From the NCBI RefSeq assembly GCF_014850955.1, contig NZ_JACXSS010000001.1, forward strand, positions 4,340,001 through 4,404,000: a stretch of 64,000 bases of DNA, in the 5' to 3' direction. The DNA comes from Methylomonas albis (GTDB lineage Bacteria > Pseudomonadota > Gammaproteobacteria > Methylococcales > Methylomonadaceae). Below, piece by piece: positions 1 through 64,000 of this stretch. The notes beneath the pieces were generated by a model. The model was not told the origin of the DNA. It did not search any database and saw only the letters and a list, made by a program, of their open reading frames with translations. A program made the translations under genes and the position numbers. Numbering within the stretch: the first letter of the stretch is position 1; every line of letters begins with the position of its first letter.

Positions 1-3000
1 GCGATTTACGGACCCTGCCCTTACTGGAGCTTCAGCACGCTTCGGTACAATTCCATCAAGCCGCCGCCGACTGCGGTCGCGAAGAATTGAGCCTCCGCGT
101 GGCGGCTCAAACCGAACGCGAAGAAGAGCTGCTGTTGGACCCGCGCTTTTTCGCCGCGTTGCAAGCGCGATTACCGCGCATCAGCGCCGTTGAGTTTTTC
201 CTGAAACACGGGACGGCGGCCAATGAAATGATTAAATTCCGCTACGATGCGGTACTGCGTATCGGCGGCGAAGCGCCCTTGACTAAGCCTGCCAGCCCAA
301 TCCTGGACGCTGAAAAACAGCCGCTAAGCCTGGCGGATTTGCAAGAACTTCTATCCGCACAGCCTGAAACCCTACTGGTCAAAAACCTGCTAAACCGACG
401 ACTTACGGAGGATGCGCGGATACTGGAATGGCTACGCGACGGCGTCGGCAGCGTCGGCGACCTGCGTACGCAATTGCGGCATGAGACACCACCGGGTGTC
501 GATCCAGAAGCGCTCTGCGAGCTCGGCGAATCGCTAGCCTACACGGTCGCGCTCGGCTGGGCGGCGGATGAACCGCAACGACGTTTCGACGCGGTTTTTT
601 ATCACCTTAACAGCCGCAACGCCGGCCGTGGCATCCGCATTGCCGGCGAGGTCCCGGCTGATAGTCTGGCACGCTACATCAACAATCCCGGCCGCAACGC
701 TCAAGCGCGACGATTGACGACGGCACTGCGCCAGCATTTGGAGCAGCAGTTACCCGCTTATATGCTGCCCTCCGCCATCGTTTTCTTGGATAAGCTGCCC
801 TTAACCGCAAACGGTAAAATCGACCGCCGAGCGCTACCCGCCCCCGATCTGGCCGGACTCAAGGAAGAATATCAGCCGCCGCGCAATGAAGATGAGCAAG
901 GCTTGGCCGCTATCTGGACCGAAGTCCTGGCCGTAGAGCGCATCGGCGTCAATGACAACTTTTTCACCTTGGGCGGACACTCGTTGTTGGCCGTTCAAGT
1001 GATCTCTAAAGTCCGCGACGCTTTCAACGTCGAATTGCCGATTCAAGCCCTGTTCGATGCACCGACCATCGCGCTGTTAAGCGAACGCTTGAGTGACGGC
1101 GCAAACGGGGAGCCGATACTAGTGCCGGTTCGAGCACTATCGCCATCGGAACGTTCCGCCGCGCCCCTGTCTTTTGCCCAGCAACGCTTATGGTTTCTCG
1201 ACCAGCTGGAAGGCGCCAGCGTGACTTATCATATTTCCGGGGCGGCACGACTGACCGGCAAACTGAACGTGACCGTGCTGGAAGGCGTTTTCAGCGAGAT
1301 CGTCCGCCGCCACGAGGTTTTGCGCACCCGCTTTAGCGAACGCGACGGCAACCCTATTCAGACCATCCTGCCGCCGGAACCTTTCCGGATTCAGCAAGTA
1401 TCGCTGCAGGCATTGACCGGACAGGCTCGCGAACAAGAAATCCTACATTGGCTGTCCAGTGAAAACCAGCGCCCCTTCATTCTGGCCGAGGAACCGTTGC
1501 TGCGCGTCACCTTATTGCGCCTGGATGAAACCTGCCACCTACTGCTGATGACCCTGCACCACATCGTTTCCGACGAATGGTCCATCGGCCTGCTGTTGCA
1601 AGAAATGGCGGATTTGTACCTGGCTTTCGATTTGGGCCAAGCATCGCCACTGCCCGAACTGCCCATCCAATACGCCGATTATGCTCTATGGCAACGCCAA
1701 TGGCTGTCGGGGCCGGTACTGGAAAAACAATCAAGCTATTGGGCCAAGCAGTTGGCCGGAGCCGCTGACCTATTGGATTTGCCGACCGACCGACCTCGCC
1801 CGCCAGTACAACGCTATCGGGGCAGCAGTCTATCGTTTAGCATTGCAGCCGGACTTACCGAGCAACTCAAGCAATTGGGACGATCCGCCGAAGCCACCTT
1901 ATTCATGACGCTGTTGGCTGCTTATGCCGTGTTACTGGCCCGCTACGCCCGAACCACCGATCTGGTGATCGGCTCGCCGATCGCCAATCGCAACCGCGGC
2001 GAGCTGGAACAGTTAATCGGCTTCTTCGTCAACACCCTGCCGCTACGACTGGATTTAAGCGGCAATCCCAGCAGTCGGCAACTATTGAGCCGGATCAGGC
2101 AAACAGCGCTGGCCGCCTACGCCCACCAGGATCTACCCTTTGAATACATCGTCGAAGAACTCCAACCGCAACGCAATCTAAGCCACGCCCCGTTGTTTCA
2201 AGTGATGTTCGTGCTGCAAAATGCCCCCGCGCCGACCGTGGCCGTGGCAGACCTGAGTTTGGAAATGCTCGAATCCGCCGCACCGGCAGCCAAATTCGAC
2301 CTGACGCTGTCGATTGAAGAAACGTCGGGGGAATTGCGCGGCGTGATCGAATACAACACCGATCTATTCAACGAAACCACCATGCTGCGCTTCATCGCGC
2401 ACTACCGCCGACTGCTGGCAAGCATGGCCGCGACGCCGCATACTCCGGTAATGACTCTGCCCTTGCTGGATGAAGCGGAGCAGCGGCAGATCGTATTCGA
2501 CTGGAATAGCTCGCCTTCGCTGACACCGCCGCAGGTCATGCCACGGTTCTTCGAGGCACGGGCCGCGCAAACCCCCGACAAAATCGCCCTGGTTCATGCC
2601 GGGGCAAACCTAAGCTATGCGGCATTAAACAAACAAGCCAACCGCGTAGCCCACCAATTGCGCACGTTGGGCATAGGCCCGGAGGTAGCGGTCGGGCTAT
2701 GCCTGGAACCGTCGTTTGAAATGATCATCGGCCTGCTAGCCATCCTCAAAGCCGGCGGCGCTTATCTGCCGCTGTTGCCGGAGACCCCGCCGGAACGTCT
2801 GGCGTTTATGCTGGCGGAAAGCCAGTCATCCCTGATTTTGACCAACAGCGCACTGGCCGAATCGCTATCGGCTTGTGGAACGCAGGTGTTGAACATCGAC
2901 GAGCTGCTTGGCAATAACGCCCCGGACACCAACCCCGATTTCACGGGCCACGCCGACAACTTGGCCTACATCATCTACACCTCCGGCTCCAGCGGCCAAC

Positions 3001-6000
3001 CCAAGGGCGTACAGGTAAGCCATGGCAATCTGGCGCATTCCATCCAAGCTAGACTGAATCAATACGCCGCTCCCTTAACCGGCCTGCTGCTACTGCAGCC
3101 TATTGCTTTCGATATTGCCAGCGGCGCCATCTTTTGGAGCCTGTGTCAAGGCGGCAGCCTGTTCCTGGAACCGCGCAACTTAGCGCAAGACCCCAGGCAA
3201 TTGCTGGATCGGATCGCCCAAACCCAAGTTTCCCACCTGATCCTGCTGCCCCTGCTTTACTCGCCGTTACTGGACTTGGCGACAACGGCGCAATTGGCAA
3301 ACCTGAATCTGGTGATCGTCGGCGGCGAACAAATGCCTGTCGAACTGGCTACGCTTCACCGACAGCTCGTGCCGCATGCCGCTTTGTACAACGAATACGG
3401 CCCGACCGAAGCCAGCATTTGGTGCAGCGCCTTTCAGGTCGATGAGGACGCGCCCTGCCGAACGATTCCGATCGGCAAACCCAACGTGCACAGCCGTCTT
3501 TATCTGCTGGACGAATGGCTGCATCCGCTGCCGGTTGGCGTAGCCGGCGAATTGTATATTGGCGGCGAGCAAGTCAGTCGCGGCTATCAGAGCCATCCGG
3601 CCCTAAGCGCCGAAAAATTCATTCCCGACCCCTTCGCAGCCCTGCCGGGCGCGCGTTTGTACCGTAGCGGCGATATTGGCCGTTATCGCGGCGATGGCAA
3701 CATCGAATTCCAGGGCCGCGTGGACCAGCAAGTAAAAATCCGCGGTTTCAGAATAGAGCTCGGCGAAATCGAGGCGGCGCTTAAAGAGTATGACTACATT
3801 GCTGAAGCCGCAGTCGTAGTCAACGATCAGCTCGGCAGCAAGCGTCTGGTGGCCTATCTGATTGTCGAAGCCGGCGGCGTTAGCGACAGCGAACGCATCC
3901 GAGCCTATTTGCGCACCCGTTTGTCCGATTACATGATCCCTGCGGCGTTTGTGTTTCTCGACAGCCTGCCGCTCACCGCAAACGGCAAGCTCGACCAGCG
4001 GGCCCTACCCGCACCGGAACGAGGTAGCAGCGAATCGAATTATCTGGCCCCTCGCACGGCTACCGAAACGCTACTTGCCAATCTCTGGCAAGACGTTTTA
4101 GGCCTGGCACAGATCGGCGTTCAGGACAATTTTTTTAGTTTGGGCGGCGATTCGATCTTGAGCATACAGATCGTCAGCCGTGCGAACCGGGCCGGTCTCG
4201 GCCTGACCGTCAAACAATTGTTCCAGCATCAAACCATTGCAGAACTGGCGCGGGTGGCCCCGGAACGGCAAGCGATACACGCCGAGCAGCGAACGCTGAC
4301 CGGACCCGTAGAGCTAACACCGATTCAGATCTGGTTCTTTGAGGGAAACTCGCCGGAACCGCAGTATTTCAATCAATCCGTGTTGCTGAAGCTGGTCGCG
4401 GGACTTGACCCGACTCACCTGGAACGCGCCGTACAGGCCCTGATAAACCACCACGACATGCTACGCGCCCGCTTCCATTGGCAAGATGGGCCTGTCCGTG
4501 CCGAAATTGTCGGTTGCGGCCAATTGCCCTTTAGTGTTCATGATTATTCCGGCCTACCGCCCGAGCGGCGCCAAGCCGCACTTTCGGCGGATGCGTTGCA
4601 ACAACAGACCCGTCTCAATTTATCCGAAGGCCCCTTATTGCGGGCGATTTTTTACCGGATGGGCGACAACCAAACCGACCGATTATTATTGATCATCCAT
4701 CATCTGGTGGTGGACGGCGTTTCCTGGCGCATTTTACTCGGCGATCTCGATACCGCCTTGAATCAATTAAGCCGTGCCGAACCGATTGAGCTGGCCGCCA
4801 AAACCAGCGCTTTTCCTTATTGGAGCCAACGACTCAAGGCCAATGCCAATTCCGAGCAGGCCCTTACGGAACTGGCTTATTGGCGCGAACAAGCCACAAC
4901 CCCTACCCAACAGCTGCCGCTGGACAGCCACGCCCTGCCGGATGCCAATACCCTGGCTAGCGCCGAGCATGTCACTCTGACTTTATCGGCCGATTTAACC
5001 CGGGCGCTGTTGCTGGAAACGCCGCAAGCCTACCGCAGCCAAATCAACGATGTACTGCTCACTGCACTGCTGCGCACCGTCAACGCCTGGACCGGCGACA
5101 GCCGGCTGCGTATCGTGATGGAAGGCCATGGCCGCGAGGAATTGTTCGACGATGTGGACTTGTCGCGCACCGTGGGCTGGTTTACCAGCGGCTTCCCGCT
5201 GCTATTACAGGGAGAAGCCAACCAAGCGATAGGCAGCTCGCTTAAACAGATCAAAGAAACCTTGCGCCGCATCCCCAAGCATGGCATCGGCTATGGCGTT
5301 CTGCGTTATCTCCATCAAGACCCGGACATTCGCGCCCTGTTGGCTACCAATAGTCAGGCGGAAATCAGTTTTAACTATTTAGGCAGCTTCGAACAAAATG
5401 CCGGCAGCACGATCTTGTTGGGCGAGGCCTCGGAACCCACGGGCTCCGAGCAAAGCCAAATCGGCCCGAGGCGATTTGTACTGGAAATCAACGCTATTCT
5501 TAAAGAAAGCCGCTTGCAACTGACCTGGACTTATAGCAAGCGTTTGCACAAGCGGCCAACCATCGAACGCTTGGCCAACAGCTACTTTGCCGAACTGGAA
5601 GCCATTATCCATCACTGCCGCAGCGAGGAAGCCGGCGGCTATACCGCATCCGATTTCCCGCTAGCCGCCGCGAATGAGCCCTTGTTAAACCGCCTGTTCC
5701 AGCTGTGGGGCAGCCAGGTCGAGGATGCCTATCCGCTTTCACCGATGCAACGGGGCATGTGGTTCCACAGCCTGTACGCCGGCGATTCCGGGGCCTACAT
5801 CATCCAGCTGACCGGCAAGATGACAGGCGAGTTTCAGCCGCTCGCGTTTCAGCGGGCTTGGCAGCGGGTACTGGATCGGCATCCGAGTTTACGCACGGCG
5901 ATAGTGGCCGAAGGCGGCGAGGATCCGTTGCAAGTCGTTATCAACCGAGTCGACTTGCCCTGGCAAGAACTGGATTGGCGCGACCAGTCGGCAGCACAAC

Positions 6001-8921
6001 AACAAACCAACTGGGCACAATGGCTTAAGGCGGACCGCGCTCAAGGTTTTTCCATGGATCGAGCACCGCTGATGCGGTGCTGCTTGGCGCGGCTGGATGA
6101 AAATACCTGGCAATTCCTCTGGAGTCACCATCACCTGCTCACCGACGGCTGGTGCCTGCCGATCCTGATGCGGGAAGTGCTGAATTTTTACCGCGCTTTC
6201 GTTAGTGACCGCGACATTGATCTGACCGCTCCCCGCCCCTACCGGCATTACATCGCCTGGTTGCAGCAACAGGATTTGAGCCAAGCGCAAAGCTTCTGGC
6301 GTGAAACTTTGCGCGGTTTCAGCGCGCCGACCGGCTTTGGCGTGGATCGCCCGCCTAACCCGGTCGGCATACCGGCAAGCGCCGAGTACCGGGAGTCCGC
6401 GGTGACGCTGGATGCCGACACCAGCCAAGCCCTGCAACAGTTCGCGCAAAGCCGCGGACTCACCTTGAGCGTACTGATCCAGGGTGTTTGGGGGGTGTTA
6501 TTGAGTGCTTACAGCGGCATGAACGATGTGCTGTTCGGCGCCACCGTCTCGGGCCGGCCGCCGGAAATAGCCGAAGTCGACACCATGATCGGCTTGTTCA
6601 TCAACACCCTCCCCGTGCGTATCCAACTGGACAGCGCGCAATTGTTGCTCGACTTTTTCACACAGCTGCGCGATACGCAACTGACTCGCGACGCCTACGC
6701 TTATACGCCATTGGTAACCATCCAAGCCTGCAGTGAAATTGCCCCCCGTCAGCCTTTATTTGAAAGCATCGTGGTGTTTGAAAACTATCCGATGGACAGC
6801 TCTTTGGAACAGCAGGCCGAATTACTGGCGATTACCGACCTGGAAATCCATGAACAAACCAACTTCCCGCTAACTTTAACGGCGGCCAATGCCGCAGCTA
6901 TCCCGCTAAAAATAGCCTACGACAGCAGCCGTTTCGAGGAACACAGCATCAGGCGCCTGCTGAATCACCTCGGCAATCTGTTGAGAGGCCTGGTTGCGGC
7001 GCAGTTGCAAACCGTTGGCCAATGGTCTGGCTGCCTGATCGCTGCCGAAGAGCGGAAGCAGCTGTTGCTAAGCTGGAACCAGTCCTCGATAAAACATCCC
7101 GAATACGACCATAGCCTAGCCGACCTATTCGAGGCACAAGTCAGGCGCACACCGTTCAGGATAGCGGCGATTTTTGCCGATCAACAGCTTAGCTACGACC
7201 GGCTAAACCGTCGCGCCAACCAAGTCGCCCATCGGCTGCGGGCGCTAGGTGTCGGGCCGGGCGTACTGGTCGCGCTATGCATGGAACGCTCTCTGGAAAT
7301 GCTGATCGGGCTGCTGGGCATCCAAAAAGCCGGCGGCGCGTATCTACCTTTGGATCCCGCTTATCCCACGCAACGACTGGCCTTTATGCTGGAAGACAGC
7401 CAGGCGACGGTCATCCTCGGCCAACAACATTTGTCCGCAACTTTGCCGGCGACCCATGCTCGGTTGCTGTGCCTGGACGAAAACGACGCAAGTTTGGCGG
7501 CTTTCAGCGACGCCAATCCCGTCCGCCGCTCCGCGCCACGAGACTTGGCCTATGTCATCTATACCTCCGGCTCCACCGGCAGACCCAAGGGCGTGCAGAT
7601 TAGCCAGGGCGCCTTGGTGAATTTTCTGATGGCGATGGCGGAAAAGCCGGGTTTGACCCAAAGCGACGTGCTGCTGGGCGTGACCACCTTATCCTTCGAT
7701 ATTGCCGGGCTGGAATTGTATTTACCCCTAATCGTCGGCGCCAAGCTGGCCTTGGTCAGCCGCGCAGTCGCCGTGGATGGCGCAGGTTTATTGGCCGAAA
7801 TGCAGCGAGTTAACGCCACGCTGATGCAAGCCACCCCCATCACTTGGCGTTTATTGCTGGAAGCCGGTTGGCAAGGCGCGCCTTTACAAACAGCATTCTG
7901 CGGCGGCGAAGGTTTGCCCCAGGATTTAGCCCTCCGCATGCTGCAAACCGGTATCGAAACCTGGAACCTGTACGGCCCTACCGAAACCACGGTGTGGTCG
8001 TCGACCCATCCGGTCTCGGCACAGAACCACGGCGAAGCGACCCAAGCCATCGGCAGGCCGATCGACAACACCCGCCTGTACGTGGTGGACCGCTTTTGCC
8101 AACCAGCCCCCATGGGCGTACCGGGAGAATTGCTGATCGGCGGCGCGGGGCTGGCGCAAGGCTATTTAGGCCGTCCGGGCCTGACCGCTGAACGCTTCGT
8201 GCCAGACCCTTTCGGCACCGAGCCGGGCAGTCGTTTGTATCGTACCGGCGACCAGGTCCGTTACCGCGAGGATGGCAATTTGAGCTGTTTGGGCCGTATC
8301 GACCAGCAAATAAAAATACGCGGCTTCCGCATCGAGTTGGGTGAAATCGAAGCGCTGCTCAACCAACATGCCGGGGTAAAACAAGCGGTGGTCAGCGTCT
8401 GGGAGGCGGGCGTTGACGACAAACGGCTAATCGCTTACCTGTTGGCGAAACCCGGCACGAAGTTGGATGCGGAAAACCTCCGCGATGGACTTAAACAGCA
8501 TTTACCGGCCTATATGCTGCCGACAGACTGGCTATTCCTCGACAGCTTGCCGCAGACGCCGAACGGCAAACTGGATCGCGCCGCCCTGCCGGTTCCCAAT
8601 CGCCAACGCCGAGCGGCTTACACCGCGCCGCGCACCAAGACCGAAGCAAAGTTGGCCGAACTGATGAGCGAAGTCTTAGCCGTGAAACAAGCCGGCGTCG
8701 ACGACGACTTCTTCGAACTGGGCGGGCATTCGTTGTTGGCGGCGAAGCTGGTTACCCGCATAGCCCAGGCCTTCCAACTCGCCATGCCACTGCCGGTGCT
8801 GTTTCAAAAGCCGACTATCGAACAACTGGCCGAATATATCGATACCACCTTATGGGCAGCGCGGCAAGGCGCTACGCCCGAAGCCGAGCTAGAGGACGAC
8901 GAAGAGGAATTTAGATGGTGA
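1..8921 (+). CDS. Non-ribosomal peptide synthetase, 5' end outside window (MT-A-T / C-A-T-E / C-A-T)
   Basis: The frame is open from base 3 to the window edge, so the true start lies upstream; the TTG at 87 is only an internal codon. Domains read from motifs. Up to about 800 is the end of an N-methyltransferase-type insert (RLPRIS, FRYDAVL) running into adenylation motif A10 (LTANGKIDRRALP). T follows at about 880-1090 (LGGHSLL), C at 1150-2480 (HHIVSDEW), A at 2500-4030, T at 4045-4250 (LGGDSIL), E at 4300-5650 (HHLVVDGVSW), C at 5720-7050 (HHHLLTDGW, the type that follows an epimerase), A at 7100-8600 and T at 8640-8840. The last A domain gives a specificity code of about DILQFGLVW, close to the glycine code; the earlier full A domain could not be assigned. 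The T-E pair means that residue is delivered as D. The protein ends in an acidic tail (ELEDDEEEF), suited to the docking domain of the next protein. The stop overlaps the next start by 7 bases, so the two genes should be translationally coupled. Family assignment is certain; substrates are inference. Confidence 0.97.
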   Translation, partial: DLRTLPLLELQHASVQFHQAAADCGREELSLRVAAQTEREEELLLDPRFFAALQARLPRISAVEFFLKHGTAANEMIKFRYDAVLRIGGEAPLTKPASPILDAEKQPLSLADLQELLSAQPETLLVKNLLNRRLTEDARILEWLRDGVGSVGDLRTQLRHETPPGVDPEALCELGESLAYTVALGWAADEPQRRFDAVFYHLNSRNAGRGIRIAGEVPADSLARYINNPGRNAQARRLTTALRQHLEQQLPAYMLPSAIVFLDKLPLTANGKIDRRALPAPDLAGLKEEYQPPRNEDEQGLAAIWTEVLAVERIGVNDNFFTLGGHSLLAVQVISKVRDAFNVELPIQALFDAPTIALLSERLSDGANGEPILVPVRALSPSERSAAPLSFAQQRLWFLDQLEGASVTYHISGAARLTGKLNVTVLEGVFSEIVRRHEVLRTRFSERDGNPIQTILPPEPFRIQQVSLQALTGQAREQEILHWLSSENQRPFILAEEPLLRVTLLRLDETCHLLLMTLHHIVSDEWSIGLLLQEMADLYLAFDLGQASPLPELPIQYADYALWQRQWLSGPVLEKQSSYWAKQLAGAADLLDLPTDRPRPPVQRYRGSSLSFSIAAGLTEQLKQLGRSAEATLFMTLLAAYAVLLARYARTTDLVIGSPIANRNRGELEQLIGFFVNTLPLRLDLSGNPSSRQLLSRIRQTALAAYAHQDLPFEYIVEELQPQRNLSHAPLFQVMFVLQNAPAPTVAVADLSLEMLESAAPAAKFDLTLSIEETSGELRGVIEYNTDLFNETTMLRFIAHYRRLLASMAATPHTPVMTLPLLDEAEQRQIVFDWNSSPSLTPPQVMPRFFEARAAQTPDKIALVHAGANLSYAALNKQANRVAHQLRTLGIGPEVAVGLCLEPSFEMIIGLLAILKAGGAYLPLLPETPPERLAFMLAESQSSLILTNSALAESLSACGTQVLNIDELLGNNAPDTNPDFTGHADNLAYIIYTSGSSGQPKGVQVSHGNLAHSIQARLNQYAAPLTGLLLLQPIAFDIASGAIFWSLCQGGSLFLEPRNLAQDPRQLLDRIAQTQVSHLILLPLLYSPLLDLATTAQLANLNLVIVGGEQMPVELATLHRQLVPHAALYNEYGPTEASIWCSAFQVDEDAPCRTIPIGKPNVHSRLYLLDEWLHPLPVGVAGELYIGGEQVSRGYQSHPALSAEKFIPDPFAALPGARLYRSGDIGRYRGDGNIEFQGRVDQQVKIRGFRIELGEIEAALKEYDYIAEAAVVVNDQLGSKRLVAYLIVEAGGVSDSERIRAYLRTRLSDYMIPAAFVFLDSLPLTANGKLDQRALPAPERGSSESNYLAPRTATETLLANLWQDVLGLAQIGVQDNFFSLGGDSILSIQIVSRANRAGLGLTVKQLFQHQTIAELARVAPERQAIHAEQRTLTGPVELTPIQIWFFEGNSPEPQYFNQSVLLKLVAGLDPTHLERAVQALINHHDMLRARFHWQDGPVRAEIVGCGQLPFSVHDYSGLPPERRQAALSADALQQQTRLNLSEGPLLRAIFYRMGDNQTDRLLLIIHHLVVDGVSWRILLGDLDTALNQLSRAEPIELAAKTSAFPYWSQRLKANANSEQALTELAYWREQATTPTQQLPLDSHALPDANTLASAEHVTLTLSADLTRALLLETPQAYRSQINDVLLTALLRTVNAWTGDSRLRIVMEGHGREELFDDVDLSRTVGWFTSGFPLLLQGEANQAIGSSLKQIKETLRRIPKHGIGYGVLRYLHQDPDIRALLATNSQAEISFNYLGSFEQNAGSTILLGEASEPTGSEQSQIGPRRFVLEINAILKESRLQLTWTYSKRLHKRPTIERLANSYFAELEAIIHHCRSEEAGGYTASDFPLAAANEPLLNRLFQLWGSQVEDAYPLSPMQRGMWFHSLYAGDSGAYIIQLTGKMTGEFQPLAFQRAWQRVLDRHPSLRTAIVAEGGEDPLQVVINRVDLPWQELDWRDQSAAQQQTNWAQWLKADRAQGFSMDRAPLMRCCLARLDENTWQFLWSHHHLLTDGWCLPILMREVLNFYRAFVSDRDIDLTAPRPYRHYIAWLQQQDLSQAQSFWRETLRGFSAPTGFGVDRPPNPVGIPASAEYRESAVTLDADTSQALQQFAQSRGLTLSVLIQGVWGVLLSAYSGMNDVLFGATVSGRPPEIAEVDTMIGLFINTLPVRIQLDSAQLLLDFFTQLRDTQLTRDAYAYTPLVTIQACSEIAPRQPLFESIVVFENYPMDSSLEQQAELLAITDLEIHEQTNFPLTLTAANAAAIPLKIAYDSSRFEEHSIRRLLNHLGNLLRGLVAAQLQTVGQWSGCLIAAEERKQLLLSWNQSSIKHPEYDHSLADLFEAQVRRTPFRIAAIFADQQLSYDRLNRRANQVAHRLRALGVGPGVLVALCMERSLEMLIGLLGIQKAGGAYLPLDPAYPTQRLAFMLEDSQATVILGQQHLSATLPATHARLLCLDENDASLAAFSDANPVRRSAPRDLAYVIYTSGSTGRPKGVQISQGALVNFLMAMAEKPGLTQSDVLLGVTTLSFDIAGLELYLPLIVGAKLALVSRAVAVDGAGLLAEMQRVNATLMQATPITWRLLLEAGWQGAPLQTAFCGGEGLPQDLALRMLQTGIETWNLYGPTETTVWSSTHPVSAQNHGEATQAIGRPIDNTRLYVVDRFCQPAPMGVPGELLIGGAGLAQGYLGRPGLTAERFVPDPFGTEPGSRLYRTGDQVRYREDGNLSCLGRIDQQIKIRGFRIELGEIEALLNQHAGVKQAVVSVWEAGVDDKRLIAYLLAKPGTKLDAENLRDGLKQHLPAYMLPTDWLFLDSLPQTPNGKLDRAALPVPNRQRRAAYTAPRTKTEAKLAELMSEVLAVKQAGVDDDFFELGGHSLLAAKLVTRIAQAFQLAMPLPVLFQKPTIEQLAEYIDTTLWAARQGATPEAELEDDEEEFRW

Positions 8922-11900
8922 AATCCACCGATGCATTGATGTCCAGGCTGCGCGAGTTAAATGTCAAACTCTGGCTGGATGGCGATCAATTAGGTTGCCG
9001 GGCGCCCAAAGGGGTTATGAGCGCAGAGCTGGCCGCGGAATTATCCGCTCGCAAGGCCGACATCCTGCGCTATCTGCAACAAGCGGAATCCTCAACCGCA
9101 GCGTCTCATCAAAGCCGCATTGCCGCTATCCCGCGTCATCAACCTTTACCGCTGTCCTTCGGTCAACAACGTCTATGGTTTCTGGAACAACTGGAAGGCC
9201 CTTCACCGACCTATAACATGCCGCTGGCCATGCGACTGGAAGGATCGCTGGATGTGCTTGCGCTGGAAAAAGCCTTGAACGAAATCATGCGGCGACATGA
9301 GGTGTTGCGCAGCAATTTCACGCTGGCGGACGAACAAGCCGTCATCCGCATTCGGGAAACGGCGGCATGCCCGCTGACTGTTGTCGAAGCAAAAGAAGCA
9401 GGGGCCGAACAACAACGCTGGATTCACCAGGAAGCCCGGCGCTGTTTCGATCTCGCCAACGATCCGCTGGTACACGCCACCCTGGTGCAATGGAGCGATC
9501 GCTCGCAGCTGTTTCTACTGACCATGCACCACATCGTTTCCGACGGCTGGTCCCTAGGTATTTTTCTGCGCGAATTAGTCGCCCTCTACGAAGCCTTCAG
9601 CAAAGGCTTCCCGTCACCGCTGCCGGAGCTGTCGATCCAGTACCTCGATTACGCCCACTGGCAACGCCAACGCTTGCAAGGCGTCATCCTTGATCGACTG
9701 CTCGACTATTGGCGTCGGCAGCTATCCGGCGCCCCGGAACTGTTGGCTTTGCCAACCGACCGGCCCAGGCCGCCGATCCAAAGCTATCGCGGCCACAGCC
9801 TAAACGCCAGACTGGACGCCGACTTAAGCACGCGCTTGCAGGCACTCAGCCAAACGGCGGGCACCACGCTGTTCATGACCTTGCTGTCGGGGTTTGCGCT
9901 ATTGCTTTCCCGCTACAGCGGCCAGGAGGACATCGTCATCGGTACGCCGGTCGCCAATCGCAACCATGCCGATATTGAAGCGCTGATCGGCTTATTCATC
10001 AACACCCTGGCGCTACGCCTGGATCTATCGGCTAATCCGTCGGTGCAAGAACTGCTGGCAAGGGTAAGAAGCACCTGTTTAGCGGCTTACGAACACCAGA
10101 ACCTGCCCTTCGAGCAACTGGTCGAAGCGCTAAAACCGCCGCGCAGCCTCAGCTACGCGCCGCTGTTTCAGGTGTCGTTCGATCTGCAAAACACCTCGCA
10201 AGATGCCATCGCCATGCCCGGTCTGAGCCTGTATCCAGTCGAGCAAGAAGCCGTGGCGGCGAAATTCGACCTGAGTCTGTCCGTGGAAGCAACGGCTACC
10301 GAACTGCTGACGGTGTGGAATTACAATGCCGATTTGTTCGATGAAGCCAGCATCATCCGCATGAACGGCCATTACCGCACGCTGCTGGAGAGCATGGTCG
10401 CCAAGCCAACACAAGCCTTGAGTGAATTAGCGTTACTCGACGAGCACGAACGCCGGCATATTTTGTTTGCCACCAACGCCACTGCCCGAAGTTACCCAAC
10501 CGTGCAAAGTTTTCTTGAACTGTTCGAAACCCAGGCACAAGCGACGCCGGACCGTATTGCGCTGAGTTGCGGCTATCAATCCCTCAGCTACCGGCAATTG
10601 GCTCAACGCGTGAGCAAGCTTGCCTCAGCCTTGCAGATGTTGGGCGTTGGCGCCGAAGCATTGGTCGCGCTTTGCCTGGAACGCTCCCTTGACATGGTCA
10701 TCGGTCTATTGGCCATTATGCGCGCCGGTGGCGCCTATATTCCGCTGGACCCCGGCTATCCGCCGGAACGGCTGGCGGCGGTACTCGACGATGCACGCCC
10801 CTTGCTGTTGCTTACCCAACAAGCGCTGGAAGCCAGTCTGCCGGCAAGCGGTGCGCGGGTTATCTGCCTGGATAGGGACCGGGAAATGCTGACGGACTTG
10901 GCGCGGCAAAACCCGCATAGCCCCGTACTACCCGCCGGGTCTAACACCGCCTATGTGATTTTTACCTCCGGTTCGACCGGCAGGCCCAAAGGCGTGCAAA
11001 TCCAGCATGGCTCGCTGCTGAATTTTCTGATGTCCATGCAGCGCGAACCTGGATTAAGCGAACAGGACTCGCTACTGGCGGTCACCACCATTGCTTTCGA
11101 CATCGCCGCGCTGGAAATCTATTTACCGCTGATTAGCGGCGCGCATCTGCTATTGGCCGACCGCGAAACCGCGCTGGACGGCAGACAACTGCAAGCCACG
11201 CTGCAATGCCACGGCATCAGCCACATGCAGGCCACCCCGGCTACCTGGCGGCTATTGCTGGAATCGGACTGGAAAGCGCCAAAACCGTTTAACGTGTTAT
11301 GCGGCGGCGAAGCCCTGCCGGTGGCCCTGGCCCGGCAACTGCTCGAAAACGGCTTGCGGCTGTGGAATCTCTACGGCCCCACGGAAACCACTATTTGGTC
11401 GTCGGTCCGCGAAGTGCTAGCCCTCCGCCCCGACCAAGAAGCTGTAGAACCGATAGGCCATCCGATACAAAACACCCAAATCCATATTCTGGACAAAACT
11501 CATCAACCGCTACCGATAGGTATTGTCGGCGAACTGCACATTGGCGGCGACGGCCTGGCTCGAGGCTATCTGAACCGTCCAAGCCTGACCGCGGACAGCT
11601 ATCGGCCGGATGCCTTCACCGGCAAAGCCGGTGCGCGTCTGTATCGCAGCGGCGACCTCGCCCGCCGTTTGCCAGACGGCGGCTTCGCGTTTTTGGGCCG
11701 CCAAGACCACCAGGTGAAAATTCGAGGCTACCGCATTGAGCTGGGCGACATCGAAGCGGCCTTGCGCCAACTACCGGGCGTCAAACACGCCACTGTCCTG
11801 GCGCGAGAGGATGTACCCGGCGATAAACGCCTGGTCGCCTATCTGCTGGCCTCGCCCGAAACCGCCCTCGGCATCAATGAACTGCGCAGCCACCTGAAGC

Positions 11901-14900
11901 ACAGCCTTCCTGACTATATGCTGCCCGCTGCCTTTGTCTTTATAGCCGAGCTGCCACTAACCCCCAACGGCAAGATTAACCGCAAAGCACTGCCTGCCCC
12001 GGACTCGGTCCGCCCGGAATTAACCGCCGGCTTTGCCGCACCGCGCAACGCGCTGGAAAACAGCATTGCCGAAATTTGGCGGCAAACCCTCAACCTGGAA
12101 CACGTCGGCATCGACGATAACTTTTTCGACTTGGGCGGGCACTCGCTATTGCTCACCCGCGTCTATGAAAGCCTGCGCAAACAGGTCAGCGAACCGTTTG
12201 CGCTGATTACTTTATTTCAGCATCCCACGATCCGCAGCCTCGCCTCCCGGCTTGCCGATCAGGAAGCGCCAAGCCCACTGCGCATCAGGGCAACGCCTTC
12301 ACGCCGGCCTGACGGCAACGACGACATTGCCATCATCGGCTTGACCGGCCGTTTTCCGGGCGCCGACGATCTGCAGCAATTCTGGAACAATCTGCGGGAA
12401 GGCCGCGAGTCGATCAGTTTTTTCAGTCGCGAAGAATTGCTGGAATCCGGTATAGAGGCCGAATTAATCGACTTGCCGCATTACGTGCGCGCCAACGGCA
12501 TACTGTCGGATGTGGCCGGTTTCGATGCGGCTTTTTTCGGTTATACGCCGGCCGAAGCGGAAATTATCGATCCGCAACAGCGGCTGTTTTTAGAAAATGC
12601 CTGGCATACGCTGGAACATGCCGGCTACGGCACTCACAGCGCAGATACCGCTATCGGCGTTTTTGCCGGTTGTAGTCATAACGGCTATCTAATCCGTAAT
12701 TTGCTGCCGCACTTGTATAGCAGCGACGCCCACTCGATTTATCAGGTCATTCTGGGCAGCGACAAAGACTTTTTATCCACCCGCGTCTCTTACGCGCTGG
12801 ATTTAAGAGGCCCCAGCGTCAGCGTACAAACCGCCTGTTCCACCTCGCTGGTCGCCATCCACCTGGCTTGCCGCAGCCTGCTGGATAGCGAATGCGACAT
12901 GGCCTTGGCCGGCGGGGTCGGTTTAAAAATTCCGCAAAAATCCGGCTATGTGCATGAACAAGGCATGATCAACTCCGCCGATGGTCACTGTCGCGCGTTC
13001 GACGCCAGCGCCGACGGCACCACCTGGGGCAGCGGCTTGGGCATTGTCCTGTTGAAACCGCTGGCGTCGGCCTTGGCCGACCGCGACGCCATACACGCGG
13101 TGATCAAGGCCTCGGCCATCAACAACGATGGCGCGCTCAAAATCGGTTACACCGCCCCCGGCGTCGAAGGCCAAGCGCAAGTGATCGCCAATGCCCAGGC
13201 ACGAGCCAACGTTGCCCCCGACAGCATTTCCTACATCGAAACCCACGGCACCGGGACGCATTTGGGCGATCAAATCGAAATTGCCGCATTGAGCCAAGCA
13301 TTTCGTTCGGGAACCGACAACAAACAGTTTTGTGCGTTGGGAGCGGTAAAAACCAACATCGGCCATTTGGATGCCGCCGCGGGGGTTGCCGGTCTCTGTA
13401 AAACCGTGCTGGCCCTGCAACACCGGCAAATTCCGCCGACTCTACATTTTGAACGGCCCAATCCGGAAATCGACTTCGAACACAGTCCGTTTTATGTCAA
13501 CGACCGGCTACGCGATTGGCCCGCCAATGGCGCGCCGCGCCGCGCCGGTGTCAGTTCGTTCGGCATTGGCGGCACCAATGCCCATTTGATCGTGGAAGAA
13601 GCGCCGCCGGCAACCAGTAGCGCATCGTCCCGGCCCTGGCAATTGTTGATTCTATCGGCGCGCAGCCTCGGCGCCGTGGAAAACCAACGGCTCGAGCTGT
13701 TCCATTATTTGCAAGAGCACCCCGACATTAACCTGGCCGACGCGGCTTATACCCTGGGACTGGGGCGACGGCAGTTTTCCCAGCGCATTGCCGTGGTTTG
13801 CCGAGACCGGCAAGACGCAATAATCGCACTCCAGACCACCGAACGCTGCCGCTCGGGACATATCGCCAAGAACCGGACCGAAGCGCCCGGCGTCGCATTT
13901 CTGTTTCCAGGCCAAGGCAGCCAGTATGTCGCCATGGGCGCCGATCTTTACCGTGACGAAGCCGTGTTTCGCAAACACATCGATGATTGTGCGGAACGGC
14001 TGCTCCCGGAATTAGGCCTGGATCTGCGGCAAATCCTCTACCCCTCGGCGAATGAAACAGATCAAGCCCCTGCCCGATTGGAGCAAACCTGGTTGACCCA
14101 ACCTGCTCTGTTCGTCACCGAATATGCCCTGGCCCAACTGTTGATGTCATGGGGCATCGCACCCGGCGCCATGATCGGACACAGTCTTGGGGAATATGTA
14201 GCCGCTTGTTTAGCCGGCGTATTCGATCTGGAGACCGCCCTGATGCTGGTGGCCAGGCGGGGCCGGCTGATCTGGGAACAACCGCAAGGCGCCATGCTCG
14301 CCGTTTCTCTGCCGGTCGACAAAACCCAAGCCTTGCTGGGCGACCAGCTATCGTTGGCGGCGATTAACGCCGCCGAAGCCTGCGTGGTGTCAGGCCCGTT
14401 CCCGGCCATTGCGGCGCTAAAATCTCGGTTGGAGAACCAGGCTATCGCTTGTCGCCAATTGCAAACCTCGCACGCGTTCCATTCAAGCATGATGGAAGCG
14501 GCGATAACCGCTTTCGCCGAAATTTTGAGTAGCGTAAGTTTAAATCCGCCGCGTCTGCCGTTTATTTCCAACCTGACGGGGACTTGGATAAGCCCGCAAC
14601 AAGCGGTCGATCCGGGATACTGGGCAAAACACTTACGCCTGACGGTCAATTTTGAAGCCGGCATCGCTACCCTGTTAACCGATCCTGATCGGCTGCTGTT
14701 AGAAGTCGGACCCGGCGCCATATTGAGCCGATTGGTTCGACGTCATCCATTAGCCGGGCGTCATCGCTGCGTGTTGACCTCGCTAGCAGGTCCGGGCAGT
14801 ACTGAAACACCGCCGTTGCTGGATAGCCTGGGCCGATTGTGGTGCGTCGGCGTCGACGTCGATTGGGCGGCTTTTTACGCCCACGAACCACGTTCCCGCA

Positions 14901-17665
14901 TTCCCTTGCCGGTTTATCCTTTCGAAAGACAGCGCTATTGGATAGACCCGCCAGCCGCTGATGTTTTACCCTCCACAGCGCAAAATCCGCTAAAAAAACC
15001 TCCGCTGGAGGAATGGTTTTATCTGCCGGGATGGAAGCCGACGCTCACGCCGCGACCACTGTGCGACGAAGATTTCGCCGAGCAATCGCTGTGGCTAGTG
15101 TTTAGCGATGAGTCCGGTTTCAGTCGGCTCTGCATCGCCAAACTGCAACAGGCCGGACAAGCGGTCATTACGGTTTGCCAGGGCGATAGCTATAGCCAAC
15201 ATGGCGGCGACTATCGTATCAACCCGGCTTCAGCAGACGATTATGGCCGCTTGATTCAATCGCTTGAAGAAAAGACTTTTCACAAAATCCTGCATTTCTG
15301 GAGTCTCAGTGCCGCCGATGTCACCGGCCCGGAAATTTTTGAACAGTCTCAACTCAACGGCTATTACAGTCTGCTGTTTCTGGGCCGCGCCCTGGCTAAA
15401 CAACAACACAACGAGAAAATCGACATCACCGTGATCTCCAATCATCTACACGATGTCAACGGCCAGGGTGAAATCGTTCCGGAAAAAGCCACGCTGCTCG
15501 GCCCGTGTTTGGTCATGCCGCAGGAGATACCCCGCCTAAGCTGCCGCTGTCTGGATGTCAGCCTCGCCTCAAGCAGCGAAAGCGGCACAGCCGATCTGCT
15601 TAATCGAGTGCTGGCGGAAATAGCGCACGATGGCAACGATCCGCTGCTCGCATACCGGGGTAGCCGGCGGCTGGTGCCAGGCTTTGAGCGGGTAGCGCTC
15701 GGCGCCGATGGCGATAGCGTCCGGCAACTGCGCCGGCACGGGGTCTATCTAATCACAGGCGGCCTGGGTAATATCGGCCTGTTACTCGCCAAGTTTCTGG
15801 CTGAAACCGTGCAAGCCCGGCTGGTATTGCTAGGCCGTTCGTTTTTTCCGACACGTTCCCAGTGGCCGGAGTGGCTGCAAAATCACCCTGCCGACGACGA
15901 ACTGAGCCTTAAAATTCAAGCCATTCAAACCCTGGAAAACTTAGGGGCGGAGGTAGTGCTGCTGCAAGCCGATGTCGCCGACGAAAAAGCCATGCAGCTG
16001 GCGCTTGCGCAAGTCCATAGCCAATTCGGCGCGTTGCACGGCCTTATCCATGCTGCGGGTCGCTTGAACGATCCGTCCTTCGTGAGTGCGTTGACCGACA
16101 CAGGCCGACGCGAATCGCAAGCCCAATTCGGCCCTAAAATTCACGGCCTGTATGTTTTGGAAAAACTATTGCGCGAACGGCAGCTGGATTTTTGTTTGCT
16201 GATTTCCTCAACCTCGGCGGTATTGGGCGGGCTGGGATTTACCGCCTACAGCGCCGCCAATCTGTTCCTCGACGCCTTCGCCGCCAGGCAAAACCGTGTT
16301 AGCACCACTCCCTGGCTTTCGACCGACTGGGATGCCTGGCAATTTACCGATACGCCCCAAGCGGAAGCATTGTCCATGCAAGCCACGGAATCCGTGGAAG
16401 CTTTTCGGCGGCTTATTTCCCAAGTTTTTTCCGGTAGGATCATCATCGCCACCGGCGACTTGGAAAAGCGATTTAAGCAATGGGTACGCCGGGAAAACGG
16501 CTTGGCAACACCGCCGGCCAATAAACTCTATACTCGCCCCGAACTATCCAGCAGCTATTCCGCGCCAAACAGCCACAGCGAAAACCAGCTGACGGCGCTT
16601 TGGCAAAATTTGTTGGGATTTGCGGAAATCGGTATAGACGATGATTTCTTTGAATTGGGCGGCGACTCGATGCTGGCTATCCGCTTGCTCAGCGGCATCA
16701 AAGAAAAATTCGCTCGGCAATTGCCTTTGACTGTGCTTTTGGATAAACCGAGTATTCGCCAACTGGCACAAACACTTGACCAGCCGGAAGAAAGCCGGAC
16801 ATTCTCGCCACTGGTCGCGATTCAATCTCAAGGCTCGCTCCCGGCTTTTTTCTGCGTCCCCGGCACCGGCGGCAATGTCTTGTATTTTAATGAGTTGGCT
16901 CGTTGTTTTGCGGAATACGACCGCCCATTCTACGCACTGCAAGCGCAGGGACTGGATGGCCTTACTCCGCCGTTGACCCGGATAGAAGACATCGCCGCGC
17001 TGAATGTCCGCGCTCTACAAAAAGTTCAAGCCCAGGGGCCCTATTATTTGGGCGGGCATTCCTTCGGCAGTTGGGTGGCGTTCGAAATGGCGCGGCAATT
17101 ACAAAAAGCCGGACACGAAGTGGCATTATTGGCCATTCTGGACACCGGCTCACCCGCTGCCAGAGACCTCTCCGCCATCGGCGGCTGGGACGATAGCCGC
17201 TGGTTAGTCGCGGTTGCCAATACACTGGGCCATCTCTACGAAAAACCCTTGTCATTAAACTATGAAAAAATCGTCGATCTGACCTGGAGCGATCAAATCG
17301 AACTGTTAGCCCAATGCTTGGCGGCGCAAGGCATTACCCAACCCGGTACCGATGCCGCTGAAATCCGCGGTTTTGTCGAAGTCTACAAAACCCAGGCGCG
17401 AATTGATTATCGTCCTATCCCTGATCAACCGGTGAAAATCGCCTTATTTCGCGCCCGCGAGCCGCTGGCGGATTTCCTGGATGGGATGCCGGAGCATTTG
17501 AAAAACGATGCCAGCTGGGGTTGGCAACAATACAGCAAGGGCGCGCCGATATTGGAATACACACCGGGCGATCACCTAACCATGGTTACCCAACCCCATG
17601 TCCGGCGGCTTACACAACTTTTACATCTTGCACTATCTTTAGCCCAAGGAAATTTCAATGACTAA
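8915..17665 (+). CDS. Hybrid NRPS-PKS with terminal thioesterase (dock-C-A-T-KS-AT-KR-T-TE)
   Basis: 2916 aa. The ATG at 8915 lies inside the end of the upstream NRPS gene. Residues 1-58 form a TubC-type docking domain (LWLDGDQLGCRAPKG). C follows at about 9130-10480 (HHIVSDGWS), A at 10500-12010, T at 12050-12270, KS at 12320-13600, AT at 13880-14830, KR at 15720-16400, T at 16570-16790 and TE at 16820-17640. The KS has its cysteine in TACSTS and both histidines (ETHGTGT, KTNIGH). The AT has GHSLGEY and HAFH, the malonyl-CoA signature. The KR has GGLGNIG and the catalytic Tyr in YSAAN. The TE has GHSFG plus a late GDH histidine. The A-domain code reads DILQLGLIW, the known glycine code. The protein would add Gly, extend with malonate, reduce to a beta-hydroxy (statine-like) unit and release the chain as acid or macrocycle. 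A TE here means the first assembly line ends here, although a second megasynthase follows 1.5 kb downstream. No DH, ER or C-methyltransferase is present. Confidence 0.97.
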   Translation: MVKSTDALMSRLRELNVKLWLDGDQLGCRAPKGVMSAELAAELSARKADILRYLQQAESSTAASHQSRIAAIPRHQPLPLSFGQQRLWFLEQLEGPSPTYNMPLAMRLEGSLDVLALEKALNEIMRRHEVLRSNFTLADEQAVIRIRETAACPLTVVEAKEAGAEQQRWIHQEARRCFDLANDPLVHATLVQWSDRSQLFLLTMHHIVSDGWSLGIFLRELVALYEAFSKGFPSPLPELSIQYLDYAHWQRQRLQGVILDRLLDYWRRQLSGAPELLALPTDRPRPPIQSYRGHSLNARLDADLSTRLQALSQTAGTTLFMTLLSGFALLLSRYSGQEDIVIGTPVANRNHADIEALIGLFINTLALRLDLSANPSVQELLARVRSTCLAAYEHQNLPFEQLVEALKPPRSLSYAPLFQVSFDLQNTSQDAIAMPGLSLYPVEQEAVAAKFDLSLSVEATATELLTVWNYNADLFDEASIIRMNGHYRTLLESMVAKPTQALSELALLDEHERRHILFATNATARSYPTVQSFLELFETQAQATPDRIALSCGYQSLSYRQLAQRVSKLASALQMLGVGAEALVALCLERSLDMVIGLLAIMRAGGAYIPLDPGYPPERLAAVLDDARPLLLLTQQALEASLPASGARVICLDRDREMLTDLARQNPHSPVLPAGSNTAYVIFTSGSTGRPKGVQIQHGSLLNFLMSMQREPGLSEQDSLLAVTTIAFDIAALEIYLPLISGAHLLLADRETALDGRQLQATLQCHGISHMQATPATWRLLLESDWKAPKPFNVLCGGEALPVALARQLLENGLRLWNLYGPTETTIWSSVREVLALRPDQEAVEPIGHPIQNTQIHILDKTHQPLPIGIVGELHIGGDGLARGYLNRPSLTADSYRPDAFTGKAGARLYRSGDLARRLPDGGFAFLGRQDHQVKIRGYRIELGDIEAALRQLPGVKHATVLAREDVPGDKRLVAYLLASPETALGINELRSHLKHSLPDYMLPAAFVFIAELPLTPNGKINRKALPAPDSVRPELTAGFAAPRNALENSIAEIWRQTLNLEHVGIDDNFFDLGGHSLLLTRVYESLRKQVSEPFALITLFQHPTIRSLASRLADQEAPSPLRIRATPSRRPDGNDDIAIIGLTGRFPGADDLQQFWNNLREGRESISFFSREELLESGIEAELIDLPHYVRANGILSDVAGFDAAFFGYTPAEAEIIDPQQRLFLENAWHTLEHAGYGTHSADTAIGVFAGCSHNGYLIRNLLPHLYSSDAHSIYQVILGSDKDFLSTRVSYALDLRGPSVSVQTACSTSLVAIHLACRSLLDSECDMALAGGVGLKIPQKSGYVHEQGMINSADGHCRAFDASADGTTWGSGLGIVLLKPLASALADRDAIHAVIKASAINNDGALKIGYTAPGVEGQAQVIANAQARANVAPDSISYIETHGTGTHLGDQIEIAALSQAFRSGTDNKQFCALGAVKTNIGHLDAAAGVAGLCKTVLALQHRQIPPTLHFERPNPEIDFEHSPFYVNDRLRDWPANGAPRRAGVSSFGIGGTNAHLIVEEAPPATSSASSRPWQLLILSARSLGAVENQRLELFHYLQEHPDINLADAAYTLGLGRRQFSQRIAVVCRDRQDAIIALQTTERCRSGHIAKNRTEAPGVAFLFPGQGSQYVAMGADLYRDEAVFRKHIDDCAERLLPELGLDLRQILYPSANETDQAPARLEQTWLTQPALFVTEYALAQLLMSWGIAPGAMIGHSLGEYVAACLAGVFDLETALMLVARRGRLIWEQPQGAMLAVSLPVDKTQALLGDQLSLAAINAAEACVVSGPFPAIAALKSRLENQAIACRQLQTSHAFHSSMMEAAITAFAEILSSVSLNPPRLPFISNLTGTWISPQQAVDPGYWAKHLRLTVNFEAGIATLLTDPDRLLLEVGPGAILSRLVRRHPLAGRHRCVLTSLAGPGSTETPPLLDSLGRLWCVGVDVDWAAFYAHEPRSRIPLPVYPFERQRYWIDPPAADVLPSTAQNPLKKPPLEEWFYLPGWKPTLTPRPLCDEDFAEQSLWLVFSDESGFSRLCIAKLQQAGQAVITVCQGDSYSQHGGDYRINPASADDYGRLIQSLEEKTFHKILHFWSLSAADVTGPEIFEQSQLNGYYSLLFLGRALAKQQHNEKIDITVISNHLHDVNGQGEIVPEKATLLGPCLVMPQEIPRLSCRCLDVSLASSSESGTADLLNRVLAEIAHDGNDPLLAYRGSRRLVPGFERVALGADGDSVRQLRRHGVYLITGGLGNIGLLLAKFLAETVQARLVLLGRSFFPTRSQWPEWLQNHPADDELSLKIQAIQTLENLGAEVVLLQADVADEKAMQLALAQVHSQFGALHGLIHAAGRLNDPSFVSALTDTGRRESQAQFGPKIHGLYVLEKLLRERQLDFCLLISSTSAVLGGLGFTAYSAANLFLDAFAARQNRVSTTPWLSTDWDAWQFTDTPQAEALSMQATESVEAFRRLISQVFSGRIIIATGDLEKRFKQWVRRENGLATPPANKLYTRPELSSSYSAPNSHSENQLTALWQNLLGFAEIGIDDDFFELGGDSMLAIRLLSGIKEKFARQLPLTVLLDKPSIRQLAQTLDQPEESRTFSPLVAIQSQGSLPAFFCVPGTGGNVLYFNELARCFAEYDRPFYALQAQGLDGLTPPLTRIEDIAALNVRALQKVQAQGPYYLGGHSFGSWVAFEMARQLQKAGHEVALLAILDTGSPAARDLSAIGGWDDSRWLVAVANTLGHLYEKPLSLNYEKIVDLTWSDQIELLAQCLAAQGITQPGTDAAEIRGFVEVYKTQARIDYRPIPDQPVKIALFRAREPLADFLDGMPEHLKNDASWGWQQYSKGAPILEYTPGDHLTMVTQPHVRRLTQLLHLALSLAQGNFND

Positions 17666-17735
17666 AACCCCTGCTTGGTTCTACCCAAACCTCAGCATCT
17701 CTGTTAGTCTGGTCAGGCTGCTGGAGCAGGCATGA
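17658..17735 (+). CDS. Tiny ORF (25 aa) overlapping the hybrid NRPS-PKS stop; possible gene remnant
   Basis: The ATG at 17658 overlaps the end of the preceding megasynthase (ATGACTAA) and has a good Shine-Dalgarno (AAGGAA) about six bases upstream. It encodes a 25-residue peptide starting MTKTPAWFYPN and ends in TGA at 17733-17735. That stop overlaps (ATGA) the ATG of a second 18-codon ORF (17732-17788, MTKAKQNEQAF). The spacing is typical of translational coupling. The peptides are too short to assign, and they could be what remains of a small accessory gene after deletion or frameshift. No homology is recognised, so treat it as a candidate only. Confidence 0.25.
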   Translation: MTKTPAWFYPNLSISVSLVRLLEQA

Positions 17736-17806
17736 CAAAAGCCAAACAGAATGAGCAAGCTTTTAGTAAGTGCATTTCACCCCAATAATGACGAGAGGAC
17801 AGACCG

Positions 17807-18967
17807 ATGCTGGACATTAGCCAATTCCACGGCCGCCTGAACGACCTTGATACTCATATTCAACCTTCCCCGAATAACTACTCGATAGCCGCCGGAGAAG
17901 TCGGTAGATATTTCGCCGATATGTATCAGCAAATGCTGGAAAATGCCCCCGCGGAAGAAGCGGCAAAAATCGCCAAGTGGGTGGGCGAAGAATCTCGGGA
18001 ATATACCGAAGAGACCGTATGGCAAATCAAAGGCTCGGCCGCACCCGGTGCGTTTAGTTCCGACGGCCGCTTGAAAACATTGGATTATATGGGCGTTAAC
18101 CGATCTTTCATCTTCTCGGATCCCGGCATTCAAGGCGCGGCATTTGCCAATAACGAGCTAGGCCTTGCCACCATGCGCCACTGGAATGACTTTATCATCG
18201 ATTTCGGCAAGCTCAACCCCAACCGGCTGCGCTCGGTAGCCATATTGAATACGCATAACATTGACGTTGCCACGAAAGAAGCCGAGCGAGTTCTGAAAGC
18301 AGGCGGACGGGCATTTGTTTTGGCCAGTTCGGTTCCGCCCGGCGACGCTTCGCCTGCCCACGCCAACATGGATAAACTATGGCATCTGATCCAGGAGGCA
18401 GACGCCACCGCCATTCTTCATGCCGGCGGCGAACATGGATTTATGGCCAGCGATTCCTGGGCTAAGGGCGTCGATCACCTCTGCTTTCAACCCACGGATA
18501 TGACATCCGAAGGCGAACAGGTTAATACCTATATATTTTCTTCCATGTATTACTCGCCGCAGAATTTTCTGTCCACACTCCTGCTCGGCGGCGTCTTCGA
18601 ACGTTTTCCAAGACTCCGCTTCGCCGTCATCGAATTGGGCGCATTATGGCTAGGACCAATGGCTACTCATCTGGATCAAGTCGCAGCCATTTACAATGGA
18701 CGTTTATCATCTGCGCTGTCCATGAAACCTTCCGAATATATCCGCCGCAACATCCGCGTGACCCCCTATCGCTTCGAGCCCGTCGCTGATTACATCGAAC
18801 GTTACGGATTCGAAGAATGCTATTGCTACAACAGCGACTTTCCTCACCCGGAAGGCGGCACCAGACCCATGCAGGAGTTTGTCGATCATATCGACCGGCT
18901 GGGTCAACAACATGCGGAAAAATTTTTCGTCACCAATGCAGAGTGGGTACTGCCCGCATTGAGCTGA
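17807..18967 (+). CDS. Amidohydrolase-2 family (TIM-barrel metal hydrolase/decarboxylase)
   Basis: 386 aa. The ATG at 17807 has a strong Shine-Dalgarno (GAGAGGA) about eight bases upstream. Family features are an N-terminal DLDTHIQPS (the D-x-H metal-site region, here with one visible His), LHAGGEHGF near residue 205, and NSDFPHPEGG near residue 345, the C-terminal acidic signature of the amidohydrolase-2/ACMSD-like superfamily. It has no signal peptide, so it is probably cytoplasmic. It lies between two megasynthase genes on the same strand, so a tailoring or hydrolytic role in the pathway is possible; that is inferred from position only. The family includes hydrolases and decarboxylases of small aromatic or carboxylic substrates, and the exact reaction cannot be predicted. 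The 250 bases after the gene contain a TTGACA at 19125-19130 but no convincing -10, and no other gene is seen there. Confidence 0.85.
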   Translation: MLDISQFHGRLNDLDTHIQPSPNNYSIAAGEVGRYFADMYQQMLENAPAEEAAKIAKWVGEESREYTEETVWQIKGSAAPGAFSSDGRLKTLDYMGVNRSFIFSDPGIQGAAFANNELGLATMRHWNDFIIDFGKLNPNRLRSVAILNTHNIDVATKEAERVLKAGGRAFVLASSVPPGDASPAHANMDKLWHLIQEADATAILHAGGEHGFMASDSWAKGVDHLCFQPTDMTSEGEQVNTYIFSSMYYSPQNFLSTLLLGGVFERFPRLRFAVIELGALWLGPMATHLDQVAAIYNGRLSSALSMKPSEYIRRNIRVTPYRFEPVADYIERYGFEECYCYNSDFPHPEGGTRPMQEFVDHIDRLGQQHAEKFFVTNAEWVLPALS

Positions 18968-19218
18968 GGGATGAGCCGGCTTGTCCATTAGCAATGCCTG
19001 GCGGCTTATCTTCACCCACATCATGGCAAACCTGTCCCGTACACACCGGCACTTGCCAGCCAAGCGCTATGTGACAATCCGGTCGATAGGCTTGGCTACA
19101 GCGCCGTATCCGATTAAGTGAACTTTGACAGACTGCCATCGGGCCGCTCCTTGATACCCAAAGCGCTTGCATACCGTCACTTTCTGCCGCGCGAAAACAT
19201 GCATAATCAACGCCCACT

Positions 19219-22200
19219 ATGACCCCAACCAGCGACCCCGGCCCCGCGCAGCGGGACTTGATTAAAAGCGCACTGCTGAAGATCGATGAGCTGCAAGCCA
19301 AGCTCAAGGCTTGCGTCGCCGAAAAAAACGAGGCCATTGCCATCGTCGGCATGGCCTGCCGCTTGCCCGGCGGGGTGAATAATCCCGAGGATTTTTGGCG
19401 GTTGCTGGACGAGGGCCGCGATGCCATCACCGAGGTGCCGGCGCAGCGTTGGGATATCGAGGCCTATTACGATGCCGATCCCGATGCCCCCGGCAAGATG
19501 AATACCCGTTATGGCGGTTTTATCGAGCAGGTCGAAGACTTCGATGCGCGTTTTTTCGCGATTTCCCCGCGCGAGGCGCAGTCGATGGATCCGCAGCAAC
19601 GCTTGTTGCTGGAAGTGGCCTGGGAGGCGTTGGAGTTCGCCAATATTCCGCCCGAGCGCGTCTATGGCAGCGCCGCAGGGGTGTTTATCGGCATCATCGG
19701 TCAGGATTATGCCCAGCGTTTGTTCGCGCCGGCGCATCTGCAGCAGATCGATGCTTATGTCGGCACCGGCGCTTCGCAGGGCGTCGCGGCGGGGCGTTTG
19801 TCGTATTGTTTGGGTTTGACCGGTCCCAGTTTCAGTGTCGATACCGCCTGCTCTTCGTCGTTGGTGAGTTTGCATCTGGCCTGCGAGAGTTTGCGCCGCC
19901 GGGAATGCGAGCTGGCCTTGAGCGGCGGGGTGAATCTAATCCTGGAACCGGGGCTGAGCATTAATTTTTCCAAGGCGCGAATGATGGCGCCCGACGGCCG
20001 CTGTAAGAGCTTCGATAGTGGCGCGGACGGCTATGTGCGTGGCGAAGGCTGCGGGGTGCTGGTGCTGAAGCGCTTGAGCGATGCGCTGGCGGACGGCGAC
20101 CGGGTGCTGGCGGTGGTGCGCGGTTCGGCGCTGAATCAGGATGGCCCCAGCGGCGGTCTGACGGTGCCCAGCGGCCCCGCGCAGGAACAGGTGATTCGCC
20201 AGGCGTTGCGCCATGCCGGCCTAAGCCCGGCGGCGGTGAGTTATGTCGAGGCCCACGGCACCGGCACGGCGCTGGGCGACCCGATTGAGTTGGGGGCCTT
20301 GGATCAGGTGTTTAGTCCGTCGCGTTCGGTGGACAATCCTTTGTATCTGGGCTCGGTCAAGACCAATGTCGGGCATTTGGAAGCCGCCGCCGGGGTGGCC
20401 GGGATCATCAAGCTGGTGCTGGCGCTGCAGCATGAATCGCTGCCGCGGCATTTGCATTGCCGGCAGCCGACGCCGCGTTTCCCCTGGGCCGATAAACCCT
20501 TGCGGGTGCTGCAGGCGTCACAGCCTTGGCAGCGAGGCGAACGGCCACGGATCGCCGGGATCAGCAGCTTCGGCTTCAGCGGCACCAATGCCCATGTCAT
20601 CATTGAAGAGGCGCCGCTGGCGCTGTCCGCTCAATCCCTGCAATGGGATCAGGCAAAGCCGTCCAATCAGCCTATCGAAACTGCGGGGCCAGTCGATTTG
20701 ATACCCGCTGTCGCCGCAACAGCAACAGCCGCTTCCGCTTCCGCCAGTCCGCCGCAGCCGTTGCTGGTGTTGAGCGCCCGCTCGGAGCCGGCGCTGCGGG
20801 CGCTGGCCCTGCGTTACCGGGATTTTCTGTACGCAAGCCCGAACCTCGCGCCGCTCGATCTGTGCGCCAGCGCCGCCACCGGTCGCAACCATTTCCCCTA
20901 TCGTCTGGCGTTGAGCGCGGCGTCGATTGCCGCGTTTGCCGAGGCCTTGGCGGCGTTTGCCGACGCTAATCCGGTCGAGGGCTTGTTCACTCATCCGCTT
21001 CCGGCCACGACCGCGCCGGCCACAGCCTTTCTGTTTACCGGCCAGGGCGCGCAATATCCGGGCATGGGCCAGCGGCTGTATCAAACCCAGCCGCTGTTCC
21101 GTCAGGCCCTCGACGGTTGTGCCGAGCAGCTGCTGCCGTATTGTCCCGTGCCGCTGGTCGAGTTGCTGTTTGCGTCGACGGCGGCGGCACTCGACCAGAC
21201 CGTTTACACCCAACCGGCGCTGTTCTGTCTGGAAATGGCGCTGGCCGAATTCTGGCAAGCGCTGGGCGTACGGCCTGCCGCGGTGTTGGGGCACAGCGTC
21301 GGCGAGTATGTGGCCGCCTGCGTGGCCGGGGTGTTCAGCCTAGCGGATGCGCTTAAATTGCTCTGCGCCCGGGCTCGGCTAATGCAGGCCTTGCCGGCTG
21401 GCGGCGCGATGGCGGCGGTGTTTGCCGATGAAACGCGAGTTACGCAAGTCCTGAGCGAACAGGCCGCCACGTTGGTCAACCGCTTGGCCATCGCCGCGAT
21501 CAACGGCCCCGACAACGTGGTCATCTCGGGCGAGGAAGCCGCGCTGCAGCAAGTGCTGGAGACGCTGCAAACCCAACACATCGGCCATCGCCGGCTGCAG
21601 GTCTCCCACGCCTTCCACTCGCCGTTGATGGAACCGATGCTGGCGGCATTCGCCAAGGTCGCCGCCGAAGTCCATTTCCATGTGCCGCGGATACCCTTAA
21701 TTTCCAATGTCAGCGGCCAACTGATCACCGAAGCCATCGCCACGCCGGCCTATTGGCTCGAACACATCCGCAAACCGGTGCGCTTTGCCGACAGCGTCGC
21801 CGCGTTAAAACAGCGGCGCATCTCACTACTGCTGGAAATCGGCCCCCATCCGGTGTTGCTGGGCATGGCCGCTTCGCTCTGCCCGGACGCGGTCTTGATC
21901 CCCGCCTTGCGGCAACACACCGCCGACGACCAACAAGTCAACCGCGCCCTGGGCCAGTTGTTTGTGCATGGCGAATCCATCGACTGGCCTAGCCTGTATC
22001 CAAAACACCGCCACCAGTCTCTGCAGTTGCCGACTTATCCTTTTCAACGCCAACGATTTTGGGTGGAGCGGAGTTTGCAACAACCCGCCGCCCCCGACTC
22101 CCCACTGCTATCCCTGCTGCAAGCCGGAAACGCCGAGGCGCTGAGCCAGTACCTGCAAAGCCAAGGCGAGCTGTCGGCGGACGAATTACGGTTGTTACCG

Positions 22201-25200
22201 AAACTGAGCGGCTTATTGATTCGCGGGCATCAATCCGTCAATGCCAATCTCGACAGCCTGTGCTACCGGCCGATCTGGCAGCAACAATCCCGCCTGAGCG
22301 CTTCAGCCTTAGCGCCCGGCGCCGCGCCAAGCCGGCCGTGGCTGATTTTCAGCAGCGACGAAGCCGCCGAGTTAACGCAGGGTTTCCAGGATGCCGGACT
22401 CACCGGTATCCGTGTCTCGCCGGGCAATCGCTATGCCCAGACCGCCAGCGATGTCTGGTCGCTTGATGCCGAGAATGCCGACGATTACCGGGTTTTGCTG
22501 GAGGCGATTCAGCCGCAAGCCATTGTCTATCTCTGGCCGTCCGCGCCGACACCGCCCGACGCTTTGGGCGAGGCGGCCTTGATGCAGGTCATTCTGCTGG
22601 CGCGTGCCGCCGCCTTGCAACCCGCGGTCAAACTTTGGCTGATCACGCCTTCGGCTAGCAATGCCGCGGACCATGCGCCCACCTCGCCCTTTCCCTGGCT
22701 GCTGACGGGTCTGGCCAGAAGTTTGTTTCTCGAATATCCCCAGCTCAAAGGCGGCGTGATTGACCTTGATCCCGGCGAAACCCCAGCCTTAATCCGCGAA
22801 CTGCTCAATCCGGGCGACGAAGACGCCATCAGTCTGCGCGGCGGAAAACGCTATGTCGCCCGGCTGGCAGGCTACCCGCCACCCCCTGCCGCCGTTGTCC
22901 GCTGCAAAGCCGACGGCGCTTACCTGATTAGCGGCGGCCTGGGCGCACTCGGTTTAAAAACCGCGCGCTTTTTAGCCGAAAACGGCGCCGGCCAATTGAT
23001 CCTGCTAGGCCGCAAGGCTCCTGGCGAAGCCGCTCGGGACACCCTGGACTTTATCCGGCAGCTGGGCGTGCAAGTGCGCCTGCTGCAGGCGGACAGCGGC
23101 GATGAAGCCGCCATGTCCGAGTTATTCAAGCAAATTGCCACCGGCGACTTTCGCCTCAAAGGCATCATCCACGCCGCCGGCGTCCTCAGCACCCGCAGCC
23201 TGAACGAGCTTGATCGCGAAGGTTTAAGTCAGGTACTGGCGCCCAAGCTTCGCGGTGCCTGGACTCTGCATCGCTTGAGCATGGACCTGCAACTGGATTT
23301 TTTTGTCCTTTACTCCTCGATTTCCGCGGTTTTGGGGACGGCGCAACTGGCCGCTTACACGGCGGCAAACGGCTTCCTGGACGGCCTGGCCGCGTATCGC
23401 CAAGGCCTGGGCCTGCCCGTGCTCAGCATCAACTGGGGACCGTGGCAAACCGGCGGCATGATCGCTGACGAGACCGCCACACAAGTCGCCGCCAGCGGCT
23501 TTACCCCGCTTGACGCCCACTCGGCGCTGGCGCTGTTCGGCCGTTTGCTGGCAAGCTCGCAAAGCCGCGTGGCCGTGGTCGATGCGGATTGGCCTCGCCT
23601 CAAGAGCTTGTATGAGATTCGCGGACCTCAACCCTTGCTGGCGCTGCTGGGGCAATCGCCCGCGGCAATGCCCACTGCGCCGAACGAAGTGCGAGATCAG
23701 TGGCTGCAAGCCGCTAGAGCAAAGCATCGTACTGACGAAGAACTGTTGGCAGCATTGTTCGCCGAAGTGCTGGGGCTGGATAGCGTCGGTCCTGACGATT
23801 CCTTCTTTGCGCTGGGCGGCGACTCTTTGTTGGCAACACAGTTGGTCAGCCGGGTACGCGAGGCGTTCTCACTGGAACTGCCCGCCAAAACCTTATTCGA
23901 TGCCCCAAGCGTCGCACAATTGCTGATGTGCTTGCGCGACTTGCGCGGCGCCAGAGCAACGATTTCCGCACTCGCACGTCCCGAGCGCTTGCCGCTGTCG
24001 TATGCCCAGCAACGCTTGTGGTTTATTCACCGTCTGGAAGGCCCCAGTGCAACCTATAACATTCCTATCGCCCTGCGTTTAAGCGGTCAGTTGAATGTCG
24101 AGGCGCTCGAACAGGCGTTGCTCGATCTGCTGTCTCGTCATGAAGCCTTGCGCACCCGCTTCCCGGAGTTCGACGGTGTGGCTGCTCAGGCGATTGTGCC
24201 GGTTGCGGCTATTGGTTCGCTGTTGAAGCGCTGCCGGGTCACGGAAGCGGAGCTGGCTGAGCAGTTACAAACCGCCGCCGATACCGCGCTGGATATTAGC
24301 GTGGAGTTGCCGTTTCGGGCTTGGTTGTTTGCTTCGACTCCGCTCAGCACAAGTATCGATCCGCTTGGCACGGGTTCGTCGACTACCGAGCAACAGGTGT
24401 TGTTGATGCTGGTGCATCACATCGCCGCCGACGGTGCGTCGATGGCGGTGTTGGCCGACGATTTGACCTTGGCCTATAGCGCCCGTTGTCTGAACCAGGC
24501 GCCGGCTTGGGCGGATTTGCCGATTCAGTATGCCGATTATGCGCTGTGGCAGCGCCAGGCCTTGGGGACTGTGGACGATCCCGGCAGTCCGATGGCCCGG
24601 CAGTTGGGGTTCTGGAAGTCGGCTTTGGCCGGGATTGCCGATGAGTTGCTTCTGCCGACCGATAGACCCAGGCCGGCGGTCGCTTCCTATCGCGGCGGCA
24701 CGGTGCCGCTTCGGCTGTCCGCCGGACTGCATCGGGCCTTGCTGACTTTGGCCCAGGCCGAGCAGGCGTCGCTGTTCATGCTGTTGCAGGCCACGTTGGC
24801 GGCGCTGTTGTCGCGCCTGGGGGCCGGCGAGGATATTGCGATTGGCACGCCGATCGCCGGCCGCACCGACCGGGCGATTGAGGGTTTGATCGGCTTTTTC
24901 GTGAATGCGCTGGTGTTGCGCTGCGATGTGTCGGGACGGCCTTCGTTACGCACGCTACTGCAACGCGTGCGGGCCTTCGATCTGGAGGCCTACGCGCATC
25001 AGGATTTGCCGTTCGAGTTGTTGGTCGATGCCTTGCAACCGGCGCGTTCGATGGCCCGCCATCCGCTGTTTCAGGTGATGCTGATATTGCAGAACACCGC
25101 TAAACCCCGCATGGCTTTGCCTGGCTTGCGCGTCGCCATGGAACCTTTGGCACACAGTGGCGCCAAGTTCGATCTAACCTTCGATTTGACAGAGCAGTTC

Positions 25201-28200
25201 GACGAACAAGGCGGGCCCTTGGGCTTATCCGGCACCGTAGAATTCAGCGCCGATCTGTTCGATGCCGAATCCGTCGAACGCTTAAGCAGCCGTTGGTTAA
25301 GGCTGATCGAACAGGCCGTGGCCCAACCCGATGCGCCCTTGTATCAGTGCGATATTCTGACCCCGGAAGAACACCATACGCTGCTGGAAAAATTCAACTC
25401 CGCCGCGCAGCCTGTTCCAAAAGCCACCTTGCCGGAACTGTTCGAAGCCCAAGTGGCGCGTGATCCGGCCGCCATTGCCTTGGTCTTTGGCGATCTGACA
25501 CTCAGCTATGCCGAACTTAACGATCGCGCCAACCGGCTGGCGCATGCGCTGATTGCGCAAGGCGCGGGCCCGGAAGCGCTGATCGGCCTGTATCTGGAGC
25601 GTTCGTTCGAATTGCTGATTGCGCTGCTGGCGGTACTGAAAAGCGGCGCGGCTTATCTACCGCTGGATACTGACTATCCGATAGCGCGTATTGCAACCAT
25701 GTTGGAGGATGCTTCGCCGCTACTGGTGATTACCTCGACAGCTATGGCCGATAGTTTGCCGGAAGGCTATAGGCACTTTCGGCTTGACGATTCGGCCACA
25801 ACTGCCGACTTGGCGTTGCGGCCCGCCAATAATCCGAGCAATGCAAATCGACTGATGCCGCTTGACTCGCGTCAGCCGGCTTATGTGATCTTTACTTCCG
25901 GCTCGACCGGAAAACCGAAAGGTATCGCAATTAGCCATGGCGCGCTCAGCGTATTCCTGGCGTCGATCCAAGCAGTCGTTCATTGCGATGCGGCTGACCG
26001 CTGCTTAGCAATGACCACGATTGCCTTCGATATCGCCGTTCTTGAACTTTTCCTGCCGCTGTCTCGCGGCGCCTGCGTACTATTGAGCATGGGTTCGGAA
26101 AACAAGGATATTGCTGAATTCGCGCAATTTTTTGCTCGTCACCAACCGACTGTGATGCAAGCAACACCGAGCCATTGGCGAGCCTTGCTCGAAGCTCTGC
26201 CGGACAGTGACCCGCAACTCCGGGCCATTTGCGGCGGGGAAGCGCTACCGCAGGATCTGGCACAGGGCTTGTTGGCAAAAACCCGTTCGTTGGTCAATCT
26301 GTATGGCCCCACCGAAGCAACGGTCTGGGCGACCGCGCAGTCCGTCACTGAAACTACGTTGGCGAGGCAACGCACTCCATTGCTAGACATTGGTACGCCA
26401 CTCGACCACTATCGCATTTACCTGCTGGACCCCACTCTGGAACCGGTGCCGGTCGGTGTCGCGGCTGAGTTGTACATCGCCGGCGCGGCGTTGGCCCGTG
26501 GGTATTTAAACCGTCCGGCCTTGACCGCCGAGCGCTTCGTCGCCGATCCGTTCTCGCCCGGCGCCCGGATGTACCGTTCCGGCGATTTGGCGCGCTGGCG
26601 CGAGGACGGCACGCTGGAGTTTTTGGGACGGGCCGACAGTCAGGTCAAGATTCGCGGTTTCCGCATCGAGCCCGGCGAGGTGGAGGCTTTGTTGCTGGCC
26701 TTGCCGGGGGTGGCGCAGGCGGCCGTGGTGGCCCGCGACGACGGCCTCGGTTTGCAGTTGGTGGCCTATTGGGTGCCGGCTGTCGGCGCCGAGCTGTCGA
26801 CCCGGCTGTCTGACGAGTCGTTGCGCGCGGCCTTGGCGGCGCAGTTGCCGGATTATCTGCGGCCTTCGGCCTTTGTGAAGTTAGAGGCCTTGCCGTTGAC
26901 GCCGAATGGCAAGCTGGATCGGCGCGCCTTGCCGGCACCGCAACGCGGCGGGGCCCGGTTTGTGGCGCCGGTTTCTTCGGAAGAAGCGCGTTTGGCGGCG
27001 TTGTTCGGCGAGGTGTTGGGGCTGGAGCGCGTTAGCGTGGCGGATTCGTTCTTTGCACTGGGCGGGCATTCCTTGCTGGCGACCCGTTTGGTCAGTCGGG
27101 TGCGCGAGGCATTTGCGCTGGAGCTGCCGATCCGGGCTTTATTTGAGGCGCCGACGGTGGCGCAATTGGCTTTACGTCTGCGTGATATGCTCGGTGCAAG
27201 AGCGCCGCTGCTGGCCTTGCCGCGCCCTGTGCGCTTGCCGTTGTCTTATGCGCAGCAACGCTTGTGGTTTATTCACCGTCTGGAAGGACCAAGCTCGACT
27301 TATAACATTCCTATCGCCTTGCGTTTAAGCGGTCAGTTGAATGTCGAGGCGCTCGAACAGGCGTTGCTCGATCTGCTGTCTCGTCATGAAGCCTTGCGCA
27401 CCCGCTTCCCGGAGTTCGACGGTGTGGCTGCGCAGGCGATTGTGCCGGTTGCGGCTATTGGTTCTATTTTGAAGCGCTGCCGGGTCACGGAAGCGGAGCT
27501 GGCTGAGCAGTTACAAACCGCCGCCGATACCACGCTGGATATTAGCGTGGAGTTGCCGTTTCGGGCTTGGTTGTTTGCTTCGACTCCGCTCAGCACAAGT
27601 GTCGATCCGCTCAGCACAAGTGTCGATCCGCTCAGCACAAGTGTCGATCCGCTCAGCACCGACTCTTTAGGCCAGGAAGAGCAAGTATTGCTGCTACTGG
27701 TGCATCACATCGCCGCCGATGGTGCGTCGATGGCGGTGTTGGCGGACGATTTGACTTTGGCCTATAGCGCCCGTTGTCTGAACCAGGCGCCGGCTTGGGC
27801 GGATTTGCCGATTCAGTATGCCGATTATGCGCTGTGGCAGCGCCAGGCCTTGGGGGCGGTGGACGATCCCGGCAGTCCGATGGCCCGGCAGTTGGGGTTC
27901 TGGACGTCGGCTTTGGCCGGAATTGCCGATGAGTTGCTTCTGCCGACCGACAGGACCAGGTCGGCGGTCGCTTCCTATCGCGGCGGCACGGTGCCGCTTC
28001 GGCTATCCGCCGAACTGCATCGGGCCTTGCTGACTTTGGCCCAGGCCGAGCAGGCGTCGCTGTTCATGTTGTTGCAGGCCACGTTGGCGGCATTGTTATC
28101 GCGCCTGGGGGCCGGCGAGGATATTGCGATTGGCACGCCGATCGCCGGCCGCACCGACCGGGCGATTGAGGGTTTGATCGGCTTTTTCGTGAATGCGCTA

Positions 28201-31200
28201 GTGTTGCGCTGCGATGTGTCGGGACGGCCTTCGTTACGCACGCTACTGCAACGCGTGCGGGCCTTCGATCTGGAGGCCTATGCGCATCAGGATTTGCCGT
28301 TCGAGTTGTTGGTCGATGCCTTGCAACCGGCGCGTTCGATGGCCCGCCATCCGCTGTTTCAGGTGATGCTGATATTGCAGAACACCGCTAAACCCCGCAT
28401 GGATTTACCTGGCTTGCGCGTCGCCATGGAACCTTTGGCACACAGTGGCGCCAAGTTCGATCTAACCTTCGATTTGACAGAGCAGTTCGACGAACAAGGC
28501 GGGCCCTTAGGCTTGAGTGGCGAGCTGGAATTCAGCCGCGATTTGTTCGATGTCGAATCCGTCGAACGCTTAAGCAGCCGTTGGTTAAGGCTGATCGAAC
28601 AAGCCCTGGCCCAACCGGATGCGCCCTTGTATCAGTGCGATATTCTGACCCCGGAAGAACGCCATACGCTGCTGGATAAATTCAACCCCTCCCCGCTGCC
28701 TGTTCCCGAAGCCACCTTGCCGGAACTGTTCGAAGCCCAAGTCGCGCGTGATCCGGCCGCCATTGCCTTGGTCTTTGGTGATCTGACGCTCAGCTATGCC
28801 GAACTTAACGATCGCGCCAACCGGCTGGCTCATGCGCTGATTGCGCAAGGCGCGGGCCCGGAAGCGCTAATCGGCCTGTATCTGGAGCGTTCGTTCGAAT
28901 TGCTGATTGCGCTGCTGGCGGTACTGAAAAGCGGCGCGGCCTACTTGCCGCTGGATCCGGACCATCCTCACGCCCGCGTGACCGCCATGCTGGAGGATGC
29001 AAGACCAATATGGGTGATCACGACGGCGACCCTGGCCGAACGCTTGCCCACGAACTGCCTGGCGATGCGGCTGGATGATCCGGCCATAGTGGCCGATTTG
29101 GCCTTGCGTCCCGCCGATAATCCGAGCAATGCTCATCGCTTGACGCCGCTCAGCCCACTGCATCCGGCCTATGTGCTGTTTACTTCCGGTTCAACCGGGC
29201 AGCCGAAGGGGGTGATGATTGCTCATCGGTCGCTAGTCAACCATATGGGCTGGATGCAACAGGCTTACCCGCTTGGTTCGCAGGAGAGGGTGCTCGGCAG
29301 AACCGCCGCCACCTTCGATGCCTCGGTCTGGGAACTTTGGCTACCGTTACTGGCCGGGGCCACGCAAGTGTTGATTTCGGCTCAGCAACTCCGCGACGAC
29401 CAGTCGTTGTTTGAACAGCTCGACCAGCATCAGGTACAGATTGCCCAGTTCGTGCCTTCGCTGCTAGCGTCGTTCCTGGCCGAACATGGCCGCAAGCCCA
29501 AGGCGCTACGCCAGGTATTTTGCGGCGGCGAGGCCTTATCGACCGAGCTCACCCGCCGCGTGTTGGAGCGTTGGCAGTTAGGCGTTGTCAATTTATACGG
29601 GCCGACCGAGACCACGATCCAGGTGACGCATTATGCGGCACAAGGCCCGTCTGTCAACGGCCCGACCATCCCCATCGGCTCGCCGATCCGCAATACCCGC
29701 ATTTACCTGCTGGACCCCACCCTGGAACCGGTGCCGGTCGGTGTCGCGGCTGAGTTGTACATCGCCGGCGCGGCGTTGGCCCGTGGCTATTTAAACCGTC
29801 CGGCCTTGACCGCCGAGCGCTTCGTCGCCGATCCGTTCTCGCCCGGTGCCCGGATGTACCGTTCCGGCGATTTGGCGCGCTGGCGCGAGGACGGCACGCT
29901 GGAGTTTTTGGGACGGGCCGACAGTCAGGTCAAGATTCGCGGTTTCCGCATCGAGCCCGGCGAGGTGGAGGCTTTGTTGCTGGCCTTGCCGGGGGTGGCG
30001 CAGGCGGCCGTGGTGGCCCGCGACGACGGCCTCGGTTTGCAGTTGGTGGCCTATTGGGTGCCGGCTGTCGGCGCCGAGCTGTCGACCCGGCTGTCTGACG
30101 AGTCGTTGCGCGCGGCCTTGGCGGCGCAGTTGCCGGATTATCTGCGGCCTTCGGCCTTTGTGAAGTTAGAGGCCTTGCCGTTGACGCCGAATGGCAAGCT
30201 GGATCGGCGCGCCTTGCCGACACCGCAACGCGGCGGGGCCCGGTTTGTGGCGCCGGTTTCTTCGGAAGAAGCGCGTTTGGCGGCGTTGTTCGGCGAGGTG
30301 TTGGGGCTGGAGCGCGTTAGCGTGGCGGATTCGTTCTTTGCACTGGGCGGGCATTCCTTGCTGGCGACCCGTTTGGTCAGTCGGGTGCGCGAGGCATTTG
30401 CGCTGGAGCTGCCGATCCGGGCTTTATTTGAGGCGCCGACGGTGGCGCAATTGGCTTTACGTCTGCGTGATATGCTCGGTGCAAGAGCGCCGCTGCTGGC
30501 CTTGCCGCGCCCTGTGCGCTTGCCGTTGTCTTATGCGCAGCAACGCTTGTGGTTTATTCACCGTCTGGAAGGACCAAGCTCGACTTATAACATTCCTATC
30601 GCCTTGCGTTTAAGCGGTCAGTTGAATGTCGAGGCGCTCGAACAGGCGTTGCTCGATCTGCTGTCTCGTCATGAAGCCTTGCGCACCCGCTTCCCGGAGT
30701 TCGACGGTGTGGCTGCGCAGGCGATTGTGCCGGTTGCGGCTATTGGTTCTATTTTGAAGCGCTGCCGGGTCACGGAAGCGGAGCTGGCTGAGCAGTTACA
30801 AACCGCCGCCGATACCACGCTGGATATTAGCGTGGAGTTGCCGTTTCGGGCTTGGTTGTTTGCTTCGACTCCGCTCAGCACAAGTGTCGATCCGCTCAGC
30901 ACAAGTGTCGATCCGCTCAGCACAAGTGTCGATCCGCTCAGCACCGACTCTTTAGGCCAGGAAGAGCAAGTATTGCTGCTACTGGTGCATCACATCGCCG
31001 CCGATGGTGCGTCGATGGCGGTGTTGGCGGACGATTTGACTTTGGCCTATAGCGCCCGTTGTCTGAACCAGGCGCCGGCTTGGGCGGATTTGCCGATTCA
31101 GTATGCCGATTATGCGCTGTGGCAGCGCCAGGCCTTGGGGGCGGTGGACGATCCCGGCAGTCCGATGGCCCGGCAGTTGGCGTTCTGGAAGTCGGCTTTG

Positions 31201-34200
31201 GCCGGGATTGCCGATGAGTTGCCGCTACCGACCGACAGGCCCAGGCCGGCGGTCGCTTCCTATCGCGGCGGCACGGTGCCGCTTCGGCTATCCGCCGAAC
31301 TGCATCGGGCCTTGCTGACTTTGGCCCAGGCCGAGCAGGCGTCGCTGTTCATGCTGTTGCAGGCCACGTTGGCGGCATTGTTGTCGCGCCTGGGGGCCGG
31401 CGAGGATATTGCGATTGGCACGCCGATCGCCGGCCGCACCGACCGGGCGATCGAGGGTTTGATCGGCTTTTTCGTGAATGCGCTGGTGTTGCGCTGCGAT
31501 GTGTCGGGACGGCCTTCGTTACGCACGCTACTGCAACGTGTGCGGGCCTTCGATCTGGAGGCCTACGCGCATCAGGATTTGCCGTTCGAGTTGTTGGTCG
31601 ATGCCTTGCAACCGGCGCGTTCGATGGCCCGCCATCCGCTGTTTCAGGTGATGCTGGCCTTGCAAAATACCGCCCGTCCGCGCATGGCTTTGCCGGGGCT
31701 GACGCTGGCACTGGAACCCTTGGCGCACCACGGCGCCAAGTTCGATTTGTTGGTGAGTTTGGCCGAGCATTACGATGATCAGGGCGAACCCTTGGGCTTA
31801 AGCGGCGAGCTGGAATTCAGCCGCGATCTGTTCGATGCCGAATCCGTCGAACGAATAAGCAGCCGTTGGTTAAGGCTGATCGAACAGGCCCTGGCCCAGC
31901 CCGATGCGCCCTTGTATCAGTGCGATATTCTGACCCCGGAAGAACGCCATACGCTGCTGGAAAAATTCAACCCCGCCGCGCAGCCTGTTCCAAAAGCCAC
32001 CTTGCCGGAACTGTTCGAAGCCCAAGTGGCGCGTGATCCGGCCGCCATTGCCTTGGTCTTTGGCGATCTGACACTCAGCTATGCCGAACTTAACGATCGC
32101 GCCAACCGGCTGGCGCATGCGCTGATTGCGCAAGGCGCGGGCCCGGAAGCGCTAATCGGCCTGTATCTGGAGCGTTCGTTCGAATTGCTGATTGCGCTGC
32201 TGGCGGTACTGAAAAGCGGTGCGGCCTACTTGCCGCTGGATCCTGATCATCCCCAAGCCCGCGTGGCCGCCATGCTGGAGGATGCAAGACCAATATGGGT
32301 GATCACGACGGCGACGCTGGCCGAACGCTTGCCCACGAACTGCCTGGCGATGCGGCTGGATGATCCGGCCATAGTGGCCGATTTGGCCTTGCGTCCCGCC
32401 GATAATCCGAGCAATGCCCATCGCTTGACGCCGCTCAGCCCGCTGCATCCGGCCTATGTGCTGTTTACTTCCGGTTCGACCGGGCAGCCGAAGGGGGTGA
32501 TGGTTGCTCACAGGTCGCTAGTCAACCATATGGGCTGGATGCAACAGGCTTACCCGCTCGGTTCGCAGGAGAGGGTGCTCGGCAGAACCGCCGCCACCTT
32601 CGATGCCTCGGTCTGGGAACTTTGGCTACCATTACTGGCCGGAGCCACGCAAGTGTTGATCTCGGCTCAGCAACTCCGCGACGACCAGTCGCTGTTTGAA
32701 CAGCTCGACCGGCATCAGGTACAGATTGCCCAATTCGTGCCTTCGCTGCTAGCGTCGTTCCTGGCCGAACACGACCGCAAGCCCAAGGCGCTACGCCAGG
32801 TATTTTGCGGCGGCGAGGCCTTATCGACCGAGCTCGCCCGCCGCGTGTTGGAGCGTTGGCAGCTAGGCGTTGTCAATTTATACGGGCCGACCGAGACCAC
32901 GATCCAGGTGACGCATTATGCGGCACAAGGCCCGTCTGTCAACGGCCCGACCATCCCCATCGGCTCGCCCATCCGCAATACCCGCATTTACCTGCTGGAC
33001 CCCACTCTGGAACCGGTGCCGGTCGGTGTCGCGGCTGAGTTGTACATCGCCGGCGCGGCGTTGGCCCGTGGGTATTTAAACCGTCCGGCCTTGACTGCCG
33101 AGCGTTTCGTCGCCGATCCGTTTTCGCCCGGTGCCCGGATGTACCGTTCCGGCGATCTGGCGCGCTGGCGCGAGGACGGCACGCTGGAGTTTTTGGGACG
33201 GGCCGACAGTCAGGTCAAGATTCGCGGTTTCCGCATCGAGCCCGGCGAGGTGGAGGCTTTGTTGTTGGCCTTGCCGGGGGTGGCGCAGGCGGCTGTGGTG
33301 GCCCGCGACGACGGCCTCGGTTTGCAGTTGGTGGCCTATTGGGTGCCGGCTGTCGGCGCCGAGCTGTCTACCTATCAATCCGACGCGTCGTTGCGCGCGG
33401 CCTTGGCGGCGCAGTTGCCGGACTATCTGCGGCCGTCGGCCTTTGTGAAGTTAGAGGCCTTGCCGTTGACGCCGAATGGCAAGCTGGATCGGCGGGCCTT
33501 GCCGGCACCGCAACGCGGCGGGGCCCGGTTTGTGGCGCCGGTTTCTTCGGAAGAGGCGCGTTTGGCGGCGTTGTTCGGCGAGGTGTTGGGGCTGGAGCAC
33601 GTCAGTGTGGCGGATTCGTTCTTTGCGCTGGGCGGCGATAGTATTCTGTCCATTCAGTTGGTCAGCCGCGCCCGGCGCGTTGGGCTAGAGATTCGGCCAC
33701 GCGATGTGTTCGAGCATCCCTGCGTCGCCGATCTCGCAAAGATTGCCGGGACGACGCTTAGCAATAAGCCATCCACCGTCTTCGAAGTCAGCGGGCCGTT
33801 TCCGCCTACGCCGATAATGGCCCGCTTTCTGAGCGCGGAAGGCCCAGGCAACGGCTTCTACCAAGCCATGCTAATCCAGTTGCCCGCACACATCGAAGCC
33901 GAACAGCTCAACGCCATCCTACAGGCCATGGCCGATCACCATGCCCTGTTAAGTGCTCATTTCATGCGTAGTGAAAACGGGGCATGGCAGGGGGTGATAC
34001 CGCCAAAAACAGTCACCGCCAATAGCCGCCTACAGCGTATTGATCTGCGCGACATGGAAGCGTTAAGTCGGCAGCAGCGTCTAAACGAAGCGATTAATCA
34101 AGCCGCCGGTCGACTCGATCCGGCAAACGGTTTGCTTTTCGAGGCGCTGTGGCTTTCGCTGCCCGAAGGGGAACGCTTGTTGTGGATCATCCATCACTTA

Positions 34201-37200
34201 ACCGTCGACGGTGTCTCCTGGCGCATTCTACTGTCAGATCTGGACGCGGCATGGCAAGCCATTTGCCGTCAGCAACCCATCGTGCTGGAACCGGTCACCA
34301 CGCCGTTTAGAATCTGGGCGCAACGGCTACAGGAATACGCGCTGTCCGCCGTCATCGCTGCGGAACTAGCGGCCTGGAAATCCATTCTTGCCCGGGGCGT
34401 ACCGTTATTACCGGGCATTATCCTGGATACGCAGCGGGATACCACGGCGACCAGCCAAACCTTTTCGGTTTCCCTAAATCCCGCGCTGACCTTGGCGCTA
34501 ATGACCGATATACCCGCGGCCTTTTATGCCCAAATCAACGATGTGCTGCTGACCGCACTGGCCGTGGCCGTCGCCGCGTGGCGACCCGCAAGCAAGCCGG
34601 GAGTGTTGATCGATCTTGAGGGCCATGGCCGCGAACCCTTCGCTGACGATCTCGATCTTTCGCGCACAGTCGGCTGGTTCACAACCCTATACCCTGTGAG
34701 CTTATCGTTGGCGGGCATCGATATTGATGCCGCGTTGCGTGGCGAAGCGGACATGGGCTTAGCGCTAAAGCAAGTCAAGGACCAGTTGCGTGCCATACCC
34801 GGCCGCGGCCTGGGTTTCGGCTTGCTACGTTATCTGCAGCCTAACGAGGGACAAACTCTGGCAGACCTACCCTCACCGCAACTGGCTTTTAATTATCTGG
34901 GCCGGTTTGCGGCGGGAATTAACCAAGACTGGTGCATCGCCACCGATGGCAATGGACTGAGCGGCGGCGCGGATGCCGAGATGCCTGTCACGCATGCCAC
35001 AACCGTCAACGCGGTCATCGTCGACGGCCCGGAAGGCGCGACGCTTTCGGCACATTGGTGTTGGGCGACTCGCCATCTTGACGAACAGAGCATCGCGAAA
35101 CTGGCCGAACATTGGCAACACGCCTTGCGAGCGCTGGTGTCACATACCCGGCAAGAGGGAGCCGGCGGCCATTCGCCGGCTGATTTTCCGTTACTCGCGC
35201 TGTCCCAGCCACAGGTGAGCGCGCTTGAACAGCGTTATCCACAGCTGGAAACCCTATGGCCTTTATCGCCGCTGCAAGAAGGCTTGCTGTTCCACGCCCT
35301 GTTCGATAGCACAGAGGCGGACCTCTACAGCGTCCAAACGGCGATTGACCTGACTGGCAACTTGGAAGCGGAGCGTTTGCGCAACGCCTGTGCGGCCTTG
35401 TTACAACGTCATGCCGTGCTGCGTACCGGCTTTGTCCACCAAGGCCAAACCCCGTTGCAAGTTGTCGTGTCTCAGCCCCCCCTGCCTTGGCAATACCAGG
35501 ATTTGAGCGATCTTGAAGCGGCGCAGCAATCGCAACGTGCCGCAGCCGTGGCCGCCGAATTGCGGACTAACCGTTTCACTATTGACCAGCCGCCGTTGAT
35601 TCGTTTCACTGTGCTCACGCTCGGACCACAACGGCATCGTTTACTGGTCACCAATCACCACTTGATATTGGACGGTTGGTCGACACCTATTCTGTTAAAG
35701 GAACTCTTCAGCCTGTATCGCGACTCCAGCGGCCAAAACACGCTGTCACCAGTATCCAGCTATGGCGACTATCTCGCTTGGCTGCAAGCGCAACAGCGGC
35801 CCCAGGCTCATAGCGCTTGGCGAGCCTACCTCGCAGGCCTTGACACACCCTGCCTGATCGCGCCTGAACGCTCCGACCAAGCCATAAACCAGACTCCCCA
35901 CCAATGGCGGCATAATTTTCCGCAAACCATTAGCCGGGCAATGCACGATTTTGCCCGCAAGCATGACATCACCCTCAATACCTTGTTCCAGGGCGCCTGG
36001 GCCTTGCTGCTGAGTCGTATGACCGGACAGCGGGAGGTGATTTTTGGTATCACCGTATCGGGACGTCCAGCCGAACTGCCCGGCGTAGAGCAAATGGTCG
36101 GACTGATGATCAACACCGTGCCGCTACGGGTAATCGTACCGGCCAATCAAACGCTTGCCGCGTGGCTTGGCGGACTACAAGCGCGCCAGGCTGGTTTGTT
36201 GGACTTTGGCTACCTCGGCCTCACGGAAATCCAGCATATCGCCGGCGACCTTAAGCCTTTGTTCGACACTCTACTGGTATTTGAGAACTACCCGATAGAC
36301 CGCGCCGCCATCAAACAAGGTATCGGCGACCTTAAAATTAGCCATATTGCCGGCCACGACGCCACCCATTATCCGCTCGCGCTGATGGTCGCCCCCGGCG
36401 AGCAAATCGAACTGCGTCTGGAATTCGACCCGGCACTCTTTGACGACCGTCAAGGCCGGCGGCTTGGACAGCATCTAATTCGCCTGATCGAGCAGTCCAT
36501 CGCCCAAGCGGACGCGCCGCTGTATCGCATTAATATACTGACAGCCGATGAGCGCCATACCTTACTGGAAGAATTTAACGCCACGGCCCAGCCTATCTCC
36601 AACATCACCTTGCCGGAACTGTTCGAGACTAGGGCTAATTCCGATCCGACCGCTACCGCACTGATCTTTGCCGATCAGGTGCTGAGCTACGGCGAACTCA
36701 ACGCCCGTGCCAACCGGCTGGCACATGCGCTGATTGCGCAAGGCGCTGGCCCGGAAGCCTTGATCGGCCTGTGTCTGGAACGCTCGTTCGAGCTAATTAT
36801 TGCGCTGCTGGCGGTACTAAAAAGCGGAGCGGCCTACTTGCCGCTGGATCCTGAATATCCCAAAGCCCGTCTGCAAGTCATGTTGCAGGATGCCTCGCCT
36901 TTACTGGTGATTAGCACATCGGCAATGGCGGTGACGTTGCCGGACACTTGTGCGCGCTTGCTGCTAAACGATCCGTCTACACTCACCGGCTTAGCGCTAA
37001 AACCGCAAAGTAATCCCTCGAACGTGGACCGTTTAACGCCACTAAGCCCGCTGCATCCGGCTTATGTGATCTTTACTTCCGGCTCGACCGGTAAGCCGAA
37101 GGGCGTGATGATGAGCCAGCAAGCCCTGGTCAATCTGCTCGAATGGCAAACGCAACACGGCGTTTTAGACAGCAAACTGCGCACCCTGCAATTGACCTCG

Positions 37201-40200
37201 GCCAATTTCGACGTGTCGTTCCAGGAAATTTTTGGCGCCTGGAAAACCGGCAGTGCCTTAGTTTTGGTGCCGGATGAAGTTCGCCGCGAACCGCAACAAT
37301 TGCTCGATGTATTGAGCAATCATGCGATTGAACGGCTGTTTATCCCGATAGCCGCGCTGAATAATATCGCCGAGCTAAGCGCCAATCTCGACCTATCCTC
37401 GCTGCCGTTGCGGGAAGTCATTTGCGCCGGCGAACAATTAAAAGTCACTCCGGCCCTGCGGAGATTTTTTACCCAGACCGGCAACAGCCTATTGCACAAC
37501 CACTACGGCCCTAGTGAAAGCCATGTCGTCACTGCTTACACCCTTGCTCAAGATAGTGCGCATTGGCAGGAAATGCCGCCCATCGGCACACCCATCCGCA
37601 ATACCCGCATTTACCTACTAGACCCCACCCTGGAACCGGTGCCGGTCGGTGTCGCGGCTGAGTTGTACATCGCCGGTGCGGCGTTGGCCCGTGGCTATTT
37701 AAACCGTCCGGCCTTGACCGCCGAGCGCTTCGTCGCCGATCCGTTCTCGCCCGGTGCCCGGATGTACCGTTCCGGCGATTTGGCGCGCTGGCGCGAGGAC
37801 GGCACGCTGGAGTTTTTGGGACGGGCCGACAGTCAGGTCAAGATTCGCGGTTTCCGCATCGAGCCCGGCGAGGTGGAGGCTTTGTTGTTGGCCTTGCCTG
37901 GTGTGGCGCAGGCGGCTGTGGTGGCCCGCGACGACGGCCTCGGTTTGCAGTTGGTGGCCTATTGGGTGCCGGCCGTCGGCGCCGAGCTGTCTACCTATCA
38001 ATCCGACGCGTCGTTGCGCGCGGCCTTGGCGGCGCAGTTGCCGGACTATCTGCGGCCGTCTGCCTTTGTGAAGTTAGAGGCCTTGCCGTTGACGCCGAAT
38101 GGCAAGCTGGATCGGCGCGCCTTGCCGACACCGCAACGCGGCGGGGCCCGGTTTGTGGCGCCGATTTCTTCGGAAGAAGCGCGTTTGGCGGCGTTGTTCG
38201 GCGAGGTGTTGGGGCTGGAGCACGTCAGTGTGGCGGATTCGTTCTTTGCACTGGGCGGGCATTCCTTGCTGGCGACCCGTTTGGTCAGTCGGGTGCGCGA
38301 GGCATTTGCGCTGGAGCTGCCGATCCGGGCTTTATTTGAGGCGCCGACGGTGGCGCAATTGGCTTTACGTCTGCGTGATATGCTCGGTGCAAGAGCGCCG
38401 CTGCTGGCCTTGCCGCGCCCTGTGCGCTTGCCGTTGTCGTATGCCCAGCAACGCTTGTGGTTTATTCACCGTCTGGAAGGCCCCAGTGCAACCTATAACA
38501 TTCCTATCGCCCTGCGTTTAAGCGGTCAGTTGAATGTCGAGGCGCTCGAACAGGCGTTGCTCGATCTGCTGTCTCGTCATGAAGCCTTGCGCACCCGCTT
38601 CCCGGAGTTCGACGGTGTGGCTGCGCAGGCGATTGTGCCGGTTGCGGCTATTGGTTCTTTTTTGAACCGCTGCCGGGTCACGGAAGCGGAGCTGGCTGAG
38701 CAGTTACAAACCGCCGCCGATACCGCGCTGGATATTAGCGTGGAGTTGCCGTTTCGGGCTTGGTTGTTTGCTTCGACTCCGCTCAGCACAAGTGTCGATC
38801 CGCTCAGCACACGTGTCGATCCGCTCAGCACCGACTCTTTAGGCCAGGAAGAGCAAGTATTGCTGCTACTGGTGCATCACATCGCCGCCGATGGTGCGTC
38901 GATGGCGGTGTTGGCGGACGATTTGACTTTGGCCTATAGCGCCCGTTGTCTGAACCAGGCGCCGGCTTGGGCGGATTTGCCGATTCAGTATGCCGATTAT
39001 GCGCTCTGGCAGCGCCAGGCCTTGGGGGCGGTGGACGATCCCGGCAGTCCGATGGCCCGGCAGTTGGCGTTCTGGACGTCGGCTTTGGCCGGGATTGCCG
39101 ATGAGTTGCTTCTGCCGACCGATAGACCCAGGCCGGCGGTCGCTTCCTATCGCGGCGGCACGGTGCCGCTTCGGTTGTCCGCCGAACTGCATCGGGCCTT
39201 GCTGACTTTGGCCCAGGCCGAGCAGGCGTCGCTGTTCATGCTGTTGCAGGCCACGTTGGCGGCGCTGTTGTCGCGCTTGGGGGCCGGCGAGGATATTGCG
39301 ATTGGCACGCCGATTGCCGGCCGCACCGACCGGGCGATCGAGGGTTTGATCGGCTTTTTCGTGAATGCGCTGGTGTTGCGCTGCGATGTGTCGGGACGGC
39401 CTTCGTTACGCACGCTACTGCAACGCGTGCGGGCCTTCGATCTGGAGGCTTACGCGCATCAGGATTTGCCGTTCGAGTTGTTGGTCGATGCCTTGCAACC
39501 GGCGCGTTCGATGGCTCGCCATCCGCTGTTTCAGGTGATGCTGGCCTTGCAGAATACCGCCCGTCCGCGCATGGCTTTGCCGGGGCTGACGCTGGCACTG
39601 GAACCCTTGGCGCACCACAGCGCCAAGTTCGATTTGTTGGTGAGTTTGGCCGAGCATTACGATGAGCAGGGCGAACCCTTGGGCTTGAGCGGCGAGCTGG
39701 AATTCAGCCGCGATCTGTTCGATGCCGAATCCGTCGAACGCTTAAGCAGCCGTTGGTTAAGGCTGATCGAACAGGCCGTGGCCCAACCGGATGCGCCCTT
39801 GTATCAGTGCGATATTCTGACCCCGGAAGAACACCATACGCTGCTGGAAAAATTCAACCCCGCCCCGCAGCCTGTTCCCGAAGCCACCTTGCCGGAACTG
39901 TTCGAAGCCCAAGTGGCGCGTGATCCGGCCGCCATTGCCTTGGTCTTCGGCGATCTGACACTCAGCTATGCCGAACTTAATGATCGCGCCAACCGGCTGG
40001 CGCACTATCTGCAAACCCTGGGCGTCGGACCGAATACCTTGGTCAGCATTTGCGTGGAACGTTCGCTGGACATGCTGGTGGGCGTGCTGGCCATACTCAA
40101 AGCCGGTGGCGCTTATCTGCCGCTGGCGCCCGATTACCCTCGGGATCGTTTGCGCTTTATGCTGGATGACGCAGCGGTATCGGTGCTATTGACCCAGGAA

Positions 40201-43200
40201 CGACTGCTGGCCGCGTTACCGACCAAAGAGCTACGCGTAGTGTGCCTGGATCGCGATCTAGCGCTATTTTCCGCCGGCAACCGCGGCATGCCGCCCTGTA
40301 AGGCGCAAGCCGACGATCTTGCTTATCTGATCTATACCTCCGGCTCCACCGGTCAACCCAAAGGCGTCGCCGTCAGCCACCGAAATGTAGTGCGTTTGGT
40401 GCGCTCGAACGGCTGCTTGAGTTTCGATAGCCACGAAGTATTTTTGCAACTGGCTCCGCTGGCCTTCGATGCTTCTACGCTGGAAATCTGGGCGGCGCTG
40501 TTGAACGGCGGTCGCTTGGTGCTAATGCCGCCGGGTCAATCCAGTCTGGAAGACATTGGCCGTCACATTCGTAACTATGAGGTGACCACCTTGTGGCTGA
40601 CGGCGGGGCTGTTCCATTTGATGGTGGATGAACGACTGGCAGATTTAAGCGGTGTGCGACGCCTGTTTGCCGGTGGAGAAGCCTTGTCCGTACCCCACGT
40701 ACAGAAGGCCAGAGCAGTGTTGGGAGACAACCGGATTATCAACGGCTATGGGCCGACCGAAAACACCACCTTTACCAGCTGCTATCCGGTAGCGTCCGCC
40801 GATGCCATCTGCTCATCGGTGCCCATCGGCAAACCGATCGCCAACACTCGCGCGTATGTTCTGGACAACGCCCTGCTACCGGTGCCGGTGGGCGTGACCG
40901 GCGAGTTATATACCAGCGGCTTCGGCCTTGCCCGGGGCTATCTAAACCGCCCGGCCCTTAGCGCCGAACGCTTTGTCGCCGATCCGTTTTCGTCAATTCC
41001 CGGAGCCAGGATGTATCGTAGCGGCGATTTGGCGCGCTGGCGCGAAGACGGCAATCTGGAGTTTTTGGGGCGGGCCGACGGCCAAGTGAAAATTCGCGGT
41101 TTCCGTATCGAACCCGGCGAAATTGAAACGGCATTACTGGCCGTGGCAGAGGTCATGCAAGCCGCGGTGGTAGCCCGCGACGACGGGCTCGGTTTGCAGT
41201 TGGTGGCGTATTGGGTGCCATCCCTTGGCGCGGATTTAACCAACGAAACGTTGCGTCGGCTATTAGCCGAGCAGTTACCGGACTACATGCTGCCTTCGGC
41301 CTTTGTGGCGCTGGAAGCTTTACCGCTGACCGCCAACGGCAAGTTGAACCGTCGCGCCTTGCCTGAACCGGAACGCGGCAAATATGCATTTGTGCCGCCC
41401 GCTTCGCCCGAAGAACTGTCCTTGGCGGCACTATTTGGCGAGTTACTGGGTCTGGATCGCGTCAGTATTACCGACTCCTTTTTTGTGCTGGGGGGACATT
41501 CGCTGCTGGCAACCCGCTTGGTCAGCAGGATACGTGAAACGTTTGCCGTGGAAATGCCGATCCGGGCGATATTTGAGGCGCCCACCGTGGCGCAATTAGC
41601 CATGCATCTGCACGATTTGCGTAGCGCCAGATCGCCCCTGGTCGCATTGCCGCGTCCCGAACGCTTGCCGCTGTCTTATGCGCAGCAACGCTTGTGGTTT
41701 ATTCACCGTCTGGAAGGCCCTAGTGCAACCTATAACATACCTATCGCTCTGCGTTTAAACGGGCATCTGGATGCCGACGCGCTTGAGCGGGCTTTGTTCG
41801 ATCTAGTAGCGCGTCATGAAGCCTTGCGTACACGCTTCCCCGAATTCGAGGGCGTGGCCGAGCAGGCGATTGTGCCGGTCGCCGACATTGGTTCGCTGCT
41901 GAGCCGCTGTCAGGTTACCGAGCTGGAATTACCCGCTCGCTTGCAACAGGCCGCCGATACCGCGTTGGATATTAGCGTGGAGCTGCCGTTTCGGGCTTGG
42001 TTGTTTGCTTCGGCTCCGCTCAGCACAAGTGTCGATCCGCTTGGCACCGACTCTTTAGGCCAGGAAGAGCAAGTATTGCTGATACTGGTCCACCACATCG
42101 CCGCCGATGGTTCGTCGATGGCGGTGTTAGCCGACGACTTGAGCTTGGCTTATAAGGCCCGCTGTCTAAATCAGGCACCGACATGGGCGGATTTGCCGAT
42201 TCAGTATGCCGATTATGCGCTCTGGCAACGTCGAGCCTTGGGTGCGGTGAATGATCCAAACAGTCCGATGGCCAAACAGTTGGCATTCTGGAAAATGGCC
42301 TTGGCCGGGATTGCCGATGAGTTGCCTCTGCCGACCGACAGGCCCAGGCCGGCAGTCAGTTCCTATCGCGGCGGCACGGTGCCGATTCGGCTGTCCGCCG
42401 AACTGCATCGGGCCTTGCTGACCCTGGCCCAGGCCGAGCAGGCTTCGCTGTTCATGCTGTTGCAGGCCACGTTGGCGGCGCTGTTGTCGCGCCTGGGCGC
42501 CGGCGATGACATTCCTATCGGTGCGCCAATCGCCGGCCGAACCGATCAGGCCATTGAAGGTTTGATCGGCTTTTTCGTCAATACGCTGGTATTGCGCACC
42601 GACCTGTCGGGACGGCCTTCTCTGCGTACCGTATTGCAACGGGTGCGAGCATTCGACCTGGAAGCTTATGAGCATCAGGATTTGCCGTTCGAACTGTTGG
42701 TCGATGCCTTGCAACCTGCCCGCTCGATGGCCCGCCATCCGCTATTCCAGGTGATGTTGGTGCTACAAAACACCGTCAATGCGCGCCCGGATTTGCCGGG
42801 AATCAGCGTAGCCCTGGAACCTCTGGTAGGCTCCAGCGCCAAGTTCGACCTGTCGATCAATTTGGCGGAACAATACGGACCCAACGGCGAAGCCTTGGGT
42901 TTAACCGGCGTATGGGAATTCAGTAGCGACTTGTTCGATGCCGACACCGTCGAGCGCTTTAGCCGCCGCTGGTTAAGCCTGATCGAGCAGGCCGTGATGC
43001 AAGCGGATGCGCCGCTGCATCAATGCGATATTTTGCCGGCACAAGAACGCTGCATGCTGCTTAACAATCAAACTTATGTTCTGGACAATGCATTGCAACC
43101 GGTACCGGTCGGTGTAATCGGCGAGTTATATACCGGCGACATCGGTTTTGCCCGCGCTTATCTCAACAATCCGGTTTTCTGCGCCGAACGCTTTGTCGCC

Positions 43201-46200
43201 GATCCTTTCTCCGCCATTCCCGGTTCACGAATGTACCGTACCGGCGACTGGGTGCGCCGGCGTAAAGACGGTAATCTGGAATTTATCGGTCGTGTCGATG
43301 CCCCTGTAAAAGTTCGCGGCTTCATGCCCATCGAAGCGGCCGAACCAAAAAACGCTTTCACCCAGTCGCCGACGCCGACCGAATCGACCTTGGCCGAAAT
43401 CTGGTGCGAAGTACTGCACTTGCAACACATAGACCGGCGGGATAATTTCTTCGCGTTGGGCGGACATTCGCTGCTGGCGACCCAAATGGTTTCGCGGATT
43501 CAGCGAGACCTTGGCATCGTCATGCCTTTCCGTACGCTGTTCGAAAATCCAACGCTGTGCGCGCTGGCTGAATATCTCGCCCAATGCCGGACCCGAGGCG
43601 AGCATAGCCCACCGCCCATCTCGGCGGCTTCCCGCGATCAGCCCTTGCCGTTATCCTTCGCCCAGCAGCGTTTGTGGTTCCTGGACCGGCTCGGCAGCGG
43701 TGCGGCTTACAACATGTCATTGGCCTTGCGTTTATGCGGACAACTTGACCTCTCGGCATTAGAACAGTCCCTGAGCGAAATCGTACGCCGTCATGAAAGC
43801 TTGCGTACCACGTTCGACAATAGTGCCGAGCAACCTTACCAACGCATCCGCGCACCTCAACCGCTGGAATTGCTGGTAACCGATTTGAGCCACCTGCCTG
43901 ACGCTTTACGCCAAACAGAAATTTGCCGTGAAGCCCGGCAAGATTCGTTGCAGGTCTTCGATTTAAGCCGCGACTTGATGTTGCGGGCAAAGCTGCTCCG
44001 GCAGGACGAAGACCAGCATGTATTGTTGCTCAGCCTGCACCATATCGCCGCCGATGGCTGGTCTCTCGACATTTTGGTACATGAACTGACCGAACTGTAT
44101 GCCGCATTCGCAGCCGACAGACCCTCGACTCTGGCTGAGCTACCGGTGCAATACGCGGACTTTGCGGTCTGGCAACGGCAATGGCTGCAAGGCGAGGCAC
44201 TGGAGCAGCAAATCGCATTCTGGAAAAAGCAATTGCAAGACGCGCCCGCGTTATTGGTGCTGCCAACCGACAGGCCGCGTCCGCCAGTCGAAAGTTTCCA
44301 GGGCGGCGCTTATCCGCTAAGCTTGGATGCCAAGCTGACTTCAGGGCTTAAAAAGCTTAGTCGCGACACAGACACCACCTTGTTCACCACCTTGCTGGCG
44401 GCGTTTCAAGTGTTGCTGGCTCGTTACAGCGGCCAAGAGGATATCGTCGTCGGCTCGCCGATTGCCAACCGCAATCGTCTGGAAACCGAACCGCTGATCG
44501 GCTTTTTTGCCAACACCCTGGCGCTACGGGCAGACCTTTCCGGTAACCCCGGTTTCCGTCACCTACTGGCGCAGCTTAAACAAACCCTGCTGCTGGCACA
44601 GGATCACCAAGACCTGCCGTTCGAACGTTTAGTCGAAGAACTGCAGATCGAGAGGAACCTGAGCTATAACCCTATTGTACAAATCGTTTTTACCTTGCAA
44701 GCCGCCAAAAAGGACGGCTTCGAGCTTCCGGACCTGGAAATCAGTGCATGCGAGTTCGCCGAACCTAGCGTGCGCATGGATTTGGAATTACATTTGCGGG
44801 AACAGGCGGATGGCATTGTCGGCAGTTGTTGTTATGCCGCCGACCTGTTCGATGAAACCACCATCAGACGTCTGATGGCACACTTTTCCAACCTGCTGAA
44901 TGGCATTCTCGCCGACCCGGACCAGCCCATTCCGGCCTTACCCTTGCTGGATGAAAACGAATCCCGGCAAATGCTGGTCGATTGGAACAACACCTTTGCC
45001 GACCTTCCCAAGGATCTTTGCCTCCACCAATTGTTCGAACAACAAGCCTCGCGCACGCCGGATCAAGTGGCGGTAGTCTATGGCGAACAACGTTTGAGCT
45101 ACCGTCAACTCGACCAACGCGCCAATCAGCTGGCGCACCATTTACGAACTTTGGGCGTCATACCGGACACTCTGGTCGGTATCTGCCTGGAACGCTCGGC
45201 GGACATGGTAGTGGGCATTTTGGCGATACTTAAAGCCGGCGGAGCTTACCTGCCGCTGGATCCGGCTTATCCGCAAGAACGGCTGGCGCACATGCTGGAA
45301 GACGCGGCGGCGCCGGTGCTGTTGACCCAGTCCGCACTGTTGGACCGCTTACCGGCTCATAACGCCAAACCGGTTTATTTGGATAGCGACTGGCCGCTTA
45401 TCGAAGCATTGCCGAATACCCAGCCTAGCAGTGCTGTGACTACCGACAACTTGGCCTATGTCATCTACACCTCCGGCTCCACCGGCAAACCCAAGGGCGT
45501 GTTAGTAGAGCATCTCGGCGTGTGCAGCATCATACAGGCACAAATCGCGTTGTTGGAAATCGGCACGGATGACCGGATTTTGCAATTCGCCTCGTTAAGT
45601 TTCGACGCCGCCGCATCCGAGATCATGTTAGCGCTGGGCAGCGGTGCGGCTTTATATCTAGGTACACGCGAAAACCTGGCACCGGGCGAACCCTTGCGGC
45701 GTTTTCTCAGCGACAATGCCATTACGGTGGCGACAGTAACGCCCTCGACGCTGGCCGCATTACCGCATGATTCGCTACCGGCCTTGCGCACCTTGGGCGT
45801 GGCCGGGGAAGCCTGCTCCGCCGAACTGTTCGGACTGTGGGCGAAAAATCGCCGTTTCTTCAATCTGTACGGCCCGACCGAAGCCAGCATTTGCGCTACC
45901 GCTTGGCTCTGCCAGACGATTACCCCCCAGGCCCCGCCCATTGGGCGTCCGCTTGCCAATGTCCAGGTCTATATCCTCGATGCCTTGCAACAACCGGTGC
46001 CTATCAGCGTGGCCGGGGAACTGTATATCGGCGGCGTCGGCGTGGCGCGCGGCTATTTGAACCGCCCGGAATTGACCGAGGAAAAATTCATCCCCAATCC
46101 GTTCGGCGCTGGACGTTTGTACAAAACCGGCGATTTGAGCCGCTGGCTGCCCGACGGCAATATCGAGTATCTGGGACGCATCGACCAGCAGCTGAAAATC

Positions 46201-47988
46201 CGTGGTTTTCGTATCGAGCCGGGTGAAATCGAATCGGTCCTGGTGCAGCACCCGGCGGTGCGAGAAGCCGTGGTATTGGCGCGCGCGGATCAATTCGGAA
46301 AACCACGGCTGGTCGCCTATCTACTGGTTAATGACCAAACATTGACAACCGCTGTGTTACGCGACTGGTTGCTGGAAAAACTGCCCGATTATATGGTGCC
46401 CACGGCCTTGGTAACGATTAAAGCCTGGCCATTGACCCCCAACGGCAAACTCAATCGACAAGCTTTGCCTGACCCGGAAATACAGTCCAGCGATAACGAC
46501 TACCTCGCACCGCAAACACTCACCGAGTCGGCCTTAGCTGAGGTGTGGCGGCAAGTCCTGAACGTGGAGCGGGTTGGCAGACAAGACAATTTCTTCGATC
46601 TGGGCGGACATTCCTTATTGCTAACCCAATTGATTTACCGCATCGAAACCGCGCTGGGCATATTACCCACCATGCGCGACCTGTTCAGCTTTCCAGCGCT
46701 CAGCGCTCAGGCCGCGCATCTCGACACCTGCCTGCAAACCCGAGGTCAACAGGCTTTAGCCATGCCTAGCGTGGACTTTGTTGCCGAAAGCCAGCTCGAT
46801 CCGGCGATTTGGCCTGCCACTGCCGACTTTGCGCTTACCGCGGAAGAATTGCGAGCGGTATTGATTACCGGGGCATCCGGCTTTCTGGGTGCTTATCTGC
46901 TAGACGAACTCGCTCGGCAAACCTCGGCGGAGCTGTATTGCCTGGTACGCGCCGATAACGCGGAACACGGTGCCCAACGCTTGCGGAGCAACCTTGAACG
47001 GCACGGCCTGTGGCGGGACGAACTGGCGTTACGCCTTCATCCCGTGGTTGGCGACTTGGAACAAATGCGTTTGGGGCTTTGCAATGAGGAATACCGCTAT
47101 TTGGCAGAACAGATAGACGCGATCTATCACTGCGGTGCGCACGATAATCTTCTTTATCCCTACGCTATGCTGAAAGCTGCCAACGTCGATGGCACTCACG
47201 AACTTCTGCGTCTGGCCTGCCTGATCCATACCAAACCGTTGCATCTGGTCTCCACTCTGTCAGTCGTCTCGCCACGAGTCGAACACATCAGGGAAACCGA
47301 TCCCTTGGAATATCCAATGCAAACCGGCATGGGTTATGTCGAATCCAAATGGGTAGCCGAGCAATTGGTCAGATACGCCGCTGAGCGTGGTTTGCCGGTC
47401 ACGATCTATCGTCCAACCCACATTCTTGGTTTGACTACGACCGGCTATACCCATATTGATGATGCCTGGTATCGTCATCGTCTCAACGATATCCAACTGG
47501 GTATCACCACCGTCAATGGGAATAACGAGGATAATCATGTCCCGGTTTATTTTGTCAGTCAGGCGCTGGTTTATCTTTCCCTGCAACGGGCCTCGTTAGG
47601 CAAAGTATTCCATTTGTCTAATCCCCACCCTACGCCAAGGTCTGTTTATCAAAAGGTTTTAAACGAATTGGGTTATCCCGTCATTTCTCTTCCTTTTGCT
47701 CCGTGGTTGGCGCAATTAAGCGAAGCATCCAAAGCGATGCCGGATCTAGGTCTACTTCCTTTGCTTCCGCTATATACTGCTGATAATTCCGAACAAAACC
47801 CTGCGCTGAGCGTGACGCCTTGCATCTACAATGATAATACCGTTGTGGGCCTTGGCGGCAGCGGAATCGCCTGCCCTGAAATCAGTCATACTGAATTGCG
47901 CGCGTATTTCGAGTATTTGATCGCTGAAGGACATTTTCCGTCGCCACATAAGATACAACCATTCAGTCTGGCGACTGACAAGGTCTAA
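19219..47988 (+). CDS. Giant hybrid PKS-NRPS megasynthase (9589 aa) ending in a thioester reductase
   Basis: A single uninterrupted frame of 28.77 kb. The N-terminus (residues 12-32) resembles a PKS docking helix. The PKS module has KS about 37-465 (DTACSSS, EAHGTGT, KTNVGH), AT 602-915 (GHSVGEY, HAFH: malonyl-type), KR 1010-1460 (GGLGALG, YTAAN) and T 1505-1577. The NRPS modules are: 1, C 1587-2050, A 2068-2575, T; 2, C 2668-3150, A 3165-3670, T; 3, C 3763-4247, A 4260-4764, T (GGDSI), E 4856-5327 (HHLTVDGVSW); 4, C 5341-5785, A 5795-6305, T; 5, C 6398-6880, A 6891-7385, T; 6, C 7480-7948, A remnant 7950-8042, T; 7, C 8136-8585, A 8600-9085, T. The reductase spans about 9213-9589 (TGASGFLG, GYVESKW) and implies NADPH-dependent release as aldehyde or alcohol. 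Codes read by eye: A1 DILQIGLVW (Gly-like), A2 and A3 DAWQFGLIQ (Gln-like), A4 DVQFIAHVV (Pro), A5 DALWFGGTF (Val-like), A7 DASTGALIC (unassigned). No Shine-Dalgarno is obvious before the ATG. Near-identical repeats make both assembly and evolution of interest. Confidence 0.97.
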   Translation: MTPTSDPGPAQRDLIKSALLKIDELQAKLKACVAEKNEAIAIVGMACRLPGGVNNPEDFWRLLDEGRDAITEVPAQRWDIEAYYDADPDAPGKMNTRYGGFIEQVEDFDARFFAISPREAQSMDPQQRLLLEVAWEALEFANIPPERVYGSAAGVFIGIIGQDYAQRLFAPAHLQQIDAYVGTGASQGVAAGRLSYCLGLTGPSFSVDTACSSSLVSLHLACESLRRRECELALSGGVNLILEPGLSINFSKARMMAPDGRCKSFDSGADGYVRGEGCGVLVLKRLSDALADGDRVLAVVRGSALNQDGPSGGLTVPSGPAQEQVIRQALRHAGLSPAAVSYVEAHGTGTALGDPIELGALDQVFSPSRSVDNPLYLGSVKTNVGHLEAAAGVAGIIKLVLALQHESLPRHLHCRQPTPRFPWADKPLRVLQASQPWQRGERPRIAGISSFGFSGTNAHVIIEEAPLALSAQSLQWDQAKPSNQPIETAGPVDLIPAVAATATAASASASPPQPLLVLSARSEPALRALALRYRDFLYASPNLAPLDLCASAATGRNHFPYRLALSAASIAAFAEALAAFADANPVEGLFTHPLPATTAPATAFLFTGQGAQYPGMGQRLYQTQPLFRQALDGCAEQLLPYCPVPLVELLFASTAAALDQTVYTQPALFCLEMALAEFWQALGVRPAAVLGHSVGEYVAACVAGVFSLADALKLLCARARLMQALPAGGAMAAVFADETRVTQVLSEQAATLVNRLAIAAINGPDNVVISGEEAALQQVLETLQTQHIGHRRLQVSHAFHSPLMEPMLAAFAKVAAEVHFHVPRIPLISNVSGQLITEAIATPAYWLEHIRKPVRFADSVAALKQRRISLLLEIGPHPVLLGMAASLCPDAVLIPALRQHTADDQQVNRALGQLFVHGESIDWPSLYPKHRHQSLQLPTYPFQRQRFWVERSLQQPAAPDSPLLSLLQAGNAEALSQYLQSQGELSADELRLLPKLSGLLIRGHQSVNANLDSLCYRPIWQQQSRLSASALAPGAAPSRPWLIFSSDEAAELTQGFQDAGLTGIRVSPGNRYAQTASDVWSLDAENADDYRVLLEAIQPQAIVYLWPSAPTPPDALGEAALMQVILLARAAALQPAVKLWLITPSASNAADHAPTSPFPWLLTGLARSLFLEYPQLKGGVIDLDPGETPALIRELLNPGDEDAISLRGGKRYVARLAGYPPPPAAVVRCKADGAYLISGGLGALGLKTARFLAENGAGQLILLGRKAPGEAARDTLDFIRQLGVQVRLLQADSGDEAAMSELFKQIATGDFRLKGIIHAAGVLSTRSLNELDREGLSQVLAPKLRGAWTLHRLSMDLQLDFFVLYSSISAVLGTAQLAAYTAANGFLDGLAAYRQGLGLPVLSINWGPWQTGGMIADETATQVAASGFTPLDAHSALALFGRLLASSQSRVAVVDADWPRLKSLYEIRGPQPLLALLGQSPAAMPTAPNEVRDQWLQAARAKHRTDEELLAALFAEVLGLDSVGPDDSFFALGGDSLLATQLVSRVREAFSLELPAKTLFDAPSVAQLLMCLRDLRGARATISALARPERLPLSYAQQRLWFIHRLEGPSATYNIPIALRLSGQLNVEALEQALLDLLSRHEALRTRFPEFDGVAAQAIVPVAAIGSLLKRCRVTEAELAEQLQTAADTALDISVELPFRAWLFASTPLSTSIDPLGTGSSTTEQQVLLMLVHHIAADGASMAVLADDLTLAYSARCLNQAPAWADLPIQYADYALWQRQALGTVDDPGSPMARQLGFWKSALAGIADELLLPTDRPRPAVASYRGGTVPLRLSAGLHRALLTLAQAEQASLFMLLQATLAALLSRLGAGEDIAIGTPIAGRTDRAIEGLIGFFVNALVLRCDVSGRPSLRTLLQRVRAFDLEAYAHQDLPFELLVDALQPARSMARHPLFQVMLILQNTAKPRMALPGLRVAMEPLAHSGAKFDLTFDLTEQFDEQGGPLGLSGTVEFSADLFDAESVERLSSRWLRLIEQAVAQPDAPLYQCDILTPEEHHTLLEKFNSAAQPVPKATLPELFEAQVARDPAAIALVFGDLTLSYAELNDRANRLAHALIAQGAGPEALIGLYLERSFELLIALLAVLKSGAAYLPLDTDYPIARIATMLEDASPLLVITSTAMADSLPEGYRHFRLDDSATTADLALRPANNPSNANRLMPLDSRQPAYVIFTSGSTGKPKGIAISHGALSVFLASIQAVVHCDAADRCLAMTTIAFDIAVLELFLPLSRGACVLLSMGSENKDIAEFAQFFARHQPTVMQATPSHWRALLEALPDSDPQLRAICGGEALPQDLAQGLLAKTRSLVNLYGPTEATVWATAQSVTETTLARQRTPLLDIGTPLDHYRIYLLDPTLEPVPVGVAAELYIAGAALARGYLNRPALTAERFVADPFSPGARMYRSGDLARWREDGTLEFLGRADSQVKIRGFRIEPGEVEALLLALPGVAQAAVVARDDGLGLQLVAYWVPAVGAELSTRLSDESLRAALAAQLPDYLRPSAFVKLEALPLTPNGKLDRRALPAPQRGGARFVAPVSSEEARLAALFGEVLGLERVSVADSFFALGGHSLLATRLVSRVREAFALELPIRALFEAPTVAQLALRLRDMLGARAPLLALPRPVRLPLSYAQQRLWFIHRLEGPSSTYNIPIALRLSGQLNVEALEQALLDLLSRHEALRTRFPEFDGVAAQAIVPVAAIGSILKRCRVTEAELAEQLQTAADTTLDISVELPFRAWLFASTPLSTSVDPLSTSVDPLSTSVDPLSTDSLGQEEQVLLLLVHHIAADGASMAVLADDLTLAYSARCLNQAPAWADLPIQYADYALWQRQALGAVDDPGSPMARQLGFWTSALAGIADELLLPTDRTRSAVASYRGGTVPLRLSAELHRALLTLAQAEQASLFMLLQATLAALLSRLGAGEDIAIGTPIAGRTDRAIEGLIGFFVNALVLRCDVSGRPSLRTLLQRVRAFDLEAYAHQDLPFELLVDALQPARSMARHPLFQVMLILQNTAKPRMDLPGLRVAMEPLAHSGAKFDLTFDLTEQFDEQGGPLGLSGELEFSRDLFDVESVERLSSRWLRLIEQALAQPDAPLYQCDILTPEERHTLLDKFNPSPLPVPEATLPELFEAQVARDPAAIALVFGDLTLSYAELNDRANRLAHALIAQGAGPEALIGLYLERSFELLIALLAVLKSGAAYLPLDPDHPHARVTAMLEDARPIWVITTATLAERLPTNCLAMRLDDPAIVADLALRPADNPSNAHRLTPLSPLHPAYVLFTSGSTGQPKGVMIAHRSLVNHMGWMQQAYPLGSQERVLGRTAATFDASVWELWLPLLAGATQVLISAQQLRDDQSLFEQLDQHQVQIAQFVPSLLASFLAEHGRKPKALRQVFCGGEALSTELTRRVLERWQLGVVNLYGPTETTIQVTHYAAQGPSVNGPTIPIGSPIRNTRIYLLDPTLEPVPVGVAAELYIAGAALARGYLNRPALTAERFVADPFSPGARMYRSGDLARWREDGTLEFLGRADSQVKIRGFRIEPGEVEALLLALPGVAQAAVVARDDGLGLQLVAYWVPAVGAELSTRLSDESLRAALAAQLPDYLRPSAFVKLEALPLTPNGKLDRRALPTPQRGGARFVAPVSSEEARLAALFGEVLGLERVSVADSFFALGGHSLLATRLVSRVREAFALELPIRALFEAPTVAQLALRLRDMLGARAPLLALPRPVRLPLSYAQQRLWFIHRLEGPSSTYNIPIALRLSGQLNVEALEQALLDLLSRHEALRTRFPEFDGVAAQAIVPVAAIGSILKRCRVTEAELAEQLQTAADTTLDISVELPFRAWLFASTPLSTSVDPLSTSVDPLSTSVDPLSTDSLGQEEQVLLLLVHHIAADGASMAVLADDLTLAYSARCLNQAPAWADLPIQYADYALWQRQALGAVDDPGSPMARQLAFWKSALAGIADELPLPTDRPRPAVASYRGGTVPLRLSAELHRALLTLAQAEQASLFMLLQATLAALLSRLGAGEDIAIGTPIAGRTDRAIEGLIGFFVNALVLRCDVSGRPSLRTLLQRVRAFDLEAYAHQDLPFELLVDALQPARSMARHPLFQVMLALQNTARPRMALPGLTLALEPLAHHGAKFDLLVSLAEHYDDQGEPLGLSGELEFSRDLFDAESVERISSRWLRLIEQALAQPDAPLYQCDILTPEERHTLLEKFNPAAQPVPKATLPELFEAQVARDPAAIALVFGDLTLSYAELNDRANRLAHALIAQGAGPEALIGLYLERSFELLIALLAVLKSGAAYLPLDPDHPQARVAAMLEDARPIWVITTATLAERLPTNCLAMRLDDPAIVADLALRPADNPSNAHRLTPLSPLHPAYVLFTSGSTGQPKGVMVAHRSLVNHMGWMQQAYPLGSQERVLGRTAATFDASVWELWLPLLAGATQVLISAQQLRDDQSLFEQLDRHQVQIAQFVPSLLASFLAEHDRKPKALRQVFCGGEALSTELARRVLERWQLGVVNLYGPTETTIQVTHYAAQGPSVNGPTIPIGSPIRNTRIYLLDPTLEPVPVGVAAELYIAGAALARGYLNRPALTAERFVADPFSPGARMYRSGDLARWREDGTLEFLGRADSQVKIRGFRIEPGEVEALLLALPGVAQAAVVARDDGLGLQLVAYWVPAVGAELSTYQSDASLRAALAAQLPDYLRPSAFVKLEALPLTPNGKLDRRALPAPQRGGARFVAPVSSEEARLAALFGEVLGLEHVSVADSFFALGGDSILSIQLVSRARRVGLEIRPRDVFEHPCVADLAKIAGTTLSNKPSTVFEVSGPFPPTPIMARFLSAEGPGNGFYQAMLIQLPAHIEAEQLNAILQAMADHHALLSAHFMRSENGAWQGVIPPKTVTANSRLQRIDLRDMEALSRQQRLNEAINQAAGRLDPANGLLFEALWLSLPEGERLLWIIHHLTVDGVSWRILLSDLDAAWQAICRQQPIVLEPVTTPFRIWAQRLQEYALSAVIAAELAAWKSILARGVPLLPGIILDTQRDTTATSQTFSVSLNPALTLALMTDIPAAFYAQINDVLLTALAVAVAAWRPASKPGVLIDLEGHGREPFADDLDLSRTVGWFTTLYPVSLSLAGIDIDAALRGEADMGLALKQVKDQLRAIPGRGLGFGLLRYLQPNEGQTLADLPSPQLAFNYLGRFAAGINQDWCIATDGNGLSGGADAEMPVTHATTVNAVIVDGPEGATLSAHWCWATRHLDEQSIAKLAEHWQHALRALVSHTRQEGAGGHSPADFPLLALSQPQVSALEQRYPQLETLWPLSPLQEGLLFHALFDSTEADLYSVQTAIDLTGNLEAERLRNACAALLQRHAVLRTGFVHQGQTPLQVVVSQPPLPWQYQDLSDLEAAQQSQRAAAVAAELRTNRFTIDQPPLIRFTVLTLGPQRHRLLVTNHHLILDGWSTPILLKELFSLYRDSSGQNTLSPVSSYGDYLAWLQAQQRPQAHSAWRAYLAGLDTPCLIAPERSDQAINQTPHQWRHNFPQTISRAMHDFARKHDITLNTLFQGAWALLLSRMTGQREVIFGITVSGRPAELPGVEQMVGLMINTVPLRVIVPANQTLAAWLGGLQARQAGLLDFGYLGLTEIQHIAGDLKPLFDTLLVFENYPIDRAAIKQGIGDLKISHIAGHDATHYPLALMVAPGEQIELRLEFDPALFDDRQGRRLGQHLIRLIEQSIAQADAPLYRINILTADERHTLLEEFNATAQPISNITLPELFETRANSDPTATALIFADQVLSYGELNARANRLAHALIAQGAGPEALIGLCLERSFELIIALLAVLKSGAAYLPLDPEYPKARLQVMLQDASPLLVISTSAMAVTLPDTCARLLLNDPSTLTGLALKPQSNPSNVDRLTPLSPLHPAYVIFTSGSTGKPKGVMMSQQALVNLLEWQTQHGVLDSKLRTLQLTSANFDVSFQEIFGAWKTGSALVLVPDEVRREPQQLLDVLSNHAIERLFIPIAALNNIAELSANLDLSSLPLREVICAGEQLKVTPALRRFFTQTGNSLLHNHYGPSESHVVTAYTLAQDSAHWQEMPPIGTPIRNTRIYLLDPTLEPVPVGVAAELYIAGAALARGYLNRPALTAERFVADPFSPGARMYRSGDLARWREDGTLEFLGRADSQVKIRGFRIEPGEVEALLLALPGVAQAAVVARDDGLGLQLVAYWVPAVGAELSTYQSDASLRAALAAQLPDYLRPSAFVKLEALPLTPNGKLDRRALPTPQRGGARFVAPISSEEARLAALFGEVLGLEHVSVADSFFALGGHSLLATRLVSRVREAFALELPIRALFEAPTVAQLALRLRDMLGARAPLLALPRPVRLPLSYAQQRLWFIHRLEGPSATYNIPIALRLSGQLNVEALEQALLDLLSRHEALRTRFPEFDGVAAQAIVPVAAIGSFLNRCRVTEAELAEQLQTAADTALDISVELPFRAWLFASTPLSTSVDPLSTRVDPLSTDSLGQEEQVLLLLVHHIAADGASMAVLADDLTLAYSARCLNQAPAWADLPIQYADYALWQRQALGAVDDPGSPMARQLAFWTSALAGIADELLLPTDRPRPAVASYRGGTVPLRLSAELHRALLTLAQAEQASLFMLLQATLAALLSRLGAGEDIAIGTPIAGRTDRAIEGLIGFFVNALVLRCDVSGRPSLRTLLQRVRAFDLEAYAHQDLPFELLVDALQPARSMARHPLFQVMLALQNTARPRMALPGLTLALEPLAHHSAKFDLLVSLAEHYDEQGEPLGLSGELEFSRDLFDAESVERLSSRWLRLIEQAVAQPDAPLYQCDILTPEEHHTLLEKFNPAPQPVPEATLPELFEAQVARDPAAIALVFGDLTLSYAELNDRANRLAHYLQTLGVGPNTLVSICVERSLDMLVGVLAILKAGGAYLPLAPDYPRDRLRFMLDDAAVSVLLTQERLLAALPTKELRVVCLDRDLALFSAGNRGMPPCKAQADDLAYLIYTSGSTGQPKGVAVSHRNVVRLVRSNGCLSFDSHEVFLQLAPLAFDASTLEIWAALLNGGRLVLMPPGQSSLEDIGRHIRNYEVTTLWLTAGLFHLMVDERLADLSGVRRLFAGGEALSVPHVQKARAVLGDNRIINGYGPTENTTFTSCYPVASADAICSSVPIGKPIANTRAYVLDNALLPVPVGVTGELYTSGFGLARGYLNRPALSAERFVADPFSSIPGARMYRSGDLARWREDGNLEFLGRADGQVKIRGFRIEPGEIETALLAVAEVMQAAVVARDDGLGLQLVAYWVPSLGADLTNETLRRLLAEQLPDYMLPSAFVALEALPLTANGKLNRRALPEPERGKYAFVPPASPEELSLAALFGELLGLDRVSITDSFFVLGGHSLLATRLVSRIRETFAVEMPIRAIFEAPTVAQLAMHLHDLRSARSPLVALPRPERLPLSYAQQRLWFIHRLEGPSATYNIPIALRLNGHLDADALERALFDLVARHEALRTRFPEFEGVAEQAIVPVADIGSLLSRCQVTELELPARLQQAADTALDISVELPFRAWLFASAPLSTSVDPLGTDSLGQEEQVLLILVHHIAADGSSMAVLADDLSLAYKARCLNQAPTWADLPIQYADYALWQRRALGAVNDPNSPMAKQLAFWKMALAGIADELPLPTDRPRPAVSSYRGGTVPIRLSAELHRALLTLAQAEQASLFMLLQATLAALLSRLGAGDDIPIGAPIAGRTDQAIEGLIGFFVNTLVLRTDLSGRPSLRTVLQRVRAFDLEAYEHQDLPFELLVDALQPARSMARHPLFQVMLVLQNTVNARPDLPGISVALEPLVGSSAKFDLSINLAEQYGPNGEALGLTGVWEFSSDLFDADTVERFSRRWLSLIEQAVMQADAPLHQCDILPAQERCMLLNNQTYVLDNALQPVPVGVIGELYTGDIGFARAYLNNPVFCAERFVADPFSAIPGSRMYRTGDWVRRRKDGNLEFIGRVDAPVKVRGFMPIEAAEPKNAFTQSPTPTESTLAEIWCEVLHLQHIDRRDNFFALGGHSLLATQMVSRIQRDLGIVMPFRTLFENPTLCALAEYLAQCRTRGEHSPPPISAASRDQPLPLSFAQQRLWFLDRLGSGAAYNMSLALRLCGQLDLSALEQSLSEIVRRHESLRTTFDNSAEQPYQRIRAPQPLELLVTDLSHLPDALRQTEICREARQDSLQVFDLSRDLMLRAKLLRQDEDQHVLLLSLHHIAADGWSLDILVHELTELYAAFAADRPSTLAELPVQYADFAVWQRQWLQGEALEQQIAFWKKQLQDAPALLVLPTDRPRPPVESFQGGAYPLSLDAKLTSGLKKLSRDTDTTLFTTLLAAFQVLLARYSGQEDIVVGSPIANRNRLETEPLIGFFANTLALRADLSGNPGFRHLLAQLKQTLLLAQDHQDLPFERLVEELQIERNLSYNPIVQIVFTLQAAKKDGFELPDLEISACEFAEPSVRMDLELHLREQADGIVGSCCYAADLFDETTIRRLMAHFSNLLNGILADPDQPIPALPLLDENESRQMLVDWNNTFADLPKDLCLHQLFEQQASRTPDQVAVVYGEQRLSYRQLDQRANQLAHHLRTLGVIPDTLVGICLERSADMVVGILAILKAGGAYLPLDPAYPQERLAHMLEDAAAPVLLTQSALLDRLPAHNAKPVYLDSDWPLIEALPNTQPSSAVTTDNLAYVIYTSGSTGKPKGVLVEHLGVCSIIQAQIALLEIGTDDRILQFASLSFDAAASEIMLALGSGAALYLGTRENLAPGEPLRRFLSDNAITVATVTPSTLAALPHDSLPALRTLGVAGEACSAELFGLWAKNRRFFNLYGPTEASICATAWLCQTITPQAPPIGRPLANVQVYILDALQQPVPISVAGELYIGGVGVARGYLNRPELTEEKFIPNPFGAGRLYKTGDLSRWLPDGNIEYLGRIDQQLKIRGFRIEPGEIESVLVQHPAVREAVVLARADQFGKPRLVAYLLVNDQTLTTAVLRDWLLEKLPDYMVPTALVTIKAWPLTPNGKLNRQALPDPEIQSSDNDYLAPQTLTESALAEVWRQVLNVERVGRQDNFFDLGGHSLLLTQLIYRIETALGILPTMRDLFSFPALSAQAAHLDTCLQTRGQQALAMPSVDFVAESQLDPAIWPATADFALTAEELRAVLITGASGFLGAYLLDELARQTSAELYCLVRADNAEHGAQRLRSNLERHGLWRDELALRLHPVVGDLEQMRLGLCNEEYRYLAEQIDAIYHCGAHDNLLYPYAMLKAANVDGTHELLRLACLIHTKPLHLVSTLSVVSPRVEHIRETDPLEYPMQTGMGYVESKWVAEQLVRYAAERGLPVTIYRPTHILGLTTTGYTHIDDAWYRHRLNDIQLGITTVNGNNEDNHVPVYFVSQALVYLSLQRASLGKVFHLSNPHPTPRSVYQKVLNELGYPVISLPFAPWLAQLSEASKAMPDLGLLPLLPLYTADNSEQNPALSVTPCIYNDNTVVGLGGSGIACPEISHTELRAYFEYLIAEGHFPSPHKIQPFSLATDKV
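24342..24362 (+). repeat. 21-bp minisatellite unit, single variant copy in C1
   Basis: One unit, CTCAGCACAAGTATCGATCCG, encodes LSTSIDP in the loop before HHIAADG of the C domain. It is preceded by GCTTCGACTCCG, as in the other copies. It is followed by an unrelated linker (LGTGSSTTEQQ) instead of further units. Confidence 0.8.
26413..29697 (+). repeat. Module-sized tandem repeat, copy 1 (3285 bp)
   Basis: This unit runs from the C-terminal part of A1 (cgcatttacctgctggac) through T1, C2 and the N-terminal part and core of A2. The next unit starts exactly 3285 bases later with the same sequence. Much of it is identical base for base: the stretch from about 26880 to 27880 differs from 30165-31165 at very few positions. 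The repeat is out of phase with modules: its boundaries fall inside A domains, not between modules. Confidence 0.9.
27589..27659 (+). repeat. 21-bp minisatellite, 3 copies plus partial, in C2
   Basis: Three perfect copies of CTCAGCACAAGTGTCGATCCG followed by CTCAGCAC encode a repeated heptapeptide LSTSVDP in-frame. They lie in the variable linker before the catalytic HHIAADG motif of the second C domain. Because 21 is a multiple of 3, changes in copy number keep the frame. Confidence 0.95.
29698..32982 (+). repeat. Module-sized tandem repeat, copy 2 (3285 bp)
   Basis: The second copy covers the A2 C-terminal part, T2, C3 and the A3 N-terminal part and core. A third, partial copy starts at 32983 (A3 C-terminal part) and departs at the T domain near 33625, where GGHSL becomes GGDSI before the epimerase. 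A fourth partial copy starts at 37606 in A4 and runs through T4 and C5 to about 40000. Such similarity points to recent duplication or gene conversion, and is a known cause of misassembly with short reads. Confidence 0.9.
30874..30944 (+). repeat. 21-bp minisatellite, 3 copies plus partial, in C3
   Basis: The same three-copy array as in C2, exactly 3285 bases downstream. It was therefore carried by the module duplication. Confidence 0.95.
38782..38831 (+). repeat. 21-bp minisatellite, 2 copies plus partial, in C5
   Basis: Two units followed by a partial unit. The second has one substitution (ACACGT for ACAAGT), giving STRVDP. Copy number differs from C2 and C3 although the flanks are nearly identical, which indicates slippage after duplication. 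Confidence 0.92.
42019..42039 (+). repeat. 21-bp minisatellite unit, single copy in C6
   Basis: One unit encoding LSTSVDP in the corresponding loop of C6, followed by LGTDSLGQEEQ. This is probably close to the unexpanded state. Confidence 0.85.
43060..43345 (+). other. Adenylation-domain remnant inside module 6 of the giant megasynthase
   Basis: Between the C domain ending near 43060 and the T domain starting near 43380, a full module would hold about 1.5 kb of A domain; here there are about 290 bases. What is left begins at TYVLDNALQPVPVG and covers the A6-like GELYTGDIGFARAYL, A7 YRTGDW and A8-like GRVDAPVKVRGF. It then switches to linker (PIEAAEPKN) and T (LGGHSLL). Motifs A1-A5, including the ATP-binding loop, the specificity pocket, and A9/A10 with its catalytic lysine, are absent. 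The frame is kept, so the megasynthase is still translated through. The closest partner by eye is the same segment of module 5 (40850-41130). The module cannot activate its own amino acid. Confidence 0.88.
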
Positions 47989-48056
47989 AGAAGGATATTG
48001 ACGCGGATTTGAAACCGAACGTAAATCTTATAGTTTTATTAAAAAGGAAAAAACCC

Positions 48057-48293
48057 ATGACCAATCCCTTTGAAGACAACGAAGCCGACTACCTAGTGTT
48101 AATCAATGATGAAGGACAGCATTCACTCTGGCCGGCCTTTCGCGAAATCCCCAAAGGCTGGAAAACCATCGGCCCGCAAGGGCAACGCCAGATTTGCCTG
48201 GATTGGATCGAAACCCATTGGACCGATATGCGTCCGAAAAGCTTAATTGACGCGATGAACACCGTGACCAATGCAAACTTTCAGACGGAATGA
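48057..48293 (+). CDS. MbtH-like protein (NRPS adenylation-domain chaperone)
   Basis: 78 aa from the ATG at 48057, chosen because MTNPFEDNEADYLVL matches the usual MbtH start and AAGGAA lies a few bases upstream; a longer upstream start would add residues atypical of the family. Hallmarks are NDEGQHSLWPAF, the tryptophans of IPKGW, CLDWIETHWTDMRPKSL, and a length typical of the family (about 70 aa). MbtH-like proteins bind and activate or solubilise adenylation domains. It lies 68 bases after the giant megasynthase on the same strand and is very likely its partner. Its stop overlaps the next small gene (ATGA). Confidence 0.96.
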   Translation: MTNPFEDNEADYLVLINDEGQHSLWPAFREIPKGWKTIGPQGQRQICLDWIETHWTDMRPKSLIDAMNTVTNANFQTE

Positions 48294-48520
48294 CTCAATA
48301 CTATTCAATGACAGCTTTTGTCTCTATTGAGCGACTGAAAATAGCTACTGGTTACGATAGGCCCGGTGATATTGAACGATGCCTAAGAAAAAGTAGCGTT
48401 CGTTACTTATACGGACAAGGGGGTAAAATTTTTACTACGATAGATGCAATCAATGCACCTATGGGATTAAAATTCGACATCCCTGACGCCAATCAAGAGG
48501 TAATCGATTTTATCGATTAA
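48290..48520 (+). CDS. DUF4224-like small protein (phage/integrative element type)
   Basis: 76 aa from the ATG overlapping the MbtH stop; an inner ATG at 48308 (MTAFVSIERLK) is an equally good start. The pattern IERLKIATGYDRPGDIERCLR resembles the short DUF4224-like, possibly DNA-binding proteins found just before tyrosine integrases in prophages and islands. The next ORF is an integrase fragment, which supports this. It is not part of peptide synthesis despite the coupling geometry. The family call is by pattern only. Confidence 0.55.
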   Translation: MTQYYSMTAFVSIERLKIATGYDRPGDIERCLRKSSVRYLYGQGGKIFTTIDAINAPMGLKFDIPDANQEVIDFID

Positions 48521-48526
48521 ACGCCC

Positions 48527-49195
48527 ATGACTAAAGGACCTGCGCGAACAGCTGTTATACCGACCGATATTGAAGCCAGAAAACTGGCGACTGGTGTCTG
48601 GTGGGATAAGTCAGGTAGTGGTAAATGGATGTTCAAATACAAAGATCCAGACCTTGGGAAATGGCGATCAAAGCGACTGATCAGTCCAAAGTCATCTTTG
48701 GCAGAAATTTGGCAAGCATACGAAAGTCTGAGTGTTCCCATGGCGGCTACCTTCGCATCTATTAGTCTCGACTTCCAGCTAACACCTATCTGGCGCAAAT
48801 TGGCTACATAAACGCAAAAAGATTATCTAGATTGTCATCAACGGTGAATTGTCGGAAAGCAGGGCAAATAAAGAGCTTGCATACATAAAACGAGATTTCT
48901 CATGGGCATACGAATTGAAAAAATTAAATTCAATCCGACGGTAGGCGTGAAAAAGCTATCAATCAAACCTCGCCAACACTACGCCGAAGATCGTGATTAC
49001 GAATTTATGCTCAAGATCGCTCAAGAGTCTAATTATTGGTATCTCTGGCCGGCCGTGGAAATTGCCATCTTTGCCGTATGCGTTTGTCGGAAGTGCTGGA
49101 TCTCACCGATGCAAATGAATTGCCGGAAGGCCTACTAAGATGAATGTTTACGATGTAAAAATTGAAAACGGTGAAACCGTCTAACGAATGACCAT
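48527..49195 (+). pseudogene. Degraded tyrosine recombinase (integrase)
   Basis: The piece 48527-48811 (94 aa, TGVWWDKSGSGKWMFKYKDP, LAEIWQAYESL) looks like an integrase N-terminal arm-type domain. After the TAA the same frame continues TQKDYLDCHQR, the expected start of the core-binding domain, before another stop. A second piece from 48902 reads NPTVGVKKLSIKPRQHYAEDRDYEFM ending WPAVEIA. A frameshift then puts RMRLSEVLDLTDANELPEG in another frame, which would carry the first catalytic Arg. The part with H-x-x-R and the tyrosine is missing. There are thus a premature stop, an internal deletion, a frameshift and a 3' truncation. The remnant ends about 55-100 bases from a tRNA 3' end, a classical integration site. 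Confidence 0.75.
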
Positions 49196-49251
49196 TTGTC
49201 AGTAGATGCCGATCTTGCATCCTACAAACAGCATCAAATTATTGATTTTAA

Positions 49252-49328
49252 TGGGGTGAACGATGGGGCTCGAACCCACGACAACCGGAATCACAATCCG
49301 GGACTCTACCAACTGAGCTACGCTCACC
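49252..49328 (-). tRNA. tRNA-His (anticodon GTG)
   Basis: Read on the minus strand it starts with the extra G(-1) typical of tRNA-His and has acceptor GTGAGCG pairing with CGTTCAC (one G-U). The D-arm GCTCAGTTGGTAGAG, anticodon loop TTGTGAT with GTG, and T-arm GGGTTCGAGCCC are visible. CCA is encoded at 49254-49252. It is the last of a three-tRNA operon (Pro-Arg-His). Confidence 0.97.
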
Positions 49329-49349
49329 ATAATGATGAATTTTTTGCGA

Positions 49350-49426
49350 TGGCACGCTTGGCAGGACTCGAACCTGCGACCCTCGGCTTAGAAGGCCGAT
49401 GCTCTATCCAGCTGAGCTACAAGCGC
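49350..49426 (-). tRNA. tRNA-Arg (anticodon TCT)
   Basis: On the minus strand: acceptor GCGCTTG pairing with CAAGCGT (G1-U72 wobble), D-arm GCTCAGCTGGATAGAGC, anticodon stem TCGGC/GCCGA with loop CTTCTAA (TCT), T-arm CAGGTTCGAGTCCTG, and an encoded CCA. Confidence 0.96.
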
Positions 49427-49432
49427 AAATCT

Positions 49433-49509
49433 TGGTCGGGGTAGAGAGATTCGAACTCCCGACATTCTGCTCCCAAAGCAGACGCGCTACCAGACTGCGC
49501 TATACCCCG
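49433..49509 (-). tRNA. tRNA-Pro (anticodon TGG)
   Basis: On the minus strand: acceptor CGGGGTA pairing with TACCCCG, D-arm GCGCAGTCTGGTAGCGC, anticodon stem TCTGC/GCAGA with loop TTTGGGA (TGG), T-arm GGGAGTTCGAATCTCTC, and an encoded CCA. It is the first gene of the tRNA operon. Confidence 0.97.
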
Positions 49510-49560
49510 AATTGACCTTCTTATTATCCCGAAGAACAGAAGCACTCCAGAAAGATGACT

Positions 49561-49589
49561 ATGATAAAGACATTGATTGTATACGTCAA
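49561..49589 (-). promoter_or_regulatory. Sigma70-type promoter of the tRNA operon
   Basis: On the minus strand TTGACG (49589-49584) is followed by a 17-base spacer and TATCAT (49566-49561), about 50 bases before tRNA-Pro. Spacing and position fit a stable-RNA promoter. The rest of the 49510-49702 gap holds nothing else recognised. Confidence 0.75.
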
Positions 49590-49702
49590 TAGATTTTTTA
49601 TATTGAACTAATAAACTGTTGTTAGCTCGCTGGTGGACAATGCAAAAACGTCAGAAAAGCCTTGAAAAGCTTACTGGAATACATATCCCACGTAGTTGAA
49701 AC

Positions 49703-51940
49703 TTACGCAACGACACACTCCAGTCCATCCACTTTTTGAAATCCGCGCGGCAGCGCTGTGCCGCGATTGGCGCGGCTACCAGTATATTGGGCTATATCCA
49801 TGGCTTTCAGCGTGACATGACGCTTGCCGGAGATAATTTTCAATTCGCTGCTAGCCGACAACGCCGTTACGGCGACCACCGCATCCTTGCCGGAAACCAA
49901 ATCACCACCGGGAATCTGAATCAACTTATTCCCCTTGCCTTTGGCCAGCTCAGGCAGATCCAACGCTGGAAATATCAACAATCTGCCCTGCATGGTTGCA
50001 ACCGCCAGCAAGTCGTGACCGCGCGGAATCGGCGCGGGCGTCAACACTTTTGCGCCGGTCGGCAAACTCAGCAAAGCCTTACCAGCCTTGTTTTTACTTT
50101 GCAGCTCTTTGACCTGAACCCGAAAACCGTAACCGGCATTACTGGCAATCAACAGCCAATCGTCAGACTGTCCGGTGAATACATCGGTAAACAAGCTACC
50201 GGGCGGCGGATTTAGCCGACCCGTCATGGGCTCGCCCTGACTCCGTGCGGAAGGCAGGTCGTGCGTGGTGACGGTATAGACCCGGCCCGTGGAATCCAAC
50301 ACATACGCCGGTTGCGTAGTCCGGCCTTTCGCCGAGGATAAATACGCATCGCCAGCGCGATAGCTGAGGCTTTCTACTTCAATATCGTAGCCCTTGGCCG
50401 CCCGTATCCAGCCCTTTTGCGACAGAATGATGGTGACCGGTTCGTTAGCGATTAGCTCGGTGGTATCCAGCGCCTGCGCGGCGTCACGTGCAACGATGGG
50501 CGAACGGCGGCTGTCACCGTATTTCTCTGCATCACGCTCGATTTCTTTGCGGATCAAACGATTCAGCAAACGCTCGGAACCCAAGGTTTTTTCCAAAGCC
50601 TGACGCTCCTGCTCCAACTCGTCTTGTTCACCGCGAATCTTCATTTCCTCCAACTTGGCCAAGTGGCGCAGCTTCAGTTCCAGAATCGCTTCCGCCTGTA
50701 AATCACTTAAGCCAAACCGCTCCATCAAAACCGGCTTGGGATGATCTTCTCTACGAATGATGGCGATCACTTCGTCGATATTCAGATAAGCGATCAGCAA
50801 ACCTTCCAGAATATGCAAGCGCGCCAGCACCTTATCCAAACGGTATTGCAAACGACGGCGCACGGTTTCGGTTCTGAAGCTGATCCATTCGGTCAAGATC
50901 ATCCGTAGATTCTTGACCTGCGGCTTGCCGTTCAAGCCGATCATATTCATATTGACCCGATAATTTTTCTCCAGGTCAGTGGTCGCGAACAAATGCGACA
51001 TCACCGCATCGACATCGATGCGCTTGGTTTTGGGAATCACTAACAAGCGCGTGGGATTTTCGTGATCGGATTCGTCGCGTAAATCCTCGATCATCGGCAG
51101 CTTTTTTGCCAGCATTTGCGCAGCAATTTGTTCCAACAACTTGGCGCCGGAGACTTGATGCGGCAAAGCGGTGATGACGATATTGCCATCTTCCAGCTCG
51201 TATTTGGCGCGCATTTTCACCGAGCCGTTGCCGGTCGCATACATTTTTTGAATGTCGGCGCTAGCCGTAACGATTTCAGCATCCGTCGGATAATCCGGCC
51301 CTTGAATGTGGACCAGCAGACCTTCCAGCGGTGTTTCCGGCTCGTCTAGCAATTGCAGACAAGCGTTGGCAACTTCGCGCAGATTGTGCGGTGGAATATC
51401 AGTTGCCATCCCCACGGCAATACCCATGGTGCCGTTCAACAGCACATTCGGCAAGCGCGCCGGCATCAAACTGGGTTCTTTCAAGGTACCGTCGAAATTG
51501 TCGGTCCAATCTACCGTGCCCTGCCCCAACTCACTGAGCAAGGTTTGCGCGTAAGCCGTCAGCCGCGATTCGGTGTACCGCATCGCGGCAAAGGATTTCG
51601 GGTCGTCCGGCGAACCCCAGTTACCCTGACCATCGATTAATGGATAACGATAAGAAAAATCCTGTGCCATCAACACCATGGCTTCGTAACACGCCGAGTC
51701 GCCGTGCGGATGATATTTACCCAGCACGTCACCGACGGTACGCGCCGATTTTTTGTACTTGGCCAGCGAAGACAAGCCCAGCTCCGACATCGCATAAACG
51801 ATACGACGCTGCACCGGCTTAAGGCCGTCGCCGATGTGCGGCAAGGCCCGGTCCAAAATCACATACATGGAATAATCCAGGTAGGCTTTTTCGGTGAATT
51901 CTTTTAGCGGGAGTTGTTCGAAATTTTCCTGTACGCCCAT
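49703..51940 (-). CDS. parC: DNA topoisomerase IV subunit A
   Basis: 745 aa from the ATG at 51938-51940 ([15 protein letters not shown]), chosen over an upstream TTG that would add 15 atypical residues. ParC with ParE decatenates daughter chromosomes. The N-terminal breakage-reunion domain includes [10 protein letters not shown], the region [13 protein letters not shown], and the catalytic Tyr at about 122 (AMRYTESRL). A coiled-coil region ([13 protein letters not shown]) and a C-terminal beta-pinwheel follow. The quinolone positions equivalent to E. coli Ser80 and Glu84 are Ser82 and Glu86, so there is no classical resistance change. The shorter C-terminal domain and sequence favour ParC over GyrA. 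It is transcribed away from the fnr-type gene; parE is not in the window. Confidence 0.97.
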
Positions 51941-52169
51941 TGTTTTGCGAATAATCCTGTGTTGAAAGCCGCCGAACCGCGACAAAGTAGAGGGCGGCTA
52001 AAATACCACAGACGCCGGCGGAAAGCGTATCGGAAAAGGATTGCGCCGCCGGCACGCCGGGCCGGAAGCAGAAAGATAAGGGAAAAGTACGCGCTTACAC
52101 AAGGCAAGTCATGCATTTAAGCAAGCTCTGTTAATATGCAATATACCGCGACATTAACCAAGGGCAGAC

Positions 52170-52919
52170 GTGACTGAAACCAACTCGACCAAGGCCACCT
52201 GCCAAACCTGCAAGTTGTCCGAATTATGCTTGCCTTTTGGCTTACAACAGTCCGAAGTCGAAGACCTGGCAACGATAGTTCGCGAACGACGACCACTGCA
52301 GATAGACGATTTGCTTTATCGGCAAGGCGACACCTGCCGCAGCTTATATGCCATCAAATCCGGCTCGTTCAGGAGCTTTATTACCAACGCGGAAGGCGAA
52401 GAACAAACCATGGGGTTTTATTTGCCAGGTGAATTAATGGGGCTGGATTCGCTGCAACACGGCCGCTTTACCTGTTCGACTGTTGCGCTGGAAACCGCTT
52501 CGGTTTGCGAATTGCCGTTAAGCAATCTCAATGAATTATGCGGCAAGATACCTAGCTTACATAGCCAGCTGATGCGAATTTTGGGTAAAGAAATTGCCTC
52601 GGATCATGACAAGATCATCTTGCTTGGGCACCGCTCGGCCAAGGAACGAATGGCCACTTTTTTATTGATGCTCTCGCAACGCTATGCAGCACTGGGCTTT
52701 TCCAGCACGACATTCAATTTAACCATGAGCCGTTTGCATATCGCCAATTTTCTAGGTCTGACGATTGAGACGGTCAGTCGGCAATTGGCTTATTTGAGTC
52801 AACAAGGCATCATTACCGTTAAACAACGCGGGATACAAATCCACAAATTAAGTGCGCTGAAAACCGTGGTTAATTCTTGCCACGTGCATTGCGCCATAGA
52901 GACAAACGACGTGGATTGA
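52170..52919 (+). CDS. fnr: FNR-type oxygen-responsive regulator (Crp/Fnr family)
   Basis: 249 aa starting at GTG 52170. Cluster ligands match E. coli FNR spacing: C11, C14, C20 (CQTCKLSELC) and C113 (SVCELPL), so an O2-labile [4Fe-4S] cluster is expected. An effector beta-roll with PGELMGLD, a dimerisation helix and a C-terminal helix-turn-helix follow. The recognition helix TIETVSRQL contains the E-x-x-S-R pattern that reads TTGAT half-sites. It is a cytoplasmic activator/repressor of low-oxygen genes. It is divergent from parC; no clear FNR site was found in the 229-base gap. The alternative name anr is equally possible. Confidence 0.95.
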   Translation: MTETNSTKATCQTCKLSELCLPFGLQQSEVEDLATIVRERRPLQIDDLLYRQGDTCRSLYAIKSGSFRSFITNAEGEEQTMGFYLPGELMGLDSLQHGRFTCSTVALETASVCELPLSNLNELCGKIPSLHSQLMRILGKEIASDHDKIILLGHRSAKERMATFLLMLSQRYAALGFSSTTFNLTMSRLHIANFLGLTIETVSRQLAYLSQQGIITVKQRGIQIHKLSALKTVVNSCHVHCAIETNDVD

Positions 52920-52952
52920 TATTGCCGCCCGCAAAAGAGACGCGGCAATATC
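52918..52952. terminator. Hairpin between convergent fnr-type gene and lipoprotein gene
   Basis: GATATTGCCGC and its exact reverse complement GCGGCAATATC are separated by 13 bases, starting at the fnr stop codon. The 11-bp stem between convergent genes suits a bidirectional terminator, but there is no clear T-run on either side. Confidence 0.45.
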
Positions 52953-52972
52953 ACATTCCCGACTAAAACGAC

Positions 52973-53092
52973 TTATTTAGCTTCTTTAGAGGATTCAGCT
53001 TTTGGCTTGCTGGGGCCAACACCTTGCTCACCGCAGGCGGCTAAAGTGCTTACAGCGATAACTAACAATAATACGCGACTGATTAATTTCAT
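52973..53092 (-). CDS. Small outer-membrane-type lipoprotein (LptM/YifL-like)
   Basis: 39 aa from the ATG at 53090-53092, preceded by AGGAAAA; an upstream in-frame extension is rejected because it would bury the signal peptide. The sequence is a short positively charged start, a hydrophobic stretch (VLLLVIAVST), lipobox LAAC, and a hydrophilic Lys/Glu/Ser tail. After lipidation the mature peptide is only about 20 residues. Small lipoproteins of this shape, as in the LptM class, occur in many gammaproteobacteria; membership is a guess from size and lipobox. Confidence 0.7.
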   Translation of the reverse strand: MKLISRVLLLVIAVSTLAACGEQGVGPSKPKAESSKEAK

Positions 53093-53159
53093 GGATTTTC
53101 CTGTTGTGACGATGTTTTTATTGTTCGCCCTTGCCACGCAACAGCGCTTTAGCAAAGGA

Positions 53160-53193
53160 GATGCTGTCCAAGCCTTAAGGCTTGGACAGCATC
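53160..53193. repeat. Perfect 34-bp palindrome
   Basis: GATGCTGTCCAAGCCTT is followed directly by its reverse complement, with no mismatch. It lies between the small lipoprotein gene and the phosphodiesterase gene, 130 bases after the latter's stop. There is no T-tract on either side, so it is not a standard terminator; a REP-like element, an operator or a recombination site are options. Confidence 0.9.
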
Positions 53194-53321
53194 ATGACAC
53201 TGATAAGGCAAAGCCATTTGATCGATGTCAAATGGCTATAAAAAGCCCGGAATAAATTTAGACAGCCGTTTGCTTCACACTGACACCCTATTTACACAAT
53301 AAACAAAGCACTACTGATAGA

Positions 53322-54578
53322 TCAGCGATCACGACCTTCATGCTTATCTTCAGCGCGAGATTCGCAACGCCCCAGGGCATTGACGCTATCCGCGTTAATT
53401 GATGCATCCCGCGCAGCAACGCCGGTGTCGGCAAAGTCTGTAAACAAGCCATCAACTCCCAAGTCGAAGTAGTACGTCATTTCTTGTTTAGGGTCAGCGA
53501 AACCATAGCCGCTAGCATCGTTGCGGAAGGTCCAGGTGTGAACTAGCAGACCTTTATCATGCGCCAGCTCTATTACACCCGTGCTGCCATCGACCCGGCG
53601 GTCGTTAATAGTAATGGCACCATCGCCATTGCGATCCACACCGTCTGCCACGGTTTTCACCAGATACGGCTTCCACGGACCAACAGCATCGGCATAGGAC
53701 TTAACGAAATCCAGACCTTCGTTGCTCAACAAGTCGGCAAAAGTACGTTGATCGCCTTTCACGACCAAGTCATACGGCTGTTTGTAAGGCGCCACCAGGG
53801 AAATAGAGCCATCGGCATTCACGTCGTCGGCGTCGATTAACTGTACCAATTTGATGTCGGTCTTGTGACTCAGGTATTGCAAATTGCTGACTTCAAAAGA
53901 TTGGATAAACACAGGGGCGCAAGCGCTGTTGCCGTATTCTTTGTGTAGTTTTTTCAGCAGCTTGTTTTCAAAGACATTCAAACCAAACAAAGGCTTGTCG
54001 TTGGCGCCCTTCACAGTAGCATGATAAGTGGAGTGTTTTATTTCCGGATAAATCCCGACAGCGCGGCCGCTTGCCTTGCTTTTGTGCTTGGCCAGCGCAA
54101 TCACTTCATCTAATGTTGGAATTTCGAACAAGCCATTGTATTGCGGGTCACGATCGGGGCGGGCCTGAATAGCGTGCAGCGTTTTAATTTCCGCCAAGGT
54201 AAAGTCGGTGGCAAACCAGTCATTGTATTCGACGCCATCAACCATACGCTTGGTTTTGCGATCGGCAAACTCCGGATGGCTGGCGACATCCGTGGTGCCG
54301 CCTATCATCGGTTCGTGGCGGGCGATTATATGGCCGTCCTTGGTCAATACCAGATCGGGCTCGATAAAGTCCGCACCCATTTCGATAGCCAGCGTATAGC
54401 CTTCGATGGTGTGCTCGGGCCGATAGCCGGCCGCGCCACGATGGCCAATGAGGATGGGACTGTGATGCATCTGATGACTATGCTCTCTGTGTGACTGTGC
54501 GTTAGCGTGGCTTTGCGCACTGAGTATAGCCAGCGTCGCTGCAGCAAGTAAGCTGGGTTTGTAAAAAGGCTTGAACAT
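53322..54578 (-). CDS. glpQ: Periplasmic glycerophosphodiester phosphodiesterase
   Basis: 418 aa; ATG at 54576-54578 with AGGAAAT upstream. The signal peptide runs to about residue 26 (LSAQSHANA). A His-rich segment follows, then the GDPD barrel: HRGAAGYRPEHT, EPDLVLTKDG and ARHEP supply the catalytic His/Glu/Asp set. It hydrolyses glycerophosphodiesters to glycerol-3-phosphate and alcohol; metal is probably Ca2+. Two short loops, DVNADGSISLV and DRNGDGAITIND, resemble EF-hand calcium loops. The C-terminus is charged (EDKHEGRDR), like the neighbouring phosphatase. It lies downstream of the PhoD-like gene on the same strand, consistent with phosphate scavenging. The symbol follows family similarity. 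Confidence 0.93.
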   Translation of the reverse strand: MFKPFYKPSLLAAATLAILSAQSHANAQSHREHSHQMHHSPILIGHRGAAGYRPEHTIEGYTLAIEMGADFIEPDLVLTKDGHIIARHEPMIGGTTDVASHPEFADRKTKRMVDGVEYNDWFATDFTLAEIKTLHAIQARPDRDPQYNGLFEIPTLDEVIALAKHKSKASGRAVGIYPEIKHSTYHATVKGANDKPLFGLNVFENKLLKKLHKEYGNSACAPVFIQSFEVSNLQYLSHKTDIKLVQLIDADDVNADGSISLVAPYKQPYDLVVKGDQRTFADLLSNEGLDFVKSYADAVGPWKPYLVKTVADGVDRNGDGAITINDRRVDGSTGVIELAHDKGLLVHTWTFRNDASGYGFADPKQEMTYYFDLGVDGLFTDFADTGVAARDASINADSVNALGRCESRAEDKHEGRDR

Positions 54579-54625
54579 GAGTATTTCCTGGATCGTAAGG
54601 TTAAGGCCGTGGCACGAGAGTTGCC

Positions 54626-54663
54626 GACCAAGGCTGCCGTCCCAATAGACAGCAGCCTCGGTC
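54626..54663 (-). terminator. Imperfect hairpin between phosphatase and phosphodiesterase genes
   Basis: GACC/GGTC and AGGCTGC/GCAGCCT form a 12-position stem with one mismatch and a 14-base loop, just after the PhoD-like stop. With no T-run it may act as an attenuator or mRNA-stabilising hairpin rather than a full terminator. Confidence 0.4.
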
Positions 54664-54674
54664 CGGTAATCGGA

Positions 54675-56279
54675 CTATCTATCCCGGTCGTGATGATCCT
54701 GCTCAGCTTCCGCAGGCAGGGTTTTGCTGAATACAACGGCGCCGTCGATGTCTTTTAAATCAACAGTCATCGCCCGGCTGCGCTTGTCGATATTCACTTC
54801 GCCGAAGAATTGCAGGCCGGCATAAGGTGACAAATTAGCCTTACCGGCTGGCGGAGTTTTAGTGAATACGACTTGCGGACCAAAGGTACCGTCAGCACTG
54901 TTAGGGCCGAAGGTGCCGGCGTTCAGCGGGCCGGCGACAAACTCCCAAAACGGTGAAAAGTCCTTGGTCTTGGCTTGGCTAGGATCGTAGAAATGCGCGG
55001 CAGCATAGTGGACGTCGGCGGTCAACCAGACGATGTTTTGCACGTGTTGGTGCTTGATATATTTCAGTAAGTCGGCCATTTCCAGTTCGCGGCCGGCTGC
55101 CGGGCCGTTGTTGCCGTTGGCCACTGCTTCCCAGCGCGCATTGCCTTGCGCATCGACGCCATCACCTATATTGAGACCAATCGGCATATCGGCGGAAATG
55201 ACTTTCCAGGTCGCGTCGGAATTTTTTAATTCATCCTTCAGCCAGGCAACTTGTTCCGCACCCAGGAAGGCGGTTTCGCTGCTTTGCTGGGCTTGCTGAT
55301 TAGCGGTGTTAGGGCCACGATAGCTGCGCATATCCAGCACAAACACGTCCAACAATTTGCCGTAGGAGATTTTCCGGTAGATACGCTCGGGTTCCTCGGC
55401 ATTGTGTGGGCGTAACGGTGCGTATTCATGAAAGGCCTGAGTGGCGCGCGCTACTAGCAATGGCACATCCTTGACCGTGTAGCGGTTGTCTTTGCTCAAA
55501 TCTTTCGAGTCCGACCAGTTGTTAGCAACTTCATGATCGTCCCATTGCCAAACTTGCGGTACTTCGGCATTGAAGCGGCGGACGTTTTCATCCAGCAGAT
55601 TGTATTTGTAGCGGCCGCGAAATTCGGCCAGCGTTTCGGCGACCTTGCTGACTTCAGGCGTCACCAGATTGGTCCAGATTTGGCCGTTCTCGGCAGTAAC
55701 GCTGGCCGAAATCGGACCGTCCGAATAGACGCTATCGCCGCTTTCCAGGAAGAATTGGGGTTGCACTTGGCGCATGGCTTCGTAGATTTTCATGCCGCCG
55801 AAGCTTTCGTTGATACCCCAGCCCTGGCCAGCAATATCGCCGCCCCAAACGAAACGGATATCGTCGCGTTTACCGATAGTATGAAAATGGCCGGCGACCG
55901 GTTCGCTTTTATGGCGGGCATTCGTCAGATCTTCGAACCAGACTTTCAGATAAACGTCCCTGCCTTCAGGAAGACCGGTTAAGTCCTGGCGAGCGGTAAA
56001 ATCGGTTTCCGACATCGCATAAGGTCCCCGAATGGTAAAGGCGTCGGTGAATTCCGGGTTATAGGCATACTCCACCATCATGCGCGATGGACGGTCGGCG
56101 CGGCTCCAAACCATAGCGCGTCCGGGCGCCAAATCGCCGATCTGGATGCCTTGCTCCATTTGCGGTACGTCTCCGATTTCCGCAAATACTGGCGCATTTA
56201 GTGTTAATAATCCGACGATGGCCAATGCCAATTTGCTTGGCTTTATCGTGCGACCGTTGGGTTTTACTCGTGCTTGCAT
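54675..56279 (-). CDS. phoD: PhoD-like alkaline phosphatase/phosphodiesterase
   Basis: 534 aa; ATG at 56277-56279 with TAGGAG upstream. The signal peptide ends near NAPVFA (residue 33). An N-terminal Ig-like PhoD domain (QIGDLAPGRAMVWSRAD) is followed by the metallophosphatase domain with FVWGGDIAGQ, FLESGDSVYSDGP, WQWDDHEVANNW, DMRSYRG and WLTADVHYAA, the metal-binding Asp/His set of PhoD enzymes (Fe/Ca type). It releases phosphate from phosphoesters in the periplasm. Its tail EQDHHDRDR resembles that of the adjacent phosphodiesterase. A candidate Pho box and -10 lie upstream, so phosphate-limited expression is likely. Confidence 0.92.
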   Translation of the reverse strand: MQARVKPNGRTIKPSKLALAIVGLLTLNAPVFAEIGDVPQMEQGIQIGDLAPGRAMVWSRADRPSRMMVEYAYNPEFTDAFTIRGPYAMSETDFTARQDLTGLPEGRDVYLKVWFEDLTNARHKSEPVAGHFHTIGKRDDIRFVWGGDIAGQGWGINESFGGMKIYEAMRQVQPQFFLESGDSVYSDGPISASVTAENGQIWTNLVTPEVSKVAETLAEFRGRYKYNLLDENVRRFNAEVPQVWQWDDHEVANNWSDSKDLSKDNRYTVKDVPLLVARATQAFHEYAPLRPHNAEEPERIYRKISYGKLLDVFVLDMRSYRGPNTANQQAQQSSETAFLGAEQVAWLKDELKNSDATWKVISADMPIGLNIGDGVDAQGNARWEAVANGNNGPAAGRELEMADLLKYIKHQHVQNIVWLTADVHYAAAHFYDPSQAKTKDFSPFWEFVAGPLNAGTFGPNSADGTFGPQVVFTKTPPAGKANLSPYAGLQFFGEVNIDKRSRAMTVDLKDIDGAVVFSKTLPAEAEQDHHDRDR

Positions 56280-56313
56280 GGCGACTACTCCTAGGCGTTG
56301 TGAAGAGGCCCGG

Positions 56314-56348
56314 ATTATAGGCAGCGGTAAATGACAAACTGATTAAGG
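56314..56348 (-). promoter_or_regulatory. Candidate Pho box and -10 upstream of phoD-like gene
   Basis: On the minus strand CCTTAATCAGTTTGTCAT (56348-56331) fits the PhoB box layout of two 7-base halves with 4 bases between. The second half TTGTCAT is strong; the first is weak (about 4 of 7). It is followed after 11 bases by TATAAT (56319-56314), the usual PhoB spacing. The PhoB family and spacing are established; occupancy is inferred. Confidence 0.5.
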
Positions 56349-56741
56349 TCTGCAGAGAAAAAACAGTAACGAATTGAACCCAATGCCATCACTATGGAAG
56401 CTTTCCACTTGCTAGATACCAGCTGCGTGTGGCTTGCCGCGTTTTGTGACGCGCCTCGCATTTAGGCACGGTTGTTGCTAAGCAACATTTTGTCTTTCGC
56501 TTTTTATTTCAATTAGTTACGATTGGTCTATTATTGATACTCCGCTAAAGCTTGGCATTTGGCTCACTTGTGGATTAACAATTGCTTACCCGCCATTAAC
56601 GGCGTTCTTATGCAGACCGGCAAGTGGCTTTAGCCAGCGCGCATATCAAAATGCCGCTCAAGCCGATACGACTAACCGTGTACGGTGTATGCCAGCTATA
56701 GCATTAAAAATTATAACAATAGCAAGCGAGAGGCAGGAATC

Positions 56742-58778
56742 ATGATCAAACCCGGAAGCACGCGGCGCGGAGCCAAATCCAAACAACTGAATCGTTTATT
56801 GACGATTCCGGTATCCCATATCAGCGAATTAGTGCGCTGGATGCTCGACTACGGCGGGGTGCCGTATCGAGAAGAAGGCAATGTGCCGATGCTGCATTTG
56901 CTGCCGTTTGCACTGGCCGGCGCTAGCGCCAAAGCCATGCCGGTACTGATCACCAGCGAAGCGACCTTATGTACGATGCGCGAATCACTGCAATACATCG
57001 ACGCCCGTTTGCCCGCTGAACTACGCCTGTACCCTAGCGATACCGCAGGACTGGCGGAAACAGAACGTTTACTGGTGTTGCTGGTGGATAAATTAGGCCT
57101 GGCAACCCGCAATTACGGCTATGCGATGTTGCTGACACACAAGGAAACCGTGCTGTCTTTCTGGCAACAGCGGGTGCCAGCCTGGCAAAAATGGTTAGCC
57201 GAACGGGCTTATCCGATATTGGCTAAAGCCATGGAAAAATCCCTACCTGCCGATCCCGGACAAATACAGCCATGCAAACAACAAATCGAAGCAGTCTTCG
57301 CCGAACTGGATGCTTTGTTGAACGACGGTAGAGCCTATTTACTGGGCAACCAACCCAGCATCGCCGATTATTGTCTGGCGGCTTTATCCGCGCCGGTACT
57401 ATTGCCGGAACAATTTGGCGGCGTACAGCCGACCAAGGAGCAATTGCCCGCTTCCTATCAGGATTTTGTCGATCAGTTGCGGGTAAGTCCCACCGGCACT
57501 CTGGCCTTGAAAATGTACCGCGAGCATCGACCCGCGCCGGCACCTGTCCTAGATCATCACCCCACCTCCACTACCCCGCAAAATATCGTCAGTTATTACC
57601 TGGCGCGCGGCGTCGCGATGCTGACCGGTGCCATGGTGCAACGTTGGCTATTCGGATTGTTACGTAAACATAAACCGGTTTTGGTGCTGGGCAAACGCGC
57701 CTTAGTGACCCGTGACCGCGACGTGAGAGAAACGCTGGCCCGCGATACCGAGTTCACCATCGCCGAAATAAACGCGCCCAATATGCAGCGTCTAAACGGA
57801 CCGTTTTTCTTAGGCATGGACCGCTCGGAAGCCTACAGCAAAGAACAAGGCGCGCTGCGCCGCGTAATCAAGCCCGGCGAAGACCAATTGATTCGCCGTA
57901 TCGTCCGTCAGCATTGCGACGAGATGATCGAGGCTGCGTTGCCGGTGGGCCGAATCGACATGGTGTCGCAATTAACCCGACCGGTAGCGCGGCGTTTTAT
58001 CCGCAATTACCTGGGGGTGCCGGGACCGGACGAAGTGACGATGATGCGCTGGATGCGATCACTGTTTCACGACCTGTTTTTAAATCTAAGCAACGACCGT
58101 AGCATTCAAATCACCGCCGAACAATCGTTCCGGGAAATGGGACCGTATTTGTTGAACCTGATCGCCGAGCGCCGGCAGCGCATCCAGCAAGGCGAGCAGT
58201 TCGAGGACTTCCTGTCGCGGCTTATCAAAATGGGCATGGACGGCGAGCATGATCTGGACGATGACGGCATCCGCCGTAATATCTCCGGCTTGATTGTCGG
58301 CGCGCTGGATACCACTTCGATGGCTACTACCTTGATTGTCGAGCAATTGCTGAGCAAACCCGATGTATTGCAACGCGCCAAACAGGCGGTCGATGACGAA
58401 GACAAGCTACTGCATCTGTGCTTCGACGTATTCCGTTTCAACACCATGGCGGCGGCCATGCGCCGACATTGCAAGAATGGTGCGGAGATTGCCGGCGTGA
58501 AGATTGCGCCCGGCACGGAAGTCTTCGCATTTACCGCCTCGGCGATGTTCGACAACAGCGCTTGGCCGGAGCCGTTCAGCGTCCTCGACGATCGCGTGCT
58601 GGATCGCTATATGCACTTTGGCGACGGCATGCACCGCTGCTTTGGCGAATACATCAATCGCATCCAAATTCCCACTTTAGTTGGCGGCTTGCTGCGCTTG
58701 AACAATTTAAAAGCAGCCAGCGGCATCTTGTACGACGGACCGTTTCCCGATCAATTTGTCCTGAGTTTTGATCGCTAA
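56742..58778 (+). CDS. GST-like domain / cytochrome P450 fusion protein
   Basis: 678 aa from the ATG at 56742, which has AGGCAGGAAT upstream; the GTG at 56685 is less likely. Residues about 20-250 form a glutathione-transferase-like fold: SHISELVRWMLDYGGVPY, an ES-type glutathione site (RESLQYID), and an alpha-helical domain with YLLGNQPSIADYCLA. From about residue 300 to the end is a cytochrome P450: I-helix IVGALDTTSMATT and heme loop FGDGMHRCFG with the cysteine ligand. The K-helix ExxR reads DVFR, a Glu-to-Asp change of an almost invariant residue. No membrane anchor or redox-partner domain is seen. The gene leads a three-gene operon with a membrane protein and a DyP peroxidase, so peroxide-driven oxidation is possible. 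The 400 bases upstream contain a short hairpin (56473-56487) but no confident promoter. Substrate unknown. Confidence 0.88.
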   Translation: MIKPGSTRRGAKSKQLNRLLTIPVSHISELVRWMLDYGGVPYREEGNVPMLHLLPFALAGASAKAMPVLITSEATLCTMRESLQYIDARLPAELRLYPSDTAGLAETERLLVLLVDKLGLATRNYGYAMLLTHKETVLSFWQQRVPAWQKWLAERAYPILAKAMEKSLPADPGQIQPCKQQIEAVFAELDALLNDGRAYLLGNQPSIADYCLAALSAPVLLPEQFGGVQPTKEQLPASYQDFVDQLRVSPTGTLALKMYREHRPAPAPVLDHHPTSTTPQNIVSYYLARGVAMLTGAMVQRWLFGLLRKHKPVLVLGKRALVTRDRDVRETLARDTEFTIAEINAPNMQRLNGPFFLGMDRSEAYSKEQGALRRVIKPGEDQLIRRIVRQHCDEMIEAALPVGRIDMVSQLTRPVARRFIRNYLGVPGPDEVTMMRWMRSLFHDLFLNLSNDRSIQITAEQSFREMGPYLLNLIAERRQRIQQGEQFEDFLSRLIKMGMDGEHDLDDDGIRRNISGLIVGALDTTSMATTLIVEQLLSKPDVLQRAKQAVDDEDKLLHLCFDVFRFNTMAAAMRRHCKNGAEIAGVKIAPGTEVFAFTASAMFDNSAWPEPFSVLDDRVLDRYMHFGDGMHRCFGEYINRIQIPTLVGGLLRLNNLKAASGILYDGPFPDQFVLSFDR

Positions 58779-58819
58779 CTTCTTCACCAGCACGATAATA
58801 ATTTCAAGAGGACGTGTGT

Positions 58820-60124
58820 ATGCAACAAACCCCCATGACCGTTATCACGGAAATATTGCCGGACCAGCTACAAAAGCTGGAAGCGTATCTGACGCCGATA
58901 GGCACGGATATCAAAAACAATCCGGTGATTAAATTTTCCAATTATCAACAGCTGCACTATTGCACCTTTTTCGTCATCCCCGGCAAACATCCGTCCGAGG
59001 TCGATACCGGTGAGCCAGCCCTGTTGGCGTTTGAGGCCAATATCGACGGTGAGGTGAAGCAATTTATCAACGATTTGCTTGCTGGCAATCCGGACTTTGT
59101 GAATGCCGTTTACAGCTGCTGCAAGGATTATCCGGGCAATAACGCTAGCCAACTGGCTGAGTATTTATTAAAGAACGACCATGGCGCCAACGCCTTTTAC
59201 GTCGCTCATCCCGGCCAAACGCGCAATACGATTTACGAGCAACAGCAAATCCGCCAGCGCATCGAAGACTATATCGACGCCAATCGCCCGGCATTGGCCG
59301 CCAAACAACCTGCCGAGATTCATGCCGACATCGTCAAACATTTGGGCGCCGTTAACAAACCCACGCCGCAGCCGTTTTTGAACAGCATGGGGCAAATGAT
59401 CTTCAATGGCTTATTAGCCGTATTGGGGATTTTGCTGGTGGGCGGCTTTTTCGGCATGTTCGGACCGTTGGTGGAATTTTTGGCGGTATTGATGCTGATA
59501 GTTGGCATCGCGTTTGCGGTGGTGTTACGCTGGAACGAGATGCGCGACAAACAGGACGACAAAGCCTGGGTGGTTTCCAAGCAGATGGAGGACATCCAGC
59601 GCGTCGAAGACCGGCAATTGCAAAACCATCTGACCAGTGTCATCGACATCAAACCCGGCTGGTTTAGATTGACCACCTTGCGCGTCGTGTTGGCCGGCAT
59701 CAATCTGGTCGCCAAACTGGTCGCCACCAAAGGCGATCTGAGCGGCATCGTCACCATCCATTTTGCCCGCTGGGTAATTCTGCCTGGCAACAAGCGCTTA
59801 TTATTCATGAGCAATTACGATGGTAGTTGGGAAAACTACCTGGGCGAATTTATCGACCACGCCAGCGTCGGCTTGACCGCCGTGTGGAGCAACACCCAAT
59901 TGGGCAAGGACCGGGGCTTTCCGGATACCCAATGGCTTGCCTTGCGCGGCGGCTCCCGCGACGAACAACGCTTCAAAAATTTCGCCAGAAACAGCCAGCT
60001 TGCCGAGCTGGTTTGGTACAGCGCCTACATTGATTTGTCTGTGAAAAATGTCGCCAATAACCGGGCAATACACGAAGGCTTGTTTTCCACGACCAATCTG
60101 GCTGCTTGGCTGAGATGCTTATAA
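58820..60124 (+). CDS. Membrane protein of unknown function in P450/DyP operon
   Basis: 434 aa from the ATG at 58820, with AGAGGA seven bases upstream; a GTG two codons earlier is possible. The N-terminal soluble part (about 1-190) is followed by two adjacent transmembrane helices (about 195-240: FNGLLAVLGILLVGG and LVEFLAVLMLIVGIAFAVVL). The C-terminal soluble domain contains the conserved-looking LLFMSNYDGSWENYLGEF and ELVWYSAYIDLSV. No known enzyme motif was recognised. It lies 41 bases after the P450 gene and 13 bases before the DyP gene, so it is almost certainly cotranscribed and may dock the peroxidase/P450 pair to the membrane. That role is inference. Confidence 0.85.
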   Translation: MQQTPMTVITEILPDQLQKLEAYLTPIGTDIKNNPVIKFSNYQQLHYCTFFVIPGKHPSEVDTGEPALLAFEANIDGEVKQFINDLLAGNPDFVNAVYSCCKDYPGNNASQLAEYLLKNDHGANAFYVAHPGQTRNTIYEQQQIRQRIEDYIDANRPALAAKQPAEIHADIVKHLGAVNKPTPQPFLNSMGQMIFNGLLAVLGILLVGGFFGMFGPLVEFLAVLMLIVGIAFAVVLRWNEMRDKQDDKAWVVSKQMEDIQRVEDRQLQNHLTSVIDIKPGWFRLTTLRVVLAGINLVAKLVATKGDLSGIVTIHFARWVILPGNKRLLFMSNYDGSWENYLGEFIDHASVGLTAVWSNTQLGKDRGFPDTQWLALRGGSRDEQRFKNFARNSQLAELVWYSAYIDLSVKNVANNRAIHEGLFSTTNLAAWLRCL

Positions 60125-60137
60125 AAGGACTCCAACA

Positions 60138-61493
60138 ATGACCACCATCGATAAATTAGACGACGTACAAGGCATCGTGTTTAGCGGCTATAACAAATAC
60201 ATGGCCTGCTGCAGTTATTATTTGTTAAAAATCGACGACGCAGCCAAAACCAAGCCCTGGCTGAAAAACCTGGTCGAACAAAATCAAATCAGCCACGGTG
60301 CGGATAAACCGACCGATGAAACTGAAAACCGTATCAACCTGGCGATCAGTTATTCCGGCCTCGAAAACCTGAACTTGGATAAGGACAGCCTGTACAGCTT
60401 CGAGCTGTCGTTTCGGGAAGGCATGCACTCCGAGCATCGTTCCGCGCTGCTGGGCGACCGCGGCAGCAACGATCCCAGCACATGGGACTGGGGCAGCGGT
60501 GCTAACTGCATAGATATGCTGTTTATTCTGTTTTCCAAAAACGAAACCATTCACAAGGCCAGCCAGAAATACCATGAAAAAGCCTTTAAAGGCGCAGGCT
60601 TGAGCATCGTGCAACACCTGGACGCCGGCGAGAAGAAACAAGACGCCAATGGCTTTACTTTGGAGCATTTCGGTTTTGCGGACGGCATTTCCGATCCGAT
60701 AGTTGACGGATTCCCGACGACCAGCGGCACCGGCGAAATCGCTACCGGCGAGTTTTTGCTGGGCTATCCGAATCAATACGACGGCAAACTCACCAAAATA
60801 CCGCAATTGGGTTCTGCCGGCACAGCCTTTGGTAAAAACGGCACTTATCTGGTGTTGCGGCAATTGAAGCAAGACGTGGGTAAATTCTGGGCATTCATGG
60901 AAGAAGAAGCCGCGCGGCAAGGTATCACCGCCGACTATTTAGCCGCCAAATTCGTCGGCCGCTGGAAAAGCGGTGCGGTGGTGGAGCCCAACCAAGACAG
61001 CGATCCGAACAAGGTCGATAACAGCTTCAACTTTAGCAAAGACCCGCACGGCCAAGGCTGCCCCATGGGCTCGCACATCCGTCGCGCCAACCCACGGGCA
61101 GTAGGCTTGGGCGCTACCGAAGAGGAAGCGCTAAAAGTCGCCAACCGCCACCGCATCCTGCGCCGCGGCCGCAGCTACGGCAACTTCCTGGAAAACCCGG
61201 CAAAAGACGACGGGCAGGAGCGCGGTTTGTTGTTTATCTGCTTAAACGCCAATATCGAACGCCAATTCGAGTTTGTGCAACATACCTGGATCAACGGCGT
61301 CAAATTCGCCGGTCTTTACGACGAAAACGATCCATTGATTGGCAGCGGTGTGCCCGAGAACCGCAATTTCACCATTCAGGATGAACCCTTGCGGCGCCGG
61401 GTTTGCGGGTTTCAGCAGTTCGTCACCACGAAAGGCGGGAGTTATTTCTTTTTGCCCAGCTTGAGTGCGCTGGGGTTATTGGGAAGCACTTGA
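60138..61493 (+). CDS. DyP-type heme peroxidase
   Basis: 451 aa; the ATG at 60138 is preceded by AAAGGA. It carries the DyP signature FGFADGISDP (G-x-x-D-G, the distal Asp), the proximal heme His in CPMGSHIRRANPR, and a distal Arg region ILRRGRSYG. The length and the CPMGSHIRR context look like the longer C-type DyPs rather than the roughly 310-aa B-type. There is no Sec or Tat signal, so it is cytoplasmic unless encapsulated or membrane-tethered by its neighbour. DyPs oxidise bulky aromatics with H2O2. It is the last gene of the P450/membrane protein/DyP operon. Confidence 0.95.
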   Translation: MTTIDKLDDVQGIVFSGYNKYMACCSYYLLKIDDAAKTKPWLKNLVEQNQISHGADKPTDETENRINLAISYSGLENLNLDKDSLYSFELSFREGMHSEHRSALLGDRGSNDPSTWDWGSGANCIDMLFILFSKNETIHKASQKYHEKAFKGAGLSIVQHLDAGEKKQDANGFTLEHFGFADGISDPIVDGFPTTSGTGEIATGEFLLGYPNQYDGKLTKIPQLGSAGTAFGKNGTYLVLRQLKQDVGKFWAFMEEEAARQGITADYLAAKFVGRWKSGAVVEPNQDSDPNKVDNSFNFSKDPHGQGCPMGSHIRRANPRAVGLGATEEEALKVANRHRILRRGRSYGNFLENPAKDDGQERGLLFICLNANIERQFEFVQHTWINGVKFAGLYDENDPLIGSGVPENRNFTIQDEPLRRRVCGFQQFVTTKGGSYFFLPSLSALGLLGST

Positions 61494-61581
61494 CTGGATA
61501 TTGCAAACTAGGCACTTCCAGCGAGATAAGGTTGTCGGAATTGACATTTCTATCGTGGCAAATGTTTTAACGTCGGCTCGA

Positions 61582-61605
61582 CAAATCGGCTGGATAGCCG
61601 ATTTG
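61582..61605. terminator. Perfect 10-bp hairpin after DyP gene
   Basis: CAAATCGGCT, loop GGAT, AGCCGATTTG. It is 89 bases after the DyP stop. No T-run follows, so it may be a processing or stabilising hairpin. The rest of the gap 61494-61919 contains a TTGACA at 61541 without a good -10, and a 71-codon ORF (61634-61849) that I do not consider real. Confidence 0.45.
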
Positions 61606-61919
61606 CATTGACCTATCACGGCGAAAAACAAGGATGTTTTTCGTAAACCCAACTTTTAACCCAACCGTCGCACCAGCAATACCTCATTTACAAAAACTCC
61701 GCCTTACCAACTGCGCCCTACCCAAAGCCCGCGCCAAAATTAACGAAAATTTAATCACCAACACCGTATTCCCCTCACTTAAAGCTGATACGCTCAAAAC
61801 TTTGCTTAAGCCTGAGAAAACTGGAATCACCATTTTCCCGGCAGGATAAACCACTAAGCAATGCCAACTGGCTTACGGAACGCCATTCCCCTAAATACGG
61901 ATTTCTTTCAGGAAAAGTC

Positions 61920-62897
61920 ATGCGATCAACTAAACACACGTCTTATTCCGTCGTTCCATTTTTAATCTTTGGCATTATTTTGCTGTCAGCGTTTTTCTTG
62001 AAGTATTTTGAACCCATGCTGCCAACGGTGCTGCAGAACTGGGCTGAGCATTTGTCAATTGCAATGATTGTGGCAGTAGTCATCGGCTTGACCTATGAAT
62101 ATACCTCGCACTTGTTTCGCGAAGAGATTTTGAAGAATTTGCTGCATGAGAGCCAGGAGCAGGTTTACCAGGCGCTCAAAGCTTACAGCGTTCTGACGCC
62201 TGTCGAAGTGTTCCGGTTATTGAAGGAGATAGCCTGCCAGATCAATCAGACGCCAACGCTAATGTATCCGGCCAGACCGGAAAGCAACGAGTACACCTTT
62301 ACCGAAAGTATGGATTTTTTCGATACGTTGGTAAATATGCGGCCTAAAGAGATCATCAAAATTCTTCATACCTGGGTGGAACCGAAAAGCCATGCCAATC
62401 TAAAGTATCTGGCTAGCGATTTTGTCGGCAAGTATCAGCTGACGGACGTGGCCGATGAGTTGCGACGTCAGGCGGAACCCGTGTTGCAGATGGGTAACCT
62501 TACGGAAGAAGACCGAGCTTGGGTGTTAAATTATCTCTGGGCGTACTCACGTTGCGAAAAACCTATCTATAAAACTTTGGGCGAAGTGATGCGCACCACC
62601 TCTGATCATGATATTGAAAAGTGGATGCTTTTTTTGCCGGTACAAATGCCGTCGATCGAGCTGGCCGCCATGATCAATGATTATCTGGAGCGGGAAGCTC
62701 CCATCGCCGACGATAATTTGCTGCTGGTAACTCAGGCGGTTGCCGCTTTACATCGCGCACAAATGACGGATGGTGTGACCTTGTTAAAGAAATTTCCAAA
62801 CCGTTTTGGCCCACATCATCAGGACGATGTCGAGCGCATTTGGCGAAATTACGCACTGGTACCTGAGGAGTTGAAGGGAATTTTTTTGCCCGCCTGA
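61920..62897 (+). CDS. Unknown membrane protein with long helical C-terminal domain
   Basis: 325 aa. Two N-terminal transmembrane helices (about 10-30 FLIFGIILLSAFFLKY and 45-62 LSIAMIVAVVIGL) are followed by a soluble, mostly helical domain with no recognised motif. The domain starts with FREEILKNLLHESQEQV and ends EELKGIFLPA. The start is the ATG at 61920; AGGAAA lies a few bases upstream. The neighbours give no functional clue. The soluble part has the look of a HEAT-like or scaffold domain, but this is a weak impression. Confidence 0.75.
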   Translation: MRSTKHTSYSVVPFLIFGIILLSAFFLKYFEPMLPTVLQNWAEHLSIAMIVAVVIGLTYEYTSHLFREEILKNLLHESQEQVYQALKAYSVLTPVEVFRLLKEIACQINQTPTLMYPARPESNEYTFTESMDFFDTLVNMRPKEIIKILHTWVEPKSHANLKYLASDFVGKYQLTDVADELRRQAEPVLQMGNLTEEDRAWVLNYLWAYSRCEKPIYKTLGEVMRTTSDHDIEKWMLFLPVQMPSIELAAMINDYLEREAPIADDNLLLVTQAVAALHRAQMTDGVTLLKKFPNRFGPHHQDDVERIWRNYALVPEELKGIFLPA

Positions 62898-63125
62898 TGC
62901 ATACGCCGTTTGTTTTTGGGTGTGCGGATAGGCCAGATAGCCTGAGTAGGTATATGTTTCATGGAACCAACGTCAAAACCAGCCTCTGCAACAGCACCAT
63001 TGCCATAACCCATACAAAAACAATACTTTGAATCGCTCTAAACAAAGCCCTGTGATATATTCCCAACACATTCACCTGCCCCTATGGGCAATATAGTCTC
63101 AGCAAAACACAGGGTATAGTGCAGG

Positions 63126-63188
63126 AAACCTTGAAGCAGTTCCGATAAAGCTAACACCCTCAGCCGCCCCGGAACTATTTCAAGGTTT
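63126..63188. other. Bipartite long hairpin in intergenic region
   Basis: Outer arms AAACCTTGAA/TTCAAGGTTT and inner arms AGTTCCG/CGGAACT make a 17-bp stem with a single 2x2 internal loop (GC opposite AT) and a 25-base apical loop. A separate 14-bp palindrome CATCCCGCGGGATG lies at 63194-63207. The whole is flanked by a 12-base direct repeat TAGTCTCAGCAA at 63094-63105 and 63331-63342. The 462-base gap 62898-63359 holds no gene I can support, so this could be a small structured RNA, a leader of the next gene, or a miniature mobile repeat. Confidence 0.6.
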
Positions 63189-63359
63189 ACCAACATCCCG
63201 CGGGATGCAGTCAAGCGCAAATGCATGGAAACTCGGCCATATGGGCGATCAAGCACTTGCAATGTATACGGTAGCTGGAAGCTTGGAGGATTGGCGGTTT
63301 AATCCTTTTCCGACCGGGTTTAGAAGAGCCTAGTCTCAGCAATAAAGATCGAGAACTTT

Positions 63360-64000
63360 ATGAACTTAAAACTCCAAGCACTACTTGCCGTGTGTTTAGG
63401 CATCGCCGCCCCAAGCGGCAACGCCCAGGATGTGTCCTTGCCGGTTAATCTCGAGCAAATGCGCAAGACCGCTTCCGATTTCGAACATGGCCGTACCGTC
63501 AAACAAGATTATCGCCAAGCCTTCGATATGTACTGCAAGGCCGCATTACAAGGCGATGCAGAATCCGCTTACAGCATGGGCTTCATGTATTTCAACGGCC
63601 GCGGTGTAGCCCGCAGCATTCCGCTAGCCAGCCATTGGTTTAAACAGGCAGCAGAGCATGGCGATAAGCATGCGCAGCAAATGTTGACCCGTTTTGGCGA
63701 TGTAGCCCCTAGTGATGACGCTGCCTGCCAACCGCCGGCAGCAGAACCCGAGGTTAAACTAGTTGCTGATCCCAACCCTAACCGCCAGCTGGTCGAAGCC
63801 TGGGTAAAAGAGATTGCGCCGATTTACAGCATCGATCCGCAACTGATCATGGCGGTGATTCAAGCCGAATCGGCTTTCAACCCCAGCGCGCTATCCGGCA
63901 AAAATGCCCAAGGCCTGATGCAGTTGATCCCGGAAACCGCCGAACGCTTTGGGGTTAAAGACAGCTGGAATCCGATTCAAAACATCAAAGGCGGCACCGC
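63360..64000 (+). CDS. Sel1-repeat / lytic transglycosylase (SLT) protein, 3' end outside window
   Basis: The ATG at 63360 opens a frame that runs to the window edge without a stop (213 codons seen). There is a signal peptide of about 22 residues (LLAVCLGIAAPSGNAQ). Two Sel1-type repeats follow (AFDMYCKAALQGDAESAYSMGFMYFNGRGV and SHWFKQAAEHGDKHAQQ), then a Pro-rich linker. The lytic transglycosylase domain begins YSIDPQLIMAVIQAESAFNP, with the catalytic Glu in AESAF, followed by GLMQLIPETAERFGV. It cleaves peptidoglycan glycan strands in the periplasm. The C-terminal end is missing here. The combination of Sel1 and SLT is common in gammaproteobacteria. Confidence 0.92.
   Translation, partial: MNLKLQALLAVCLGIAAPSGNAQDVSLPVNLEQMRKTASDFEHGRTVKQDYRQAFDMYCKAALQGDAESAYSMGFMYFNGRGVARSIPLASHWFKQAAEHGDKHAQQMLTRFGDVAPSDDAACQPPAAEPEVKLVADPNPNRQLVEAWVKEIAPIYSIDPQLIMAVIQAESAFNPSALSGKNAQGLMQLIPETAERFGVKDSWNPIQNIKGGT

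What the first reader, a model, noticed from the sequence alone, without database searches (positions are those of the whole stretch)
43060..43345. Module 6 of the giant megasynthase has lost almost all of its adenylation domain but kept the frame
C6 and T6 are intact by motif (VHHIAADGSSM, LGGHSLL), but between them only a roughly 90-residue piece with A6-A8 motifs remains. The ATP loop, specificity pocket and A10 lysine are gone. Either the carrier is charged by another A domain in trans or in cis, or the module is skipped, or it passes the chain without extension. Kept frame and intact partners suggest selection for an uninterrupted protein, and the piece resembles module 5's A domain.
Basis: partly seen in the sequence, partly recalled or inferred. 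Interest (0 to 1): 0.78.

Follow-up and report, generated by a model that had tools for sequence, protein, structure and literature searches.

The report
Shrunken, conserved A domain in megasynthase
One station of a giant peptide-making enzyme in a probable methane-eating bacterium has lost the part that activates its amino acid and kept only a small, apparently folded piece; a bacterium of another genus has the same piece at the same length, so it looks like a working part rather than wreckage.

Summary
In the 9,589-residue PKS/NRPS (19219-47988), module 6 has intact C and T domains with only about 90 residues of adenylation domain (43054-43320) between them. C-end to T spacing is 163 residues, against 573-593 in the six full modules. 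It is neither an assembly fault nor a fresh loss: Methylobacter tundripaludum SV96 has the same module with identical spacing and no gap across the remnant, 82% identical there. Remnant dN/dS is 0.19, like its neighbours. It groups with A5-type domains. Its A8 motif is degraded. The surviving piece coincides with the 77-residue MbtH-binding region of an A domain that was crystallised alone with its MbtH-like protein (6EBY). An MbtH-like gene follows the megasynthase in both species. I read it as an old A-less elongation module whose carrier is charged by another A domain, most likely A5, as shown for fungal SidD and SidC, with the remnant kept as a folded spacer and possibly an MbtH dock. Skipping without extension is the main rival; product chemistry must decide. 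New variant of a known kind.

The parts
19219..47988 (+). Hybrid PKS/NRPS megasynthase, 9589 aa: KS-AT-KR-T, then C-A-T modules 1-7 with E after T3, A6 reduced, terminal NAD(P)-binding reductase
39826..41328 (+). A5, full adenylation domain just upstream; closest relative of the remnant within the protein (limits approximate)
41626..42969 (+). C6 condensation domain, seven motifs intact, dN/dS 0.14 against SV96 (limits approximate)
42970..43053 (+). C6 to remnant linker, with the 5' deletion junction at its end
43054..43320 (+). A6 remnant, 89 residues, motifs A6-A8; A8 degraded (GRVDAPVKVRG here, GHADKPVKSPG in SV96); dN/dS 0.19
43063..43296 (+). Stretch that aligns with the 77-residue MbtH interface-forming region of FscH (6EBY chain B)
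43183..43185 (+). Ala at the first of two Ala positions of the MbtH-like protein contact, kept in both species; placed by spacing
   Evidence: PMC7593251 passages
43198..43200 (+). Ala at the position inserted into the MbtH Trp pocket (Ala841 in ObiF1, Ala433 in SlgN1), kept in both species; placed by spacing
43237..43239 (+). Arg at the salt-bridge position to the MbtH-like protein, kept in both species; placed by spacing
43321..43386 (+). Linker from remnant to T6, predicted with low confidence (probably disordered)
43387..43593 (+). T6 carrier domain, phosphopantetheine site intact (LGGHSLL); groups with T7 rather than T5, weakly
43636..44898 (+). C7 condensation domain, only about 40% identical to C1, C2, C3, C5 and C6
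44956..46458 (+). A7, full adenylation domain; lacks the Ala-Ala-Arg MbtH contact pattern (Glu-Pro-Lys)
46864..47565 (+). Terminal reductase (NAD_binding_4)
48057..48293 (+). MbtH-like protein gene directly downstream (NDEGQHSLWP and WTDMRP present); a homologue lies directly downstream of the megasynthase in SV96 too

Best explanation
Module 6 is an old, fixed A-less elongation module (C6-remnant-T6). Shown: the reduced A domain is shared by the window's lineage and M. tundripaludum, of two genera, and the A6-A8 piece has been kept at constant length under purifying selection while its A8 motif decayed. Inferred: C6 still makes a peptide bond, and T6 is charged by an adenylation domain of another module, most likely A5 one module upstream, in the way SidD A1 loads T2 and SidC A3 loads T4. 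The remnant acts as a folded spacer that holds C6 and T6 at working distance, and may keep an MbtH-like protein docked there. If A5 loads both T5 and T6, the product carries the A5 residue twice in a row.
For: Same module, same ends and same 163-residue spacing in SV96. dN/dS: remnant 0.190 (codon bootstrap 0.07-0.45), C6 0.141, T6 0.188, against C5 0.130, A5 0.163, T5 0.144, C7 0.167, A7 0.224, T7 0.109; 0 of 2,000 neutral simulations gave as few amino-acid changes. C6 motifs and the T6 Ser site intact in both species. Remnants of both species are sisters (100/99) inside a group with A5 tails (95/93), on a shared stem of 0.32. The remnant alone is predicted folded, pLDDT block means 84-95 over residues 11-30 and 41-80 and 64 over 31-40; first fold match is 6EBY chain B. 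The specificity-code residues placed agree between the species, which suggests the same assembly line. Precedent: SidD/NPS6 module 2 has a truncated, inactive A domain and T2 is loaded by A1 (PMC10192304, passages).
Against: No loading was tested. T6 is nearer T7 than T5 (49.4% against 44.3% identity; grouping support 80/89), so A5 may not recognise it, and A7 or a separate enzyme may be the donor. Purifying selection would also follow if C6-r-T6 only had to fold and pass the chain on. The comparison rests on two sequences; the short linkers on either side of the remnant have dN/dS 0.39 (0.09-1.17) and 0.56 (0.06-2.1), not separable from neutral. Other PF00501 proteins exist in the genome (19 matches in all) and their substrates were not examined.
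Confidence: 0.5

Rival explanations
1. Module 6 is skipped or is a pass-through: T6 is never aminoacylated, the chain goes from T5 to C7/T7 directly or by way of T6, and C6-r-T6 is kept because the protein needs it as a spacer.
For: Deleting the A6 domain of plipastatin synthetase in the laboratory gave products with modules skipped; deleting T6 gave a non-producing strain, and the authors report the same for C6 as data not shown (PMC5984369, abstract and passages). No A domain able to work is left in the module.
Against: C6 keeps seven of seven motifs searched and dN/dS 0.14, like C5 (0.13) and C7 (0.17), and T6 keeps its Ser site in two genera; a spacer would not need an intact HHxxxDG. This is weak evidence, because catalytic and fold constraints overlap.
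Confidence: 0.3
2. T6 is charged by a separate adenylating enzyme acting in trans, as recalled for Ramo17 in ramoplanin.
For: Several PF00501 proteins lie outside the synthetases of this cluster.
Against: Every PF00501 match that one search places inside the window lies in one of its three long synthetase frames, so no separate A enzyme is encoded beside the module. Substrates and partners of the distant ones were not tested.
Confidence: 0.12
3. The remnant is a dead relic on its way out, or an assembly artefact.
For: The A8 motif is degraded in both species and the shared stem is long.
Against: A separate genome of another genus has the same ends and spacing; 0 of 2,000 neutral simulations gave as few amino-acid changes. 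In the 100 kb of SV96 that I fetched, runs of N occur only at 741442 and 743772, some 18 kb before its module 6.
Confidence: 0.05

Closest known systems
SidD / NPS6 module 2, truncated A domain (dA), fungal siderophore NRPSs (PMC10192304, passages)
   Same: A naturally truncated, catalytically dead A domain inside a module; its T is loaded by an upstream A domain (shown for SidD).
   Different: dA lacks about 290 residues from its N-terminus; from that description I infer that it keeps its C-terminal part. Here the C-terminal Asub (A9-A10) is gone as well, leaving only A6-A8. Bacterial, not fungal; loading not shown.
Tistrella thalassospiramide synthetase module 1, truncated A domain (review PMC5577590, passages)
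   Same: Bacterial hybrid PKS/NRPS with a truncated, presumably dead A domain whose carrier must be served from elsewhere.
   Different: It is the first module, where substitution gives N-terminal diversity; here it is an internal module near the end.
6EBY: MbtH-like FscK bound to the interface-forming region of the FscH A domain
   Same: The same A6-A8 subdomain, 77 residues; TM-score 0.89 normalised by that chain, 56% identity in the structural alignment.
   Different: That chain is a fragment of a full A domain (6EA3 holds the larger one); here the genome encodes only this piece. Every A domain has a homologous region, so the match alone does not prove MbtH binding.
Plipastatin synthetase with A6 deleted (PMC5984369, abstract and passages)
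   Same: C and T kept, A removed, in an internal module.
   Different: Engineered; it led to skipped modules and changed products.
Myxochromide S module skipping (recalled; seen here as reference titles and one sentence)
   Same: An inactive internal NRPS module.
   Different: As recalled, a point-mutated module and not one with its A domain deleted.

Membership tests
Truncated-A (dA) modules with inter-modular loading (SidD/NPS6 type) | Catalytically incapable, truncated A domain between an intact C and an intact T | tested here: met
   (by motif; no activity measured)
Truncated-A (dA) modules with inter-modular loading (SidD/NPS6 type) | Truncation conserved between species | tested here: met
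   Second genus, same ends and spacing; two members in all
Truncated-A (dA) modules with inter-modular loading (SidD/NPS6 type) | C-terminal part of the A domain (A9-A10, Asub) kept, as I infer from the 290-residue N-terminal loss reported for dA | tested here: not met
   Asub absent here
Truncated-A (dA) modules with inter-modular loading (SidD/NPS6 type) | T charged by an A domain of another module | not testable with these tools
   Needs protein loading assays
Skipped NRPS module (myxochromide S type) | Product lacks the residue of the module | not testable with these tools
   Product unknown
Skipped NRPS module (myxochromide S type) | Carrier or C domain disabled (recalled feature) | tested here: not met
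   C motifs and T6 Ser site intact
MbtH-binding A subdomain | Fold of the 6EBY fragment | tested here: met
   Rank 1 of the PDB fold search with the remnant model; other A domains follow closely, as expected for homologues
MbtH-binding A subdomain | Ala, Ala and Arg contact residues | tested here: met
   A-A-R in both remnants; 10 of 36 aligned rows have it, the two remnants included; A7 does not. Positions assigned by spacing
MbtH-binding A subdomain | Binds an MbtH-like protein | not testable with these tools
   An MbtH-like gene is adjacent in both species; binding not shown

The most novel reading that the evidence does not exclude
Nature has reduced an adenylation domain to its MbtH-binding subdomain: the remnant is a dedicated docking platform for the MbtH-like protein encoded next door. 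The docked protein takes the structural place of the lost domain, stabilising an A-less module and positioning T6 for loading by A5. This would be a role for MbtH-like proteins apart from activating adenylation.
Probability: 0.25. Interest if true: 0.7.

Novelty: new variant of a known kind. Interest (0 to 1): 0.5.

Why it matters
Removing or swapping adenylation domains is a main aim of NRPS engineering and often fails. Here is a natural case, shared by two genera, of an A domain pared down to one small subdomain inside a working-looking module. It suggests a minimal spacer that keeps C and T usable without A, gives a sharp test of inter-modular loading in bacteria (is the A5 residue doubled?), and points to a possible scaffold role for MbtH-like proteins.

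Tried and rejected
Assembly collapse: rejected by SV96.

A full A6 in a relative: with a C6-end/remnant/T6 query, 2 of 237 genomes of the family had a match at E <= 1e-40, the window's and G141 (at most 11 candidates per genome scored). G141 is taken to be SV96 because contig length and coordinates agree with L024. A T6-C7 query gave matches at E <= 1e-100 in 49 of 237 genomes; of those listed, only these two exceed 51% identity (at most 6 candidates per genome scored). So no relative with a full A6 was found, and the state before the deletion was not observed. In the genus, 11 of 37 genomes had DNA matches by the call's tally, the window's own included; those listed in other genomes were at most 240 bases long.

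Convergent cases elsewhere: in a class-level sample of 369 genomes, 2 had a match at E <= 1e-30, the window's and one that matches only query residues 70-178 (at most 7 candidates per genome scored, so not exhaustive). Of the 33 other loci of the genome-contig scan, 31 have the A3 loop 142-179 residues upstream of the tail; L047 lacks the motif but its HH motif lies 631 residues upstream, within the range of the others, and L033 has only 209 residues upstream. Six loci whose matches reached past the tail each have an A3 or A5 motif upstream. The viral collection gave none. The plasmid search listed 5 of 1,226 records, each spanning about 250-300 bases more than the query stretch it matches, as with a full Asub.

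Weak points of the MbtH idea: keeping Ala-Ala-Arg at 82% identity could be chance; the contacts are mapped by spacing; 6EBY is only the 11th of 55 sequence matches by E-value, and full A domains follow it closely in the fold search. The AlphaFold alignments held full A-domain rows or their tails, which biases the remnant towards its parent fold. The A8 end and the following linker have low confidence. A fold search with the whole C6-r-T6 model returned C domains and whole modules first and told nothing further on the remnant.

Literature searches listed no description of this remnant; I opened passages only, and the library lacks most subscription papers. One search (M. tundripaludum with 'nonribosomal peptide') listed 2 papers; in PMC5061366 the species appears only as a transporter homologue, and PMC12811070 was seen only in the listing.
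Full report
What is there. The window lies in a 5.4-Mb genome of 2 contigs that carries two matches to the AMO/PmoA family, so it is probably a methanotroph; the genome search puts it in the same family as SV96, which is a member of Methylococcaceae. The open frame 19219-47988 (9,589 residues) encodes KS-AT-KR-T followed by seven NRPS modules and a terminal reductase. Six modules have full A domains with A3, A5, A7 and A8 motifs. Module 6 has C6 (HHIAADGSS) and T6 (LGGHSLL), and between them only a piece with A6, A7 and a degraded A8. The distance from the C-end helix to the T motif is 163 residues, against 573-593 in the other six modules, so 416 residues are missing relative to module 5. By alignment the first cut starts in the C-A linker and ends just before the A6 strand; the second starts after A8 and ends just before T6, removing Asub.

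It is shared by two genera. A scan of one genome per species gave one locus that matches nearly the whole query (residues 1-216 of 218, 80% identity): Methylobacter tundripaludum SV96. The part of its megasynthase held in that locus aligns with the window's residues 5212-9578 at 80.6% identity, with the same remnant, the same ends and the same 163-residue spacing; no gap occurs from the C6-end linker to the T6 core, and the remnant is 82% identical. In the 100 kb fetched, its runs of N lie some 18 kb before module 6. In the family, 2 of 237 genomes gave a strong match to this module: the window's and SV96. The specificity-code residues, placed by recalled PheA positions, agree between the species for A5, A7 and the Gly-like, Gln-like and Pro-like domains; one position of the Pro-like one fell in a gap, the final K was added and not read, and the order at the gapped 5' end of SV96 is uncertain. 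By recall the codes suggest Gly, Gln-like, Pro, Val-like (A5) and Tyr-like (A7); these labels come from no call.

It is kept by selection. Nei-Gojobori dN/dS between the two species is 0.190 for the remnant (89 codons, bootstrap 0.07-0.45), 0.141 for C6, 0.188 for T6, 0.130 for C5, 0.163 for A5, 0.167 for C7; the two short linkers (28 and 22 codons) have 0.39 and 0.56 with intervals that include 1. The remnant differs at 44 nucleotides with 16 amino-acid changes; 0 of 2,000 neutral simulations gave so few, and 1,332 of 2,000 contained a stop. Yet the A8 motif is degraded in both species: D-x-P in place of D-x-Q, and the Arg of GRxD lost in SV96. So the fold seems to be kept and the chemistry not.

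Where it came from. In a tree of A tails the two remnants are sisters (100/99) and sit with A5 of both species (95/93), on a shared stem of 0.32. C6 belongs with C1, C2, C3 and C5 (about 81-83% identity), whereas C7 is only about 40% identical to these, and T6 groups with T7 (80/89; 49.4% identity against 44.3% with T5), a weakly supported tree of 79 columns. The module therefore looks like a join between two kinds of modules, with the join at the remnant/T6 border. This is an inference; no intermediate was found.

What the piece is. Alone, the remnant is predicted with block pLDDT of 84-95 over residues 11-30 and 41-80 (64 over 31-40) and low confidence from residue 91 on. In the C6-r-T6 model it has block pLDDT of 77-89 over residues 471-500 and 511-550 (57 over 501-510), and the linker to T6 is at 30-42 over residues 551-570. 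The first fold match in the PDB is 6EBY chain B, 'MbtH-like protein FscK bound to the interface forming region of FscH adenylation domain' (E 1.1e-9, TM 0.89 by that chain); by sequence it matches over query residues 6-83 at E 7.5e-25, 11th of 55. Any A domain has a homologous region, so these matches say which part survives, not that it binds. What they do show is that the surviving part is a unit crystallised without the rest of the A domain. The contact residues described in papers (two Ala and an Arg; passages of PMC7593251, PMC6668435 and PMC11355689) fall on A, A and R in both remnants; 10 of 36 aligned rows have this triplet, the remnants included, and A7 does not. An MbtH-like gene lies directly behind the megasynthase in both species (48057-48293 here). 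This fits docking but does not show it: A1-A5 of the same protein carry the same residues and may be the reason for the gene.

How it may work. The closest experimental precedent is SidD, whose module 2 has a truncated, inactive A domain and whose T2 is loaded by A1, and SidC, whose A3 loads T4 and was proposed to load T5 (PMC10192304, passages). A bacterial parallel is the truncated first A domain of the Tistrella thalassospiramide pathway (review PMC5577590, passages). On this model A5 charges T5 and T6. Against it, T6 resembles T7 a little more. The rival is skipping, as when A6 of plipastatin synthetase was deleted (PMC5984369, abstract and passages). Intact C6 motifs and ordinary selection on C6 and T6 favour an active module, but do not settle it.

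Verdict.

Noticed in passing
window 27580-27659, 30865-30944, 38773-38831: A 21-base minisatellite (TCGATCCGCTCAGCACAAGTG, 2.8 to 3.8 copies, 94-98% match) lies inside C2, C3 and C5, about 15 residues before the HHxxxDG motif; C1 and C6 have the single-copy form, and the four SV96 C domains compared lack the array. In the C6 model this loop has low confidence.
   Followed up: partly
window 26386-37905 (A1-A4 tails) and C1, C2, C3, C5: Signs of concerted evolution: four A tails are identical over about 80 residues, and C1, C2, C3 and C5 cluster with each other rather than with their SV96 counterparts, while C6 and the remnant stand apart.
   Followed up: partly
window 8915-17662: The neighbouring synthetase (TubC_N-C-A-T-KS-AT-KR-T) ends in its own thioesterase, while the megasynthase ends in a reductase, so the cluster may make two products.
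   Followed up: no
window 17807-18967: An amidohydrolase-family gene (PF04909) sits between the two synthetase genes; in SV96 an ORF of similar size (391 codons) follows a synthetase-sized ORF of 2912 codons. Homology of the two was not tested.
   Followed up: no
SV96 C2:721356-741878 against own genome near C1:4281954: In SV96 ORFs of 3585, 1884 and 605 codons lie before the megasynthase; in the window genome a 3576-codon ORF with an A domain lies about 77 kb upstream of it, so the cluster order may be rearranged. Homology was not tested.
   Followed up: no
window 48290-48811: Two short ORFs of 76 and 94 codons behind the MbtH-like gene have no Pfam match.
   Followed up: no
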